From Cylindrotheca closterium (taxonomy: Eukaryota > Bacillariophyta > Bacillariophyceae > Bacillariales > Bacillariaceae): 64,000 bases of DNA. A program made the translations under genes and the position numbers. Below, in pieces: positions 1 through 64,000 of this stretch (positions within the stretch are counted from its first letter, which is position 1; every line of letters begins with the position of its first letter). The notes under the pieces were generated by a model. The model was not told where the DNA came from. It searched no databases and worked only from the letters and a program-made list of their open reading frames with translations. The stretch covers positions 1 through 64,000 of the forward strand of contig CAKOGP040002025.1 of assembly GCA_933822405.4 (NCBI GenBank), given 5' to 3'.

Positions 1-253
1 CCTTTACCAACTTCTTTCACAACCTCTTTGGTACGTAGCTTTCCACTGTCCTGCTACTGTACCTTCTTTGCATACGTACTTGGGCGTTCCGATCAGTCCG
101 TCCTTCGCTAGCCAACACCTGCAGTATTTACGGGGTTTCTATTTTGCCGGAACCTTTTTAAAATGCGTGCAGTGAGCGCTTAAAATTCGGTCATGAAACC
201 CCAATTTTCCTGGCGCAGACACACAAACTTCCTTCACAACGAAACTAAGTATC

Positions 254-1498
254 ATGTGCCAGAACTCCAATAGCGCCTTTAGTGATTCTACAATTGACCC
301 CCTTGTCCTTCGAGAGCTGGAACGTTACGACGACCTATCTCCACAGCACAACGACGTCGTCATGCATCAAGCATCTGATATCCAACGAGTCTCCCTTCTT
401 GGAAAGGGGTCATACTGTGATGTCTTTCTGGTTATCTTGCGTTCAACAAAGGAACACCTTGCTATGAAAAAGCTAGATAAGAAGAAAATTGGATCTCAAC
501 AGGACTTCCTTGCCGCAGCCCCAGACCTGATCATCGAGGCACATTACCTTTCGAAGCTAGATCACCCGAACGTGATCAAGCTTAGAGGCGTATCTTCCCT
601 CCCTTTCTCCGAATCCTTTACCCAAGATAAGAATGGCTACTTTATGACCATGGATGTCATGGAAGAAACGCTCGAGGACCGACTTCACCGATGGCGAAAA
701 GACCCTTCCTGCTACACGCAGCGGAGAGGAATCTGTAGCCAGCTCATCAAGAAAGCAAAGAAGAAGCTCGATGTACCGAGCATGTACGGTCGCCTCGAGA
801 CTGTGGCTCTCGGTATTGTAGATGCCATGGAATACATCCATGGACAGTGTATCACCGTTAATGACCTTAAGCCAGCCAATATCGGTTTCCATGGAGAAAC
901 TGGCAACGTATGCCTGTTTGACTTCGGGTTTGCCAGAGATCTCGCGATTTGTCCTCCTGATGAAATCTATGGAACACCTCGATACATGGCCCCTGAAGTC
1001 TTGAAGGGAGAAGGCTACTCATTGAAGTCTGATGTCTATTCTTTCGGTGTAATGCTGCATGAGGTGACATCTTTGTGCAAAAGGGAGGGATCAAAGAAAG
1101 TATCTGTTGAAAATCATTCCGATTTGATGGTTATATGTGAATCTTTGTCAGAGTTGTCGCTGCACAATATTCCTTGTCGGAGAGTTACAGCGCTAATTGA
1201 GATCTGTCTGTCGGATGACCCAGAAAGACGCCCTTCGTTTGAGTGTATAGGGGCAACTTTGAGAGCAATCTTGACACCTGACACAACTACAAAATTGCAA
1301 ACGAAACTTTCACTCATCTCCGAAACGGACGCATCTGGAACCCTTCCCGATTTGGACACAGAAACTTTTGGATACCGTAACTGGTATTCTTCCCCACTAA
1401 AAGATTCATTGCAGACAGAGTCCAACAGCACACTGGACACTCTCCCAGAGTGTAGCATCAACGAGGAGCTATCTACATTGCGAAACGTAGAATGGTAA
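254..1498 (+). CDS. TKL-like serine/threonine protein kinase (kinase 1)
   Basis: A 414-residue intronless kinase. The Gly-rich loop LLGKGSYCDVFLV is at about residues 48-60, the ATP-anchoring Lys is in LAMKKLD, and the helix-C Glu is in LIIEAHYLSKLDHPN. The catalytic loop reads TVNDLKPAN instead of HRDLKPxN, so the catalytic Asp and Asn are kept but His-Arg are replaced. DFGFAR and GTPRYMAPEVL (activation segment and APE) are present, followed by DVYSFGVMLHE, which is typical of TKL/MAPKKK-type kinases. A Ser/Thr-rich C-terminal tail of about 70 residues has no recognised domain. It is a diverged paralogue of the two kinases that follow, sharing the tail-end 'EW' and the phrase GEGYSLKSDVYSFG. 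Start ATG at 254. Loss of the HRD arginine suggests activation does not depend on activation-loop phosphorylation (inference). Substrate unknown. Confidence 0.9.
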   Translation: MCQNSNSAFSDSTIDPLVLRELERYDDLSPQHNDVVMHQASDIQRVSLLGKGSYCDVFLVILRSTKEHLAMKKLDKKKIGSQQDFLAAAPDLIIEAHYLSKLDHPNVIKLRGVSSLPFSESFTQDKNGYFMTMDVMEETLEDRLHRWRKDPSCYTQRRGICSQLIKKAKKKLDVPSMYGRLETVALGIVDAMEYIHGQCITVNDLKPANIGFHGETGNVCLFDFGFARDLAICPPDEIYGTPRYMAPEVLKGEGYSLKSDVYSFGVMLHEVTSLCKREGSKKVSVENHSDLMVICESLSELSLHNIPCRRVTALIEICLSDDPERRPSFECIGATLRAILTPDTTTKLQTKLSLISETDASGTLPDLDTETFGYRNWYSSPLKDSLQTESNSTLDTLPECSINEELSTLRNVEW

Positions 1499-2357
1499 AC
1501 AACTTCCAAGGAATATGGACCAGATACAAATGCAATAGAAGCGTACAATATATGCCACATCAGAGCGATTGATGGCAATTACGATGTTGTTGAATTCGTA
1601 CAAGCCCACTCATCAATCCTTGACTGAAGGATTTCAGATATGTATATTTGCCATGTAACGTGAACAATAGACAACAGAATTTATTCTTTCTCTGAGCAAC
1701 CACCACTGTTTGGTCCTCTCCCTTTTTTCCACGAAAAAGCATTTGGGACCATCACCAATGCATATGTATCATTTCAAGAATAAGAGTCTTCAGTCGCTTC
1801 ATATCTTCCTCCGAATCGTGCTTCGACGTTTCTATGCTTCTTTAGCCTTGCTCGGTGTCAATGGAATGCATATGTCTGAGAGGAGAAAAGCAAAAAGGTC
1901 CCACACGTAGTTCTACAAGCAATATCTGCTTTATCCTTGTTGGCGAATGACTCGTATTCTCGTTGACATTTGGCTCCATCGAAGGAGGAGGTATTGCATA
2001 GCTGTTACGCTTGATGTGCTCACCGAGATTGGACTCGATGAACAATATGGAAGCACTGCAGTAATCAAGCATCGTGTAAGACTATGAAAAATCCATGGCT
2101 ACATGCAGCATTATACAATTGAAGATACTATGGATTAGTAGTAACTTCTGTCCATTGATAAACCGATGTTCGTGAGGGGTTTCAGCGCGAACAAATGGGT
2201 AGAAAGCCATTGTAATTGCTTCGATTGGTTCAAGTAGCTTGATTGTTTCGTGGAACTTGGAGATGCTCCGTAGTGCAGCCCCGCTCTTCGTAACAGGTTT
2301 CTTCCCTATCTGTTATTGCAACATAGAAGCCTGGTTGAATGTCTTACTTGAGGGTCT
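1499..2357. other. Intergenic, no gene seen
   Basis: About 860 bases between the tail-to-tail kinase 1 and kinase 2. Only short open frames, none with recognisable features. Confidence 0.6.
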
Positions 2358-3611
2358 CTACCATTCGGCACTGTTGTTAAACACTTCATTTCCATCAAAT
2401 TCATCATCCGACAGAGAAGATTCGGGAGAAGTGCAACATGAACAGGTGTCAGAAGCTCCAATCGCGCCAATTTGAGACTTCAGAGCTGAGATGTCACCAA
2501 GATGGTGATCTTTTGACTTCACTGCGGATGATAAGATTTCGTTCAGAGTCATACATATCACATCAAAAGTTGGACGCGATTCAGCATCATCCGAAATACA
2601 ATCTTCAATCAGCAATGCCGTATTGCGACATGGAATGATTTCCGTAGATGGCTTTGGCAGTGTATCACAAGCAGTCAACAGTTCTGCATGACTCGAAATA
2701 GACCGTTTTCTTGGTCTCCAGGAATGCTCGAGCGAAGCAATCTCGTGTAGCATGATTCCAAAGGAATACACATCAGTCTTCAATGAGTAGCCTTCCCCTA
2801 TTAAAACTTCGGGGGCCATGTATCGGGGAGTCCCACAGATTTCTCCGTCACTGCAAAGGGAAAGTTCTCTTGCGAAACCAAAGTCAAGCAGACATACTTT
2901 GCCTGTTTCCGCATGGAAACCAACATTGGCGGGCTTCAGATCCCTCAAAACAATATCTTGCTCGTGCATGTACTTCATGGCTTCTGCAATACCGACAGCT
3001 GCGGTCTCAATTCGACCATACATGCTTTCCACGTTCAGCTTTTTTCGTTTCCCGCTTAGTCTGTTCTTGAGTCCTTTCTTTTTGTTGTCAAAGGAACTCT
3101 TAGCATCGTACCATTTGGGAATTCGGTCTCTTAGTGTGTCTTGCATGACGTCCATGGTGATAAAATAGCCGTCTCCATCCTCGCCAAACGACGCGGAGAA
3201 AGGAGTGGAAGAAACACCTCGGATCTTGATGATATTTGGATGGTCGAGCTTTGAGAGATAGTGAGCTTCCATAATGAGGTCTGTAGCCGCTCTATAGAAC
3301 TGCTCGGTGGACTCGATATTGCCTTCGTCCAAGCGCTTCATTGCGAGCTGCATTTTTGTAGACTGAGCAACGACGAGAGAGACGTTGCAAAAGGCTCCGT
3401 TGCCGAGAGGCGATATTATTTTAATATCTGAGGCTGCGTGTCGCACAATCCTGTCTTGTCCTTCGATTAGGTGGTCGTACCGTTCGAGCTCTAGCACAAC
3501 ACTAGCAGTGATGATAGATGAGTCTAAAACCATTTCGGATCGTAGACTTGTGACAGTATCGTACCAGAGATTTGAGATATTATGGGGTTTTTCACTTTCG
3601 GATTGATTCAT
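2358..3611 (-). CDS. TKL-like protein kinase (kinase 2, left arm of inverted duplication)
   Basis: A 417-residue kinase read from the ATG at 3611; a GTG further upstream at 3623 is not needed. Gly-loop PLGNGAFCNVSLV, Lys in LAMKRLDE, catalytic loop LRDLKPAN (HRD with His replaced by Leu), DFGFAR, GTPRYMAPEVL and DVYSFGIMLHE are all present. A basic insert (KKKGLKNRLSGKRKK) lies before the catalytic loop, and a Cys/Ser/Asp-rich tail contains CSCCTSPESSLSDDE. From the residues EKPHN to the stop (1236 nt) the protein is identical to kinase 3, in inverted orientation 3 kb away. The N-terminus MNQSES differs from kinase 3. An intact frame in both arms suggests recent duplication of a functional gene. 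Confidence 0.9.
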   Translation of the reverse strand: MNQSESEKPHNISNLWYDTVTSLRSEMVLDSSIITASVVLELERYDHLIEGQDRIVRHAASDIKIISPLGNGAFCNVSLVVAQSTKMQLAMKRLDEGNIESTEQFYRAATDLIMEAHYLSKLDHPNIIKIRGVSSTPFSASFGEDGDGYFITMDVMQDTLRDRIPKWYDAKSSFDNKKKGLKNRLSGKRKKLNVESMYGRIETAAVGIAEAMKYMHEQDIVLRDLKPANVGFHAETGKVCLLDFGFARELSLCSDGEICGTPRYMAPEVLIGEGYSLKTDVYSFGIMLHEIASLEHSWRPRKRSISSHAELLTACDTLPKPSTEIIPCRNTALLIEDCISDDAESRPTFDVICMTLNEILSSAVKSKDHHLGDISALKSQIGAIGASDTCSCCTSPESSLSDDEFDGNEVFNNSAEW

Positions 3612-3613
3612 TC
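2358..3613 (-). repeat. Left arm of a large inverted duplication carrying a kinase gene
   Basis: Pairs with 6583-7856 on the other strand. The translated proteins are identical over 411 residues, and the opposite-strand frames are also identical, so nucleotide identity must be close to 100%. Just beyond the stop codon the arms differ by a 3-base indel and then lose similarity. At the 5' end they differ by a 4-base indel that includes the kinase 2 ATG and by a roughly 10-base indel. Confidence 0.9.
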
Positions 3614-4080
3614 GTTTGGTCACTTTCGAAAAATTTGCACTTTGGTCCTGTCATCAAGGTCCTGTGAGATTTGTCTCGCCGAGTTCCTCCGAAAAAAAAA
3701 TATTTTATTAATGAAGTTGCCCTTTGCGAAAAACTTGAGTCATTGAAGAAAACAACTCCTGACAATCCCTAAAACGTCAATCCATTGCTGTACCATACTG
3801 TATGTAGAAGCGAGCCGAATGCAGTCATACCCAACTTTCCACTTCCGGCTCAAAATGAACTCCTCCTACAGGAACACCCGGCAAATGTTCAGACCGAGTA
3901 TTTTCGGGACACTGATCGCAAAGTTTGACGTGCTCGTGCCCGGAGATATAAAATTATATTTTTAGCTTCGAAAAATCTATGTTATTTCCCTTTAACTATT
4001 AATGACATATTATTATGTGATGATTTATCAAATAGGGACTTATGGACACAGATGACCGATTGGTCATTGTGACTTTTTCT
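3612..4080. other. Intergenic spacer, AT-rich
   Basis: Upstream flank of kinase 2. No gene or structured repeat seen before the palindromic array that starts at 4081. Confidence 0.5.
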
Positions 4081-5627
4081 GAGTTATAACTCAGATCACA
4101 ACGGAATCCTGAGTTATAACTCACGGCGTTGAGTTATAACTCAAACGTGTGAGTACGTCTGAGTTATAACTCAAACGTGTGAGTTATAACTCAAACGTGT
4201 GAGTTATAACTCAAACGTACTCAGAAAATGTCAGGGGGATGATGTTCTCCAATGGGGGAAGGGCAGCTTCAAGAGAGATGCAACACAGCCTCCAAAGAAA
4301 ACCACGAATAAGTAACGTGCTCGGCTTCGCCATGAAACTTTTAATCGTCGATTGAAGTGCTTTTTATTATTTTGGACGACAGGTTCAAATATTCGAGAGA
4401 CAAACATCAAAAATGTGTCCTTGCAGTTGTTGGAACAGTCCAATTCAAAATGAATAACGGTCACCCTCTCTTTGAAATAGGATAATTTACCACATATCTA
4501 ATACAATTTTATTACTACTTGCTAGTCCTCAGACATCGGCGATTCTTCCACCTGCTTCTTTGTTTCCTCCTCCTTTTCGGCCATTGCTACTTTCATACGT
4601 TGTTCATAGAGCAACAAGTTTTCTTTCTTTTTCTCTTTCTTTTCTTCCTTCTTCAATTTAGCCAGCTTCTTCATTCTTTTATCCTCCAGACAGTTGCGGT
4701 ACTTTTGAAATCTAATTTCTTGTTGAATCCGCTCTCTGAATTTTCGTTTTTTGAATGGGTGGTATTCAACCCTAGTTTCTTGAAACTCCGATGCTGTGAG
4801 GCCAACATGATTTTTTTCTGTTTTGCCCTGGTCAAATAAAACTTGAGCTCGCCACGTGCGTTATGGGTGGTTGTTGGGTGCTTGGCCAGGTCATCAGCCA
4901 AAATCAAATCTTCCTGTAACGATTTGTCTCTTGCCTTGTTGTGAGCATTGCGCAAGGTCGTCCATGGCGATGTCAGAATTTTTAGTAGAAATAACATGTT
5001 GAGTGTAGTTTTTTTTCATTAGCAGAATCAAGCACAGCAACAAACGCAACAGCACGAGCGTCGTTCACCACGGCATCGTTTGGCCCTCCCTTGGCTTGAA
5101 GTTCCGTTGCCAGCTGCGTCTCCGTGTTTGCTGACATGTCAACTCCCCGTTCATCCAGCAAATCAACGTATTCTTTCCAACCAAAACCCTTTCTTCTGAC
5201 CTTGTCGGTGAGGAAGCGGCTGAAAGTCTCTCTCCTTTCACCTCCTGCCTCGCCGTAGAACTCGTTTTTGTCCCAATGATGTTGCGTGACAAGTTCTTTT
5301 ATAGGGTTTGGATCTGGAAAAGTACTGGACTGTATCTTTTGGTGAAAGTAGTCGTTGGTCCGCCAGCTCGAATTTCCAGCAACGGTTTTGGAAAAGGGGG
5401 AAGCTCGGCTCGGTGAGTAAAATCTCACACGTTTGAGTAAAATCTCACACGTTTGAGTAAAAACTCACACGTTTGAGTTATAACTCACACGTTTGAGTTA
5501 TAACTCACACGTTTGAGTTATAACTCACACGTTTGAGTAAAAACTCACACGTATAACTCAAACGTGTGAGTTTTTACTCAAGGATTCCCTCGCAATGAGT
5601 TATAAAACTCCCAACTTCAGGATTCCG
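4081..5627. mobile_element. Fold-back-like element with inverted palindromic arrays at both ends
   Basis: The left end has six perfect copies of GAGTTATAACTC (4081, 4111, 4131, 4161, 4181, 4201), spaced by AAACGTGT to give a 20-base period. The right end (5415-5590) has three perfect copies (5475, 5495, 5515) and several variants (GAGTAAAATCTC, GAGTAAAAACTC), spaced by ACACGTTT, the reverse complement of the left spacer. CGGAATCCTGA at 4102-4112 is matched by its reverse complement TCAGGATTCCG at 5617-5627. Long repeat-built inverted termini are the hallmark of fold-back elements. The interior carries a lysine-rich coding remnant. No target-site duplication is obvious and I recognise no transposase. 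Confidence 0.6.
4525..5428 (-). pseudogene. Coding remnant inside the fold-back-like element
   Basis: Three minus-strand open segments in different frames follow one another. The first (5428-4982) contains HWDKNEFYGEAGGERRE and GWKEYVDLLDERGVDM. The second (4997-4671) contains NAHNKARDKSLQEDL and RAKQKKIMLASQHRS. The third (about 4690-4525) is strongly charged and coiled-coil-like (KKLAKLKKEEKKEKKKEN) and ends in SPMSED. The first join falls in an A-rich run, so either frameshift decay or small introns are possible. The first segment has no ATG of its own within the unique sequence. I do not recognise the family. A basic coiled-coil C-terminus is common in accessory proteins of DNA transposons, but that is only suggestive. 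Confidence 0.35.
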
Positions 5628-6160
5628 TCTATTGATATGATTTGGAATTCGAAGTTTCTTAATGACCCTGCGACCATCAAATGACCCGTTGTTATTTACA
5701 GAATTAGGATCAGAAAAGATCGAAAATAAAGTTGTTCTGTGAAAATGATATTGTTTAAAAACTGAAATATATTTAAGGCAGGGATCGCCAATTGAAAGAC
5801 ATCAGAATTCCCACAGTCGACCCCGCGCGGTACGGATTTTCGTCATTTGCCGGGTGTTCCAGGTGAGATCAATTTTTGGCGGGACTATTGAAGTGCTTTC
5901 ACACTAAGCATTGAAGGTACAATAATTGGGATGAAAAAAACTGAATTCAGGCCAAGAATGATCCTCCTTCCGAATCTCATCTTCCTAATGGCACGATCTA
6001 CAGCTCTAGCACATCTCTCGTTTTCTCCTCTCTCTGCATCCATTTCGCTTTTGTCTGAACTTTCATTTTGCCGTTGCTGGTTTCGCATTTGCCATCTCGT
6101 GTGGCGCCAGATCACTCTGTAAAAATCGTGTTTATGTCGAACGAAAGATGCTGTCTGTTA
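5628..6160. other. Spacer with a decayed dispersed repeat
   Basis: No gene. Roughly 5920-6118, read on the minus strand, resembles 19985-20150 on the plus strand; both contain the string GAAGATGAGATTCGGAAGGA. In each place this lies directly next to a copy of the hairpin repeat. Confidence 0.45.
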
Positions 6161-6373
6161 AAAAAATAAAAAAGTCTCAAAACACGATTACTACAGTACA
6201 AATTGAATTACCACAACAAAAGTGGGTGAATTCAATCTCAGTCAATAAACTGGGCATCATTGCCTCGGCGCATCGACAACAACTTTTGACGGTCGAAGGC
6301 CGTTCGGACTTTGTCCGTCTGTAACACAATGTAGTCAAAGAGATCGAACAGTGTGCCTGCGGTCTACGTTGGA
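6161..6373 (+). repeat. Partial copy (C) of the multi-hairpin element
   Basis: Matches the second half of the element at 19805-19971 and the copy at 8205-8404. It keeps the ATTGAATT...AATTCAAT hairpin and the GACGG...CCGTC hairpin, and ends in GTGTGCCTGCGGTCTACGTTGGA (in two parts: GTGTGCCTGCGG, then TCTACGTTGGA). It sits directly upstream of kinase 3 in the same orientation as the copy downstream of that gene. Confidence 0.75.
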
Positions 6374-6459
6374 TTACTACAGAGTGGGCGCCAGATATTT
6401 GACGTCAGAAACACTTTTTTTAATTTTATCGACGAAATTGTTGAGTGAGTCAGTGTTAA

Positions 6460-7848
6460 ATGCTGCGGTATGTATTATCCGGAGGAATATATGGTTCATG
6501 GTGTTCCAGGAATTATTTTAATATACACGTTTTTATTAATTATAAAAATACACGTACGAACTGTATGCAGTCTTTGGAGGACAAACGAATCAATCCGAAA
6601 GTGAAGGAGGCAGAAAAACCCCATAATATCTCAAATCTCTGGTACGATACTGTCACAAGTCTACGATCCGAAATGGTTTTAGACTCATCTATCATCACTG
6701 CTAGTGTTGTGCTAGAGCTCGAACGGTACGACCACCTAATCGAAGGACAAGACAGGATTGTGCGACACGCAGCCTCAGATATTAAAATAATATCGCCTCT
6801 CGGCAACGGAGCCTTTTGCAACGTCTCTCTCGTCGTTGCTCAGTCTACAAAAATGCAGCTCGCAATGAAGCGCTTGGACGAAGGCAATATCGAGTCCACC
6901 GAGCAGTTCTATAGAGCGGCTACAGACCTCATTATGGAAGCTCACTATCTCTCAAAGCTCGACCATCCAAATATCATCAAGATCCGAGGTGTTTCTTCCA
7001 CTCCTTTCTCCGCGTCGTTTGGCGAGGATGGAGACGGCTATTTTATCACCATGGACGTCATGCAAGACACACTAAGAGACCGAATTCCCAAATGGTACGA
7101 TGCTAAGAGTTCCTTTGACAACAAAAAGAAAGGACTCAAGAACAGACTAAGCGGGAAACGAAAAAAGCTGAACGTGGAAAGCATGTATGGTCGAATTGAG
7201 ACCGCAGCTGTCGGTATTGCAGAAGCCATGAAGTACATGCACGAGCAAGATATTGTTTTGAGGGATCTGAAGCCCGCCAATGTTGGTTTCCATGCGGAAA
7301 CAGGCAAAGTATGTCTGCTTGACTTTGGTTTCGCAAGAGAACTTTCCCTTTGCAGTGACGGAGAAATCTGTGGGACTCCCCGATACATGGCCCCCGAAGT
7401 TTTAATAGGGGAAGGCTACTCATTGAAGACTGATGTGTATTCCTTTGGAATCATGCTACACGAGATTGCTTCGCTCGAGCATTCCTGGAGACCAAGAAAA
7501 CGGTCTATTTCGAGTCATGCAGAACTGTTGACTGCTTGTGATACACTGCCAAAGCCATCTACGGAAATCATTCCATGTCGCAATACGGCATTGCTGATTG
7601 AAGATTGTATTTCGGATGATGCTGAATCGCGTCCAACTTTTGATGTGATATGTATGACTCTGAACGAAATCTTATCATCCGCAGTGAAGTCAAAAGATCA
7701 CCATCTTGGTGACATCTCAGCTCTGAAGTCTCAAATTGGCGCGATTGGAGCTTCTGACACCTGTTCATGTTGCACTTCTCCCGAATCTTCTCTGTCGGAT
7801 GATGAATTTGATGGAAATGAAGTGTTTAACAACAGTGCCGAATGGTAG
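6460..7848 (+). CDS. TKL-like protein kinase (kinase 3, right arm of inverted duplication)
   Basis: 462 residues from the ATG at 6460, or about 426 from the in-frame ATG at 6568. From EKPHN onward it is identical to kinase 2: Gly-loop PLGNGAFCNVSLV, LAMKRLDE, LRDLKPAN, DFGFAR, APE and tail CSCCTSPESS. The first roughly 50 residues are unrelated to kinase 2, because a 4-base loss removed the ATG used there and a roughly 10-base insertion links the conserved body to a new upstream frame (VKEAEKPHN). The gene lies between direct copies of the hairpin repeat (6161-6373 and 8205-8404). It may be expressed from a new promoter. Function as for kinase 2. Confidence 0.85.
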   Translation: MLRYVLSGGIYGSWCSRNYFNIHVFINYKNTRTNCMQSLEDKRINPKVKEAEKPHNISNLWYDTVTSLRSEMVLDSSIITASVVLELERYDHLIEGQDRIVRHAASDIKIISPLGNGAFCNVSLVVAQSTKMQLAMKRLDEGNIESTEQFYRAATDLIMEAHYLSKLDHPNIIKIRGVSSTPFSASFGEDGDGYFITMDVMQDTLRDRIPKWYDAKSSFDNKKKGLKNRLSGKRKKLNVESMYGRIETAAVGIAEAMKYMHEQDIVLRDLKPANVGFHAETGKVCLLDFGFARELSLCSDGEICGTPRYMAPEVLIGEGYSLKTDVYSFGIMLHEIASLEHSWRPRKRSISSHAELLTACDTLPKPSTEIIPCRNTALLIEDCISDDAESRPTFDVICMTLNEILSSAVKSKDHHLGDISALKSQIGAIGASDTCSCCTSPESSLSDDEFDGNEVFNNSAEW

Positions 7849-7856
7849 ACGAGACC
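6583..7856 (+). repeat. Right arm of the inverted kinase duplication
   Basis: Inverted partner of 2358-3613. The arms are about 1.25 kb long with a 3-kb spacer, so they could form a very large hairpin or serve as a recombination substrate. Confidence 0.9.
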
Positions 7857-8204
7857 CTCCTATCGTAGCACTGTCGTACTAGATGTGACTGCAAATGTAG
7901 ATGAATGAGAAAGTGTGATCTAGTTTATTCTAGTATTAGAAGGGGACGACTTTGAAGGAATCGATCGATTTCAGATCCATGAGCATGTCAGAGCCAAAGT
8001 TGAGAGTATTCAGTTTTTATTTCTCAGTGCTCAGTGTTTAGTATATTCAATTGACTGTTGCTATTCTTGGTCTGAGAAGTCAGTCTCTTCTTCATCTAGC
8101 AAGTACAACAATAGCGGATACCGGTACTCGTAGGTACTCGTACCTAGAAAACTGTACTGAAACTTTACAAAATACGACCCTATCTAACATTTTTTAAAAT
8201 ATAA

Positions 8205-8404
8205 AAAAAATTAAAAAGTCGCAAAACACGATTACTACAAATTGAATTACCACGACACAAGTGGGTGAATTCAATCTCAGTCGTCGATAAACTGGGCATC
8301 ATTGCCTCGGCGCATCGACAACAACTTTTGACGGTCAAAGGCCGTTCGGCCTTCGTCCGTCTGTAACACAAAGAGATCGAACAGTGTGCCTACGGTCTAC
8401 GTTG
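8205..8404 (+). repeat. Partial copy (D) of the multi-hairpin element
   Basis: Starts near CGCAAAACACGATTACTACA and runs to TCTACGTTGGA. Compared with copy C it lacks a short stretch (ATGTAGTCA) and has a few substitutions. The stems stay paired; for example GGCC/GGCC is intact here, whereas copy C has GGCC/GGAC. Confidence 0.75.
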
Positions 8405-9622
8405 GACAAAACTAGGCAGAAAAATGTTGGGCTTTTCGGCTAAAATTTCAAAATGCAACATTTAAAATTGGAACCTTTACCATAGTATCTTCATGCCTTT
8501 TCAACTATTCTAGATCAAGAGGACCAAGCACATTCTACGAACTTTGGCTACCGCTGTTAGATACCGTTATCTGTCGATTCAGTTGGATAGGAACGACTGA
8601 CTGGTGCTGTGATATGGACATTATCATTCGTCCCCAGATGAAGTCCAAATTGTGCTGATGCGGTATACGGTTATGATTCCTGCTATTGGAAACTGCACTA
8701 TTTTTAGTTTGTATCTATGCTACAGTAGTAGTTTTGTGTGTTCGTCGGAATCAAAGAATTCTTCTTCATCATCGTCATAGAGATAATGAAGCATGCTCAC
8801 TATTGATTCCAACATCCACTTGTGACTCAAGCACTCCCGGATTACCGTTACAAAGCACGCTGATTCAAATCCTCAGTCCGTCTGCAACGACAACAACAAT
8901 CGCAAATAGAAACAATGACGCATAAGTTGACTAGCGTGCTCCTTATCCTAGTGTATCTCCATGTACGATCCTTATTGCCTGATCTATCCAATCAATACTC
9001 ACTGTACTGCAAGACTCTGCTCTAGAAAAAACTATTCAGTACCTGATTGATTGCCCGTGGTCTTCTGAGGCTTTTCGATTTCGCCTCCTTTCTTGTGGAT
9101 GGGATCATTGCACTTATACTAGCAGCAGATTACACAGCCAGGAAGTGCGAACTATGACCGGCCGACAATATCAAGGATGCCTTCAACAACGAAATCGCTC
9201 CCCAATCTTGGCTCAGTATGACGCTCTTTTAGAATTCCCAGAAGCACACGTGACAATAGTACTCGTAGATTTTACTCTTCACAAAGAGGCCCCATTCTTG
9301 TATGAGGCAGGTCGTCGCCTTGCTACTAAAGCCGCAGTCGGAAGATAAACAATTAGTCACGAAGCGTCTGGATAGCGAGAAAATTGATTCAATCATCTCA
9401 AGATTTTCTGGTCGGAGCTATCGATCTGCTAGCTGGATACAGAACACGCTTATTCTTTCCAAACTCGTTTTTTAATGCTCCTCTTTGGATACGTCGACAT
9501 AATGATTATCTCCATGTATAACGATGGTGAAGAAGACTTCTTCGACTTTGAAGACCTTGTGCCTTTCTTTATGCTGACTCGCTGACCCAATACTAAAGGT
9601 GAGGATGTCACAGATGTTATTG
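8405..9622. other. Intergenic, no convincing gene
   Basis: Short open frames only. The plus-strand frame ending at 9348 has an ATG and a plausible composition (EFPEAHVTIVLVDFTLHKEA) but no recognisable family. The retrotransposon entered the right edge of this stretch. Confidence 0.5.
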
Positions 9623-9627
9623 CTGTA
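9623..9627. other. Target-site duplication, left copy (CTGTA)
   Basis: CTGTA directly precedes the 5' LTR and recurs at 16321-16325 directly after the 3' LTR. The copies are perfect, as expected for an element that has not recombined since insertion. Confidence 0.9.
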
Positions 9628-9813
9628 TGTTGGAATATTCGGACCCAGAGTCTGTACGCCGACCTAACGGAAGATGGGAGAATGAATAATGACCTCAAGA
9701 AAGGACGTCAAGAGAAGGGATCTCTTGACATCACAACTCATCAACTATATCTCTCTATATAACTTAACTACATAATCATATCGATCCTACCTGAAATCCA
9801 TTAGATTCACACA
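9628..9813 (+). repeat. 5' LTR
   Basis: 186 bp, starting TGTTGGAATATTC and ending ATTCACACA (TG...CA ends). It contains the TATA-like string TATATCTCTCTATATAAC at about 9747-9765, a plausible promoter core. Confidence 0.95.
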
Positions 9814-9851
9814 CGCTCCCTCTGCGTCTAATAGAATCGAATTGAAACTAC

Positions 9852-11696
9852 ATGGTAGTGGACCCTCCTCGTCGTAATCCCCTGCGCACCAATAGAAGGC
9901 GACCTTTGAGATTTGCTGAGGGAATAGCAGAACTCCGACGACAAGGCGAAATAGCAGACAACCAAGAAGACGCTCAAGCCGAAGCAGCCCCAGACATCAA
10001 CATGGATCTGGCGCAGCAAGGAGGAGACGACGCTGGCGCAGGAAACAACAACGTTGTAGCTGGTGAAGGCAATAACAACGCCGCAGCTCCACAGCAACCG
10101 CCACAACAAGTTCCAGCTCCACAGCAGCCACAACAACAGCAAAATAACCCTGGCGCCGGCGCCAACAACCATCTGATCATGCAATTAATCCAAGGTCAGC
10201 AACAAATGATGCAAGCGCTCATGGCAGCACTACCGCAGTTAAATGCAAACCCACTACCGCCACCACCTCAAGGGAACGCAATGCCACCGCAGCAACAACC
10301 TCATGCGGCGCAGCAACAGCCGGCAGCGATGGCACCACCAGTGGTGCAACAACCAGGACCAGTGCAAAACCCTTTGCCTCCACCGAACGAAGACGGCCTT
10401 GATGCCTATCCCCGTGGCATAATACCACTGGACCTCAAGAACAAACTCGAGCTAGGCCTCTACAACCAGGCAAAGCAACCACTTTCAAACAAGTTCGATG
10501 GCACAGACCTGTCCCGATTGATCAAGGATATACAAGGCCGCTGTACCCTCATGCACTGCCTTCCTGTTTTTGACGTTACCGAAAATGCAATGACCAAAAA
10601 TTTGCTGTCAAAATACGGCGAGATTTCCCTTGTCGCAACGCAAGCCGCTGCAACAAGCCGATGGAGGACGAACACCTATTTCCGCCAGGCGAGTTACGCC
10701 CTAGGGATGTGTCTCCTGGATTCTGTATCCAACGAATTCAAGCAGCGTCTTGAACAACGTGAAGACGATTATGTTCAGATTAGGGGCCGTTGCGACGGAC
10801 CCACGATTTTCAAGATCATCTGCAATCTAACCTCTCCATCCAATCGGAGGACGATACAATTCCTAATTAACGACCTACAAACTTTGTCCCCGATCGAGCA
10901 TGGCAACAGCATCATCCTTTTTAATCAACGTTTCAACGAACTTAAGGCCAAGATCCGAGCTATGGGAGGCTCCTCTAGCTTAAACGAAGTCATGACCTAC
11001 AACGCCCTCGCGCAAGGATACAATCAAGTTGATCAAGACGAATTCAGGGCCTTTATGTCAATCAAAAACAACATGCCCGAAATACCGCACGAAGACCTCA
11101 TGAAGGAAGGAGAGACCAAGTACAACAATCTTGTCTCAGAGGGTCTCTGGCACCTTCCCTCACAGAAACAACAGATCATGTCCCTTTCGGCTAGCCAGGC
11201 GAAGGACAAGAGGGAGATTATTAAGGACTACACCGCAAAAATCCAAAAATTTGGGAGCAAGCGGAAGCAGCCTCCAACTGACCCCAAACAAAGCAAGAAG
11301 CCCAAGGCCGATGGCCGCAAGGACAAAGATAATGGGGACTTTGACACCTGGCTTGTTACCCCTCCAAAAGCCGGCGATGAGGACAAGATCATCAAGAAAG
11401 CCAACAAAAGCGGGTCCATGAGGGAATGGAATTGGTGTAAGCATCACAAGAAGATGGTACTTGCGGTATCACGCGACGGTAGAAAGCACAACTCCAAGAC
11501 GTGCAGCGGAGTTGGAACTCCCATAAAGAAGCCTAGCACCAAAGAACAGAAGAGATTGAAAGTGAAAGCCCTTGAGACGCGAATCTCAGCACTCACGGCC
11601 GAGATCACTACCACAAGCGACTCAGACGACGGGTCGGACAACGAAAGCAGGACGGACGATGGATATTTTGCTTTGGAGGACGAAGGTTTCGATTGA
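9852..11696 (+). CDS. gag: Gag (capsid/nucleocapsid) of the copia element
   Basis: 614 residues from the ATG 38 bases after the 5' LTR. The first 50 residues are Arg-rich and acidic. Residues about 60-175 are very rich in Gln, Pro, Ala and Asn. A Gag core follows at about 185-440 (PLDLKNKLELGLYNQ ... SSLNEVMTYNALAQGYNQ). A basic stretch (GSKRKQPPTDPKQSKKPK) leads to a Cys/His motif WNWCKHHKKM...H...TC near residue 525, which resembles the atypical zinc knuckles of copia Gag. The C-terminus is acidic. It forms the virus-like particle of the retrotransposon. The UGA at 11694-11696 ends it, but the same frame continues open into pol. Confidence 0.9.
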   Translation: MVVDPPRRNPLRTNRRRPLRFAEGIAELRRQGEIADNQEDAQAEAAPDINMDLAQQGGDDAGAGNNNVVAGEGNNNAAAPQQPPQQVPAPQQPQQQQNNPGAGANNHLIMQLIQGQQQMMQALMAALPQLNANPLPPPPQGNAMPPQQQPHAAQQQPAAMAPPVVQQPGPVQNPLPPPNEDGLDAYPRGIIPLDLKNKLELGLYNQAKQPLSNKFDGTDLSRLIKDIQGRCTLMHCLPVFDVTENAMTKNLLSKYGEISLVATQAAATSRWRTNTYFRQASYALGMCLLDSVSNEFKQRLEQREDDYVQIRGRCDGPTIFKIICNLTSPSNRRTIQFLINDLQTLSPIEHGNSIILFNQRFNELKAKIRAMGGSSSLNEVMTYNALAQGYNQVDQDEFRAFMSIKNNMPEIPHEDLMKEGETKYNNLVSEGLWHLPSQKQQIMSLSASQAKDKREIIKDYTAKIQKFGSKRKQPPTDPKQSKKPKADGRKDKDNGDFDTWLVTPPKAGDEDKIIKKANKSGSMREWNWCKHHKKMVLAVSRDGRKHNSKTCSGVGTPIKKPSTKEQKRLKVKALETRISALTAEITTTSDSDDGSDNESRTDDGYFALEDEGFD

Positions 11697-11699
11697 CGG
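11691..11699 (+). promoter_or_regulatory. In-frame gag-pol stop with readthrough-type context (GAU UGA CGG)
   Basis: Gag (from 9852) and pol (to 16100) are in the same frame, interrupted only by this UGA. UGA followed by CGG is one of the established leaky contexts used for readthrough by several plant RNA viruses. No ATG opens pol close downstream: the first codons after the stop are CGG CAA GGC AAG CAG ATA ATC. Suppression of this UGA is therefore the simplest route to Pol. That is inference; a frameshift or reinitiation is less economical. Confidence 0.7.
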
Positions 11700-14600
11700 C
11701 AAGGCAAGCAGATAATCGACTTGAGTTCAGTGGAAGATATAAAAACAGAACTTCATCTTAAAAGCTATCAAGCCCACATCTGCAGAGCCATGAACGCGAC
11801 TTTCGAACACGACTCAATTCCAGTTGGGGTCGACAGCTGCACATCCTCAACAGTCGGTGGCATAAGGCACCTTTTCGTTGGGAAATTGACTCCAGTGAAG
11901 GGTATGAAATTGGAAGGAGCCTCTGGCTCCATCCCAATCGTTGCAAAAGGCACTCTGCAATTGGTTTTCGCGGACGACAATGGGCACACGCATCAGCACC
12001 TGATACACGATGCCTACTATGCTCCACGACTGAAGCTGACTTTACTGAGTCCACGCCAATGGTCAAAGCAAGGTCCAACTAAAAGAAAGGGAATGGAACC
12101 AATCCGAAACTTCAATGTGTGTGGTGACACCGTGGAACTACGTTTTGAGAACAATTGCGTCCGAACTGTCCCATTTGACAGCGAAACAAACCTACCGCTC
12201 CTGATGACAAAGCCCGGCTACTCTTCCTTCTCTTCACACCTCAAATCTCAGCACATTACGGCACAAGAAGCACGGATCCGACCAACAGCTTTGACCTTCC
12301 AAGATCTGCACCTCCCTGACGGAACACACCCCAATCCTCCATCAGAACGACAATGTCAAGATTGCGACCCCAAGGAAAAAGATCCTTTCGACCTGCACGG
12401 GACTACAGCACCAAGCCTTGCCAAGACCTTTGTCGATAACTTTGAAGAGCCACCAGCAGTCCTTGAAGATTTCAATTTTGAATCCCTCCTCACTGGTGAA
12501 TGGGATGATACAGCGCCAGAAGCAACTCTACCATCGCTAAATGAGACGGATAAAAAGACTCTTTTGCTCCGATGGCACTACCGCCTCGGACACATGCCTT
12601 TCAAGCACCTCAAAGCCAGTGCCAAAGAAGGCCTCATCGATCGTCGGCTTGCAACTATCAAAGAATTCCCATTCTGCCCCGGTTGTCAATTTGGAAAGGC
12701 AACCCGACGACAATGGCGACATCGCTCCAAGAAGAAAGACGGCAGTCGCAAGACTCCACGTCAAGCAACCAAGCCTGGATCGGTCGTGTCGGTCGACACC
12801 ATGAGCTCCACTAGCGTCCCAGGTCTGATGCCCCAACTTCGCGGACACCCCACTATAGCACGATTTCATTATGCTACAGTCTTTGTTGATCACTACAGTG
12901 ACCTGGACTACGTGCACCTTCACCAATACAACGATGCCAACTCAGTTCTTGAAGCCAAACTTGCGTTTGAACGCCATGCAAACAGTTACGGTGTGCGCAT
13001 CCAACACTATCACTGCGACAACGGAGTTTTTGCTGATAATTCCTTCAAGGCAGCATGCAAAGCTGCACACCAAACACACACCTTCTGCGGAGTCAATGCT
13101 CATCATCAAAATGGCAAAGCCGAGAAGCGTATCCGTGACCTTCGTGACTCCGCTCGCTCCATGCTTCTCCTTGCAAAGCACAACTGGCCAGCGGCCATCA
13201 CAGCGCATCTTTGGGGTTTCGCTATGGTTTACGCTTCCCAAATCCGCAATTCCACTCTTCGAGAGGGAGAACACAGGACAGCCCTTCAAAAATTTGTTGA
13301 TTCTGATGACAAACCAAATGTCAACGTCTTCCATACTTTTGGTTGTCCCATCTACAATCTGGATCCAAAACTACAGAGTGGAAGCTCCTTGGAAAACAAA
13401 TGGTGTGATAGGGCGCGAATTGGCATTTTCCTTGGCCTCTCACGCGAACACGCAAATTCGGTATCGCTTGTTCTAAACCCTGACACAGGATTGACCTCAC
13501 CTCAATTTCATGTGACGCACGACGAACGTTTCGAGACGACAGACATCCCAGCAATGAAGAATATTGGACGGTGGCAGGGATTGACTCGAATTCATGAGAA
13601 GAGATCCACAAAGAAGCCCAAAGCAAACAAAAGAAGAAAAATATCTCACACTCAGGTGCCAGAGTCAAGTGGTACCGAAACTCCAACGTCAGAGCCGATT
13701 GACGAGAGAGGACACCTCCAAGCAAAGCGCCACGAGCTCTCGACTCCAACATCAGAGACCATTGATGAGAGAGGACACCTGGAAGCACAAAGCCGACAGC
13801 TCTCGACAACTGAGCGTAACGGTCAAGATAGACTAGCTCAAACTGGCGGAACGGGGAACCCGAGGGACACCAGCAGAAACGTGCTGCCTCAGAGGGAGAA
13901 CGGAAAGCCATCCCCGAGGGACACCAGTTTACTGCCTCAGAGGGAGAATCCGAGGGACAACGGCAAAGACTTGCTGCCTCAGAGGGAGAGTTATAGGGAC
14001 ACCAGCAGCTTGCTGCCTCAACTCTCCCACCAGACCCAAAGTCGAGAAATGAGGGAGAACCGGAGGACCACCAGCACACATTCACTGCCTCCATCCTCCC
14101 GAAAGGCTGAAGGTCAAACCCAAGGTCGAGAAATGAGGGAGAGTCAACGGGACACCAGCCCAAATTTGCTGCCACGACTCTCCCGAAAGGCCGAAGGTCC
14201 AACAACACCGTTACTTGATAGCGGGACTTTCAAACATCCAGCTCTTCAGAGGGAGGACAATGCGGGAACCCGTACAATCCAAGCACTGAAGACCCACGAA
14301 TCTCTCTCTCAAAAGCGCAAGCGAGGGAGAGACGACGGGGAAGAAAACACAGCAAGTACCCTCGACCAAAAGCGTCTTGAATTTGAACTAACTTTGCGTT
14401 CTTACAGGACAGTAATTGCAAGGGAAGTCCATGCAGAAGAACTAGTGGACGAATGCATCACTGCCAATCCAATGGCCTTTGCAGCGACGTTAGCAGATGA
14501 GGATACGATGTACCTGCACCAAGCGAAGAAAGAAAGAGATTGGATTCACTTCCACACCGCAATGGTCAAAGAAATTGAAGATCATACGAAAGGAGGTCAT

Positions 14601-16100
14601 TGGGAGATAGTTCCAAGAAAATCTATGCCACAAGGGCACAAAGCGATGCGAGGTGTTTGGTCAATGAAACGAAAACGCCGTGTTGGAACTGGCGAAATTT
14701 ACAAATGGAAGGCACGACTATGCATTGATGGGAGTTCACAAGAAAAAGGCGTGAATTACTGGGATACGTATTCACCAGTTGTTGCATGGGAAACGATTCG
14801 AAGCCTACTAACACTCGCTATAATGAATGGTTGGACAACGCGACAGATCGACTTTGTCCTTGCATTCCCACAAGCAGAAGTTGAATGCCCAATGTACATG
14901 GAAATTCCGCGAGAATGCTATGTGGACGGGTCAGAGTACAACGAACAAAACGTTCTTTTATTAAAGAAGAACCTTTACGGGGCCAAGCAGGCGGGCAAGG
15001 TATGGTTCGATTTTCTCCGAAAGGGGCTGAAGGACATCGGTTTCAAACAATCGAAGGTCGACAAAGCAGTCTTCTATAAGGGCGAGACAATTTTTATCGT
15101 TTATGTGGACGATGCAATTTTGATGGGTCCAAACGGACGCGAAATTAATGACGTCATCAAACGGCTCGGACAAAAGTACAAATTAACGGACGAAGGCGAT
15201 TTGAACGAATATCTCGGAATCAAAATGACCAAGACGAGCGAAGGTCGAGAATTGACCCAACCCGCCTTGATCCAACGCATTCTTGAAACGGTAAACATCG
15301 ACCTGGACCGCGGAGCACGACGAGAAGTCAGAACACCAGCAAACAAAGTTTTACACAAAGATGAAGGTGGGCTAACGCGTCAACTTCATTGGGACTACCG
15401 TTCTGTAATTGGAATGCTAAATTGGCTGGCAAGATCGACGCGACCTGAATTGATCTTTGCGGTCTCTCAAGTCGGACGATTCATGGCCTTTCCCAAGAGA
15501 TCCCACGAGGATGCCGTAATGAGAATCTGCTGTTACCTTCGCGACACACGCGACAAGGGTATGTTCATGAAGCCAAAATCTGGAAAGGGCTTTGAAGTAT
15601 ATGCGGACGCAGATTTTGCAGGCGGCTTCAACAAACACAGCGCCGAAGACCCAGCAACTGCAAAATCGCGAACAGCTTACCATATCATGTTTAACAATTG
15701 CTTGATCTATTCACATTCCAAGATGCAGACAGAGATCGCTTTAAGCACCACGGAGGCCGAATACATCTGTCTTTCCCAGGCACTGCGAACTGTGCTCGTT
15801 TTAATCCGATTTTTCAAAGAACTCGCAAAGAGAATCAAATCTTTCAACTATACCAAACCGATTTTCAAATGTAAAGCTTTCGAGGACAATAATGGAGCAA
15901 TCGAACTCGCGACAGCCGACAAACTTCGCCCACGCACCAAACACATTAACATCAAGTATCATCACTTCAAGAAGTCGGTCCGCAAAGGGGAAGTTTCCAT
16001 TCAGAAAATCGACACAAAAGATCAATTGGCCGATATCGGAACAAAACCACTCGACGCCGCCACCTTCGTTGCTCTCCGCTACCTCCTTATCGGTTGGTAA
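11697..16100 (+). CDS. pol: Pol polyprotein (PR-IN-RT-RNaseH) of the copia element
   Basis: 1467 codons open after the gag UGA. An aspartic protease core (GVDSCTSSTVGG, near 11826) has DSC in place of DTG. The integrase zinc domain is HYRLGH...CPGC (about 12575-12690), and the integrase catalytic Asp-Asp-Glu lie in VSVDTMSS, HCDNG and QNGKAEKR (about 12790, 13013, 13112). A linker of low-complexity repeats spans about 13680-14210. Reverse transcriptase follows (RQIDFVLAFPQAEVECPMYM, LYGAKQAG, VYVDDAILM near 15103), then RNase H (VYADADFAGG, ALSTTEAEYICLSQ, EDNNGAIELA, TKHINIKYHHF). It lacks its own plausible ATG and is probably made as Gag-Pol. All catalytic residues checked are present, so it may be active. 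Confidence 0.93.
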   Translation, partial: RQGKQIIDLSSVEDIKTELHLKSYQAHICRAMNATFEHDSIPVGVDSCTSSTVGGIRHLFVGKLTPVKGMKLEGASGSIPIVAKGTLQLVFADDNGHTHQHLIHDAYYAPRLKLTLLSPRQWSKQGPTKRKGMEPIRNFNVCGDTVELRFENNCVRTVPFDSETNLPLLMTKPGYSSFSSHLKSQHITAQEARIRPTALTFQDLHLPDGTHPNPPSERQCQDCDPKEKDPFDLHGTTAPSLAKTFVDNFEEPPAVLEDFNFESLLTGEWDDTAPEATLPSLNETDKKTLLLRWHYRLGHMPFKHLKASAKEGLIDRRLATIKEFPFCPGCQFGKATRRQWRHRSKKKDGSRKTPRQATKPGSVVSVDTMSSTSVPGLMPQLRGHPTIARFHYATVFVDHYSDLDYVHLHQYNDANSVLEAKLAFERHANSYGVRIQHYHCDNGVFADNSFKAACKAAHQTHTFCGVNAHHQNGKAEKRIRDLRDSARSMLLLAKHNWPAAITAHLWGFAMVYASQIRNSTLREGEHRTALQKFVDSDDKPNVNVFHTFGCPIYNLDPKLQSGSSLENKWCDRARIGIFLGLSREHANSVSLVLNPDTGLTSPQFHVTHDERFETTDIPAMKNIGRWQGLTRIHEKRSTKKPKANKRRKISHTQVPESSGTETPTSEPIDERGHLQAKRHELSTPTSETIDERGHLEAQSRQLSTTERNGQDRLAQTGGTGNPRDTSRNVLPQRENGKPSPRDTSLLPQRENPRDNGKDLLPQRESYRDTSSLLPQLSHQTQSREMRENRRTTSTHSLPPSSRKAEGQTQGREMRESQRDTSPNLLPRLSRKAEGPTTPLLDSGTFKHPALQREDNAGTRTIQALKTHESLSQKRKRGRDDGEENTASTLDQKRLEFELTLRSYRTVIAREVHAEELVDECITANPMAFAATLADEDTMYLHQAKKERDWIHFHTAMVKEIEDHTKGGHWEIVPRKSMPQGHKAMRGVWSMKRKRRVGTGEIYKWKARLCIDGSSQEKGVNYWDTYSPVVAWETIRSLLTLAIMNGWTTRQIDFVLAFPQAEVECPMYMEIPRECYVDGSEYNEQNVLLLKKNLYGAKQAGKVWFDFLRKGLKDIGFKQSKVDKAVFYKGETIFIVYVDDAILMGPNGREINDVIKRLGQKYKLTDEGDLNEYLGIKMTKTSEGRELTQPALIQRILETVNIDLDRGARREVRTPANKVLHKDEGGLTRQLHWDYRSVIGMLNWLARSTRPELIFAVSQVGRFMAFPKRSHEDAVMRICCYLRDTRDKGMFMKPKSGKGFEVYADADFAGGFNKHSAEDPATAKSRTAYHIMFNNCLIYSHSKMQTEIALSTTEAEYICLSQALRTVLVLIRFFKELAKRIKSFNYTKPIFKCKAFEDNNGAIELATADKLRPRTKHINIKYHHFKKSVRKGEVSIQKIDTKDQLADIGTKPLDAATFVALRYLLIGW

Positions 16101-16125
16101 CATTTTGGTCATTACTTCCTTTCCC

Positions 16126-16134
16126 AAGAGGGAG
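16126..16134 (+). other. Polypurine tract
   Basis: AAGAGGGAG directly abuts the 3' LTR, the expected site of plus-strand DNA priming. Confidence 0.8.
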
Positions 16135-16320
16135 TGTTGGAATATTCGGACCCAGAGTCTGTACGCCGACCTAACGGAAGATGGGAGAATGAATAATGAC
16201 CTCAAGAAAGGACGTCAAGAGAAGGGATCTCTTGACATCACAACTCATCAACTATATCTCTCTATATAACTTAACTACATAATCATATCGATCCTACCTG
16301 AAATCCATTAGATTCACACA
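16135..16320 (+). repeat. 3' LTR
   Basis: 186 bp; I see no difference from the 5' LTR. Followed at once by CTGTA, the right copy of the target duplication (16321-16325). Confidence 0.95.
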
Positions 16321-16579
16321 CTGTAGCTTTTCCAAATCAATCGATAAAATCCAGTCGATGTAGTCGGGGTATGCAGTTCGTTCCAGGTACCGACCGTATA
16401 CTGTAACCCGCAGCGCGAAGCCCTTCGCGATTCATCCATTCAAGACATCAAACGAATTGCGAACCTACTACAGCACGCCCCCGAACGAACCCACCAACAA
16501 TAACACCTCCTACTGTACATCCTGATCAATTCTGCCACCTCAAAGAAAGCATAGGCGACCGGCAAGGAGGCGAAACGGT

Positions 16580-17938
16580 ATGGAGAGAAACACTGAGGCT
16601 TTTGTCTGCGAACACGACAAGGCTGATGTTCCGCAAGATGTTTCTTCGGTCCATTTCCAAGCGTCAGAGGTGTCAAGCAGAATTTGTGCTCGACGTCGAT
16701 CTCTGGTCAGGGTTCATTTCGACGAAGGACTCAAAGTGATTGGTGAAGAGGCGTTCTTTGGTTGCTCTGCATTGAAAGACTTGGGTCTCCCATCGACTGT
16801 CAACAGTGCGGAAGCTGGAGTTTTTGCGGAATGTACAAACCTGACACAGATCGACATTGCCAAGACAAAGCTATCAGAGATTGCTCCAAGAACATTCCAA
16901 AACTGTTATAATCTGCGAAAAATATTGTTACCATCAACTGTGGGTGAGCTTGGTGATGAGGCTTTTCAATGTTGCATGCAGTTGGTGTCCGTAGAAATTG
17001 TGGTGGGCGGTCAACAAATGTCACGTATTGGCACAATGTGCTTTGAAGGATGTGAGTCGTTGCGAAACCTGAGTTTGGGAGGCTGTTCGGATGAACTGAT
17101 GATTGGAGAAGACGCGTTTGAAGCTTGCGAGTCCCTTCTCGAATGTGTTCATTCCGAAGAAGCCCTTGTGAAGACGCTGAAGATGCGCTTCCACGGTCTG
17201 GATTTGCACAACTTGTGCTATGGCCATGCTCTGAAAAGTCAAGAGGAGCTATCTAAGGAGCTTGGTTTGATTGATACATCGATTACCTCCCAACAGGATG
17301 CTTTTGGGATGACCGCACTGCATATTATGGCAATGGCCGATTGTCCAAGCCTTGTCCTTTCCGAAGCACTCCTGGAGAGAAACAGCCGCGATTTGCTGGT
17401 CGAGAACCATTGGGGAGACCGACCTTTGCAAGAAGCTTGCGCATGTGGGGCTCCGTTGGAGCTAATCAAATTGTTCGTCGAGAAGCTTATCACCAGTTTT
17501 CCACAAGAAACTCCGGATTGGTTGTCCCTGATCCACGAGTCTGATCACATTGAGACCATTCAATATTTGGTGCGAAAGAGCCTTGACAAAAAGGTCAACG
17601 AGTTGGGATTGGAGAGATGGAAGACTGCAATCTTTAGCTCCTTGCAAGATATTGGAAGTGCCCCAAGAGCAAATGCTATGATTCACTACAATCGAACTGA
17701 ACTTACTGGAAAGACGCGGATCGTGCAACAAGTCGGCTATATTCAGCACAACCTCGATACTCTCTTGCGGTTGGAATGCTTGTCGCTGTTGGAGCTCGCC
17801 ATTTGGAAATGTAAAATGGCCATATCGCCTCCAGATATGGATAGAAATACCATCCACATACAATGCGGTGTAGGGGTGGTGATGAAGAACATCCTTCCGT
17901 TTCTAGATCCAATCGGTGAGCAAGTGGCAGTGTTGTGA
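16580..17938 (+). CDS. BspA-type LRR plus ankyrin-like protein
   Basis: 452 residues, intronless, ATG at 16580. Residues about 45-195 contain at least five BspA/LRR_5 repeats built on the pattern 'I...AF.GC..L..+.LP.T+' (for example VIGEEAFFGCSALKDLGLPST, split here as VIGEEAFFGC and SALKDLGLPST). Residues about 240-340 look ankyrin-like (DAFGMTALHIMAMADCP, HWGDRPLQEACACGAPLELI, HIETIQYLVRKS). The C-terminus has no recognised domain. This LRR_5/ankyrin combination is a large expanded family in diatoms and is generally taken as protein interaction or surface related; no specific function is known to me. The retrotransposon lies 260 bp upstream and may have displaced its promoter. Confidence 0.85.
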   Translation: MERNTEAFVCEHDKADVPQDVSSVHFQASEVSSRICARRRSLVRVHFDEGLKVIGEEAFFGCSALKDLGLPSTVNSAEAGVFAECTNLTQIDIAKTKLSEIAPRTFQNCYNLRKILLPSTVGELGDEAFQCCMQLVSVEIVVGGQQMSRIGTMCFEGCESLRNLSLGGCSDELMIGEDAFEACESLLECVHSEEALVKTLKMRFHGLDLHNLCYGHALKSQEELSKELGLIDTSITSQQDAFGMTALHIMAMADCPSLVLSEALLERNSRDLLVENHWGDRPLQEACACGAPLELIKLFVEKLITSFPQETPDWLSLIHESDHIETIQYLVRKSLDKKVNELGLERWKTAIFSSLQDIGSAPRANAMIHYNRTELTGKTRIVQQVGYIQHNLDTLLRLECLSLLELAIWKCKMAISPPDMDRNTIHIQCGVGVVMKNILPFLDPIGEQVAVL

Positions 17939-18436
17939 GCAAATTCTGCTGCGATATTTGTGAAAGAACCTCTGAATCTGATTTGCTTCTGAATGGATTT
18001 GCCTGGAAGACTTGGTAAGCAGTAACGGACTTCCAATCAGTGGGTGGCCCTTGTCTTGATACGCAGTCAATATAGCCATGCTCCCAGTGAGAAACAGGCG
18101 CACTTCGCTCACCTGAGGGGCATTCCAAGAGTGATGTATTTGTAGAATAGAAGGGGGGGGGGGTCTTCTGTTACAGAAGAAATAGCGCGATACTGTAAGC
18201 CTGAGTAGCGTCCGTTTCCGTTCGATCAAATGACGATGTTCACTGAACGTGAAATCTCTGTATGGTATTTACTGAATGATAATGATTTTTTGGATCCTAC
18301 CGTACCTTCAAGATCGGGATATTATTCTGAGAGATTTGCAGCCAAACTTGATCGGATGAAACACTACAACAGGAGATTCTAGCTCCGCAAGATATCTTCC
18401 AAGCTATGGGAACGATAAAGCGCACTGATCACCACA
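17939..18436. other. Intergenic, no gene seen
   Basis: Contains a run of ten G at about 18153. No open frame of note. Confidence 0.5.
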
Positions 18437-18600
18437 CAATACAGCCCCTGGAGTGAGAAGAGGGGAAGGCTACTCGCTGAAATCTGATGTGTATTCATTT
18501 GGATTAATCCTTCATGAGATCGCATCTCTGAGACGGAAGTTGAGGCCAAAGCAATCTATGAATGAAAAGGACTCGTCATCTCATCCATCATTCATTGGAG
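18437..18600 (+). pseudogene. Kinase fragment (activation segment to helix F region)
   Basis: Reads TAPGVRRGEGYSLKSDVYSFGL followed by ILHEIASL, clearly matching MAPEVLxGEGYSLKSDVYSFG of the kinases at the left of the window. The rest of the kinase is missing on both sides. A relic of another copy of the same family. Confidence 0.85.
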
Positions 18601-18986
18601 GATACCATAAGGATGTCATCGTTGATATGCAGCTTATGAGTCACGTGTAAAGCGTTTGTCGTCGATGTAGTCGGAACTGTAACATTTCAATCATTTCCTT
18701 GAATGTGATCGACTTGGCACCAACATTGCCATTCAGAGTGCACACAAAGCTACTGTACGGACTTACTTCACTGACCAAGCAAGAGTATTGAAGTATTCGT
18801 ATCCAAAAAGCGACCAAGCAGCGTGAATATCAAATATATTGAATATGTGGGACTAATAAGAGCCTACTTGCAACTCTTGCTCTGACACGTCGATGGATCT
18901 GAGATCAATCGATTCTTTCAAAATTATTACCTTCTGGCATTCACTTACATTCGCATCGCATTAGTAGGATAGTAGTCACATCTAGT

Positions 18987-19173
18987 ACTGTTGTTAAACA
19001 CTTCATTTCCATCAAATTCATCATCCGACAGGGAAGCTTCGGGGAAAGTGCAACATGAACAGGTATCAGAAGCTCCAATCAAATCAATTTGAGACTTCAG
19101 AGCTGAGATGTCACCAAGATGGTTATCTTTTGACACCACTGCGGATGATAAGATTTCGTTCAGAGTCATACAT
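18987..19173 (-). pseudogene. Kinase C-terminal fragment
   Basis: The minus strand gives MTLNEILSSAVVSKDNHLGD, then ISALKSQIDLIGASDTCSCC, then TFPEASLSDDEFDGNEVFNN, nearly the tail of kinases 2 and 3. Similarity stops abruptly at 19173, exactly where the multi-hairpin element begins, so the element probably inserted into this kinase copy. It lies opposite in orientation to the fragment at 18437. Confidence 0.9.
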
Positions 19174-19558
19174 CTATCGAAGATAGCCAACTGGCGCCTT
19201 CTTTTCGGGTTCTTCTGCTTGGTGTTTCTTGGAGTGACTCTGGTGGGTTGTGGTGTGAAGCTGGTCCTTTTGAGTTGCCCGCGAAGCGTGCGACTCAAAG
19301 GACCAGTCTCAAATTGCCCGTAAAACGTGTAATCTGAGACTTGCTTGTCTGCCAGGCCTTGACACGAAGATCGTGTCAAGGCCCAACAGGGTGTGGTGGG
19401 ATGGGAAAGAAAGAAATAACTCTATCTTTCTGTCAGCATACTTGCACACAAGTTCGATATGACGAGATCAATACTTCGGAGATGATCGCCTGCCCGTCGT
19501 TCATATAGTCAATATTGAATCCATTGCGGTTCGACCGCTTTCTTAGGTCTACGTTAGA
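19174..19558 (+). mobile_element. Multi-hairpin element, copy A
   Basis: No coding potential. Starts CTATCgaaGATAG and contains the conserved string GGGTTGTGGTGTGAAGC, followed by consecutive hairpins. H1 is 19261-19275 with 19293-19306. H2 is TCTCA 19307-19311 with TGAGA 19335-19339, plus inner ATT/AAT and CGT/ACG pairs. H3 is 12 bp, 19356-19367 with 19371-19382. H4 is AGAAAGA 19408-19414 with TCTTTCT 19425-19431. It ends ...GGTCTACGTTAGA. Linkers are shared with copy B while stem sequences are not. Class unknown. Confidence 0.7.
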
Positions 19559-19971
19559 CTATCTAAGATCTAAGATAGCCTACTGCCGTCCTCCGTGTGT
19601 GTGTTCGTAGTATTTTGTCTTGGTGTGTAGCTCGTGGGTTGTGGTGTGAAGCGGGTCGAACGGATCGAGTAATAGACTCGATTCGTTCGACCAATCTCAG
19701 AAATCCCGTGTGCGGTATTACTGAGATCTGCTTTCCTACCAGGCACCGCCGATATGGTAAAATGGAGGCGGTGCCCAACAGGGCGGGTGAGGTTTGGGAG
19801 AGAAAAATTGAATTGCCACAACACAAGTGGGTGAATTCAATCTCAGTCGATAAACTGGGCATCATTGCCTCGGCGCATCGACAACAACTTTTGACGGTCG
19901 AAGGCCGAACGGCCTTTGTCCGTCTGTAACACAATGTAGTCAAAGAGATCGAACAGTGTGCCTGCGGTCTA
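19559..19971 (+). mobile_element. Multi-hairpin element, copy B
   Basis: Directly follows copy A. H1: 17-bp stem 19654-19670 with 19676-19692 (one G-U pair). H2: TCTCAG 19695-19700 with CTGAGA 19721-19726, with inner AAT/ATT and CCG/CGG. H3: GGCACCGCC 19742-19750 with GGCGGTGCC 19767-19775. H4: ATTGAATT 19807-19814 with AATTCAAT 19834-19841, plus CCAC/GTGG inside. H5: GACGG...AAGGCC/GGCCTT...CCGTC at about 19893-19923. Conserved linkers include GGGTTGTGGTGTGAAGC and CCCAACAGGG. Copies C and D (6161-6373, 8205-8404) match only its second half. Confidence 0.7.
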
Positions 19972-21040
19972 AAGGATGTTAGAAAATCATGCGTGACAGC
20001 AAAATGAACCTGTTCATGCAGAAACGAAAGCAGAGGAGACGAGAAGAGGAGAGATGATGCAAGAGCTGCCGCTCGTGCTACTGAGAAGATGAGATTCTGA
20101 AGGAGGACCAAAAGATGAGATTCGGAAGGAGGACCAATTCTTGATCATTTTTTCTGTACGAAGGTAAAATCGAACTGGGAAATCGGTCATTAGAAATTTT
20201 AATAAAAATAGCTCTAGTGCAGCAGTGGTTCTCTCGAAGGCGCAGGATTGCATGAAACTAAATTGCTATATCGGGATTATTGGGTAAAACAAGTTCGAAT
20301 CATCGGTTCACGGTCTTCCAGTACTGTACCTGGTATGTGCCTGGTACTTCCGTTCTCCAGAAGATTGTGGCGCGTGTTCCTATGGCCTGGTTTACCTCGC
20401 CTCCTCTGAACCAAATGCTAACAACATAAATGGAAGAGCAGTTCAACATGGCAGTAACTCAAGCGAAACCCAAGCGTCCTCTTCCTTGCTCCACATCGTC
20501 GGTACTGCTAATGCGGAATTGGGTTGCGCTGATTGTAACATAGCTGGAGGAATACATGGTAAAACACTCAATGGTCGAAGAAAGAATATTGAACGATCAG
20601 CATCGGTGCGTTAATCGTGGCCGATTGGCTGGCTGCAAACATTTTTGAACCTTCCAAGGTGTTTGGAATCACTACCCAAGGTATCATCTCGCCACTGCTG
20701 GTATACAGGTAATACGGCCTCTATGTCTTATTCTACACCTATGTAATAAATTAGTACTTGTACTGTATTATTTAATTCATGCCTTGGCAGCGCTTTCTTT
20801 GTTGAGAGAATCAATAGTCGACTCGTACGAGTGCGCGTTGCACTCACTGACGAATGCAAGTTGATGTGTTGGTTGATGACATTAATTGCTGAACTGCATG
20901 GTCCGAGGATACACCCGCACTCTTTCATTCTGCCATGGATGAGTACACGACAGTGAGGTATTTACATTCAGCCCACACTAAACCCACCCATGAAGGAGTA
21001 GTCAATCACAACAAGAATCAAGAGCAAAATATAGGCGACA
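19972..21040. other. Intergenic; decayed repeat then nothing recognised
   Basis: About 19985-20150 resembles the minus strand of 5920-6118. From 20170 to the photolyase start I see no gene or structured repeat. Confidence 0.45.
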
Positions 21041-23029
21041 ATGACAGATGCGGACGACTTTCTGTTCCGCCCAGGGGGTCCCGTCGAATTGCCTTCCGTC
21101 CTGCGGCCTCGATTATTCTGTAGAGTCCCTCCCTTGATGACTTCCGCTCGATGGGCGCCCCCTTTAAACAACGGAGAAGGCGAAGAGAAAACTAGCAGCC
21201 GGACTGTAGAAGAAGAAGATGGCGATGTATCAAACAGCAAATCAAATGAGCAGCCTTTTGTCTTGTATCTACCGACAGTGGTCCTTCGGCATCGACATAA
21301 CCCAGGATTTGCTTTGGCATGTCGACTGGCCAACTTCTTGCAGGTACCTCTGTTGGTTTTGTGCACTGTGTTGGACGACAAGCACATCACACCATCTTCC
21401 CTCCCAACCGGCGCCATGACAAATCACCCACCAATAGTTGCCATGACGGCACGAAAGCTTGCGTTCACATTGGAAGCCTTACAATCTTGTGCAGTTGATT
21501 GGCAGTCACATGGAGCAGGTGTACTGATTCGTCTTCATGGAGGGCCAGGAACTCGAACGCCTCACCATTTGACCTTGGCCCATCAAGCTTCAGCTGTAGT
21601 AACGGACGAAGCGTTTGTGGAACCCTATGCCAAGTACGCGGAGACAGTAATTTCTACCTGTCGCACGGCCAATGTTCCTTGTTGGACAGTTGACGGATCG
21701 ACTTCAGTGCCTCCAAAGTGCAAGTTGAAACCTGTCGCTTTGCCCAAGACTGAGTCTCTAAAGTTGCAATGTTTCACAGGAGTACCAACCAAGGCTTGGC
21801 GATGGGCAGAACAAACAAAAGACAAACGGAAACCATACGTTTATGGGGCTACACAGCAGGGGCACTTGGACGCGCCTTCATTGGACTGCAAACTACCACC
21901 CAATTTCCTGTCTCAAAATCCTACGGTGGCTGGGCAAGAAGTCAGCCACTGTCACCAACAACTGGCAGAAACAGTCACGCCACTCAAGCACTGGAGAACT
22001 ATCGAAGAGCGCCAAAGATGTAAAGGGCTTTGGACGGTGGACGATATTGTTGCAATTCAAGACTTGAAGGAATGGGCCATGACGTCCTGGCCTGGAGCCG
22101 ACACGACGGTCGCACCTTGTCAGCAAACACATGGTTCAAACAAAGCCGCAATGCAACGATGGAAGTACTTTTTGCAGCAAGGTGGACTCAAGGATTACGC
22201 AAAGAAAAGGAATCAAATTACCTTGCCGCATGCCGTAAGTCGCATCTCTTGCTATCTAAATCTGGGAATTCTGTCCATCTTTGATGTTCTTCACGATATC
22301 TGGAATGCCCAGGCAACCGAAAAGGGATTCGCCACCGGGTGTGGCAAGTTTCTCGACGAAGTTGTCAAATGGAGAGAAATCGGGTACGCTTACACCTTTG
22401 CGAACCCAAGTGACTATGGTAGTTTGGTTCAGGCCATTCCAAATTGGGCCAAGACGTATCTAAACGGCCAGTATCAGCAGAAAACGATTGGCGACGTGTC
22501 TGGAACGCACCAGTATTCGTACGCTGATTTGCAACAAGCTTCCACCAAAGATTCAACCTGGAATGCAATGCAATCATATTTGAATGAAACTGGTGAACTG
22601 CACAACAATGCCCGCATGACATGGGGTAAAACGGTCGTTCATTGGCAGTGCCAGTATTGCCCTCCCGAACAAATACTATTACAGCTGTGCTGGCTGAATG
22701 ATCGACACGCCTTGGATGGACTCTCTCCACCAAGCTATGCAGGGATCTTATGGTGTTTTGGGTGGGGCGACAAGCCAGGTCGATCGACGAAAATCAGCAA
22801 GTCTCCAGTGTCGACCAAGTGGGCGTGCAACTACCGAACTGGAGCTGACGGTTTTGACACTGCCAAGTACCGATTGTTGGAGGAAAAGCCAGCTATAACA
22901 AAATTGGAAACATCAGCTCACAAAAGGAAACGAGAGGATACAGGAGGACGACCCAGAGGTGGAACTCAAGGAGAAACGCCGATGAAAACAAAGAGTATCC
23001 GTTCCTTCTTTTCGCCAGTCTCCAAATGA
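21041..23029 (+). CDS. Photolyase/cryptochrome family protein (class II-like)
   Basis: 662 residues, intronless, ATG at 21041. The N-terminal Rossmann domain (about 70-230) includes RHRHNPGFALACRLANFLQV and ASAVVTDEAFVEPYAKY, a layout like class II CPD photolyases. The FAD-binding helical domain (about 370-600) carries the family signature STWNAMQSYLNETGELHNNA-RMTWGKTVVHW (compare 'FIDA...L..TG..HNRARM') and LDGLSPPSYAGILWCFGWGD, matching the class II 'LDGRDPNGYVG' segment. Probable role: flavin-dependent repair of UV-damaged DNA, or blue-light sensing. The C-terminus is lysine-rich and ends TKSIRSFFSPVSK, resembling a PCNA-interacting PIP box with the first Gln replaced. The first 65 residues are low complexity and could include a targeting signal. 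Confidence 0.85.
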   Translation: MTDADDFLFRPGGPVELPSVLRPRLFCRVPPLMTSARWAPPLNNGEGEEKTSSRTVEEEDGDVSNSKSNEQPFVLYLPTVVLRHRHNPGFALACRLANFLQVPLLVLCTVLDDKHITPSSLPTGAMTNHPPIVAMTARKLAFTLEALQSCAVDWQSHGAGVLIRLHGGPGTRTPHHLTLAHQASAVVTDEAFVEPYAKYAETVISTCRTANVPCWTVDGSTSVPPKCKLKPVALPKTESLKLQCFTGVPTKAWRWAEQTKDKRKPYVYGATQQGHLDAPSLDCKLPPNFLSQNPTVAGQEVSHCHQQLAETVTPLKHWRTIEERQRCKGLWTVDDIVAIQDLKEWAMTSWPGADTTVAPCQQTHGSNKAAMQRWKYFLQQGGLKDYAKKRNQITLPHAVSRISCYLNLGILSIFDVLHDIWNAQATEKGFATGCGKFLDEVVKWREIGYAYTFANPSDYGSLVQAIPNWAKTYLNGQYQQKTIGDVSGTHQYSYADLQQASTKDSTWNAMQSYLNETGELHNNARMTWGKTVVHWQCQYCPPEQILLQLCWLNDRHALDGLSPPSYAGILWCFGWGDKPGRSTKISKSPVSTKWACNYRTGADGFDTAKYRLLEEKPAITKLETSAHKRKREDTGGRPRGGTQGETPMKTKSIRSFFSPVSK

Positions 23030-23493
23030 ACCAATCAAGGAAAGCAGGCGATGGCTCCATGAAAACGAGAAAGTTCGGTACGGCCACGTGTCGAAGAAGA
23101 AGTATCCACTCTTCGCAACAGGTCCATGAGGCCCGTTTCCAAAAGCTTGTATGAACATCCCCCGCTACTGGCATCGTGGAAGCAAACGAGCGGAAATTAT
23201 GCCTCTGTTGTGGGTTCCGCCGTCTTAGAGGGTAGATAATTTGTGTAGCTATCCTGTATTCAACATTGCATTGCTCTGTAAAGGGTACGAGTAGTCAACT
23301 GAAAAAGTAATAAACTGAAAAAACAACGGTGAGATAGGGGGCCCAAGAAGAGCACAAATCCTACAGTATCCAATGGTTCGGTGATTGGACTGGATCGACT
23401 CGAGCGGCATTTTTTTAAAATCAAACATGAGAAAAGTCGAATACAAAACCGATAGCAGCAATTCATTAAAGTGAGGAGCCAAATACCCATCAA
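23030..23493. other. Intergenic, no gene seen
   Basis: 464 bases separating two same-strand genes; nothing recognised. Confidence 0.5.
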
Positions 23494-25352
23494 ATGGTAA
23501 AGATACGCAATAAATTAATACGAAAGGGATCTACTCCACCTCAAAGGAAGCACTGGCTTCGACGGAAATATGTGTCGCTTGCTTGGATGGTCGTGTTTGG
23601 AGCACTTTGTCTATGGGTGATGACTTTGCTCCATCAAACCGTTCTGAAGAATGCTAGAGAACAAGACTCATCCGCATTACATTCATCACTAGTAGATAAC
23701 GTCCAAATGAAATCGTTATCCAAGAAAATAATAGAGAGAAAGATGAAACTAAGGAAAGCGCCGACTCTGGAAGAAAACTCTGCTCTTGACGAAGCTTCGT
23801 CTTCGTCAGTCTCCCAATCAGTTGGCGAGAGTAGCGACAAGCCAGTTGACAAGAACAAGTATCACTTAGCCTTTTCAACAAGCTGCTCAAAAAATGATTG
23901 GCAGTCCTATTTGTTTTTCTATCTGGCCATGGCATTCGAACAACCCGGTGACGTGACACATATCGTTTCGGGATGCAAAGATCAAGAGACAGAAGACGAA
24001 ATACGGCAAATGCACTTGGAGCAGCACACCAAAGCCATGAATGAGAATTTTTATGTTCACTTTACTCCAGAGTTCTCCGACAAAAGAAACTTTCAAGTGA
24101 CAAAATACTGGAACAAGCCATTTGGCGTAAAGCATTGGTTGGAACATCGATTTGGATTTGAGTATGACAAATCTAAGGGAGAAGTTGCAAAGCCAACAGA
24201 GTATGATGATGATGTACGGTCGCTAATGTTTGTATCGCAGGGGCTTGGGTAGAATCATCTTTTGGATACTCACGATTCAGTTGTTGTTTGTTCGTCTCTT
24301 GTCATGTTCAGATTGTCATTCTGATAGATCCTGACATGCTCATGTTGAAACCCTTCTACAACAACTTTACTTCAGCTCCCATGTCAGTCTGGAACAAATA
24401 CTTTCAGAGCCGCGCGGATTCCTTGTTCTATGAAGTGAAGCAGGGACAGGTGATTTCTCAAGAGTATGCCTTTGGTGGAGCGTGGCTAAGGGGTCTCAAG
24501 GAAGAGGGCAAAAATTTAACATATGTTCTCGGAACGACTGAGTCTCGTGTTCTTGGCATGTCTATGAACGAAGCATCCAATGTTTACGCTGCTGGCCCGC
24601 CATATCTTGCAACAGCTCGAGACTTTTATAACATTGCCTATCACTGGACTGGTATGTCCTGAACATGCATTTCATTGTGCATCTGTTTTTTTGAAAGCTA
24701 GAGAACTCACAAACATGTTGCTATACTATCAGACTTTCTACCACGATACTACGAGCAGAAACCAAATATGATGAATGAGATGTATGGTTATTCAATGGCA
24801 GTAGCTCATCTTGGATTGAAAATCCAACTAGCGAAAGGCTTTATGGTTTCCGACGTGAATATACTTACTGGTGAAGGCTGGGAATTCATGCAAGAAACAT
24901 TTCCAAAGGACGAAGATCTTCTTGCTCACGCTTGTGATATGCCTCGTTATTCTCGGGACTCCCTTCCACAAGTATTACACTTTTGTCAGCGCTACGGTAT
25001 TGGTGAATTCTTCATTAGCAAATACAAGGTTCCACGACGAACCTTTACTTGCGAATTTCCTCTGTACGAAGAACCACCCATTGATATCGCCACGGAGGTG
25101 TACACTCGCATGGGCAACTTTCAAACGACCCCATGGGACGCTACCAGCGGGGTACATACGGCCAAAAGAGCCGCCAATGCTTACATGGTATGCTCCTTGT
25201 ACACAGCTCTCAACAAGGCAGCGACTTTCTTCAAAGATCATCATTGCGAACCAGGACAAGCTAACTATGACAAGGTTTGGCAATACTTTAAGGTATACGA
25301 TAAAGACCCTCATGGTCCAGGTGGGGGAGGGAAAAGTAAAAGTAAACCATAG
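23494..25352 (+). CDS. Type II membrane glycosyltransferase, peptidyl-serine alpha-galactosyltransferase-like
   Basis: Three exons: 23494-24213, 24312-24651, 24733-25352 (559 residues). The introns are 98 and 81 bp (GTACGG...TTCAG, GTATGT...ATCAG), and both joins restore family motifs: EYDDD|IVILIDPDMLML and YHWT|DFLPRYYEQKPNMMNEMYGY. A short basic N-terminus and a single membrane anchor (YVSLAWMVVFGALCLWVMTL, residues about 28-47) predict a Golgi type II enzyme. The lumenal domain begins YHLAFSTSCSKNDWQSY, as in plant and algal SGT/HPAT-type enzymes acting on Hyp-rich or Ser-rich glycoproteins. IDPDM supplies the DxD-like metal site, and KYWNKPFGVKHWLEH matches the family 'NKP.AV.HWL' segment. 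Exact acceptor unknown. Confidence 0.85.
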
Positions 25353-25430
25353 AAACAATACTGCTTTTGAAAATGCAAAATGATGTTGGCGTTATTTCTT
25401 TGCTATGGAGTGATGTATTGTATACTATAT

Positions 25431-25640
25431 CAGTAGGATGCATATAAACATATATATACTGCAAGTCATATTCAGTGTGATTTTCAACGCGGTAGCTTTT
25501 GTTGTAAGTGTTGCTTCTATCATCAATGAACGTATCAGTAGGATGCATAAACATGAGTATTGCAAGTCAAAGTCAGTGTGATTTTCAACATGGTAGTAGC
25601 TTTTGTAAGTGTTGCTTCAATCATCATCAATGACGAGTGT
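25431..25640. repeat. Tandem duplication, two units of about 105 bp
   Basis: Both units start CAGTAGGATGCAT (25431, 25536) and share CAGTGTGATTTTCAAC and GTAAGTGTTGCTTC, with small indels. They lie in the gap between two convergent genes. Confidence 0.85.
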
Positions 25641-25684
25641 ATTCGGAACAGCAGGCAATGTTCGATTGACTGCATCGCGTCCAT

Positions 25685-26836
25685 CTACTCTCGGTCCAAG
25701 AGCCACAGGCCGACATGCCCTTCCACAACTTCACGATACCGGCAGTTTTGGAATCCTTTTGCTTGTTCTTTTAGTTGGACTTGAATGTTTTCTTTGTATT
25801 CCAAGACGTAGGGTTCGCCTGCCAGCATGGAAAAGCTGGGTTCGTAGGTGGGACTAATGTCCAAAATGGCCAGTGTAGCACCGGGCGCCAACAATCGATG
25901 GGCCTCCTGGAGGATGCGAGAACGACCCCAATAGGGCGCTTCGTGAAAGCAGTACCTGTTGATGTATGTATAAAACAGGAAAGAGAACTTGTGTGTGAGA
26001 ATGCAATCCGAGCATAATATGTAGAGGAACGACCATGTTCGGACAATGACTTACATGATAGTAGCCAAATCAAAGGTTCCGCCTTCCAAACCAGTATCTT
26101 CGGCATTGCCTAGATTGTATTCAATATCGCACAAGGCTTCGTCCCCAAGAACTTCGTCCACGGATGATGGAGGTGGAGTCATGTCATTGATACGAAACAA
26201 CCAGTCGGAAAGGACCTGGACCGTTTGGGAGGCCAAAGATTCTGGGTTGCTCAATGCCTTGGCCATTCGAATCATTTGAGGGGAGGTATCAATGGCGACC
26301 AATTGAGATGCGTGTGGAAAGGCCTTTTGTAAGGCGCGTGTCGACATGCCAACTCCACAAGCCAGATCAACAATCTTGGGTTGTTGCTGGTTGGTAGAAC
26401 TTGCATTGTCACTGTTGCTACTAGTAGTAGATGGAAAGGACATGATGGAATAGCTCAACTCGCGAGCGATTTGATCCCGAACATTTTCACCATTGTAGGC
26501 CGCAACGTCAATCAATTTGGTGGCCAATGGTGCGACACTTGCATGAATGGCTCCTAGTGGCCCCACGTTACCAAAGGTGTGAATCTTTGGGTGGAACCAA
26601 TAGTCGGTTGGACCAGCATTAGCATCCAACTCCTTCTCGACTGGAGGCACTGGTACTACTGTAGTAGTAGTAGTGGTAGTGGCGGGAATAGGATTAAGCA
26701 CCAACTGGTCTTGGAGTAATCGATCAATGGTTGGTTTGTACACGTTTTGTTTCGCGTCGGGTTGAAATGCTTCTGTCGTTGACATGAAAGCTGTTGCCAA
26801 CAGTAGAATGGCGATAGAAAGAGAACAAGGTTTCAT
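25685..26836 (-). CDS. SAM-dependent methyltransferase, probably plastid-targeted
   Basis: Two exons: 26836-26055 and 25955-25685 (350 residues). The intron is 99 bp (GTAAGT...ACAG) and splits an ATG codon, giving the smooth join LATIM|YCFHEAPYWGRSRI. The N-terminal signal MKPCSLSIAILLLATAFMST ends in TEAFQPD. A Phe right after an Ala-rich cleavage site resembles the diatom ASAFAP plastid motif, so import into the plastid is plausible. The class I methyltransferase fold shows motif I VDLACGVGMSTRALQ (about residue 155), an acidic end of beta-2 (VAIDTSPQM), and a post-motif HRLLAPGATLAILDISP. Substrate not evident. A Thr/Pro/Val-rich linker separates presequence and catalytic domain. Confidence 0.85.
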
Positions 26837-28449
26837 TTTGAAATTCTACAGTCTGCAAAAGAAAAAGATGTGAATCTGAGATTGTATTGTGGCAATGCAC
26901 GAAAAACAGAATGAGAGTCCTTGTTGTTATTTTTGCTTTTGTTGTCGCGGAGAGAGCGTAGGCATCATCGTCCCCTGGAACAAACATCCACATACAATAA
27001 ATGAAACCGAGACTTGAATAGAAATCTGTTTGCCGTTTCGCATCATTTGAAAAATGCACCAATGACATCGCCCCCATTTTCCATTTACAAACAATGACAT
27101 TTCGCCACATCGCCAAATCGTCACTAGAGGATTGATTAATTCGTACCTATTTGCGATGGGATTTTTGGAAAACCAGTTGTTTTTGAATTGCGATGCAAGG
27201 ATCGTCGACTGTTGTCGCAAAAGCAAACTGCAATTTTGTGCGGTGTATTGTGGCGTGTAGCGTCGAATGAGGTGGTGTCACACCGTTTCCAGGCTTCGAA
27301 CCAGAACGAGAATTCCAGACGTCAAAAGTATCTTGTTTGGCGTTGTAGACATCACAGCAGAACAACCACATCACCAGTTCTTCGATTTGGCGGGAAGCCA
27401 CCAACGACTCAACCAATGCAGCTATATTTGTACTAGTTTCTACGAAACGCCAAGTATCAAAATGGCTCGTTGTGCTCACAGGCAAGAGAACACGTCACAT
27501 TTTCACCTACAGTTGAAAGTTCGGATCCCAACAGTGATATTCGAAATTCCCAAGAATTCCGAGCCGAACAATCAAACAATCAAACAATCGAAATTCTACA
27601 AACGACGTTGACACCCATGCTGATCCGCCGGTTCGATTGTCATGTCTCGTGGTCGTCGTAGAAGTGTCGTTATCTCCGGGTTCTTTGAACAAATCTTGCA
27701 CTTGGAACTTCAAGGAAAACCCACCGTGGCGAAAGGCTGAAGATGGATTGTGAATTGCAAGCTGCTGGTGATGGAATATGGCATCAATTGTCGTACACGT
27801 GTTGCCGTGCAGTCATTTCCAAGAGTAGAAAAGAGTTTGGCAGCGCAACATGTCGACATGACTGCGAAACAGACTTTGAGTATTCGCAAACAAATCAAAA
27901 AAGTCATTCAGATGAGTGAGTGAATGAAAGGTCTGAATGGTATAATCCTTTCTTTCGCAACCTTGCTGCTTCAGTGATGAATCACTTGGCCATGAAAGGC
28001 AGCAGTCAGGTAGTTGGCATTCTTCACAAGCTGAGATACGTTTGTTTCATTGGTAAAATCTTCTCAAAAGTTATGGGCCTCTGCAAATGTTTGTGTGAGG
28101 TTTCAACGTGAGAGAAAACATTCGGTCACTTTTGAAATTCCGCTGGTACAAAACTTGCGTTGAAATCACGTGAGGCTTTTGCGCAAGTCGCGCGAACGCT
28201 TTTTTCAATCGAAGGAATCAATGATAATCGGCAGATTGATTGATTCAAACGAACCAAACAAAATGACATGCACCAACCACATATACCATTTGGATTCCTT
28301 CATTATACTGTAGTGCAAGAGACTGAATGGATTGATTACGCGCTACAAAGGGAAATTCAACCGATATCAAGAAGAAGACGAAGAAGAAGAAGAAAGAATA
28401 GGATACAGCAGGAAAAAGTTATCTATACACATTACACATAATCATCACC
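26837..28449. other. Long intergenic region, no convincing gene
   Basis: 1.6 kb between divergent genes. Several open frames of 60-115 codons overlap on both strands but none has a recognisable composition. A GAAGAA-rich microsatellite lies near 28370. Confidence 0.5.
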
Positions 28450-29687
28450 ATGATCCGGTCGAGGCTACTGCTCAAGCTCAGTTGGTGCCTGATATGTTTG
28501 TTGGAATCGGTTGCGAGTCTACCAATGGAGCAAACTGTTCCATTCAAGCGAATGGAATGTTTCTATGATACTTTCCAGGAAGGGTGAGTTGAGATTTTTG
28601 AGTTGGGTTGAACCAAAATGGAGTGGATGCTGCATGAAGGAATGAACCGGCCAACGTTCCGGATTTGGATTGGTTCTGTCTTGGGAATATATCGTGATAA
28701 GAGTACACCGTGCATAGTGAACTCTGATTTTCCAATCTAACCACTGCGTTTGCATCTCTTTTATTATCCATTGTATACGTAATAATACAAAACTGACTGC
28801 CACAAAATAGGGAACGAGCCACCATGAGTATTTTTGTCTTGTCGGGCTCACCCTTGCAAGCCACGATTCGTTTGGAAGGACCCCTGGCGCCACTGGGAGC
28901 CGATCAAAATATGCAAAAATTTCACGAATCCGTCATGGAGTTTGAACGAAATCCAAATGCCAAAATGACTTCCGATGACTTTGTCTACGAACAGCAAGTG
29001 GTGGATTTTGAAAGCATCGAATTCGAACCACTCGAAGAAGAAGAAGCCGTAGACCAAATAACCGGAGACGACAAGCATTCCGAAGTCATGAAAGTTTACG
29101 AGCGGGCCAAACGACGAAACGAAATCGCCAAACGCAAGCGACAGGCGGTCCGAGCCTCGGACGATCCCGTCTTGTTTACCAATGGGGTGCCGAGAGCGGG
29201 TTGGTACCGAGGCTGTGTCGTGGCCCACGTGGACACCGTCGATGTGGAATTTGATTTGCGCAAAGAGTCGGATTATGGGATGCATCCCAGTAATGATCAT
29301 GTCTTGTCACAGGATGATTATCGGCGATTGCAAGAAGATATAAGTTCCGATGCGGCCCAAGAGAAGGCTACTGCGGCCATGACGAAAAATGGCCGCCGCA
29401 ATGTCCAACAACTACAATGGCAACAAGGAGAAATGGCCAATGACGAGGATTTTGTACAAGCCAAGGAGAAAATCAAAGAATTGCGAAGCCTTTTGGCAGA
29501 CATTCAGTCCCTCATGGCCAAGGAACGTCGACGAGTCGCCACCCACAAACAAATTAACGAACATTCCCATCAACGAATGGTCAAGGCATCCTTTTGGGAA
29601 ACTGTACTCTTTGTCGGCATTACACTCATGCAAGTCTACTTGATTCATACATGGTTTACTTCTGGAGCTCCAGTTTTGGGAAGATGA
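28450..29687 (+). CDS. p24/TMED (emp24/GP25L) cargo receptor
   Basis: Two exons: 28450-28583 and 28811-29687 (336 residues), with a 227-bp intron (GTGAGT...AATAG). Exon 1 encodes a signal peptide (MIRSRLLLKLSWCLICLLES) and the start of the GOLD domain (FKRMECFYDTFQEG), continuing into ERATMSIFVLSG in exon 2. A charged, mostly helical insertion (about residues 100-165, EPLEEEEAVDQ ... RAKRRNEIAKRKRQ) makes it longer than the usual 200-230 residues of the family. A coiled coil (about 255-305) and a C-terminal membrane segment (FWETVLFVGITLMQVYLIHT) match the p24 plan, including KERRRVATHKQINEHSHQR before the membrane. It should cycle between ER and Golgi in COPI/COPII vesicles. The tail lacks a clear KK sorting signal. 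Confidence 0.85.
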
Positions 29688-29952
29688 TGACAGTAATGAT
29701 GGTGACGAGTCTAAATAAATTAAATTTCCTACCGGTATATTATCAAGTTCAAATCGCGCCTTGTGTAAATATGTTTCACTTGACTTGACACAGCAGCAGC
29801 TTTGACAAAAGGCCCAAGAACGGATGTATAAAATATATATTTATCAGTTTATTAGTAAAATATTATATGATTTGGGTGGGTATCTCTATGTACGAATATA
29901 TTAATGAAACGGGACTTCTTGGGGCCGCACTGCCTCGCGTAAAAACACAAAA

Positions 29953-30390
29953 TTAGAGGTTTCTGTTGTTGCTTGGCGCATTCCATGTCACCTCTGGTTG
30001 ATCCTTGACATGTTCCTGTAGCAATCTGCGTTTCATGCGGCGCAGTCGTACCACCATTGGTACTACGGCAGCAGGATGGATATTCTTCTTGGTGACGAGG
30101 CAGAACTGAGTGGTGGTCGACTTGACTGGTAGATGGTTGAGTGCTGGTGGACAAGAATAGGTCTTGTGGTGCATGGATGATGTACCCCGACTGGATACTG
30201 ACAATTTACCACAATTTTTGCCAGAGCGACGACGCATCATGGGACGTCCTTTTGGCGAAAACAAGTCAATGTTTTCTTTTCGTTTGGAGGACTGATCATC
30301 ATCGTCATGATGATGATGATGTCGTGCCGGTAGGTTGACCGACAACGACGAGAGAGGAGAAAAGTTGGAATAGTTGTTTGAGCGATTCAT
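29953..30390 (-). CDS. Small basic protein of unknown function
   Basis: 145 residues, no family recognised. It has a His/Asp run (HHHHHDDDDQSS), a basic stretch PMMRRRSGKN, and a C-terminal basic helix VVRLRRMKRRLLQEH. The composition suggests a nuclear or nucleic-acid-associated protein, but this is weak. It is convergent with the p24 gene. It could be spurious. Confidence 0.45.
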   Translation of the reverse strand: MNRSNNYSNFSPLSSLSVNLPARHHHHHDDDDQSSKRKENIDLFSPKGRPMMRRRSGKNCGKLSVSSRGTSSMHHKTYSCPPALNHLPVKSTTTQFCLVTKKNIHPAAVVPMVVRLRRMKRRLLQEHVKDQPEVTWNAPSNNRNL

Positions 30391-31225
30391 TTGAAAGAGT
30401 GTTCACGTGGTGTGGTATTTTATTAATAGCGAGAGATGCGCAAACTTTTTGTTGAGTGTTTTTATAATTTTGTGAGAATTTTTCGTTCAGTTTTTGCGAG
30501 ACCCCGCGGGAATGGGTATGATATCTGCCGTTTAACGGTTCGTTACTCCGTCAATCCTACTTTGGATCTTGGGCAGAAGAAATTTGGCGAGTCGTGGTAC
30601 GATTCGTGCGCTTTTGACTGGGATAGAAACCACTATATATGGCACAGTTTGTATACTCCTATAAAAAGGCACGATCAATTGTTGCGAGAGCTTGTAGATT
30701 TGGATATTGTGTGACACCAAGCAATCATGAGGTTTTCTAGGGAACTACAGTACACGTACTAGTACTGAAGGAGGAGCAGCATCAGGCCGGCTGTCTTCTT
30801 CTTGCAACTTTCTTTAAAATAAGGTGATTGATCATGATTCATTCAAAGATTGATTACCTCATTGGACTATTTTTAAAAAAGATGAGGAAAGCAGGTTGTG
30901 ATAAAGTTTCAAATATATCTATAGTTGGTTTCAATGCCCTTTGACTCCAGTTGTCTTGTGGACAGTGACAATGCTACTGGTATTATTGTTTATCGTTTGA
31001 ATGCCCCCAAAGTGTTATCGAAGCGGGGATCTCCCTTCCCTCAAAGAAAAGAAATATTTTCTTTAGATCGCGGACAAAATATGTTTGTTGCGACATATAT
31101 ATTCTTTCCATGCAGACGCGTCAAGAAGCTTTACCTCATATATAATGTGAACAAGTTTCTACAGTATCAAACAGGAGCAACAAGAGAAGCAGAAGAATCT
31201 TCGATGGATCAAAAGACGACAGAAG
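30391..31225. other. Intergenic, no convincing gene
   Basis: A 92-codon plus-strand frame at 30436 begins with ATG but has no recognisable features. Otherwise nothing. Confidence 0.45.
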
Positions 31226-32638
31226 ATGGTAGTGAATATTCCAACTGCAAAAGACGTTATCATTGGCAAAGGACGTGATCATGGTCATGATCAGCATCCT
31301 GGAAATCAGTACTGGATACATCTGATGAGAGAAAGATTGGAACATTACGACGAAGCGAACGAAGTGCGTATGTCAGTGTCGATCTACAAGCGAGTGCAAG
31401 AGACTGGTGCGCGTTTCTTGAAGTGTGATGACAACGGCGATTATTTTGAGTTAACAGACGAAGCTGCCAATCGCAAAACCTTGCAATGCTTAGTCGACAT
31501 GAACCATCAACGAACATACGCAAGAGGAGTGTCACCATTTTTTGTCAACAATTGGACCAATACGAAGGTTGATGGGCTATGTAGTACACTCCGGACAACA
31601 ACATCGACTTTGAAAAATTTGTCTGTCAAGTTCTCTGCCACTGCAAATTTCGCAAAACTGGTGGGAGCCTTGAAGGAAAACCAGTCGCTCAAGAAATTAT
31701 CTGTGAACTTGACTATTTGCAAAGACTTTTCTTCCACCGAAGCCATGGTTTCTATGCTCTGTATGGCAGCTTCCAACCATCCAGAGATTTCAAGTCTGAC
31801 AATCAAGGTTCCAGTAGCATTGGGGAAGACTTCAACGAAAGCCATTGTTGATCTGATTCGCGTTTCCACCACACTCCATGAATTGCGAGTTGTAGGTAAT
31901 TCATCGTTGTCCACTGCTATTGCTCTACAACGTTATAATCGTGATGATGGCTCCTCGAAGAAGCGCATGAAGGTGTTGGAACAGAATCTCATGAATTCGT
32001 TGGTACAGCAGAACCATCACTTGAAGATTCTGGCCATTCCACACCGCATTGCTGGTGGGCACATTAGATTCATTGATTTTCTAAATTTTGTCTGGAACAA
32101 TCCCCGGTTGGAATGTGTGAGTATCTTGGGCATGGAGGACATGACGGATGACGACATCAAGATGATGACCAACCTGCCCCGTCGCAACACGCCATTGGTT
32201 TGGAAAGTCGATTCGAGAATGGCCCATCGTTGCCAAGACTTTTTATGTCAACTATTAAAAGCTCATCCGGAAATCTTGGTCAAGCCAGCAGGCGCCACTG
32301 GTGTCCGTAAAAGAAATGCCCTGCCTCCAAAGGTACAATTTTGGGTGGATTTCCGTCGGGAGGGTCGCTATCTTTTGCAACGACCTGACCTTCCCTTGCC
32401 CGCATGGCCCCGTGTACTGCTTGCACGCGGTGCGAAGCCGGGTAGGATTTACGAGTTTTTGAGGCATGGTCCATTCTTTGCAGGACGTGGTGTGGGCTTT
32501 GTACAAGACAACCACAACCACGAACCCCCAGTACCAGCACCAGTACCACCAAAGAAGAAGAAGGAGATCCACAACTCAAGAAAGAGAAAGTTCGACGAGA
32601 TGAATGCAAAGGTTATTGATGCGATGGATCAGGACTAG
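31226..32638 (+). CDS. DUF6824-domain protein with LRR-like middle region
   Basis: 470 residues, intronless. Residues 8-100 match the stramenopile DUF6824 pattern: DVIIGKGRDHGHDQHPGNQY, then a basic helix and GARFLKCDDNGDYFELTDEA. The middle (about 120-330) has irregular LRR-like strands (TLKNLSVKF, SLKKLSVNL, EISSLTIKV, TLHELRVVG, HLKILAIPH, RLECVSILG). The C-terminus is Pro-rich and ends in a basic cluster KKKKEIHNSRKRK that may be a nuclear localisation signal. DUF6824 is abundant in diatoms with no established biochemistry; DNA binding has been suggested by its basic nature only. Role unknown. Confidence 0.8.
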   Translation: MVVNIPTAKDVIIGKGRDHGHDQHPGNQYWIHLMRERLEHYDEANEVRMSVSIYKRVQETGARFLKCDDNGDYFELTDEAANRKTLQCLVDMNHQRTYARGVSPFFVNNWTNTKVDGLCSTLRTTTSTLKNLSVKFSATANFAKLVGALKENQSLKKLSVNLTICKDFSSTEAMVSMLCMAASNHPEISSLTIKVPVALGKTSTKAIVDLIRVSTTLHELRVVGNSSLSTAIALQRYNRDDGSSKKRMKVLEQNLMNSLVQQNHHLKILAIPHRIAGGHIRFIDFLNFVWNNPRLECVSILGMEDMTDDDIKMMTNLPRRNTPLVWKVDSRMAHRCQDFLCQLLKAHPEILVKPAGATGVRKRNALPPKVQFWVDFRREGRYLLQRPDLPLPAWPRVLLARGAKPGRIYEFLRHGPFFAGRGVGFVQDNHNHEPPVPAPVPPKKKKEIHNSRKRKFDEMNAKVIDAMDQD

Positions 32639-32920
32639 GAGCATCAGGATTAGTTCCATGCCATCACTCTATGTTTGATTACAAAAGCTTTCGTCTGTTG
32701 TGTACTACCGGTATACCATACAGTATTTGGTACTATTGTGTGATAGTACTGAAACAAGGCTTTGTCGTTCATCATATATGAATATATCTTCGCGCCCAAC
32801 ACATCCCTCTACTTCGTTTCTCCATTAGTCGCATTCCAGACACCACAACCATAACCACGGAACCAATTTCGTCACTCACACTACAACCATAACAGGGACA
32901 ACTTCTGTCGTTCCTGCGCC

Positions 32921-35900
32921 ATGGAAACCATCGATCTTACTTCCAACTATAACAACAATGCAGCCAAAGTAACTCCTCCTCAGCCCAAAGCACCTCCTCC
33001 TCCACCACCCGAAGATCAAACAGGCGGCGTTGGTCAGACCATTGACACCTTTGCCAGCTACAATCCCACAGCATTGCCAAACGAAATTGTGGAAGCATTG
33101 AATGCTGCTCACACGAATACACCGTTTACATTGCAGAAAACGGCACATCCTGAAATTATTGAACTCTCCGATGACGACGACGACAGCGACAACGAGGAGA
33201 ATGAAAGTAACAATGACAATGACCATAAAACAAAAAAAAACGGCAGCAAAAATGATAGCCAACCTCAACGTCTCGAGCTAACCTGTCCTTCCCATACGTC
33301 TTTGGCTTGTGAATCTGCATTGCTTTCCAGTGTCCGAGCTCCGCAAGTCCCCCTTGCGACCGCCGAATGTTTGTTGGAATTGGCCCAAAAGGGCGCTCTG
33401 TCGCCACTCCAGTTGGAATCCGTCCTGTTGGCCATTCAACGGCACAATCGCAAGTTGGACCAAATGCGAGCCGGTTTTTTCATTGGGGATGGCGCCGGAG
33501 TGGGCAAGGGCCGACAGATTGCGGCCATACTGCGAGACTCCTTTTGCCGCCAGGGGCATACCCGTCGTCATGTGTGGTTGTCCGTCTCCCAAGAATTGGT
33601 CCAAGACGCCCGCCGCGATTTGACGGACATTGCCTGTTATGCAGAAGTCCACGATGGTACCCAATTTCTCAATCGCAAACATGGTCTGGGGATTTCTGAC
33701 AAGGGTGTCTTCTTTTGTACTTACCAACTATTAGTGAGTCAATCTCGCATTGATGAAATTGTCAATTGGTGTGCCGGCATTAGTGCCATTACCAAAAAAG
33801 CAGACCGCCCGCGACTAGAACAGGAATTCAATGGTTGCATTGTGTTTGACGAAGCTCACAAGGCCAAAAACCTAAATCAAGATACAAGGACGGCCAAATT
33901 GGTCATTCGACTCCAACGACGATTGCCCAATGCCCGAGTCGTTTATTGCAGTGCCACGGGGGTGAGCGATGTTGGTCACATGGTGTATGCCGAACGATTG
34001 GGATTGTGGAAGACCCATGCCAGTCAAGCCAACTTTTCCCTCTTTGAATCCTTTTCGAGTTTTCAAAAGACACTGGAACAACGAGGTCTTGGTAGTCTCG
34101 AGATGCTTGCGCTAGAAATGAAACAAGTTGGCTGCTTCATGGCCCGAACACTCTCCTGGGATGGCGCTGAATTTGAAACCTTTCGAATATCCTTGGATCC
34201 CGAACAACAAAGGGTCTATGATCTCTGTGTGAATTGGTGGATTGATGTCAAGAGAGAACTCCAAGAAATTTGCGATTCGCCCCACATGCGAGCAAATCCA
34301 CCTGGTCGGACCTTGTGGGGGACCTTTTGGTCGGCTCATCAACGATTCTTCAAGGAGTTGACCATTTGCTGCAAGATTCCACAATTGGCAAAGGATGCCA
34401 AAAAGATGGTGGCCCAGGGAAATTGTGTCATTTTTGGACTGCAAACCACGGGGGACGCGAGTATGCAAAACATTTTGGCAAATGGGGGCCATTTGCAAGA
34501 GTTTTCCACTCTTATTTCGAGTGCGCAAAATATCATGAGCAATTTTTTAATGTCTCATTTTCTAGTGGCACCACTGCCCATAGAAGCTCCAAACTTGCCA
34601 GAGGAACCAGGGGTAAATGCGTCCCAATACGATCGGGAACTCTACTTGTTGATGAAAGCACGAGCAGATGCCATTGTCAACATGCCTTCACCCGCCATTG
34701 TTCCCGAATTTGTGGCCAAACGGGATGCATTGCTAGCCAGAATTGATTCGATTCCACTCCCACCCAATCCATTGGATGACTTGATTGATCGACTGGGAGG
34801 AGTGGACCAAGTCAGTGAAATGACGGGACGACCCGGACGCATTGTGCGCAAATCCGGCAGCTTTTGCTATGCCAAGCGAGCTTCCGGTGATCCCAATGAT
34901 CGCGTCAATCTAGTCGAGAAACGTGATTTTATGGACGGCAAGAAACCTTACGCCATTATCAGTGATGCCGCAAGTACAGGAATTAGTCTCCACGCGGCTC
35001 GGGGTAGCAAGGCGAGTCACAAGAGAAGGATTCACTATACCATTGAACTCCCATGGTCGGCAGACAAGGCGGTCCAACAACTAGGAAGAAGTCATCGAAG
35101 TGCCCAAGAGAGTGCGCCAAACTACAAATTGGTAGTGACGGATTTAGGTGGTGAAAGTCGATTTGCGGCCGCCGTGTCCAAGCGCATGGCCAGTTTGGGA
35201 GCCTTGACTAAGGGAGATCGCCGTGCAGCGACTGGATCAGATATGCTGTCGGACTTTGATTTGGATAGTCGCTATGGACAAAAGGCCATGAAACGATTCT
35301 ATCGGGCATTGTCCATAGCCAAAGAGAATCGAGGTGAGAACAATCCCGAGACCGCCATTTATCCTTCTCGAAGTTCGCAAGAAATCTTGGACAAGTTTGC
35401 GGTCGATGGAATCAAAGCCAAGAACACGGTTGCATTGGGATTACCAGAAGTTCCCATCACCAGACGTTTGGCCATTCTGTCGCTCGTTTGTCAAGACTTG
35501 GAAGATGTCGGTATTTCCATGACCAACAAGACTGGCGATGTCAAGACTTTTTTGAATAGGATCTTTGGGTTGCCAGTACTTCGGCAAAACCTAATATTCT
35601 CCTTGTTCATGTCGACATTGGAAGATGTCATTGGTGAGGCCAAATTGACGGGAGAGTTTGAGGGAAGCGCAGAAGATATTAAGGCAACCACCATTGAGAT
35701 TGCTGAAGAACGAGTTGTGGCGACTGATCCATCTTGTGGTGCCGAGACCAAGCTAATCACGTTAATTCTCGATCGAGGCATCTCCTTTGCCATGGTCTGT
35801 GAAATGGCAAAGGAAGAGGCTATGAAGATTGAGCATCCGATTGAGGCTATAGATGAGGAGAAGGCACAAGAAGATCATGTGGATGAAGCGGACGAGGGAA

Positions 35901-36847
35901 ACAGTGATGATGACGATGATGAAGACGAATGGTTATCGACAAGAATAGAAGATGACAGAATATGCGAAGCTGGATTCTATTTTTCAAAGAAGAAGATTGC
36001 CGGAAGGCATCTTGTGATGTTTGCTAAACCGAAATTTCCAACCACATCCTTCAAAAGTGAAGCCGAAGCCAGGGACACGGATCCGTTGGGATTGATGATT
36101 ATCACAAGGCCCAACACTGGAACCAATCCATGTGAAATGAAGACTCGTGACTTGCGTCAAAAGTATCACCTCGTATTGGGTTGCGAAGCACTCCGAAAAG
36201 AACTAGACAAGCAAGATGCTGCAGAACAAGCACAAACTGAGAATGCACCGAATTCGCTAACTGATGTAGTAAAGCAAGCCAATCGGAATGTTGGTTTCCA
36301 ATGGGAATTGGCATTCGATGATTCCAATCATTTTGAACACAAGAATGGATTGGCTCCAAGACGTTCGGAGCTAGGGCTTGTCACTGGTGCCGTGCTGCAT
36401 GTGCTCCGCACGCTCGAAAAAGTTGTCATCTTCAAAGGTAAAAGCGAAAAGACGCTAAAGGTAATGAGAGCTGAGGTAGAAACATCTCCAAAGTCTACCC
36501 ATCGATTGGTAGGGGTTTGCTTTCCTCTTGATGATGAATCCATGAAACGATTGGATACCGAGATGGACGACCTCCGGAAGAAACATCTTGCGATAGGCAA
36601 GGTTTTTCACGATGAAGCGATTGGTAAAGTCTGCCAAAAGAGCAAGGAATGGGCAACAACCGAGCCAAAGACGATGAGGAGCTTCTTTCAAGTGGTACCC
36701 AAACGTCCCGCTGGCTCCTTAGCGAACGTTCCGATTAAGCTGCCAGCTCCCAGTGGCAAAGGAAAGCGATCTCCCGAGCAGAGATTGAAACCCGTCGTGC
36801 CAAAGAAGAAACCCAAGGCTATCACAGCTTTCTTCTCCAAAAAGTAG
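32921..36847 (+). CDS. SBNO: Strawberry notch (SBNO)-like DExH helicase-family protein
   Basis: 1308 residues, intronless, ATG at 32921. Walker A is in FFIGDGAGVGKGRQIA (about residue 188) and the Walker B/DEAH box in CIVFDEAHKAKNLN. YCSATGVSDVGHM matches motif III, and the C-terminal helicase half shows TGISLHAARG and ELPWSADKAVQQLGRSHRS, diagnostic of the SBNO family (helicase C-terminal 'SBNO alpha/beta'). The N-terminus has Pro-rich and Asp/Glu-rich low-complexity segments (PPPPPPED, ELSDDDDDSDNEEN). The C-terminus carries two motifs resembling PCNA-binding PIP boxes, PKTMRSFFQVV and, at the very end, PKAITAFFSKK. Animal SBNO proteins act in nuclear gene regulation; the PIP-like ends here point to replication or repair (inference). 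Confidence 0.9.
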   Translation: METIDLTSNYNNNAAKVTPPQPKAPPPPPPEDQTGGVGQTIDTFASYNPTALPNEIVEALNAAHTNTPFTLQKTAHPEIIELSDDDDDSDNEENESNNDNDHKTKKNGSKNDSQPQRLELTCPSHTSLACESALLSSVRAPQVPLATAECLLELAQKGALSPLQLESVLLAIQRHNRKLDQMRAGFFIGDGAGVGKGRQIAAILRDSFCRQGHTRRHVWLSVSQELVQDARRDLTDIACYAEVHDGTQFLNRKHGLGISDKGVFFCTYQLLVSQSRIDEIVNWCAGISAITKKADRPRLEQEFNGCIVFDEAHKAKNLNQDTRTAKLVIRLQRRLPNARVVYCSATGVSDVGHMVYAERLGLWKTHASQANFSLFESFSSFQKTLEQRGLGSLEMLALEMKQVGCFMARTLSWDGAEFETFRISLDPEQQRVYDLCVNWWIDVKRELQEICDSPHMRANPPGRTLWGTFWSAHQRFFKELTICCKIPQLAKDAKKMVAQGNCVIFGLQTTGDASMQNILANGGHLQEFSTLISSAQNIMSNFLMSHFLVAPLPIEAPNLPEEPGVNASQYDRELYLLMKARADAIVNMPSPAIVPEFVAKRDALLARIDSIPLPPNPLDDLIDRLGGVDQVSEMTGRPGRIVRKSGSFCYAKRASGDPNDRVNLVEKRDFMDGKKPYAIISDAASTGISLHAARGSKASHKRRIHYTIELPWSADKAVQQLGRSHRSAQESAPNYKLVVTDLGGESRFAAAVSKRMASLGALTKGDRRAATGSDMLSDFDLDSRYGQKAMKRFYRALSIAKENRGENNPETAIYPSRSSQEILDKFAVDGIKAKNTVALGLPEVPITRRLAILSLVCQDLEDVGISMTNKTGDVKTFLNRIFGLPVLRQNLIFSLFMSTLEDVIGEAKLTGEFEGSAEDIKATTIEIAEERVVATDPSCGAETKLITLILDRGISFAMVCEMAKEEAMKIEHPIEAIDEEKAQEDHVDEADEGNSDDDDDEDEWLSTRIEDDRICEAGFYFSKKKIAGRHLVMFAKPKFPTTSFKSEAEARDTDPLGLMIITRPNTGTNPCEMKTRDLRQKYHLVLGCEALRKELDKQDAAEQAQTENAPNSLTDVVKQANRNVGFQWELAFDDSNHFEHKNGLAPRRSELGLVTGAVLHVLRTLEKVVIFKGKSEKTLKVMRAEVETSPKSTHRLVGVCFPLDDESMKRLDTEMDDLRKKHLAIGKVFHDEAIGKVCQKSKEWATTEPKTMRSFFQVVPKRPAGSLANVPIKLPAPSGKGKRSPEQRLKPVVPKKKPKAITAFFSKK

Positions 36848-36912
36848 AATCATGGATTGGGAGATAGCATCAATACTGGTCCTGTGCTCCTCTTGAAGCT
36901 TTTTTCACGCGA

Positions 36913-38407
36913 CTAGTCTACGTTCTTATCGGCTGATGCTCGTTGACAGGATTCCAAGAATTGCGAAGTCCCCTTCTCAAAGCCCCGATACCACTTCCAC
37001 GGCCATGCTTTTGGAGGAGGTTCCTTCCCGTACAGATAATTCCATTCAAACAGCCTCCCAGCCAGTCTAGCAAAGGAAGTCTTGTAATATTGAAACCCGA
37101 CCGTCTTTGGATGCTTGCGTGGAGCACGGCGAAGGTCTCCCGCGGTCCAGTTCCCAGCAATAAATTCTTCGGCTAGAACATCATCGGATGGAATGTTGTC
37201 ACAGGGTCGTACATGAGGATGCGAAAAGGCCCATCGCTCCATGGCAAACCGACCAAGCCCAAGATGATTGGGGGATTGATCAATTGGCCGAAGACAAAGA
37301 TATGCTTCTTCGTACTGTTTGGTGCTATGATTCAATGTCGTATCGTACATTGTCTGCAGCAAATTTGGATACTCCATGGGAGACTTGAGACGTGATATGT
37401 AGGAACTACGGTGATTCATGGATGAGACAATGAGAAGGAAGCAAGACGAGTGCATGTACCATGAACACATTTCAACTATATGCACCTTTGTTTAGAACGT
37501 ACCATCTTGCGGTCCACATACTTTAATCCAAGCCATGATCGAGGGTGTTGAGGATGTTCCGATAGAAAATTGGTGAGAGAGTAGATTCCAAAAACTCTAC
37601 AGTTGTTTGCGGTTCTTACTTTGCACTTCCGTGATATTGTGGAATCATCTGGAATAAACTAGTACAAATGTTGCACATTCGAGGTTTTGCTTTCATTTGC
37701 TGCCGACAGGACAGAGCGCATCGAGTCCCTCTCTTTCGGGCTCCTTCATTGGATAGTGACGCATGAAAGGATCCCTTGTCATGAATATACGTCACCAATG
37801 TATCGTCTTCGTTGGTCGAGGCGGTCGTTTCCAACGAGCAGTACTCCCACAATGCCTGGAGGGTATCCTCTTCATTCCCTTTTGAAAGCCTGGCTCGTTC
37901 GGTACAAGTCATTGGAGCTGTGCAATTGCTACGAAACAAGCGATCGATCGCATTCGCATGCTTGTCGGCAATCAAGGTGTAGAGCAGAGAAGCATTTGGA
38001 TCTAGCGATCTGTATTCCTCCAATTGTTCACTGATTATATTTTTCGTTTTTCGCAAATGTGTATCAGGGACAAAGACGTTGTAGAAAATCGGACCTGAAC
38101 TCAGCCGGATGATTGGTTTTGATTTCGTTAACGACTGAGGTGGTAGTTCCTGTGTTTTGGCAAATCCATCCATTGTAGCTGCCACCTGACTTATGGAAGT
38201 TCCAGTATCTGGTCGACTGGACTGCACAAAGGAAGCAATGTGTTTATTCTTGGTTGTTGCCTCGAATATTTCTTCCACAGACGAAGCCAACTTGGAATAG
38301 CGATGCCAATTCCACAAGAGAACACCAATACCAAGCGAAAAGAAGATAACGACAAAGACAACAGATGATCGTATACGACTTCGTTTTCTATGTGAATGGC
38401 TTGTCAT
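36913..38407 (-). CDS. Type II membrane protein, glycosyltransferase-like, unknown function
   Basis: Best model: exons 38407-37620 and 37405-36913 (426 residues) with a 214-bp GTAAGA...GTAG intron, joining QMIPQYHGSA|NSYISRLKSPMEYPN in phase. A basic N-terminus (SHRKRSRIRSS) precedes a membrane anchor SVVFVVIFFSLGIGVLLWNW. The lumenal part has GPIFYNVFVPD, LEEYRSLDPNASLLYTLIAD, GNEEDTLQALWEYC, TLVTYIHDKGSFHASLSNE, CNIC and GLGRFAMERWAFSHPHVRPCD, recurrent in a stramenopile protein family I believe to be Golgi enzymes; I cannot name the reaction. A mini-exon (37596-37522) between two introns is also possible in phase, but needs a 23-bp intron. Confidence 0.7.
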
Positions 38408-38597
38408 TCTGTGTCTTTGTTTTCTATGAGGTGAACATCATATCATTGCCTATCGGGTTTCCTAAAAGTCACCGCACTCAAAAATATGCTGTAGTTTCAG
38501 GTTTGCCAATTTCAAAAGTAGATTGAGCCTTTGGAAGTACCTCGCTCAGGTGCTGAAATCTGAAAAATCATCTTCATACTTCCATCAAAATCAGAAC

Positions 38598-40573
38598 ATG
38601 ACTACTTCTGAACTGTTGGAAAAAGAGTACGCGTCCACCTGGCAATGGCGCATCGACACGGATCCCGAGTTGGCAGCTGCCATGGGAATGCTAAACCGGA
38701 GAAGATCAACCCATGCCATTGATCCCCGATCCCTCTCCAGCTATCAACAACGTCTCGATTGGGTCAAGCGAGCTCTGTTGAGAGTCGAATCGATCTCTAC
38801 AGAGGGCCTTACCAAATCTGAGCTCTTGACACGAAGGCTGTACATTGAGCAACTATCAGACTATGCCAAGTACTCTGAAAAACACGAGGCCTATTTGTGT
38901 TGCATTAATCGGCTGGAAGGACCGCAAACAGATCTACCTCTATATGCTCAGTATCTTCCCATTAAGACGCAGACACAGAGAGAGTTCTACATGTCATTTT
39001 TATCGGCCATTCCTCAACAATTAGGTGAAATTCAAGAACTTTTGAAATACGGGTTGGAGAAGAAACGCACGCCTCCCCAGATCAGTCTTGGTGGAGTTGT
39101 GGAGCAAATTCGGTCGATGACTACGGCTGGATTGCAACCTTTCAAGCAGCCACTAATGGTGAAGGATGACAAAGGGAATGATTTGTTTGAACCCGACATG
39201 AAGAAATCATGTTTAGAGTTGATTGATGGTGGAGCCACTGATGCTTTCACATCCTTGGCTGATTTTCTGGAAGGAGAATACATTCCAAATCTGCGGACAG
39301 AGATCAGCGCTGCCAAGGGTTATCCCGACGGGGAGCAATACTACATAGACTGTCTGAACTTCCACACAACCACTGGCATGACACCCCAAGAAGTCCATGA
39401 CCTGGGTTTGCAAGAAGTAGCTAGAGTTCGCTCTGGAATGGAAACGGTCAAGAAGGAGGACGGCTTTGAAAATCTCCAACTAGAAGAATACTTAACGTAT
39501 CTACGAACGTCACCTATTTTCGAACCTGCATCAGCCGAAAGCTTGTTGGCAAGCTACCGAGATATTGTGGGTCAGCTGTATCCCAAGCTGCTACGACTCT
39601 TCCATCTGGATACATTGCCTCGACAGCCTCTTGATGTTACAGAGTCACCTGCTGCTTCTGCACACATGGCCCCAGCGGCATACTATCTGGCTGGCTCCAC
39701 CGATTCGAAGGCTCCTCGGCCAGGTGTATTCTATGTCAATACATCCGAGTTATCCACTCGTCGGACGTATGAAAGCCAAGCCCTTACTTTGCACGAGGGA
39801 ATCCCAGGACATCATTTGCAAGGTGCTATCCAGGGTGAGTCCACGGGTATGCCAGAGTTTCTACGCTTTGTAGAGGACAGGCAGTACTTTTCTGCCCCAG
39901 CTCGCTTTCCTTTTTACACGGGATACATTGAAGGTTGGGGACTTCATTCTGGTAAGAAAACGTTTTTTGAGATTAGAGCATGGCCGTTCTAGAATGGAAG
40001 ATGTTAGCCCTAACATATTTTGCCGTAAATCTTACAATCGCAGAGACCCTAGGGCACGAACTTGGACTGTACAAGAAACCAACCGATAAATTTGGACAGT
40101 TATCCATGGAAGCTATTCGATCATGTCGTTTGGTTGTAGACACAGGGATGCATGCACTAGGATGGAGCCAAGAACAAGCAGTCCAATACATGCTCCAAAA
40201 TACCGCAATGGGAGAGCATGATGCACGTACTGAAGTTGCCCGCTATGTGACTTGGCCTGGACAGGCAACAGCCTATAAAGTTGGGGAACGATTCATTCGA
40301 AGAATGCGAACTATGGCCGAAACTGAGTTGCTGGACGCCTTTGATCCAAGAGATTTTTACGATGTTGTCCTAAAGTGCGGAGCTGTTCCACTGTTTGTGC
40401 TGGAAGATTTGGTGAAGGAATATATCCTCGAAACCTCAAAGACTGGCAACGTACGGGAGACGACGAGTCCTGCTGGATCAACCGAGAAGCAAACAGTAGA
40501 TGACTTTGCTGCGACTATGACCTTTGCCAACTGGTGCAAGTGTTGCATCGTGCCGGGATCTTGCCAGCCCTAG
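38598..40573 (+). CDS. DUF885 metallopeptidase-like protein
   Basis: Exons 38598-39951 and 40044-40573 (627 residues). The intron is 92 bp (GTAAGA...GCAG) and restores GYIEGWGLHS|ETLGHELGLYKKP. The start is the ATG before TTSELLEKEY; the frame is open further upstream but has no ATG. The DUF885 zinc signature HEGIPGHHLQGA (HExxPGHH) is at about residue 400, and the second family block FGQLSMEAIRSCRLVVDTG-MHALGWSQEQA follows the intron. No signal peptide seen. Bacterial and protist relatives are soluble or lipoprotein zinc peptidases of poorly known substrate. The C-terminal extension ends in a Cys-rich stretch NWCKCCIVPGSC. Essential residues appear intact. Confidence 0.88.
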
Positions 40574-40870
40574 GCCTTGGTACCTGGTACACCGGTACCG
40601 GAACTTTTAGAATTGCAATGGCGTTACACGTACTCTGTTAGCCCTGATTTGAATTTTCTAAATATTTAAAATTTTCGGCGAGCGCGGCCAGCCTTCATTC
40701 CGTTGAAGATTTTTGGTCGCACACAGTAACAAAGATCGACAAAAACTTTTATGATACATTCTGATACCGGTACATACTGACCATTGTTGATGTCGAGGAT
40801 CGATTGATTGAAAGCTTCCAACTGTTTGATTCCTCTCAATCCACTACCATCACTATTACTACCAAACATC
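40574..40870. other. Intergenic promoter region
   Basis: About 300 bases between same-strand genes; nothing specific recognised. Confidence 0.4.
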
Positions 40871-42502
40871 ATGAGTCAACCTTTATATCGCAACGGCAAA
40901 AACAGGAGTAGCACACCCAACTACGGCTCGGTTTCTGGGAAAAAGTCAAGTCTTTCCAGTTCCATTGAAGAAGGGCAGCCACTGATTGCCCATTCCCCTT
41001 CGTCCGATGCTTCCAGTGAGAATCTCCCATATCCAAAGGCTACGGATGAGCAACGGGAACTCTTGCTGCTGATTGAAAGTGAAATAAAATTTGCTCGACA
41101 ATCCAAATTTCACATTGTTTTGCCTAGGTTGACTGAAAAGAGAGTCCAGAAACTGAGAACCAAGATCAATCGTGTTAATACAACTTTCACTTTGGATACC
41201 ACTGGGTGTGATGGCTTTGTCTTTAGCTTTCTGCGGAGCACCCTTTTCTATCTTTTTCTGACGCTTCTGGTGACAATTATCGTGCTGATTGGCATTGACA
41301 AATGGAATTTTGGACTGTTCAATACGGATGATGCTTTCAAAACTTTTATACAGGAAGGCTTTCCATTCGTGACTGTCATGTTTAGCGTCATTGCTTGTGT
41401 GGGCCCAACGATGCACCGATTGACACCCTTTTCACAAGAAGTCGGATCCTATGCAAGTCCTTCCTCACTCAAGGAAGCAGCAAAGGAAGGCATCGAGGAT
41501 ATGGTCGTCATGATATCCTCTAGAGTGGACAATGTCAATGCCAAGCTCACTAGTGTCCTGGACCATATGAGACACGTCTCGGATCGGGCCTATCGATTTC
41601 AGTACAAAATACGCCTAGTGGATCCTGAGGTACTGGACCGACATGACGTTTTGAACAATCCATATCTCGATGCAGAGCGCGAGATTCAAAATGCCAAAGA
41701 AGAAATCCATGCCAAGATGCTGACATTTGAACAAGACATCAGTTTCGATGTTGCATCATGGATACCATCCTATCTATCTTCGCCGAGGAAGTTTTTCAAG
41801 GTGGACATGTTTGGTCACATGGTGTTGTTGCTTTTGCTTCATTTGGTAGGCATCCTATCTGCGATCGCCATCGTGGAAAGCCGAGTGTCAATGGATATCC
41901 AAGTTCAGTTTCTTTCCACGATGATGTCCTACCTCGCAATGATACCATACTTTGAAGAGCTAAGCCAACGTTTGACGCCATTTATCATTTGTTGGATCTC
42001 TGCTCTCTTGTTGGAGTCCTACTTGATCTCGAGCTTCTTTTTGACGAACATCTATTTTTCCAAATCATCTTGTTCAAGGACGGTTTCCGTCATAAACGAT
42101 TTACGGTCTGTGATTACATCTCACACCAACTGGTTGTTGATGCAAAATGGAGTCATATTTTTGTCTCACGACATTTTGGAAGTCCGAATGAATCAGCTTC
42201 GTCTCAAGGTGATTGAGTTGGTGGAGCAGAATCATAATCTTTGCTCCGCTTTGAGCTTGGCCGATATTGATGATTCTTCGATGTCAGGCGAAGAAGGAGA
42301 CGACAAGGTTCTCACAAATTTCCCCTTCCAATCGCCGACGGCGGCGGCAAGCGTGTACAGTCACATTTCCAAGAAAAACAGCATGACGCCTGGAAGTGTC
42401 GTAAGCTATCAACCGTCCATTGATCCTCCAGAAGATAAGCCGACTTCATCGACGCGTCCCCCAGCATCCGATAGTCCACCGCAATCGGAGCCTGTAGAGT
42501 GA
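40871..42502 (+). CDS. Multi-pass membrane protein of unknown function
   Basis: 543 residues from the ATG at 40871 (MSQPLYRNGKNRS). A Ser-rich soluble N-terminus precedes hydrophobic segments STLFYLFLTLLVTIIVLIGI, FPFVTVMFSVIACVG, MVLLLLLHLVGILSAIAI, LSTMMSYLAMIPYF and TPFIICWISALLLESYLIS. A long cytosolic loop between the second and third contains a helical region with VDNVNAKLTSVLDHMRHVSD. The tail is Ser/Pro-rich and acidic (SDSPPQSEPVE). No family recognised. It is convergent with the NOS-like gene, with about 170 bp between stop codons. Confidence 0.8.
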   Translation: MSQPLYRNGKNRSSTPNYGSVSGKKSSLSSSIEEGQPLIAHSPSSDASSENLPYPKATDEQRELLLLIESEIKFARQSKFHIVLPRLTEKRVQKLRTKINRVNTTFTLDTTGCDGFVFSFLRSTLFYLFLTLLVTIIVLIGIDKWNFGLFNTDDAFKTFIQEGFPFVTVMFSVIACVGPTMHRLTPFSQEVGSYASPSSLKEAAKEGIEDMVVMISSRVDNVNAKLTSVLDHMRHVSDRAYRFQYKIRLVDPEVLDRHDVLNNPYLDAEREIQNAKEEIHAKMLTFEQDISFDVASWIPSYLSSPRKFFKVDMFGHMVLLLLLHLVGILSAIAIVESRVSMDIQVQFLSTMMSYLAMIPYFEELSQRLTPFIICWISALLLESYLISSFFLTNIYFSKSSCSRTVSVINDLRSVITSHTNWLLMQNGVIFLSHDILEVRMNQLRLKVIELVEQNHNLCSALSLADIDDSSMSGEEGDDKVLTNFPFQSPTAAASVYSHISKKNSMTPGSVVSYQPSIDPPEDKPTSSTRPPASDSPPQSEPVE

Positions 42503-42672
42503 TCCAGACACTTTCCCTAATGTTTGACGAGTTATCGTATGTAGTATGAGAGTGTAGACTATTATAAAACTTTACATTTAAAATCAAAACTCAGGTTCCC
42601 ACATACAATGAAATGTCTAAAAAATAATGCAGTAGCTGCAACCCACCAACATTGTGCAAAAGGATAGGTTGC

Positions 42673-45600
42673 CTAAGTACCAGATATCATTGGGTTGTAA
42701 GCGTGATTTTCTTCATTCAATTTTCCCTTTTGTCTGCTGTTCTGCCGTGGACGAGAAGGAGGGACTGCCACCTCCAATTTCTCGAGTGCTGCCAAAGCTC
42801 GAACAACCTTGACGGTCGACTCCTGCCAGAGTGCATGCATTGGATCCGAACGTGTTGCGTCTCCAATTGCATTCCCATATACTTCCCGCACATACAGCTC
42901 CGATTGTGACATTAATGCCAGCCGCTCCATTGCTTTTGCCATTCCCATTCCTCGATTGCGGCTGTGGCCTTGTGCTAGGATCATCGCAAGACTGTTGCGT
43001 ACTTTTGCGTTCAGCTCTGGCGATCCACAGACATAGAGCCTTGTTCTAGAATTGTGCAGCAAGTCAAGCAGTGTAGCCCGCTCTTGCCGAAGAAGATCTT
43101 CCAGTTCCATCTTCCTACCACTGCTGTGACTGTAGGCGACGAACGGATGAAGCAAACCCTTCTTCCTCAATAGTTCAATCTCAGTGGAATATGGTAGTTC
43201 TTCTGGACTCTTGCACCCACAGAACAAATAGGTTGGATTCGTTCTTCCTGCCAACCAGAATGTCCGACAAGGTGCGATGCCTGGACCTGCCGAAATGAGC
43301 AGAACAGGTGCGCCTTCGTCATCTGGAAGTCGAAATTTTGTCCTGGAGAAAGTGGCATCTATTTGCTGCCCTTTTGTTAACGATCTCAACCATCTGGAAG
43401 CGACACCAGCCTTTCCACTCCCTTCGAAGGTATAGACTGACTGCACAATACTGACAGTATTTTTCGTTCCATCAATTGAAGCAATGGAATAGAATCTTGG
43501 ATCCATGGAAGGTACGTATTTCAATATCCAATTCATTGGAATCGAACCTGGAGGCATGATCTGGACAAGCTTTTCAACAGACAAAGAGCTGTCGGCAGAA
43601 ATAGTGGTCAAGAGTTCATCGAGAACACTCATAGCACTTTCGTTGCCCTGAATATAGTCGTTGAGAAAAGATAGCTCATCTAAGCTCAATGGTTTCGACA
43701 GATCCTTGAATTTCTTGAGATACTTTTTCGCCGCAGCGGCATCGGGTACACTAACATGTCGCATAACAGTTTCGACAACATCATCCATGTTGTGTGGGTA
43801 CAATACCACATGGTCTCCAGCGGCTAGTCCTTGTAGTCGATTCTCGCCCTCTTCCTCCTCTAACTTGAACCGAAAGAGATCGAGCGATCTTTTGAGTTTA
43901 TTGGAATTGCGCTCCCAAGAGTCTAGATACTTTCCTCCTCCAACTGCACCCGGATCATCAACTGAATCCAGCTTCAACACGGGCACGAGTTTCTCAAACG
44001 CCATTGTCGTCAATTGAACTTCCATTGGCTTTGTCGGCTCTACCGTGGGGTTTCTCTTGTAGAGAATACCTTCAACTTCTTCGAACAACATCGTTCGGAA
44101 ATCAGCGAACGCTTCTTCTGGAGCCTCGAGAGTATCAACATAGTGGATACCCATTGCAGGTACACATCCTGCTCTCTTCAAATTGGCTTCCACAACCGAG
44201 GCAAACGATGCTAAACTTCCAGTGTATGCCGAATTGCAAAGACCGCATATAGCAAAATCAATGTTGTGGAGAGATCCTTTCGCCAGTTGACTCATTCCAC
44301 CCAAGAAACTTTTGGCATGGAGCGGTGGCGCACCAGAACTTGCGGTTGAAGTTACGATAATTGCAAGAGATTTTTTCTCAACAGACTCCAGCAGCAGATC
44401 TGGTAGGCTGTCTAATGGGATGGGCCCAGTTGCACTGCCTCCAAAGTCGCCAACCAGAAGGGTTGCCAATCGTAAACTTGTCCCTGTCTCGGAAGCGTAG
44501 TACACAAACACATGGTCGTAATGACAATTCGCTCTGTTGAACACAAAGTTATTGCCTCGTTTTCTTGGCGCAATACTGATAGGTAGAGGCATTGCGAGAT
44601 CCAGGTCATCCCAGAGAGGCTTTTGAATCAAATATTGAGGTTTCACAACGAAGTCTGCCATTTCTTGATGATATGCTGCTGTCATACTAGATGTGGCCGG
44701 AGCAACTACCTTGATCCAATCGGCTGAAGAAGAGGTTATCGTTAGTACCATTGAATCAATTATCACTGACTTGGAATGACAGCTGATGCTTACCTGGACA
44801 ACTTCCAAAGTCTTGTACCTGGGAAGAATGAAATTCAACAAACTCCTCGCTAACTGCATGATAGTCGAGACAACGCAATCCATCCCTCGCAAAGCTGTTC
44901 AAAATAGACTTTTGTGTTTGTAGTTGAACATTGTCCCTCCACAATGAAAGGGGGGACTTTTTTAGAGCACAAGCTGCGGCAATCGCTTCAGCGAAGCCAT
45001 ACCGACTTCGATCAAGCAGAAAACTTGAGATTTCAGAAGCTTGATACAGCCTTGTGAAAGGAGCAGTTTGGTAGAGCAAACCTGCATTGCGGAAAATCCA
45101 ATTGTTAGAGTTGCGAGATAGATCCATCACTTTTTATTTTCGGGCTTCCACGCGTCTTACCTCCAATATCGATCGCCATGCTTGCATCAGAAGCCTGAGC
45201 GTGCCAACGAAGGTTCAAATTCCTGAACAAGTCGAAATCTGGGTGATCAAATTCAACTTCATGTATGGCCTCTGGTGGTAGTACGAATACCTTTGGATTA
45301 TCATGCCCTCGCGCTGCATCAGAGATAAGTAATGGTAGAATATCAAAATCGGATTTCTCTTCTGGAGGAATCCAACCAAATTTCATACAGAGGACAGTGA
45401 AGTCGAGATTGGAGGAGTCTCCCATTATGCTTCCATCGTCTCTCTTGTATGCGGCATATCCAAGAAGATCTCGATTCCAAATGCGAACTGGAGCAAACTC
45501 GTTATCCTGTTTTGGTTGAAATACCGAAATGACAGGGGATTCAGATCCGCCATCGAAAACTTCTTTCAGATGCTTCACGCACTGATTGAAACAGTCGTCC

Positions 45601-48600
45601 GCAGTTTTGGCTTGGCGACAATCGTTCACTGTTAATGATGCATACGCGCTACGCATTATGAATTGTCCACAATTTCTCCATGCGAGGCGACAACCATATT
45701 GCAGCTCGTCGTAAGTTTGAGTATACGAACCAGCTTCGACGATGCTTCTCTTGATTTCTTCCAGTCTCTCCTCGAGACGTTTCCCATGCAACAATCCGGT
45801 TTCTTGAGCGAATCGTTGAATGAAATAGGTTGCTTCCTCGCACGCTAGACTGACGTCACTAGTTTCCGTAGCTGATGCTTGACTTTCAGGATATCCCATG
45901 AACTGACCTGGGCCTTCAAGGTCGGACAAAGCGGGGGTGTTCTTCTGTCCATTTCCGAGTGGCTTCGAACTGTTGGTTTGTGAGAAATCGTCTTTCTTTT
46001 TATCGATTTGATTGCTCAAAGAGCGTACCTGACTTCTGGCCGAGTCGTTGCTGAGACGCATAATCTCCTTATTTCGTTGCTCTGAAATCTGAACAAGTTC
46101 TTGGAACTTGTCTTCCTGTTGCTGCGCAAACTCAGCAAACCACGGCGGCATCTCTGTTGCATCCTCTGGTGAAATGGCTGATATCATGGCGGAGACTTTC
46201 TCTTCATTACGTTTGCGCATACGATCAAGATTTTGCATTGTAGACACCTTATCTTCATTTCTTTTCTTGAGATCCTCAAGATTTTTGAGCATACTCTCAA
46301 ACTTACGAGGATGGGAACTCTTTTCTTCCTCGGTTGTCGCCTCCGCCGTTGTCTCTGTTGTTGGTACCTTGTCAACTTTTCCACCAACGGAATTTCTCTT
46401 CTCAATTCTTCCTTGAATTTCAGATTGGAAGCTCAGTAATTTCTTCTTCATTTCCTCGCGAGAGGCATCTTGCGCCTCGTTGCTAGTTGCAGCATCAGCT
46501 TTAGTTTCGGGCTCATTTTTACCATCCGCACCACCGCGTTTCGAAGAATGTTCCGATACCTTAGTCAGATATTCGCCCTCGGTAACCTCCATGCTTGCGC
46601 CGTCTGTTGATGCATCAAAATTCTCCAATTTGGTAGTCTTTTTCACAGGCTGAAGCTTCGGTGAATCCAGTGAAACTTCCGTCGACTGACTCGTGTTCAA
46701 TTTCCCTTGAATGTCAGCTTGAAATTTTTGCAAGCTTGCAAGCATCACATTGCGTGGAATAGTTGCTTGTTCTTCTTCTAGAGCCTTGATACGCCCTTCC
46801 CGACCTTTTGCCCTTCGAATGTTGTTGGTCTCTCCGATTGCATCCTTTGCTTTCAGATCAGCAGCAGCAGCAGCTTTTGGTTTCGTCTCTTTCTTGGCAC
46901 CATCGCTGGGTACCTTCTTTTCGATGCTCGACCGAAATGCCAAAAGACTGGCAGTCAACTGATCGCGAGTCAAGCTTCCGTTTTCCGTCTCGAGTTGAAC
47001 TATGCGGCTCTTCGCCTGCTGCAATGGTACTGCTGCTGCTTCTGGTAGTCGAAATTCGCTCGAAACAATGGAAGTTTTGTTGGCAGTTTCGGGTTCTGGT
47101 GCTTCAAATTCGCACGAAACAAATGCTGGGTTCTTGGAAGTTTTCGGCTTGGCACGAGGTGCTGGCTTTTTGGTTTTCAATTGAGTCTGGAAGGAAAGAA
47201 GACTGGCCTTGATCTCGTCTCTTGACATTTGGGTGTTTTGTTGCTTGATTTGCGTAGCTCGATCACTCGACGACCAGTCATTGCGATCACTCGACGACCA
47301 GTCCTTTGATTTGGTTTTGTCTTGGCTCGACCTGTTTGTCAATGGATTGTGTTTGCCAGCAGCCGTGGGTGTGTCGACTTGAGGTGAGCTGTCTTCACTC
47401 GACGGTGGAGCCACTTCCGAGTGTAGAACATTGACCACCAAAGGGCCGTGCCCTGGTTTGTCTTCCACAGGTCCTTCTTCATGATCATCTTCTTCCAAAA
47501 TGAAGCGTTCGACGTTGCTGCCCACGCGAGCTTCCATTTTAGATTCAAACCATTTTCGAAAGTTTCGATCTTCAATTTCTCTGGAGCTCAATTCCGCCCC
47601 TACAAGGCCTTGACCTTCGGCACTTTTGGAGGCCTGTAGCTTTCGCTTCGAGTCTGACTTCGGCATTTCCAGCATACTACCTCTCCTTATACTTCGTTTT
47701 ACTGCTGGTGGTGGTGAAACATGCTCCACCTCCACGGACTTGTGTCTGCTGGGTCTGCCACCAGTGGGTGCTTTTTGCCGGATCCTGGCACCAGTGGTAG
47801 CAGTTGCAGTTGCAGCTGGCACTGCTCCACCCTTGTGGAGTTTCTGGTCAATTTGTGACTGAAACGCCCTAAGACTCGAGATCAAATCATCCTTGGGGGT
47901 TTCCACATTTTGGCGCTGCAACTCGGACGCTCGATCTTTTTTGGATGGAATGAGTTGTGGAGTGGGACCGAGATTTGCTGCTGATGGCAACAAGGACTTT
48001 GCCGATACTGGCTTGGCAGCAGCAGCATCTTCTTCTTCTTCATTATCACTCGTACTGTTGCTGGAAGTCGCGTCTTGATTTGATACCAAGGTCATGTCGC
48101 GCTTGGACAAGCTCCGATGGAACTTTTTCAAGTCTTCCAGAGTATCTTTTCGATTGGACGGTGATTCGGCTTCTTTGAGCGGCTCTTCATAAATTGAGGA
48201 GCTGTCGCTGTGATCATCGTCATTATCATCTTCATCTCTGAGGCTCTCGCTGTGATCCTCATCATGCATGATATCTTCTTCTTCGTGCAAGGGTTCGAGA
48301 CCTTCGTCGGATGCGTCATCGTCATGCTGTTCGATTACACAAGAAGGACTTGCTTGCTGAGGTTCTTGATTAGCAGTCGACACAATGACTGGACTCTTTT
48401 CACTGCCTGTGGCTTCCGCCTCGGCTGCTTCCGCTCGTGACCGAAATGTCTTTGGTAGAAACTCGCTGAGACTCTCCCCCAAGTCGGAAGCCCCACTAGA
48501 TTCCGTATCTGCTCCTGAGGATTGATAACTTCTATACGAGGCACCGATTGTATCCTTGGGTTCGTCGGAAAGCTTTGCCGTGTAACTCGCATAATATGTT

Positions 48601-48890
48601 GGTGGTTCGTCGACACTAGCAGTTTTTCCTGATTTGGTGGTTCGCAATTTAGTATTCATTTTCGCTTGAAAGGCTTGAAGATTTTGCGTCAACTCCCCAC
48701 GCTGCTGTGGTCGAGCCTCCTTCTTATTGGATGATAATGATGATGAAATTAATTTACCTTGAGTTGATGATGCGTCTTCCTTCTTCGTTGTCTTCTTTCC
48801 CTTATTGTTCATATCCGAGGAAAACTGCAGAAAGCTCTTTTTGAGATCGGCCAAAGGCATGTCCACAGCTTTGTCGTTTTTGGTTGGCAT
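42673..48890 (-). CDS. Nitric oxide synthase-like protein A, heme-ligand Cys replaced, with giant N-terminal extension
   Basis: Exons 48890-45161, 45081-44794, 44723-42673 (2022 residues). The introns are 79 and 70 bp, and the joins restore NOS motifs (IDIGG|LLYQTAPF; SCP|ADWIKVVAP). Residues 1-1000 are a low-complexity extension with eight copies of an L..FQ..I..K motif. The oxygenase domain (about 1030-1390) aligns without gaps to NOS, but the heme segment is LAWRNCGQFIMR: the Cys ligand is Phe1077 (codon 45662-45660). The substrate Glu is kept (YQASEISSF); the neighbouring Trp is Leu. A flavodoxin-like FMN domain (YYASETGTS) and an FAD/NADPH reductase (RFYSIAS, AGVASRWL, SAGPGIAPCRTFW, LYVCGSP) follow and look competent. 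It is divergently paired with NOS-like B. Probably not a catalyst of NO formation alone. Confidence 0.88.
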
Positions 48891-49949
48891 GATGGCTGTT
48901 CTTGATGTTCTTGTTGCTGGTGTCGTTGTTGTTACTTCTTGTAAGGCTGATCGTAAAAGGTGATGTATTTCTCTTCTCTTTTTGTGTTGCTGATAGGTCT
49001 TCTGTTCGAGCTGTAAGCGATAGTATGTTACCTTGCAGGCATAAAGAAGCAGGGATCGGGTTGATGGTTGATGGGAAGAAGGATCGTGTGTTCCATTTTC
49101 GCCCACTTCGTTGCACTTCTCATCTCGCGGACGTGCAAATAGTCATTTCTTTGGTTTTGAGCTTCCGTCTTCGGGTTCTACAGGATAATGATACTTCTTT
49201 GAGATCGCGAATCGCCAGTTTATTAATTCTAAAACCTTTCTTGTGTTCGTAATGACTTTTGATATGCCCAACATAAGTATATCGAAACAAAGAATTATCT
49301 CATGGTTACGCTCAATTAACATCCATTCCATTTCTATAAGCCCGCTGAATGTTCTCTGTCGCCAGCCGGATGTGGGATCGATGAGGAGAATGCCGTTGGA
49401 GCAAGAGGAGTTGAGTGGTGTGTTCGGAACGAAACGCTACTACACGTTACATAAAACCGTATGCAGTTTGTGAGCACGGTACTTGGACTGTGTCCTTCAT
49501 CGTCTAAACATTGCATTCGTAATGACTTTTGATACGCCCAACATAAGTATATGTCTAGACCTTAGAATAATCTCATGGTGGCTCTCGTATAAAAGGCATT
49601 CGGCTTCGTTAAGTCCCTTCATAGTTCTCCATCGCCAGCCGGTTGTGGGATCCGTTGGCAGTGGTGCGTCCCATAGTTAGGGTCAATGTTACGAGGAGTC
49701 GAGTCCGCTACTACAGTACCGGAAGAGCGTGAGTAGCGTCGACAAAGAAAGTGGAACATTGTGTCCTTCCAGCAGAAGCCCATCCCTGAAAAATAAACAC
49801 CGTCCAACTATATTGGATACATTAGGCAAACTCCTATTACGCACCTACTATAACGAAGCGTGAAACTACTAGTAGCGTTTGATTTGATTCGAAGGACAAG
49901 AAGTAACAAAAAGGAAGAGAAAGACAATAGTTCAATCCTATCAATCATC
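48891..49949. promoter_or_regulatory. Shared upstream region of the two NOS-like genes
   Basis: 1.06 kb between head-to-head starts, so a bidirectional promoter is likely. It contains a direct duplication of about 270 bp (about 49240-49505 and 49509-49775): both halves carry TTCGTAATGACTTTTGATA, CCCAACATAAGTATA, ATCTCATGGT, CGCCAGCCGG and TGTGTCCTTC. Duplicated control sequence could give each gene its own copy. Confidence 0.6.
49240..49775. repeat. Direct duplication in the NOS intergenic region
   Basis: Two imperfect units with a period of about 270 bp. Unit-to-unit identity is moderate and patchy, so the duplication is old compared with the kinase or 717-bp repeats. Confidence 0.75.
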
Positions 49950-52900
49950 ATGTCCTCCACCAACCTACCAGCCTCGTCCCAGGCCATGTTGGACAACCTG
50001 GAACGTATGAAAAAGCGGAATCAAGAACGCTTGGCAGAGATTGTACGGTCCTTTAGTGAAACCAGCAATAGTGAATCCAATGCTAGTGCCACCAACACTG
50101 CTAGTTTCAACCAGATGATCAGTGGAGGAAGTGGAAGAAGCGGAGGCAGCGGAGGCAGCGGAGGAAAGGCTTCCATTCAAACTACTACCACGAGTGCCAC
50201 GGAGAATACCGACTTTTTGGAAGATGACGATGACGACGAAAACGACTTGCAAGATAATGCGTCCCAAAGCTCATCGTCTTCTTCCAGTTCCTTGATGAAT
50301 CCTTATTTTGGAAACCCTGCGGCTGGAGTACCGGCTTGGTTTTCCAGTTACATGGCTCAGCAAGAAGCCCGACAACAACTAGTAAAGAACAAACTACATG
50401 CGCAAAAGGAAGAGATTGATCGATTGAACAACAATCATAATGAAAATGATACTGGGGAGAGCTCAGTGGTAGTGCAAACACTGTGTCCACTGCCACAAGT
50501 CACTCCCACGATATCGCCATTTTCAAAAATGGGAGAAGAAGAGAAAAAGGAACAAGGTGATAGTCTCGATGACAACAGCATATTGGTAGACGACGCACAA
50601 GATCCACGCAACGAATCGCCCTTGAAGCTGCAACCCATGGTCGTAACAGAGGAAGCAGAGGATGATGAAATCAATCAGTCTTACTTGACATCGCCGCCTT
50701 CCACAAAGGATGTAGTGGCCACGCTCTCGGGTCTGAGTTCGGAAATGAGCCATAGTTACGACTCGGAAGAGCGCCGCAAACGACGACACCAAAACATTCG
50801 CAATGTCTTTCGGGCTGATACAACGAAATCGCCTTTTGTGCGAAACGCGGACGAAATCAACACCTTGATAAAGTTATCCGACGCCAAGCAATTTCTAGAG
50901 CAATTTGCTGCAATCAAGGGGGAGAAAAGGGTGGATATTGATAATGGTGGTGAACAGCAGCAGGAGGACCCAGACGAGCAGGTACAACTACAAAAATCCC
51001 AATCACAACAGCAATCGCAAGAAGATCGCCTGGAACAAGTACAACGGGACATTGAAAGAACGGGGACCTATGAACATACACCCCAAGAGCTAGAATTTGG
51101 TTGTCAATTGGCCTGGAAGAATGCTGCGAGATGCAATGCCCGGCAATACATGGACAAATTGGTGATACGAGATTCGCGATATGTCTCTTCGGCCAAGGAT
51201 TGCTTTGAGGATTTGGTAAAACATATCAAGACATCTTTTAATGACGGAGCGATACGACCAGTCATGACCTTGTATAGACCGAAGCAAGATGGACAATCGG
51301 CGCCAGTACGAGTTTGGAACCGACAGCTGTTGGGGTATGCTGCCTACGAACTCGTGGATGGGAAGATTATGGGGGATCCCATCAATTTGCAATTTACGGC
51401 TTTGTGTCAAGAATTTGGATGGACGCCACCCAAGATCAAGACCGATTTTGATATTCTTCCATTGCTGATATCGGATGCATCTACTGGGCATGCCAAACCG
51501 CAAGTCTTTGAAATACCATCCGAAGAGATTCCGGAAGTACGCATCACACACCCGGAATTTGATCTCTTTGAATTGCTGGGGTTGAGATGTTACTCAATGC
51601 CTTGTGTTTCCAACATGGGTGTTGAAATTGGGGGAGTGCATTATCAGACAGCTTGCTTCAGTCGATGGTACCAAGTTACGGAAATTGGACGCCAGTTTTT
51701 GGATACTGATCGGTACAATTTAGCCGAATCCGTGGCGGTTGCCTGCAACATTCCACGACCATTCGACAATGGTCTTTGGAAAGATACTGCCCAAATGGAG
51801 CTACACAAGGCAATTTTATACAGTTTTGAGGAACAATTGATCCCATGCGTCGATCATTACAAGGCCAGTCAAAGTTTTGTCCATTATTATGACCTAGAAA
51901 TGAAAGAGCACGGAAAGTGTCCAGCCGACAAGGCATCGCTAATGCCTCCCGCTGGAGGAAGCATGACGGCCGTCTACCATAAGAAAGACATGGCAAATCA
52001 CGTTGAGAAGCCACAGTTTCGTAGACAGTTGAGCATTTGGGATGATCTTCGTATTGGACTTCCAGAGCCTATCGTTGTCGAGTCTATTCGGGGATTGTCA
52101 AGGGCTTACCCAACCAATGCAGAAACGAATATGTACGATGAGGTTTTCATCTATCACGCATCTGAGTTCGGCAAAGCGCTCCGCATGGCAACCATGATTT
52201 CTTGTGAATTTGGAGAGAATGCAACTGGGCCTATTGCCTTGGATGATCTTCCTGATTTGCTTATTCAGCACTCGGATTATAGTGGAACAAATCGGAAACA
52301 GAGTAAGACTTTGGTGGTCATTGTAGCCTCGACCAATGGAATGGGGGATGCACCAGAATCAGCAAAGAGTTTTGTTGATCAAATGAAGATGGTGCAGGAG
52401 CATTCTGTGCGCGACGTTGAATTCTCGATTTTGGCACTGGGGAATTTTGCTTATCGACAGAGTTCTGCTGCGTTTGGCCACAAGGTTTATTCCTTGCTGG
52501 AGAAAGCAGGATGTTCCCCAGCCTTGAATATTCAAATCGCAGACGAGTTAAACGATCCTCAAGCTGCACTGGATTCCTTCACAAAACTGATAACGCAAGT
52601 TTGTACAGGGCAGGGGCAGTTGGGCATTGATTTAGGGGCAATATCAAGCCGGCCGCCAGCATTTGCAAGTATCAGTCTAGAGGCGCGTACAAAGATGCTA
52701 GAAACGAGTTCAACTTCGGAAAACAACCACAGGGATCCAGGAGTGTTGCATTACAGCAGCTCGTGGGCCAACAGGGCACACAAACTAAAACCGTCTATGG
52801 ACATGTTCACGTTCAATGTTAATGAGGGGTATGAAAGTCTCCTGAACGAAGCCGTTCCTGGTGATCTTGTGGCGCTCTATCCATCAAATTTGAACGACGT

Positions 52901-54008
52901 TGTTGAGCTGGTTTTCCGGAATGTCAACCATTCCAAAAGATCAGTCGCAAGAGAATACCTAAAGTCCAACATTGACCTTTCCAGACCACTCAAGTCTGCT
53001 GACATTCAAGAGCTTCGAAAGCTAATGAGAAACACAGATGCCAGGGAGATCGTGGCAACGATTGCTAGCCAATCTTCGCAAGAGAACAATCCGTCCATAG
53101 AGCAGCTGGTTCAGATGCTCCCTCCAGGCTCGATTCCAATGGAGTGGGTTGTTCAATTTGGGCCTCCAATCGATCCTAGATTCTTCTCCATTGCGGAAGT
53201 GAACTTACTCGAAAACAGCGTGAGCTTTGCCCAATCTGTGTACACTTTTGAGTCAAACAAGAAAGCTGGACTAGCCTCGCGCTGGCTGCGATCGCTGCGC
53301 AAGGGCGAGATGACTAGTGCACTCTTTGTCACCAGCAGTTTCCATGCACCCGCAAATCGGGATTGTCCCTTATTGCTGTTTGCAGCAGATTCAGGAATTG
53401 CGTCTTTTCATTCGTTGTGGCAACCGAATTGCAGAAACCCGCTGTATCTCTTCTACGCCTGCAAGAATCCATCAGAGATTGCATTCCGATCGAACATCTC
53501 TGATCTGAAGGAGGAAGGACGTCTAAAGCCGTACATTGCCTACAGCCATGTGAAGAACGGTAGAATGGAGATAAATGAATTGATTCTGAGAGCCCGAGAT
53601 GTGCTACTAAAGCGCATTCACATCAAGAAGGGAATAATCTACATTTCTGGGCCTCCAGGATTTGAAAGGACAGTACGCAATGCATTGGTAACGGTTCTTG
53701 CTGAAGGGAACGAGTACTTTCCTGGAATGGGGACGATGCGAGCTCTGGAGTATCTGGCTGTTATGTCGCAGACGAAGCGATTGTTCTTGCAGGTCTACGG
53801 GAAACCGGCTTTCACTGAAGATCCAACTTTGGTAATGTGGCAAGAGGCCGTAGCAAAAACAGTTAGGGCAATCACAAATCTCGAGCAGATTGGTCTGCTT
53901 CAGGGGCGAACCGACGACACTTTCGCTCTTGATTCAGATTTCATGGGTTCCTCGAAAATTCAAAGTGGCAAGCGTTATAATCCAAAGGTCGTGTTCACCG
54001 ACTGCTAA
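49950..54008 (+). CDS. Nitric oxide synthase-like protein B, heme Cys kept, NADPH site degenerate
   Basis: 1352 residues, intronless, ATG at 49950 (the frame is open upstream but only from a GTG). The N-terminus NLERMKKRNQER and a GVPAWFSSYMAQQE segment match a region just before the oxygenase domain of protein A, showing common origin. The heme segment LAWKNAARCNARQY keeps the ligand Cys395 (51132-51134). The substrate pocket SRWYQVTEIG keeps Trp and Glu, and SNMGVEIGG and CPADK are also present. The flavodoxin domain has HASEFGKAL (P-loop altered) and TNGMGDAP. The reductase keeps RFFSIAE and AGLASRWL, but the NADPH glycine motif GPGxGIAP is AADSGIASF (about residues 1145-1153) and the later YVCGD is YISGP. 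NADPH use is therefore doubtful. Confidence 0.88.
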   Translation: MSSTNLPASSQAMLDNLERMKKRNQERLAEIVRSFSETSNSESNASATNTASFNQMISGGSGRSGGSGGSGGKASIQTTTTSATENTDFLEDDDDDENDLQDNASQSSSSSSSSLMNPYFGNPAAGVPAWFSSYMAQQEARQQLVKNKLHAQKEEIDRLNNNHNENDTGESSVVVQTLCPLPQVTPTISPFSKMGEEEKKEQGDSLDDNSILVDDAQDPRNESPLKLQPMVVTEEAEDDEINQSYLTSPPSTKDVVATLSGLSSEMSHSYDSEERRKRRHQNIRNVFRADTTKSPFVRNADEINTLIKLSDAKQFLEQFAAIKGEKRVDIDNGGEQQQEDPDEQVQLQKSQSQQQSQEDRLEQVQRDIERTGTYEHTPQELEFGCQLAWKNAARCNARQYMDKLVIRDSRYVSSAKDCFEDLVKHIKTSFNDGAIRPVMTLYRPKQDGQSAPVRVWNRQLLGYAAYELVDGKIMGDPINLQFTALCQEFGWTPPKIKTDFDILPLLISDASTGHAKPQVFEIPSEEIPEVRITHPEFDLFELLGLRCYSMPCVSNMGVEIGGVHYQTACFSRWYQVTEIGRQFLDTDRYNLAESVAVACNIPRPFDNGLWKDTAQMELHKAILYSFEEQLIPCVDHYKASQSFVHYYDLEMKEHGKCPADKASLMPPAGGSMTAVYHKKDMANHVEKPQFRRQLSIWDDLRIGLPEPIVVESIRGLSRAYPTNAETNMYDEVFIYHASEFGKALRMATMISCEFGENATGPIALDDLPDLLIQHSDYSGTNRKQSKTLVVIVASTNGMGDAPESAKSFVDQMKMVQEHSVRDVEFSILALGNFAYRQSSAAFGHKVYSLLEKAGCSPALNIQIADELNDPQAALDSFTKLITQVCTGQGQLGIDLGAISSRPPAFASISLEARTKMLETSSTSENNHRDPGVLHYSSSWANRAHKLKPSMDMFTFNVNEGYESLLNEAVPGDLVALYPSNLNDVVELVFRNVNHSKRSVAREYLKSNIDLSRPLKSADIQELRKLMRNTDAREIVATIASQSSQENNPSIEQLVQMLPPGSIPMEWVVQFGPPIDPRFFSIAEVNLLENSVSFAQSVYTFESNKKAGLASRWLRSLRKGEMTSALFVTSSFHAPANRDCPLLLFAADSGIASFHSLWQPNCRNPLYLFYACKNPSEIAFRSNISDLKEEGRLKPYIAYSHVKNGRMEINELILRARDVLLKRIHIKKGIIYISGPPGFERTVRNALVTVLAEGNEYFPGMGTMRALEYLAVMSQTKRLFLQVYGKPAFTEDPTLVMWQEAVAKTVRAITNLEQIGLLQGRTDDTFALDSDFMGSSKIQSGKRYNPKVVFTDC

Positions 54009-54130
54009 AGAAAAAAAGAAAAAAGGGGGTTGGGGATATCTCGTTGCTTGTGGTCGAACGCAGTTTTAAAAGTAAAGAATTTGGATTTAACGCTTTCATG
54101 TTTTTTATAAGCATTCTCTGCCATGTGTGC

Positions 54131-55403
54131 TTACAAGTAACCCCATACTTCAGACAAACTCCATTCGTAAAGGTCTTCCTGTAAGTCGGCGTCATAACTG
54201 ACAGTAGCCGATTTGGCCGGTCCACCAGGGACAAACCATCTCTGGTACCCCAAGATTACCATTCCAAGTGCCAACCCCATGACATCTCGAATGGGCAACA
54301 GATTGTAGCAGAATCCCGGGAACATTTCCAACCAGAACATACATTGAATGTTTGTGTTGGTATAGAAATCTTGCTTTCCGTCTTCTTCGTCGGTCGACAG
54401 AACAGCCCTAAGAATCGAATTCAATCCATACCCTTGAACTGGATAGGCAAGCTTTGTAAAGATGTTGGCGACAACGGCTGTTTGGCTTTTGGCAACAATT
54501 TCCGATCCCACCCACTGCGGACAAGCACTGACAACTCGCCAGTTTGGGTTTCGGCGAGCCAAGGCTCTAGCATGCAACAGCTGAGCCAGTTTGGAGTTGG
54601 CGTAGGCTCGGAATTCTTTGAAAGCCATAAAGCCCACATTCCCTCCCGGTTGGCTAGCAAGGGGAGGTTGGAGCTGTGCTTGAAGTCCTTTGTCGGAGAC
54701 GGCGGCAGTTGTCAGTAGGTCAGTTCCAGGCACCCCAAAACTTGTGATGGATGTTACGTGAACCACTTTTGGATGGACGGATTCATTGAGCATGGGCTTG
54801 AGCTTCTCAGTAAACAAAAAGTGGGAAAGATAGTTTACTGCAAATCAGCAAGAGAAACGAACAAGAAGGATCCGATAAGCTTGCGACCATATATGTAGCT
54901 TTTTGCAGCGATGACTTACCACCGAATGTCCAATCATAGCCTTGTTTGGTAGTTGGGTAGTTCCAACTGGTTGGAGCATAGAGTCCAGCGTTGTTTATCA
55001 GGATATCAATCTTGGGTACGAAATCGATCATCTGTCGAGCGGCTGTTGCAACTGCATTTAGGTCAGTGAAATCAGCGACAAAGGCTTGTTGAAGAATCCC
55101 ATCATCACGCAAACTCTGGAGCTTGTTCGGAGACCGGCCAATGCCAATGATAGTCGCTCCCAACTTGGTGCTCAATAGTTTGGATAGCTCTAGCCCAATG
55201 CCTGAGGTGCATCCAGTAATGACCACGACGACACCCTTGAGAGGCAACGAATCGACGCTTGGATCATCGCTCGACAAAATCTGCCCCAGCTGTTTGGCAC
55301 GAGGAAGAATTTCATTTTCCCAGTCAAGCTCTGGTTGTGGAGCTGAAATGAGGATACCCATGCCAGCAGTCAAAACTATGAGAAATGAGGACCACGAAAT
55401 CAT
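54131..55403 (-). CDS. Short-chain dehydrogenase/reductase, membrane-anchored
   Basis: Exons 55403-54920 and 54837-54131 (396 residues). The 82-bp intron (GTAAGT...TGCAG) rejoins YDWTFG|VNYLSHFLFTEKL. An N-terminal hydrophobic segment (MISWSSFLIVLTAGMGILIS) suggests a signal anchor. The Rossmann motif is TGCTSGIG (about residue 64), with INNAG after beta-4, the catalytic Ser in VTSITS, and YANSK as the YxxxK pair. A C-terminal hydrophobic stretch (MFPGFCYNLLPIRDVMGLALG) may lie along a membrane. The architecture resembles retinol dehydrogenase/WWOX-like SDRs, which use NADP(H) on lipid-type alcohols or ketones; the substrate here is unknown. It is convergent with NOS-like B, with about 120 bp between stop codons. 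Confidence 0.88.
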
Positions 55404-56099
55404 GATTCTTCCAGTGACGTTGCAGTTGTTGGTTGCAAAAGATGCTGTAATTTGCTGTTTCTCTCCATCTGTTTTGGGATTTGATGATTTCCCGCGGGGT
55501 TATACGTTATATACATCATCATTCATTCATGTGTGTACTGTCGGACATTGTCCGTTTCTACTGCTAGAACGGACAGAGGATCATGAATGAATCATCAAGC
55601 ACCAGGTATTTGGTTTGCTGTTGGCTACAATGTCATAACATCAGAAGCTACAGGATGATTGACTGATTTATTCTAGATTTCATTCCATTGTTATCGGAGT
55701 CTGGAGAAGCATTGATCAGTGAAAGGACCAAGAGTTTGACTCCGCTAAAAATGATGACACAAATATTTTTCGCTGTACAGAAATATTTTCAGCTTGCCTG
55801 TTGTACCGGTAGAATTTTTACACAACTGAGGTGAACGAGTAATGTAACTGACTCGACATCGGAAATAAAAATATTTCTATCCGGATAGAAAATATTATTT
55901 CTGTTTTGATGCCGCATATGGTGGCGGCAGGGTCGTACACAAAATCGAGGCGAGCGAGGCAAGGCGAGTAATAAACAAGGATTAAAATTAATTGACCCGT
56001 TCGATTCATTTATTCGTTCGTGATTTTTGAGTTCTGAAATGACGGTGAAGTGGGGTGTCAAGTTTTTTGACACAAAAACAAAAACACATTTGACCGCAA
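55404..56099. other. Divergent intergenic region, no gene seen
   Basis: Promoter region between the SDR and the small membrane protein. A short AT-rich near-palindrome (AAATATTTCTATCCGGATAGAAAATATT, given here in parts: AAATATTTCTATCC and GGATAGAAAATATT) lies at about 55866-55893, a candidate regulatory or structural site. Confidence 0.5.
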
Positions 56100-56696
56100 A
56101 TGAAAGATTTCAATACGGCAAACAACAAACCACTTCAAACATTCTGGCTTGGTAGTAGCAGCCGAACAGCTACTTTCGTCGCGAATGGTTTCCTAATTCT
56201 TGCGACTCTCTTCGTGGTTCTTCTTGGAGATGTAGTAGTAGTAGGAAGAATGATGACCATCCATCATGATTTTGTTGTTGATCCCGAAACAAAACCGACA
56301 ACTCATTTGGGCAGCGATTACATAGCGTGCTACGTATCCATTGGGTTATTGATGACACGTCTCCTTGTCTGTGGACTGGCAATCTGGGGTGCATATACAT
56401 ATCGCATATGGCCAGTTTTGACCTGCTTGGAATTCCTATCTCTAACGATGGCTGCACAAGTCGTATTCGGAATCGAGAGCAATCCACGTCGACTCACATT
56501 GCTCACACTGAAAGCCTATTTCATTTGGAGGCCAATGTATGTCTTTACAGACGAATGTGTTAGGTTGAAGGGTCAGGAAGAACAAGTTTGTAAAGAGTTT
56601 AACATTGTGGAATCACCGAAGCAAGATGTCGGCGTCCAAGATAGGTCCAGTGATAAGTACCTCGATGAAAGCTGCAAAATATGCTGTCAGTGTTAG
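56100..56696 (+). CDS. Small membrane protein of unknown function
   Basis: 198 residues, ATG at 56100. Hydrophobic segments TATFVANGFLILATLFVVLL, SDYIACYVSIGLLMTRLLVC and IWPVLTCLEFLSLTMAAQVV indicate three or four membrane passes. The tail is acidic and ends in a Cys cluster (ESCKICCQC). No family recognised, and introns near the 3' end cannot be excluded. Confidence 0.6.
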   Translation: MKDFNTANNKPLQTFWLGSSSRTATFVANGFLILATLFVVLLGDVVVVGRMMTIHHDFVVDPETKPTTHLGSDYIACYVSIGLLMTRLLVCGLAIWGAYTYRIWPVLTCLEFLSLTMAAQVVFGIESNPRRLTLLTLKAYFIWRPMYVFTDECVRLKGQEEQVCKEFNIVESPKQDVGVQDRSSDKYLDESCKICCQC

Positions 56697-57256
56697 ACGC
56701 TGAAGGACATGAACAGCAGATACCTCATACTTGACAGCAAGATCCAGCTATGTTCCCTTTTGTTTGAAAAGGAAGCTTCTCATCTCTTGAAAATTGGAGA
56801 AAGATTCCATCAATTTACAGATATTATCCGAGTCGATAGACAAGCGCGAACCAGTGGTGGGAGTTCAAGAGGGAGGACCATTCTTGGTCTGAATTAACTT
56901 CCTTCATTTCAACTATTTTACCGGTATGTAATGCCGTATAAAGTACTTCGATAGTTCCGCCAAAGGTACAGCGAGTTCTTCAACTCAGGAGGAGCAACAA
57001 ACATAAAGCTTTGCGGCAGAAGCTAGGCACAAACCAAACCTCGCAGGACGGACCAGACAATTGACTTGCTATGACTGCATTCGGCTTGCTCCTGCATATG
57101 TATTGATCCTCGCTTTCGTCTTACACTAATACTGCTTTCGAGCACCATTACTACTATACTATAGACTTGATAGTCACCCCCTCAACTCGCTCCCCCACTT
57201 CAAAACCGCCCAGTGCCCAGTTTTTAAAAAATCTCAGCTTCAACATACAGGTACCT
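56697..57256. other. Intergenic before the tandem array
   Basis: No gene. A short stretch near 56864-56885 (GGGAGGACCATTCTTGGTCT) resembles part of the dispersed repeat at 5920-6118. Confidence 0.4.
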
Positions 57257-60200
57257 GTGTTTTAAGGCCAGGCAGACATACCTGAGACTGGTTGGCTCGC
57301 TGACTGAAGCCGACAACACTAGCGATTTGTACGTGCGCGTTATGCGTACGTTGAGCGATAGTTTGCTTGGATGTTTTCACATCAACACAATTAATTTTTA
57401 GGCATCAAGGTTTTACGATTATTCTTGTTGCCTTAAAACAATTCCATGTTTTCGGATTCCCTGCAAAACCGACTCATAGGAATCCCCCGAATAAAACGGA
57501 CCAAACGGACATTTGTCCGTCTGTCCGATCGGACGTGTCGAACTGCTTCCATCAAGGAGTTTCCAATGAATGGTCTCCAAGAGAGCAATTTCAACATGTA
57601 GATAAAGTTGGAAATCGGTTCTGGCGGACATCAGACTGCTTGTCTTCGTCCAAACCGATTGACAACGTTGTGGCCCATCAAGCCATGATTGCCAACCAGC
57701 CGTGCCAGCATGCGACCCATCATGCAGAGGCACCGTCCATAGCGATCTCCGATCCGCCTAATAGGAAATAATCATCTCTACAGGAAATAACTATTCTAAA
57801 AGACTTGTTATCTACATGGAATGGGCAAAGCAAAAGCCTTGCACGAAAACTCAAATTTCCCAAACCTTTACTGGATGTTTGCAATCCAGAAAGGCCGGTA
57901 CAAAACCCACGTACAGAACTCCTGCAGGATTCAGTATGGGATTTTCGTGGCGCTCAGACGTTTCATGGTCCAAGTGTTTTAAGGCCAGGCAGACATACCT
58001 GAGACTGGTTGGCTCGCTGACTGAAGCCGACAACACTAGCGATTTGTACGTGCGCGTTATGCGTACGTTGAGCGATAGTTTGCTTGGATGTTTTCACATC
58101 AACACAATTAATTTTTAGGCATCAAGGTTTTACGATTATTCTTGTTGCCTTAAAACAATTCCATGTTTTCGGATTCCCTGCAAAACCGACTCATAGGAAT
58201 CCCCCGAATAAAACGGACCAAACGGACATTTGTCCGTCTGTCCGATCGGACGTGTCGAACTGCTTCCATCAAGGAGTTTCCAATGAATGGTCTCCAAGAG
58301 AGCAATTTCAACATGTAGATAAAGTTGGAAATCGGTTCTGGCGGACATCAGACTGCTTGTCTTCGTCCAAACCGATTGACAACGTTGTGGCCCATCAAGC
58401 CATGATTGCCAACCAGCCGTGCCAGCATGCGACCCATCATGCAGAGGCACCGTCCATAGCGATCTCCGATCCGCCTAATAGGAAATAATCATCTCTACAG
58501 GAAATAACTATTCTAAAAGACTTGTTATCTACATGGAATGGGCAAAGCAAAAGCCTTGCACGAAAACTCAAATTTCCCAAACCTTTACTGGATGTTTGCA
58601 ATCCAGAAAGGCCGGTACAAAACCCACGTACAGAACTCCTGCAGGATTCAGTATGGGATTTTCGTGGCGCTCAGACGTTTCATGGTCCAAGTGTTTTAAG
58701 GCCAGGCAGACATACCTGAGACTGGTTGGCTCGCTGACTGAAGCCGACAACACTAGCGATTTGTACGTGCGCGTTATGCGTACGTTGAGCGATAGTTTGC
58801 TTGGATGTTTTCACATCAACACAATTAATTTTTAGGCATCAAGGTTTTACGATTATTCTTGTTGCCTTAAAACAATTCCATGTTTTCGGATTCCCTGCAA
58901 AACCGACTCATAGGAATCCCCCGAATAAAACGGACCAAACGGACATTTGTCCGTCTGTCCGATCGGACGTGTCGAACTGCTTCCATCAAGGAGTTTCCAA
59001 TGAATGGTCTCCAAGAGAGCAATTTCAACATGTAGATAAAGTTGGAAATCGGTTCTGGCGGACATCAGACTGCTTGTCTTCGTCCAAACCGATTGACAAC
59101 GTTGTGGCCCATCAAGCCATGATTGCCAACCAGCCGTGCCAGCATGCGACCCATCATGCAGAGGCACCGTCCATAGCGATCTCCGATCCGCCTAATAGGA
59201 AATAATCATCTCTACAGGAAATAACTATTCTAAAAGACTTGTTATCTACATGGAATGGGCAAAGCAAAAGCCTTGCACGAAAACTCAAATTTCCCAAACC
59301 TTTACTGGATGTTTGCAATCCAGAAAGGCCGGTACAAAACCCACGTACAGAACTCCTGCAGGATTCAGTATGGGATTTTCGTGGCGCTCAGACGTTTCAT
59401 GGTCCAAGTGTTTTAAGGCCAGGCAGACATACCTGAGACTGGTTGGCTCGCTGACTGAAGCCGACAACACTAGCGATTTGTACGTGCGCGTTATGCGTAC
59501 GTTGAGCGATAGTTTGCTTGGATGTTTTCACATCAACACAATTAATTTTTAGGCATCAAGGTTTTACGATTATTCTTGTTGCCTTAAAACAATTCCATGT
59601 TTTCGGATTCCCTGCAAAACCGACTCATAGGAATCCCCCGAATAAAACGGACCAAACGGACATTTGTCCGTCTGTCCGATCGGACGTGTCGAACTGCTTC
59701 CATCAAGGAGTTTCCAATGAATGGTCTCCAAGAGAGCAATTTCAACATGTAGATAAAGTTGGAAATCGGTTCTGGCGGACATCAGACTGCTTGTCTTCGT
59801 CCAAACCGATTGACAACGTTGTGGCCCATCAAGCCATGATTGCCAACCAGCCGTGCCAGCATGCGACCCATCATGCAGAGGCACCGTCCATAGCGATCTC
59901 CGATCCGCCTAATAGGAAATAATCATCTCTACAGGAAATAACTATTCTAAAAGACTTGTTATCTACATGGAATGGGCAAAGCAAAAGCCTTGCACGAAAA
60001 CTCAAATTTCCCAAACCTTTACTGGATGTTTGCAATCCAGAAAGGCCGGTACAAAACCCACGTACAGAACTCTTTGTACCATGTTGGAAATCGGTTCTGG
60101 CGGACATCAGACTGCTTGTCTTCGTCCAAACCGATTGACAACGTTGTGGCCCATCAAGCCATAATTGCCAACCAGCCGTGCCAGCATGCGACCCATCAAG

Positions 60201-61130
60201 TCGTCATGCAGAGGCACCGACCATAGCGATCTCCGATCCGCCTAATAGGAAATAATCATCTCTACAGGAAATAACTATTCTAAAAGACTTGTTATCTACA
60301 TGGAATGGGCAAAGCAAAAGTCTTGCACGAAAACTCAAATTTCCCAAACCTTTACTGGATGTTTGCAATCCAGAAAGGCCGGTACAAAACCCACATACAG
60401 AACTCCCGCAGGATTCAGTATGGGATTTTCGTGGCGTTCAGACGTTTGCCCACAATTCCACCGACTCATAGGAATCCCCCGAATAAAAACGGACCAAACG
60501 GACATTTGTCCGTCTGTCCGATCGGACGTGTCGAACTGCTTCTATCAAGGAGCTTCCAATGAATGGTCTCCAAGAGAGCAGTAGATAATGTTGGAAATCG
60601 GTTCTGGCGGACATCAGACTGCTTGTCTTCGTCCAAACCGATTGACAACTTTGTGGCCCATAAAGCCAACATTGCCAACCACTCATGCCAACATGCGACC
60701 CATCAAGTCGTCATGCAGAGGCACCGACCATAGCGATCTCCGATCCGCCTAATAGGAAATAATCATCTCTACAGGAAATAACTATTCTAAAAGACTTGTT
60801 ATCTACATGGAATGGGCAAAGCAAAAGCCTTGCACGAAAACTCAAATTTCCCAAACCTTTACTGGATGTTTGCAATCCAGAAAGGCCGGTACAAAACCCA
60901 CGTACAGAACTCCTGCAGGATTCAGTATGGGATTTTCGTGGCGCTCAGACGTTTCATGGTCCAAGTGTTTTAAGGCCAGGCAGACATACCTGAGACTGGT
61001 TGGCTCGCTGACTGAAGCCGACAACACTAGCGATTTGTACGTGCGCGTTATGCGTACGTTGAGCGATAGTTTGCTTGGATGTTTTCACATCAACACAATT
61101 AATTTTAAGGCATCAAGGTTTTACGATTAT
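57257..61130 (+). repeat. Tandem array of a 717-bp unit
   Basis: Units start GTGTTTTAAGGCCAGGCAG at 57257, 57974, 58691 and 59408. The first three are full 717-bp copies that appear identical. The fourth is interrupted near 60073, followed by shortened and rearranged copies (about 60073-60405 and 60406-60964) and a final partial copy from 60965. Each unit contains the palindrome GTCCGATCGGAC next to CGGACATTTGTCCG. 717 is a multiple of three, so the same frames recur in each unit; the recurring 134-codon frame is probably not a gene. Confidence 0.92.
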
Positions 61131-61362
61131 CCTCTGAGGTCAATGCACATCCTTTAAACACCTGGTACTCGTACTATAGTAAGAGTCAGTCACAGCAACA
61201 GCATTTTATGACCGCGGCTGAGATTCCTACGAGGAACATCTGTAGAAATTACTACCAGAGTGATAAAATCTGAATCTTGGGTGACTAAGGCTTGAAGTGG
61301 GTTCGCATCCCAAACAGAAAACACCACATTTTATTGAAAAGCAAACGAGACGATCTACCATC

Positions 61363-61832
61363 ATGCCTGAAAAATTTACAAACGGACCCTTTGGATGCTG
61401 TGGAAACCCAGGAGGATGCGGCACCTGCTGCATGACGTGAGTTTCTGATGTTGGCATCTGAAACGAGATAACATCTGTTGGATTTTGGACTAACCCTTGT
61501 CAAATCTTTTTTTTTGCACATCCAAAATCTCCTATTTCGCCTGCAGAGCTTGCTGCCCATGTTATGCTTTTTACACCGCCGCTGAGGATATTGGAGATTC
61601 CAATGGCGCTTTGTACTGCGTTGCAACCCTTCTTGGATTTGGTCCGTGCATGCTTTGCTTGTTGGCTGACAAGGTTGCTCAAGCGAGGAACATCGATCAA
61701 GGAATGCCAATGCACGCACTTTGCGCATGCTGCGAATGCGTCACATGCTTTTCCTGTGCCGTCGTCAACGAGGCCAAGCTCTACAAGGAACAATCTGGAG
61801 CTCCTGGAGGACAAAAGATTGAAGGCCGATAA
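61363..61832 (+). CDS. PLAC8/Cys-rich family membrane protein
   Basis: Exons 61363-61436 and 61547-61832 (119 residues). The 110-bp intron (GTGAGT...TGCAG) joins GGCGTCCMT|ACCPCYAFYTAAEDIG. The CCPCYAFYTAAEDI core matches the PLAC8 'CCPC...G..A+' signature, and a second Cys-rich block (HALCACCECVTCFSCAVVNE) follows a hydrophobic stretch (ALYCVATLLGFGPCMLCLL). PLAC8 proteins in plants and fungi act in organ-size control and in cadmium or calcium transport at the plasma membrane. The exact role here is unknown. It lies just beyond the tandem array. Confidence 0.85.
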
Positions 61833-63080
61833 ACTAGCTTGTCATTTTGACGTCGGATGACAGATTTGAGATAATTGTCGAATAACACATAGTTGCAGGA
61901 GCCACTGCACTTGTATTCACTGGATCTACCGACAAGAATTCCTTTGTTGTTTATTCCTCGGGTATTTTTGCGAACATCGCAAATGTAACCGACCAGAATG
62001 ATGACAAAGATGAGGTTGATTCGGTGTGTCAAGTGTAATACAATTTCATCTGCCGGCCCGATAATAGGTGAATGTCATGTCATTCTTTGTTAAAGTCCAA
62101 CAATATAGTACTGTGCCGAGTTTCCTAGTCTCGTTCACAATATGATAGTCATTCAGCTGCCAACTCGTACTCGAAAATATACGGCGTCTTTTTCTCTGAT
62201 GATCATCGAGATATGTCCTCATCATGTAATATCCCGAGCACAGCAACCTACCACATAATAAGCGTTCTCTCTATGGTCTGCTGTCTTCTCATTTCATTGG
62301 CATGGGTTCCAAGTCTCTTTTAGCGTACCTCGAGTCTGCCATTGGCGATCAATAATATCCAAAAGATACACGGCTCAACCAACAAGATGCACGGCTTGGA
62401 TCTTGTCCTCAGCTGTACAGCATGATCCTTGGTAATTTTTCACATGTCTGACCCTCAAAGCGTATCGACATCAGGAAGAGTGTAAATTTATCCTCTACAA
62501 AATCTGCAATAATGAGGCTTCTATGTTTGATGGTGCGAAGACCGTAGGACCCGGCATGACAGAATTTGTCGGACATTCGGTTTGCCTTGTTGGCAAGAAC
62601 AAGATGGATGTATTCCCTCTGGTTCGGGATTATGTACTCCAAAACCGTAACGGACCACATTGATGCGCTTTCACATCGTTCTGCAATTACCCGGTAATAT
62701 CATGTTCCGAATGGAGATGAAGATGACGAGGAGGGCAAGAGTACTTTCAGTCTCTAATCTCAATACTGCGTTTGGTCGGAATATAGGAAGGCGATGCATT
62801 CAATTGCCACGTTCAAAAGCGTGTTGGCGAGTTTATTGCCCCTTTTTTTTGCGGAGTTATTTCGTGTTCATCTCATCTTTCCATGATGCAAGTCGTGTCT
62901 GTGCGACTTCAATCCTTTCATGTCAGTGGAACACGCGGTTGGTACAAATTCTACGCAGTGTGCTACTCACAAAGCGTCCGATCAAAAACCAGAATTCAAA
63001 ACCATTTTTGCTTCCAACCCACACTATCATAAATTACAATCTCGAAGAAAAGCAATATAGCAGTCAAAGAAAGCAAAAGC
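61833..63080. other. Intergenic, no convincing gene
   Basis: 1.25 kb; open frames of up to 144 codons overlap each other and lack recognisable composition. Confidence 0.5.
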
Positions 63081-63414
63081 ATGGCAAAGAATAGCAAGAA
63101 GGTAAGCAGTCTCTTTTCATGTTTCAAGCATCGTTGTCAGCAATAGTACAGCAGAGCTGCTGTCGACCATGGCAGGCACAGAACAACAGTTCTCGGTCCA
63201 CGTCATTACCACACCGCATGAATCCAATCTCACAGTACCCCTTTTCCGATACATACAACAGACCGCCGACGACACCAATAACACCAAGTCTAATGCTGAG
63301 GGCAAGGGAGCCAAGGGCGGCAAGGGCAAGAAATCTGCAGCTGACAAGAAGTCAAAGCCAGCTGAAGACAACAAGAAGAAGCCAGCCGGAGGCAAGAAAG
63401 GCAAAAAGCAATAG
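63081..63414 (+). CDS. Short lysine-rich protein, possible two-exon gene
   Basis: The clear coding part is 63169-63414 (81 residues): a compact N-terminal half (EQQFSVHVITTPHESNLTVP, then LFRYIQQTADD) and a Lys/Gly/Ala-rich tail (KGAKGGKGKKSAADKKSKPA). An ATG at 63081 gives MAKNSKK followed by a good donor GTAAGC. Joining it in phase needs an unusual GAG acceptor at 63154-63156, so the start is uncertain. The basic tail resembles those of nucleic-acid-binding proteins. Family not recognised. Confidence 0.5.
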
Positions 63415-64000
63415 CCCATTGAGAATCACAAATGATGATCGATTTGATCGCCTGACAGGATCCAGCACCACAGTTTGAAAGTAACCAGAAAGCTTGCGAT
63501 GAGAATGTCCGTGTTAGTAGAGATTCCGACAGTTAGTGTAGATAACAACTGAGAATAAACTGACTTTAAAATGATGGAACGCGAATCTGATATTTCACCT
63601 AACTCTAACTTCAAATATATTCGATGCCCGTGCGTACCAGCCTCAATCCAATCCCAAACCAATAGATGGCGAAACTTGGTACAAGTACCGATCTGGTGGC
63701 GCGAAACACAGGAGGCATCACTACTCGAATCATCAGAGTGGTTCGATTCTGATGGAAATGAAGGATCGCTAGCAGCAAGAGTTAATACTATTAAGTAGGG
63801 TCGTATGTTCCGGACCGCAACTATGAAACATCCTGCATACATGGTCATGTTGGCAGAACAGCTAATAATCATCTGTCACCATATATATCTATTTCTATTT
63901 TCAAAATGGTCCCAAAACAACATGGTCGAAATCGCAAAGATGCGCGTTTCGTTGTGTCTGCCTCTCTTTTCGTAGTATTTCGGTTTTCATCTCATTTTTT
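63415..64000. other. Right edge of window, no gene seen
   Basis: Opposing frames of 75-148 codons overlap; neither has recognisable features. A gene could begin beyond the window. Confidence 0.4.

Follow-up and report, generated by a model that had tools for sequence, protein, structure and literature searches.

Adjoining NOS-like genes of Cylindrotheca closterium with catalytic-residue losses in opposite modules: a possible enzyme pair

Textbooks present nitric oxide synthase (NOS) as a symmetric homodimer in which electrons are transferred in trans. What, then, is to be made of two adjoining NOS-like genes of the diatom Cylindrotheca closterium whose products have lost catalytic residues in opposite modules? 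The genes lie head-to-head in the region 42673–54008 of the window (the whole 64,000-nucleotide stretch of DNA that was analysed), gene A on the minus strand and gene B on the plus strand. According to the gene coordinates, 1059 bases (48891–49949, no strand) separate their divergent start codons. The original prediction was an obligate heterodimeric NO synthase, with A supplying electrons and B the heme, locked together by co-expression; for co-expression, the sole basis is the head-to-head arrangement. A PF02898 profile search of the 47.6-Mb assembly matched A and B only, and no further NOS-oxygenase gene was found in this assembly, A having been searched a second time. The two proteins are 41% identical across 970 aligned positions.

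Gene A is where the original prediction had put it, but it is spliced and not a single reading frame. The splice model has three exons on the minus strand (start 48890, stop 42673) coding for 2022 amino acids, and the spliced product is identical to P0010, a public C. closterium protein with the UniRef name 'nitric-oxide synthase (NADPH)'. Exon 1 (45161–48890, ATG at 48890) encodes an N-terminal extension of ~1040 residues, in which an LxxFQxxI-type motif occurs seven times, and then an oxygenase (208.9 bits against PF02898, cut-off 22.7). In the latter, Phe1077 (codon 45660–45662) occupies the position of the heme-thiolate Cys, exactly at the residue number predicted. A Cys stands three residues before this Phe in both A and the related sequence P0012, and was judged misplaced for heme ligation. 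Exon 2 (44794–45081), delimited by two GT-AG introns (45082–45160 and 44724–44793), continues the oxygenase with Arg1254 in place of the NOS Gly and Leu1255 in place of the NOS Trp; the L-Arg site reads Arg-Leu...Glu. The pterin pair (positions 455 and 457 of iNOS) is Trp/Lys, and the Trp of the oxygenase that docks FMN is absent. Exon 3 (42673–44723) encodes the oxygenase end and then the FMN, FAD and NAD(P) modules. All three Pfam reductase modules (FMN, FAD, NADPH) score above the cut-off, and the motifs GPGIAP (Gly1819, codon 43285–43287) and YVCG (Cys1905, codon 43027–43029) are present as quoted in the prediction. The reductase also has defects: the FMN-loop Gly1502 is changed to Cys, and the Tyr and Gln of KxYxQ to Glu. 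Its structure model (pLDDT 72.1, pTM 0.70) has the nNOS reductase 1tll as the best PDB fold match, at a low whole-model TM-score of 0.49 by query length; models of both proteins are informative on fold only, not on side-chain positions.

Gene B (49950–54008, plus strand) is a single exon coding for 1352 amino acids and scores 377.9 bits against PF02898 (cut-off 22.7). Its oxygenase domain (residues 358–690; 51021–52019) retains the FMN-docking Trp and the heme-thiolate Cys395 (codon 51132–51134), again at exactly the predicted number. The Trp/Glu pocket that had been claimed for B stands only in part: Trp573 and Glu578 are retained, but Arg572 (51663–51665), directly before Trp573, occupies the position of the distal-pocket Gly. 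The L-Arg site therefore reads Arg-Trp...Glu, as opposed to Gly-Trp...Glu in 11/11 canonical sequences. Both pterin Trp are gone as well, with Lys661 and Ser663 at the positions of iNOS 455 and 457, and Lys stands at the partner-side Glu position. The reductase region (residues 728–1285; 52131–53804) carries substitutions at the FMN, NADP and hydride sites: Phe740 is found within the FMN phosphate loop, Asp1147 replaces the NADP-loop Gly, Ser1233 replaces the hydride-transfer Cys, and Gln1281 lies near the C terminus. The predicted motifs, AADSGIAS for NADPH and YISG, were recovered as quoted. Of the reductase domains, PF00258 (Flavodoxin) was matched; the FAD and NAD domains were not at E<=0.001. 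The top fold match of the B core model (pLDDT 71.5, pTM 0.40) is syNOS, with a low whole-model TM-score of 0.31 by query length. The linker is a low-confidence part of the predicted structure. The proximal heme-thiolate Cys of NOS is thus present in B and absent from A, and, judged by sequence, neither protein has a complete NOS active site.

The losses become orderly once active-site positions are divided into those presumably contributed by the heme-bearing subunit (cis, 10) and by its partner (trans, 4), a presumed assignment for which a literature search found no printed source. B retains 8/10 cis positions and A 2/10, while A retains 4/4 trans positions and B 2/4; for the A type, the trans residues were read from a single complete sequence and part of P0016. 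The 11 canonical sequences score full on both counts, partly by construction, as the letters allowed at four positions were taken from them. Under this presumed split, the active-site losses track the site and not the protein, a pattern that speaks for a single-heme A-to-B heterodimer. The cis set itself is not uniformly kept among B-type sequences. B and its two closest relatives lack both pterin Trp, including the stacking one, a cis residue. The same three sequences retain the docking Trp (a column that we take to be iNOS Trp366), which is Phe, Leu and Phe in P0004, P0005 and P0006, respectively; P0005 and P0006 each lack one further cis residue. At the level of whole domains there is no reciprocity. 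Conserved columns retained by A and B did not differ significantly in the oxygenase (61/76 versus 65/76, p=0.52), FMN (10/16 versus 11/16, p=1), FAD (14/14 versus 11/14, p=0.22) or NAD domain (13/17 versus 9/17, p=0.28). Reciprocity thus sits in particular catalytic residues, not in general decay.

Among relatives, the Phe is found in P0012 and the B lesions in five sequences. Phe stands at the heme-Cys position in 2/2 A-type sequences covering the site (A and P0012), and all six B-type sequences (B and the five relatives) retain the Cys. In the same six the NADP-loop Gly has become Asp and the neighbouring Arg has become His; four of them also have Ser for the hydride-transfer Cys. All three residues (Gly, Arg and Cys) are retained in 4/4 A-type reductases, and GxGIAP is kept in three A-type reductase pieces from relatives. 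Two features are common to both types: Arg in the distal pocket (7/7 A/B-type sequences covering the site versus 0/11 others) and the absence of the KxYxQ Tyr and Gln. The sequences with the same lesions are an NCBI MAG (P0002), an MMETSP transcript (P0003) and entries from other data sets (P0004–P0006 and P0012). Since the lesions recur in relatives, they are not strain accidents. Relatives of P0016 were not found in viral contigs, nor relatives of P0004 in genome contigs of the prokaryote collection; against phages, P0004 matched records of Staphylococcus phages, two in number, that contain a stretch resembling the oxygenase.

In the reductase tree A-type and B-type sequences split with 100% support, and the duplication is therefore old. 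On sequence grounds we regard as established the losses, their recurrence and how old the duplication is in relation to these lineages. The expectation of reciprocal specialisation is borne out to this extent, with losses in opposite modules and both types present in related lineages. Could A and B nevertheless be decaying pseudogenes, or a product of faulty assembly or annotation? Several catalytic residues are indeed missing from each. However, the open frames are long, the splice sites are clean, the lesions are shared by the independent sources listed above, and the oxygenases are 80–86% identical to their nearest relatives, compared with 56–64% for the N-terminal extension. This reading is very improbable, and we rejected it on conservation. 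The defective NAD domain of B is not decaying either, being 91–94% identical among three relatives (B oxygenase, 84–86%). Branch lengths from the A/B split, summed by hand from the two trees, likewise revealed no faster decay of the defective halves: ~0.77 for A and ~0.78 for B in the reductase tree, ~0.59 and ~0.64 in the oxygenase tree.

Our preferred reading, to which we give a probability of about 0.4, is that A and B are ancient NOS-like duplicates that specialised in opposite directions and work as a pair, with electrons passing from A to B in a heterodimer. The ancestor would have been a diatom NOS-like flavohemoprotein. After duplication, A would have become an oxygenase without heme, joined to an NAD(P)H-FAD-FMN reductase that probably still works, and B a heme-thiolate oxygenase whose reductase keeps its fold but is probably unable to take hydride. 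We infer from the residues which activities were lost or kept, the association of the proteins, the direction of electron flow and the product. The heterodimer is plausible, and flow from the flavins of A to the heme of B is suggested because NOS subunits reduce each other's heme through their flavins; the single live heme site, in B, would be completed at the dimer interface by residues of A. With Arg in place of the distal Gly, and no pterin-stacking Trp in B, coupled NO from L-arginine is not the product we expect; O2 would instead yield superoxide or peroxide, or a different oxygenation would take place. A bolder version, which we consider rather unlikely, is an obligate heterodimer with one heme per dimer. 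In it pseudo-oxygenase A would give electrons and the partner half of the interface, pseudo-reductase B would give the heme, and the built-in distal-pocket Arg would face the conserved Glu in place of free substrate, making a different O2-using machine.

The claim as first put forward, an obligate A–B heterodimer that produces NO from L-arginine, is improbable. Cys395, Trp573 and Glu578 are retained in B, a PTPS-family gene in the genome is a possible source of tetrahydropterin, and C. closterium sequences are listed among putative diatom NOS (PMC4648414). On the other side stand the distal Arg of every A/B-type sequence covering the site and the missing pterin Trp of B and its two closest relatives; in human eNOS, W447A (iNOS Trp457, the stacking pterin Trp) abolishes NO and raises superoxide (PMC3795282). 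The name 'NO synthase' is unsupported as stated, given that B has Arg at the distal Gly, Lys/Ser at the pterin pair and Lys where the partner-side Glu would stand, and the A reductase, with KxYxQ Tyr/Gln and one FMN-loop Gly lost, weakens it further. NO formation by the pair is thus, from the residues, doubtful.

A quite possible alternative is that A and B were neofunctionalised independently and do not cooperate. A would then be a reductase for other acceptors with a scaffold oxygenase, and B would act as a heme-containing sensor, scavenger or oxidase that draws on a general reductase; other diflavin reductases are indeed encoded on five contigs of the genome and could serve B. Drift from NOS chemistry probably predates the duplication, since both types share the Arg and the KxYxQ loss, and the conservation of the NAD module of B despite its defect suggests that the module has a function in its own right. 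The lack of domain-wide reciprocity also fits this alternative, which by itself predicts neither the reciprocal cis/trans pattern nor that A-type and B-type sequences should recur in other lineages. Weighing against the pair are the similar domain-wide retention in A and B, defective halves that decay no faster, the imperfect A reductase, the lost stacking Trp of B, the docking Trp that varies in P0004–P0006 and the spare diflavin reductases.

If the pair reading is true, each paralogue lacks what the other keeps, which makes the pair a ready-made test of the trans mechanism and an example of how a homomeric enzyme can turn heteromeric. It would also be a warning not to attribute NO production in diatoms to NOS on the strength of annotation: UniRef names A an NO synthase, yet both proteins lack a complete NOS active site.

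No paired or heterodimeric diatom NOS was found in the open-access literature, judged by titles and abstract openings. Di Dato et al. (2015) described PmNOS and a pair of sequences from C. closterium, one of which (the second) had an 'ambiguous position' in their tree; these may include A and/or B from another strain, and section 7 and further passages of that paper report neither catalytic-residue loss nor a partner relation. Canonical-looking diatom-like NOS are represented by P0011 (Eucampia, 41% identical to A) and P0007 (38% identical to B). They share with A and B the Tyr-Gln after the pocket Trp position but differ in retaining the full set of cis (10) and trans (4) residues, the zinc CxxxxC and the NADP glycines. 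In both A and B, the 130 residues that precede the oxygenase contain no CxxxxC of this kind, which belongs to the animal-type dimer interface. It is present in P0004, P0006, P0007, P0011 and three animal sequences, yet is not universal among NOS-like proteins: P0013, P0022 and P0023 lack it, and P0009 begins too late. Metazoan NOS resembles the pair in domain order, fold and the E371-equivalent, in the heme Cys of B and in the diflavin modules of A. It differs in that A lacks the heme Cys, B lacks the NADP site, both have Arg for the distal Gly, and pterin Trp are lost. Cyanobacterial syNOS (PDB 9q05, 9q06, 9q0y, 9q15), the top fold match of the B model, is encoded by a single symmetric gene and includes globin and C2 domains, whereas A and B have no PF00042 match. 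Its FMN-docking Trp715 corresponds to human eNOS Trp356, and electron transfer in trans is described for both mammalian NOS and syNOS (PMC12922734, citing Siddhanta 1998): in syNOS electrons pass to the opposing subunit, as proposed here for A and B.

The window, part of contig C478 in an assembly of 47.6 Mb and 572 contigs, contains two divergent NOS-like genes, A and B, whose start codons point away from each other with 1059 bases between them. On the minus strand, gene A extends from 48890 to 42673, is interrupted by two GT-AG introns (45160-45082 and 44793-44724) and codes for 2022 residues; gene B (49950 to 54008, plus strand) is a single exon coding for 1352 residues. From the oxygenase to near the C terminus the two proteins are 41% identical over 970 aligned positions, and a public Cylindrotheca closterium protein (P0010) is identical to protein A; the DNA would thus come from this pennate diatom or one of its strains. 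A PF02898 search of the 47.6-Mb assembly matched three places (A exon 1, A exon 2 and B) and revealed no further NOS oxygenase. Elsewhere in the window there are a Copia-type element ORF (11721-16097, plus strand; 1459 residues with RVT_2, gag_pre-integrs and SH3 domains), three neighboring protein-kinase-like ORFs (254-1498, plus; 2358-3623, minus; 6460-7848, plus; each PF00069 ~142 bits), four direct repeats at 57250-59700 (717-bp spacing, 99% identity over the 300 bases compared) and, following them, a two-copy 333-bp array (59758-60405).

Three protein searches yielded 32 distinct proteins (P0001-P0032), of which 23, A and B among them, were aligned; P0014, P0021, P0024-P0026 and P0029-P0032 were omitted, those containing PF02898 (P0021, P0024-P0026) for brevity. 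A NOS-oxygenase-like stretch is also present at 9527-10498 of OR845001.1, a record named Staphylococcus phage, and is possibly host DNA within the phage record. Positions are given in the iNOS and nNOS numbers that we take to correspond to them, anchored by motif. The original prediction that A has Phe in place of the heme-thiolate Cys, retained by B, is confirmed in the alignment: position 194 is Phe in A and its relative P0012; the remaining 17 sequences with data have Cys. Also gone in A are R193, P344, V346, W366, R375 and W457, while N348 is replaced by Ser at a position where canonical sequences vary too. B retains C194, P344, V346, W366, E371 and R375, so that the Trp/Glu substrate pocket ascribed to it is present as far as W366 and E371 go, but G365 has become Arg; its other substitutions are W455 to Lys, W457 to Ser and E473 to Lys. 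Since Arg occupies position 365 in all seven A- and B-type sequences (relatives grouping with A or B) with data and in none of the 11 others, it would most simply have arisen before the A/B duplication. We infer that it pairs with E371, which is retained in 18/18 sequences with data, including A, though A lacks the heme Cys. Position 365 is presumably nNOS 586, and a side chain there would face the distal pocket. The existence of a solved nNOS G586S mutant structure (PDB 3fc5) indicates that this Gly has already been an object of study.

In the reductase, the predicted alteration of the NADPH motifs in B and their retention in A are also borne out. The NADP-loop Gly, the subsequent Pro and Arg and the hydride-transfer Cys are kept in all four A-type sequences with data, whereas in the six B-type sequences Gly is replaced by Asp (6/6), Arg by His (6/6) and Cys by Ser (4/6). 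Further changes shared by B and its two nearest relatives are a Phe in the FMN phosphate loop, a Glu following the FAD SIA motif and Gln for the C-terminal acid. Two features count against this simple picture. The third-loop FMN Gly is Cys in A and its relative P0015, and the KxYxQ Tyr and Gln, ligands of the NADP 2'-phosphate in this reductase family, are gone in every one of the 10 A- and B-type sequences with data, the Tyr position being Glu, Arg or Gln (Glu1879 in A). The latter loss hints at a possible shift of cofactor preference towards NADH in both types.

Phylogenetic analysis of the reductase (22 sequences, LG+G4) separated A, P0015, P0016 and P0017 from B, P0002, P0003 and P0004-P0006 at 100% support. 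The tree of 19 oxygenases is consistent with this, giving 100% to the A pair and to the B-type clade alike. Both types therefore existed already when the lineage(s) of P0004-P0006 and P0016-P0017 branched off. One B relative, P0003, is an MMETSP transcript and hence expressed. Stems of the Cylindrotheca lineage are long (0.355 for A, 0.436 for B) compared with 0.147 and 0.156 in the other lineage, which fits co-evolution of the paralogues but also a generally fast lineage. Between B and its two nearest relatives, identity is 91-94% in the NAD domain against 84-86% in the oxygenase, so the defective module of B is apparently maintained rather than rotting, with pairwise Fisher p values of 0.078, 0.071 and 0.003 (two of the three not significant; counts back-calculated from identity percentages).

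Each pterin/heme site of a NOS dimer is built from residues of both subunits, and the partner-supplied (trans) residues are taken, after crystal structures, to be 455, 470, 471 and 473. BH4 is described as contacting Trp455, Trp457, Phe470, Arg375 and Arg193 at a site in the dimer interface (excerpt of PMC3795282). We scored a small set of 14 positions, hand-picked from known contacts. Under the cis/trans split that we assume, A keeps 2/10 residues of the heme-bearing subunit (cis) and 4/4 trans, and B keeps 8/10 and 2/4; the A-type trans set draws on a single complete sequence and, in P0016, on F470, H471 and E473. P0002 and P0003 obtain the same scores as B, and P0004-P0006 keep 7-8/10 cis and 3/4 trans, with Asp permitted for Glu473. 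The 11 canonical sequences reach 10/10 and 4/4, partly by construction (the permitted letters at R193, V346, F470 and E473 came from these same sequences). The predicted totals are 12/14 for one site of an A-B dimer and 4/14 for the other, 10/14 for B-B and 6/14 for A-A.

This site-wise pattern, the NOS trans rule for electron transfer (excerpt of PMC12922734) and the FMN-docking Trp, retained in B and gone from A, make it the best reading, at a probability of about 0.4, that A would hand electrons to the heme of B within an A-B heterodimer. The main rival, that A and B each took up a separate use, is a serious possibility, if short of probable; FAD_binding_1 matches on five other contigs of the genome speak for it. 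Of the originally proposed paired NO synthase, electron transfer from A to the heme of B thus stands as the best reading, but NO as the product is doubtful, because the eNOS W447A mutant forms no NO and more superoxide (PMC3795282, in part). The pocket Arg365 together with the lost stacking Trp would instead point to O2 chemistry other than NO formation.

The N-terminal extension of A (residues 1-1039; 48890-45774, minus strand) carries seven copies of an LxxFQxxI-type motif, the windows of which are 73% identical to P0012 as opposed to 56% outside (circular-shift p about 0.02); these may represent a repeated binding motif. BLAST comparison of the A and B extensions gave three short weak matches (E 0.008 to 0.022). 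NLERMKKRNxE-like and PxWFxxxxxQQE-like stretches, common to A ~861-950 and B ~7-162 as weak BLAST matches, are visible in P0002 and P0004-P0006 too and, judged from sequence, could form an association helix.

Diatom NOS genes were reported in 2015, including two C. closterium sequences, one of them 'with an ambiguous position' (excerpt of PMC4648414). In titles and abstract starts of the open-access literature we found no report of residue lesions or paired function of diatom NOS. Thus, NOS genes in C. closterium were already known, and their conserved reciprocal loss seems not to have been described before. By membership test A and B are NOS homologues, not NOS. In AlphaFold2 models both oxygenase and reductase of B are folded (mean pLDDT 71.5), as is the reductase of A (72.1). 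The closest PDB fold to the B model is syNOS (E 3e-60), and that to the A reductase model is the nNOS reductase 1tll (8.6e-33).
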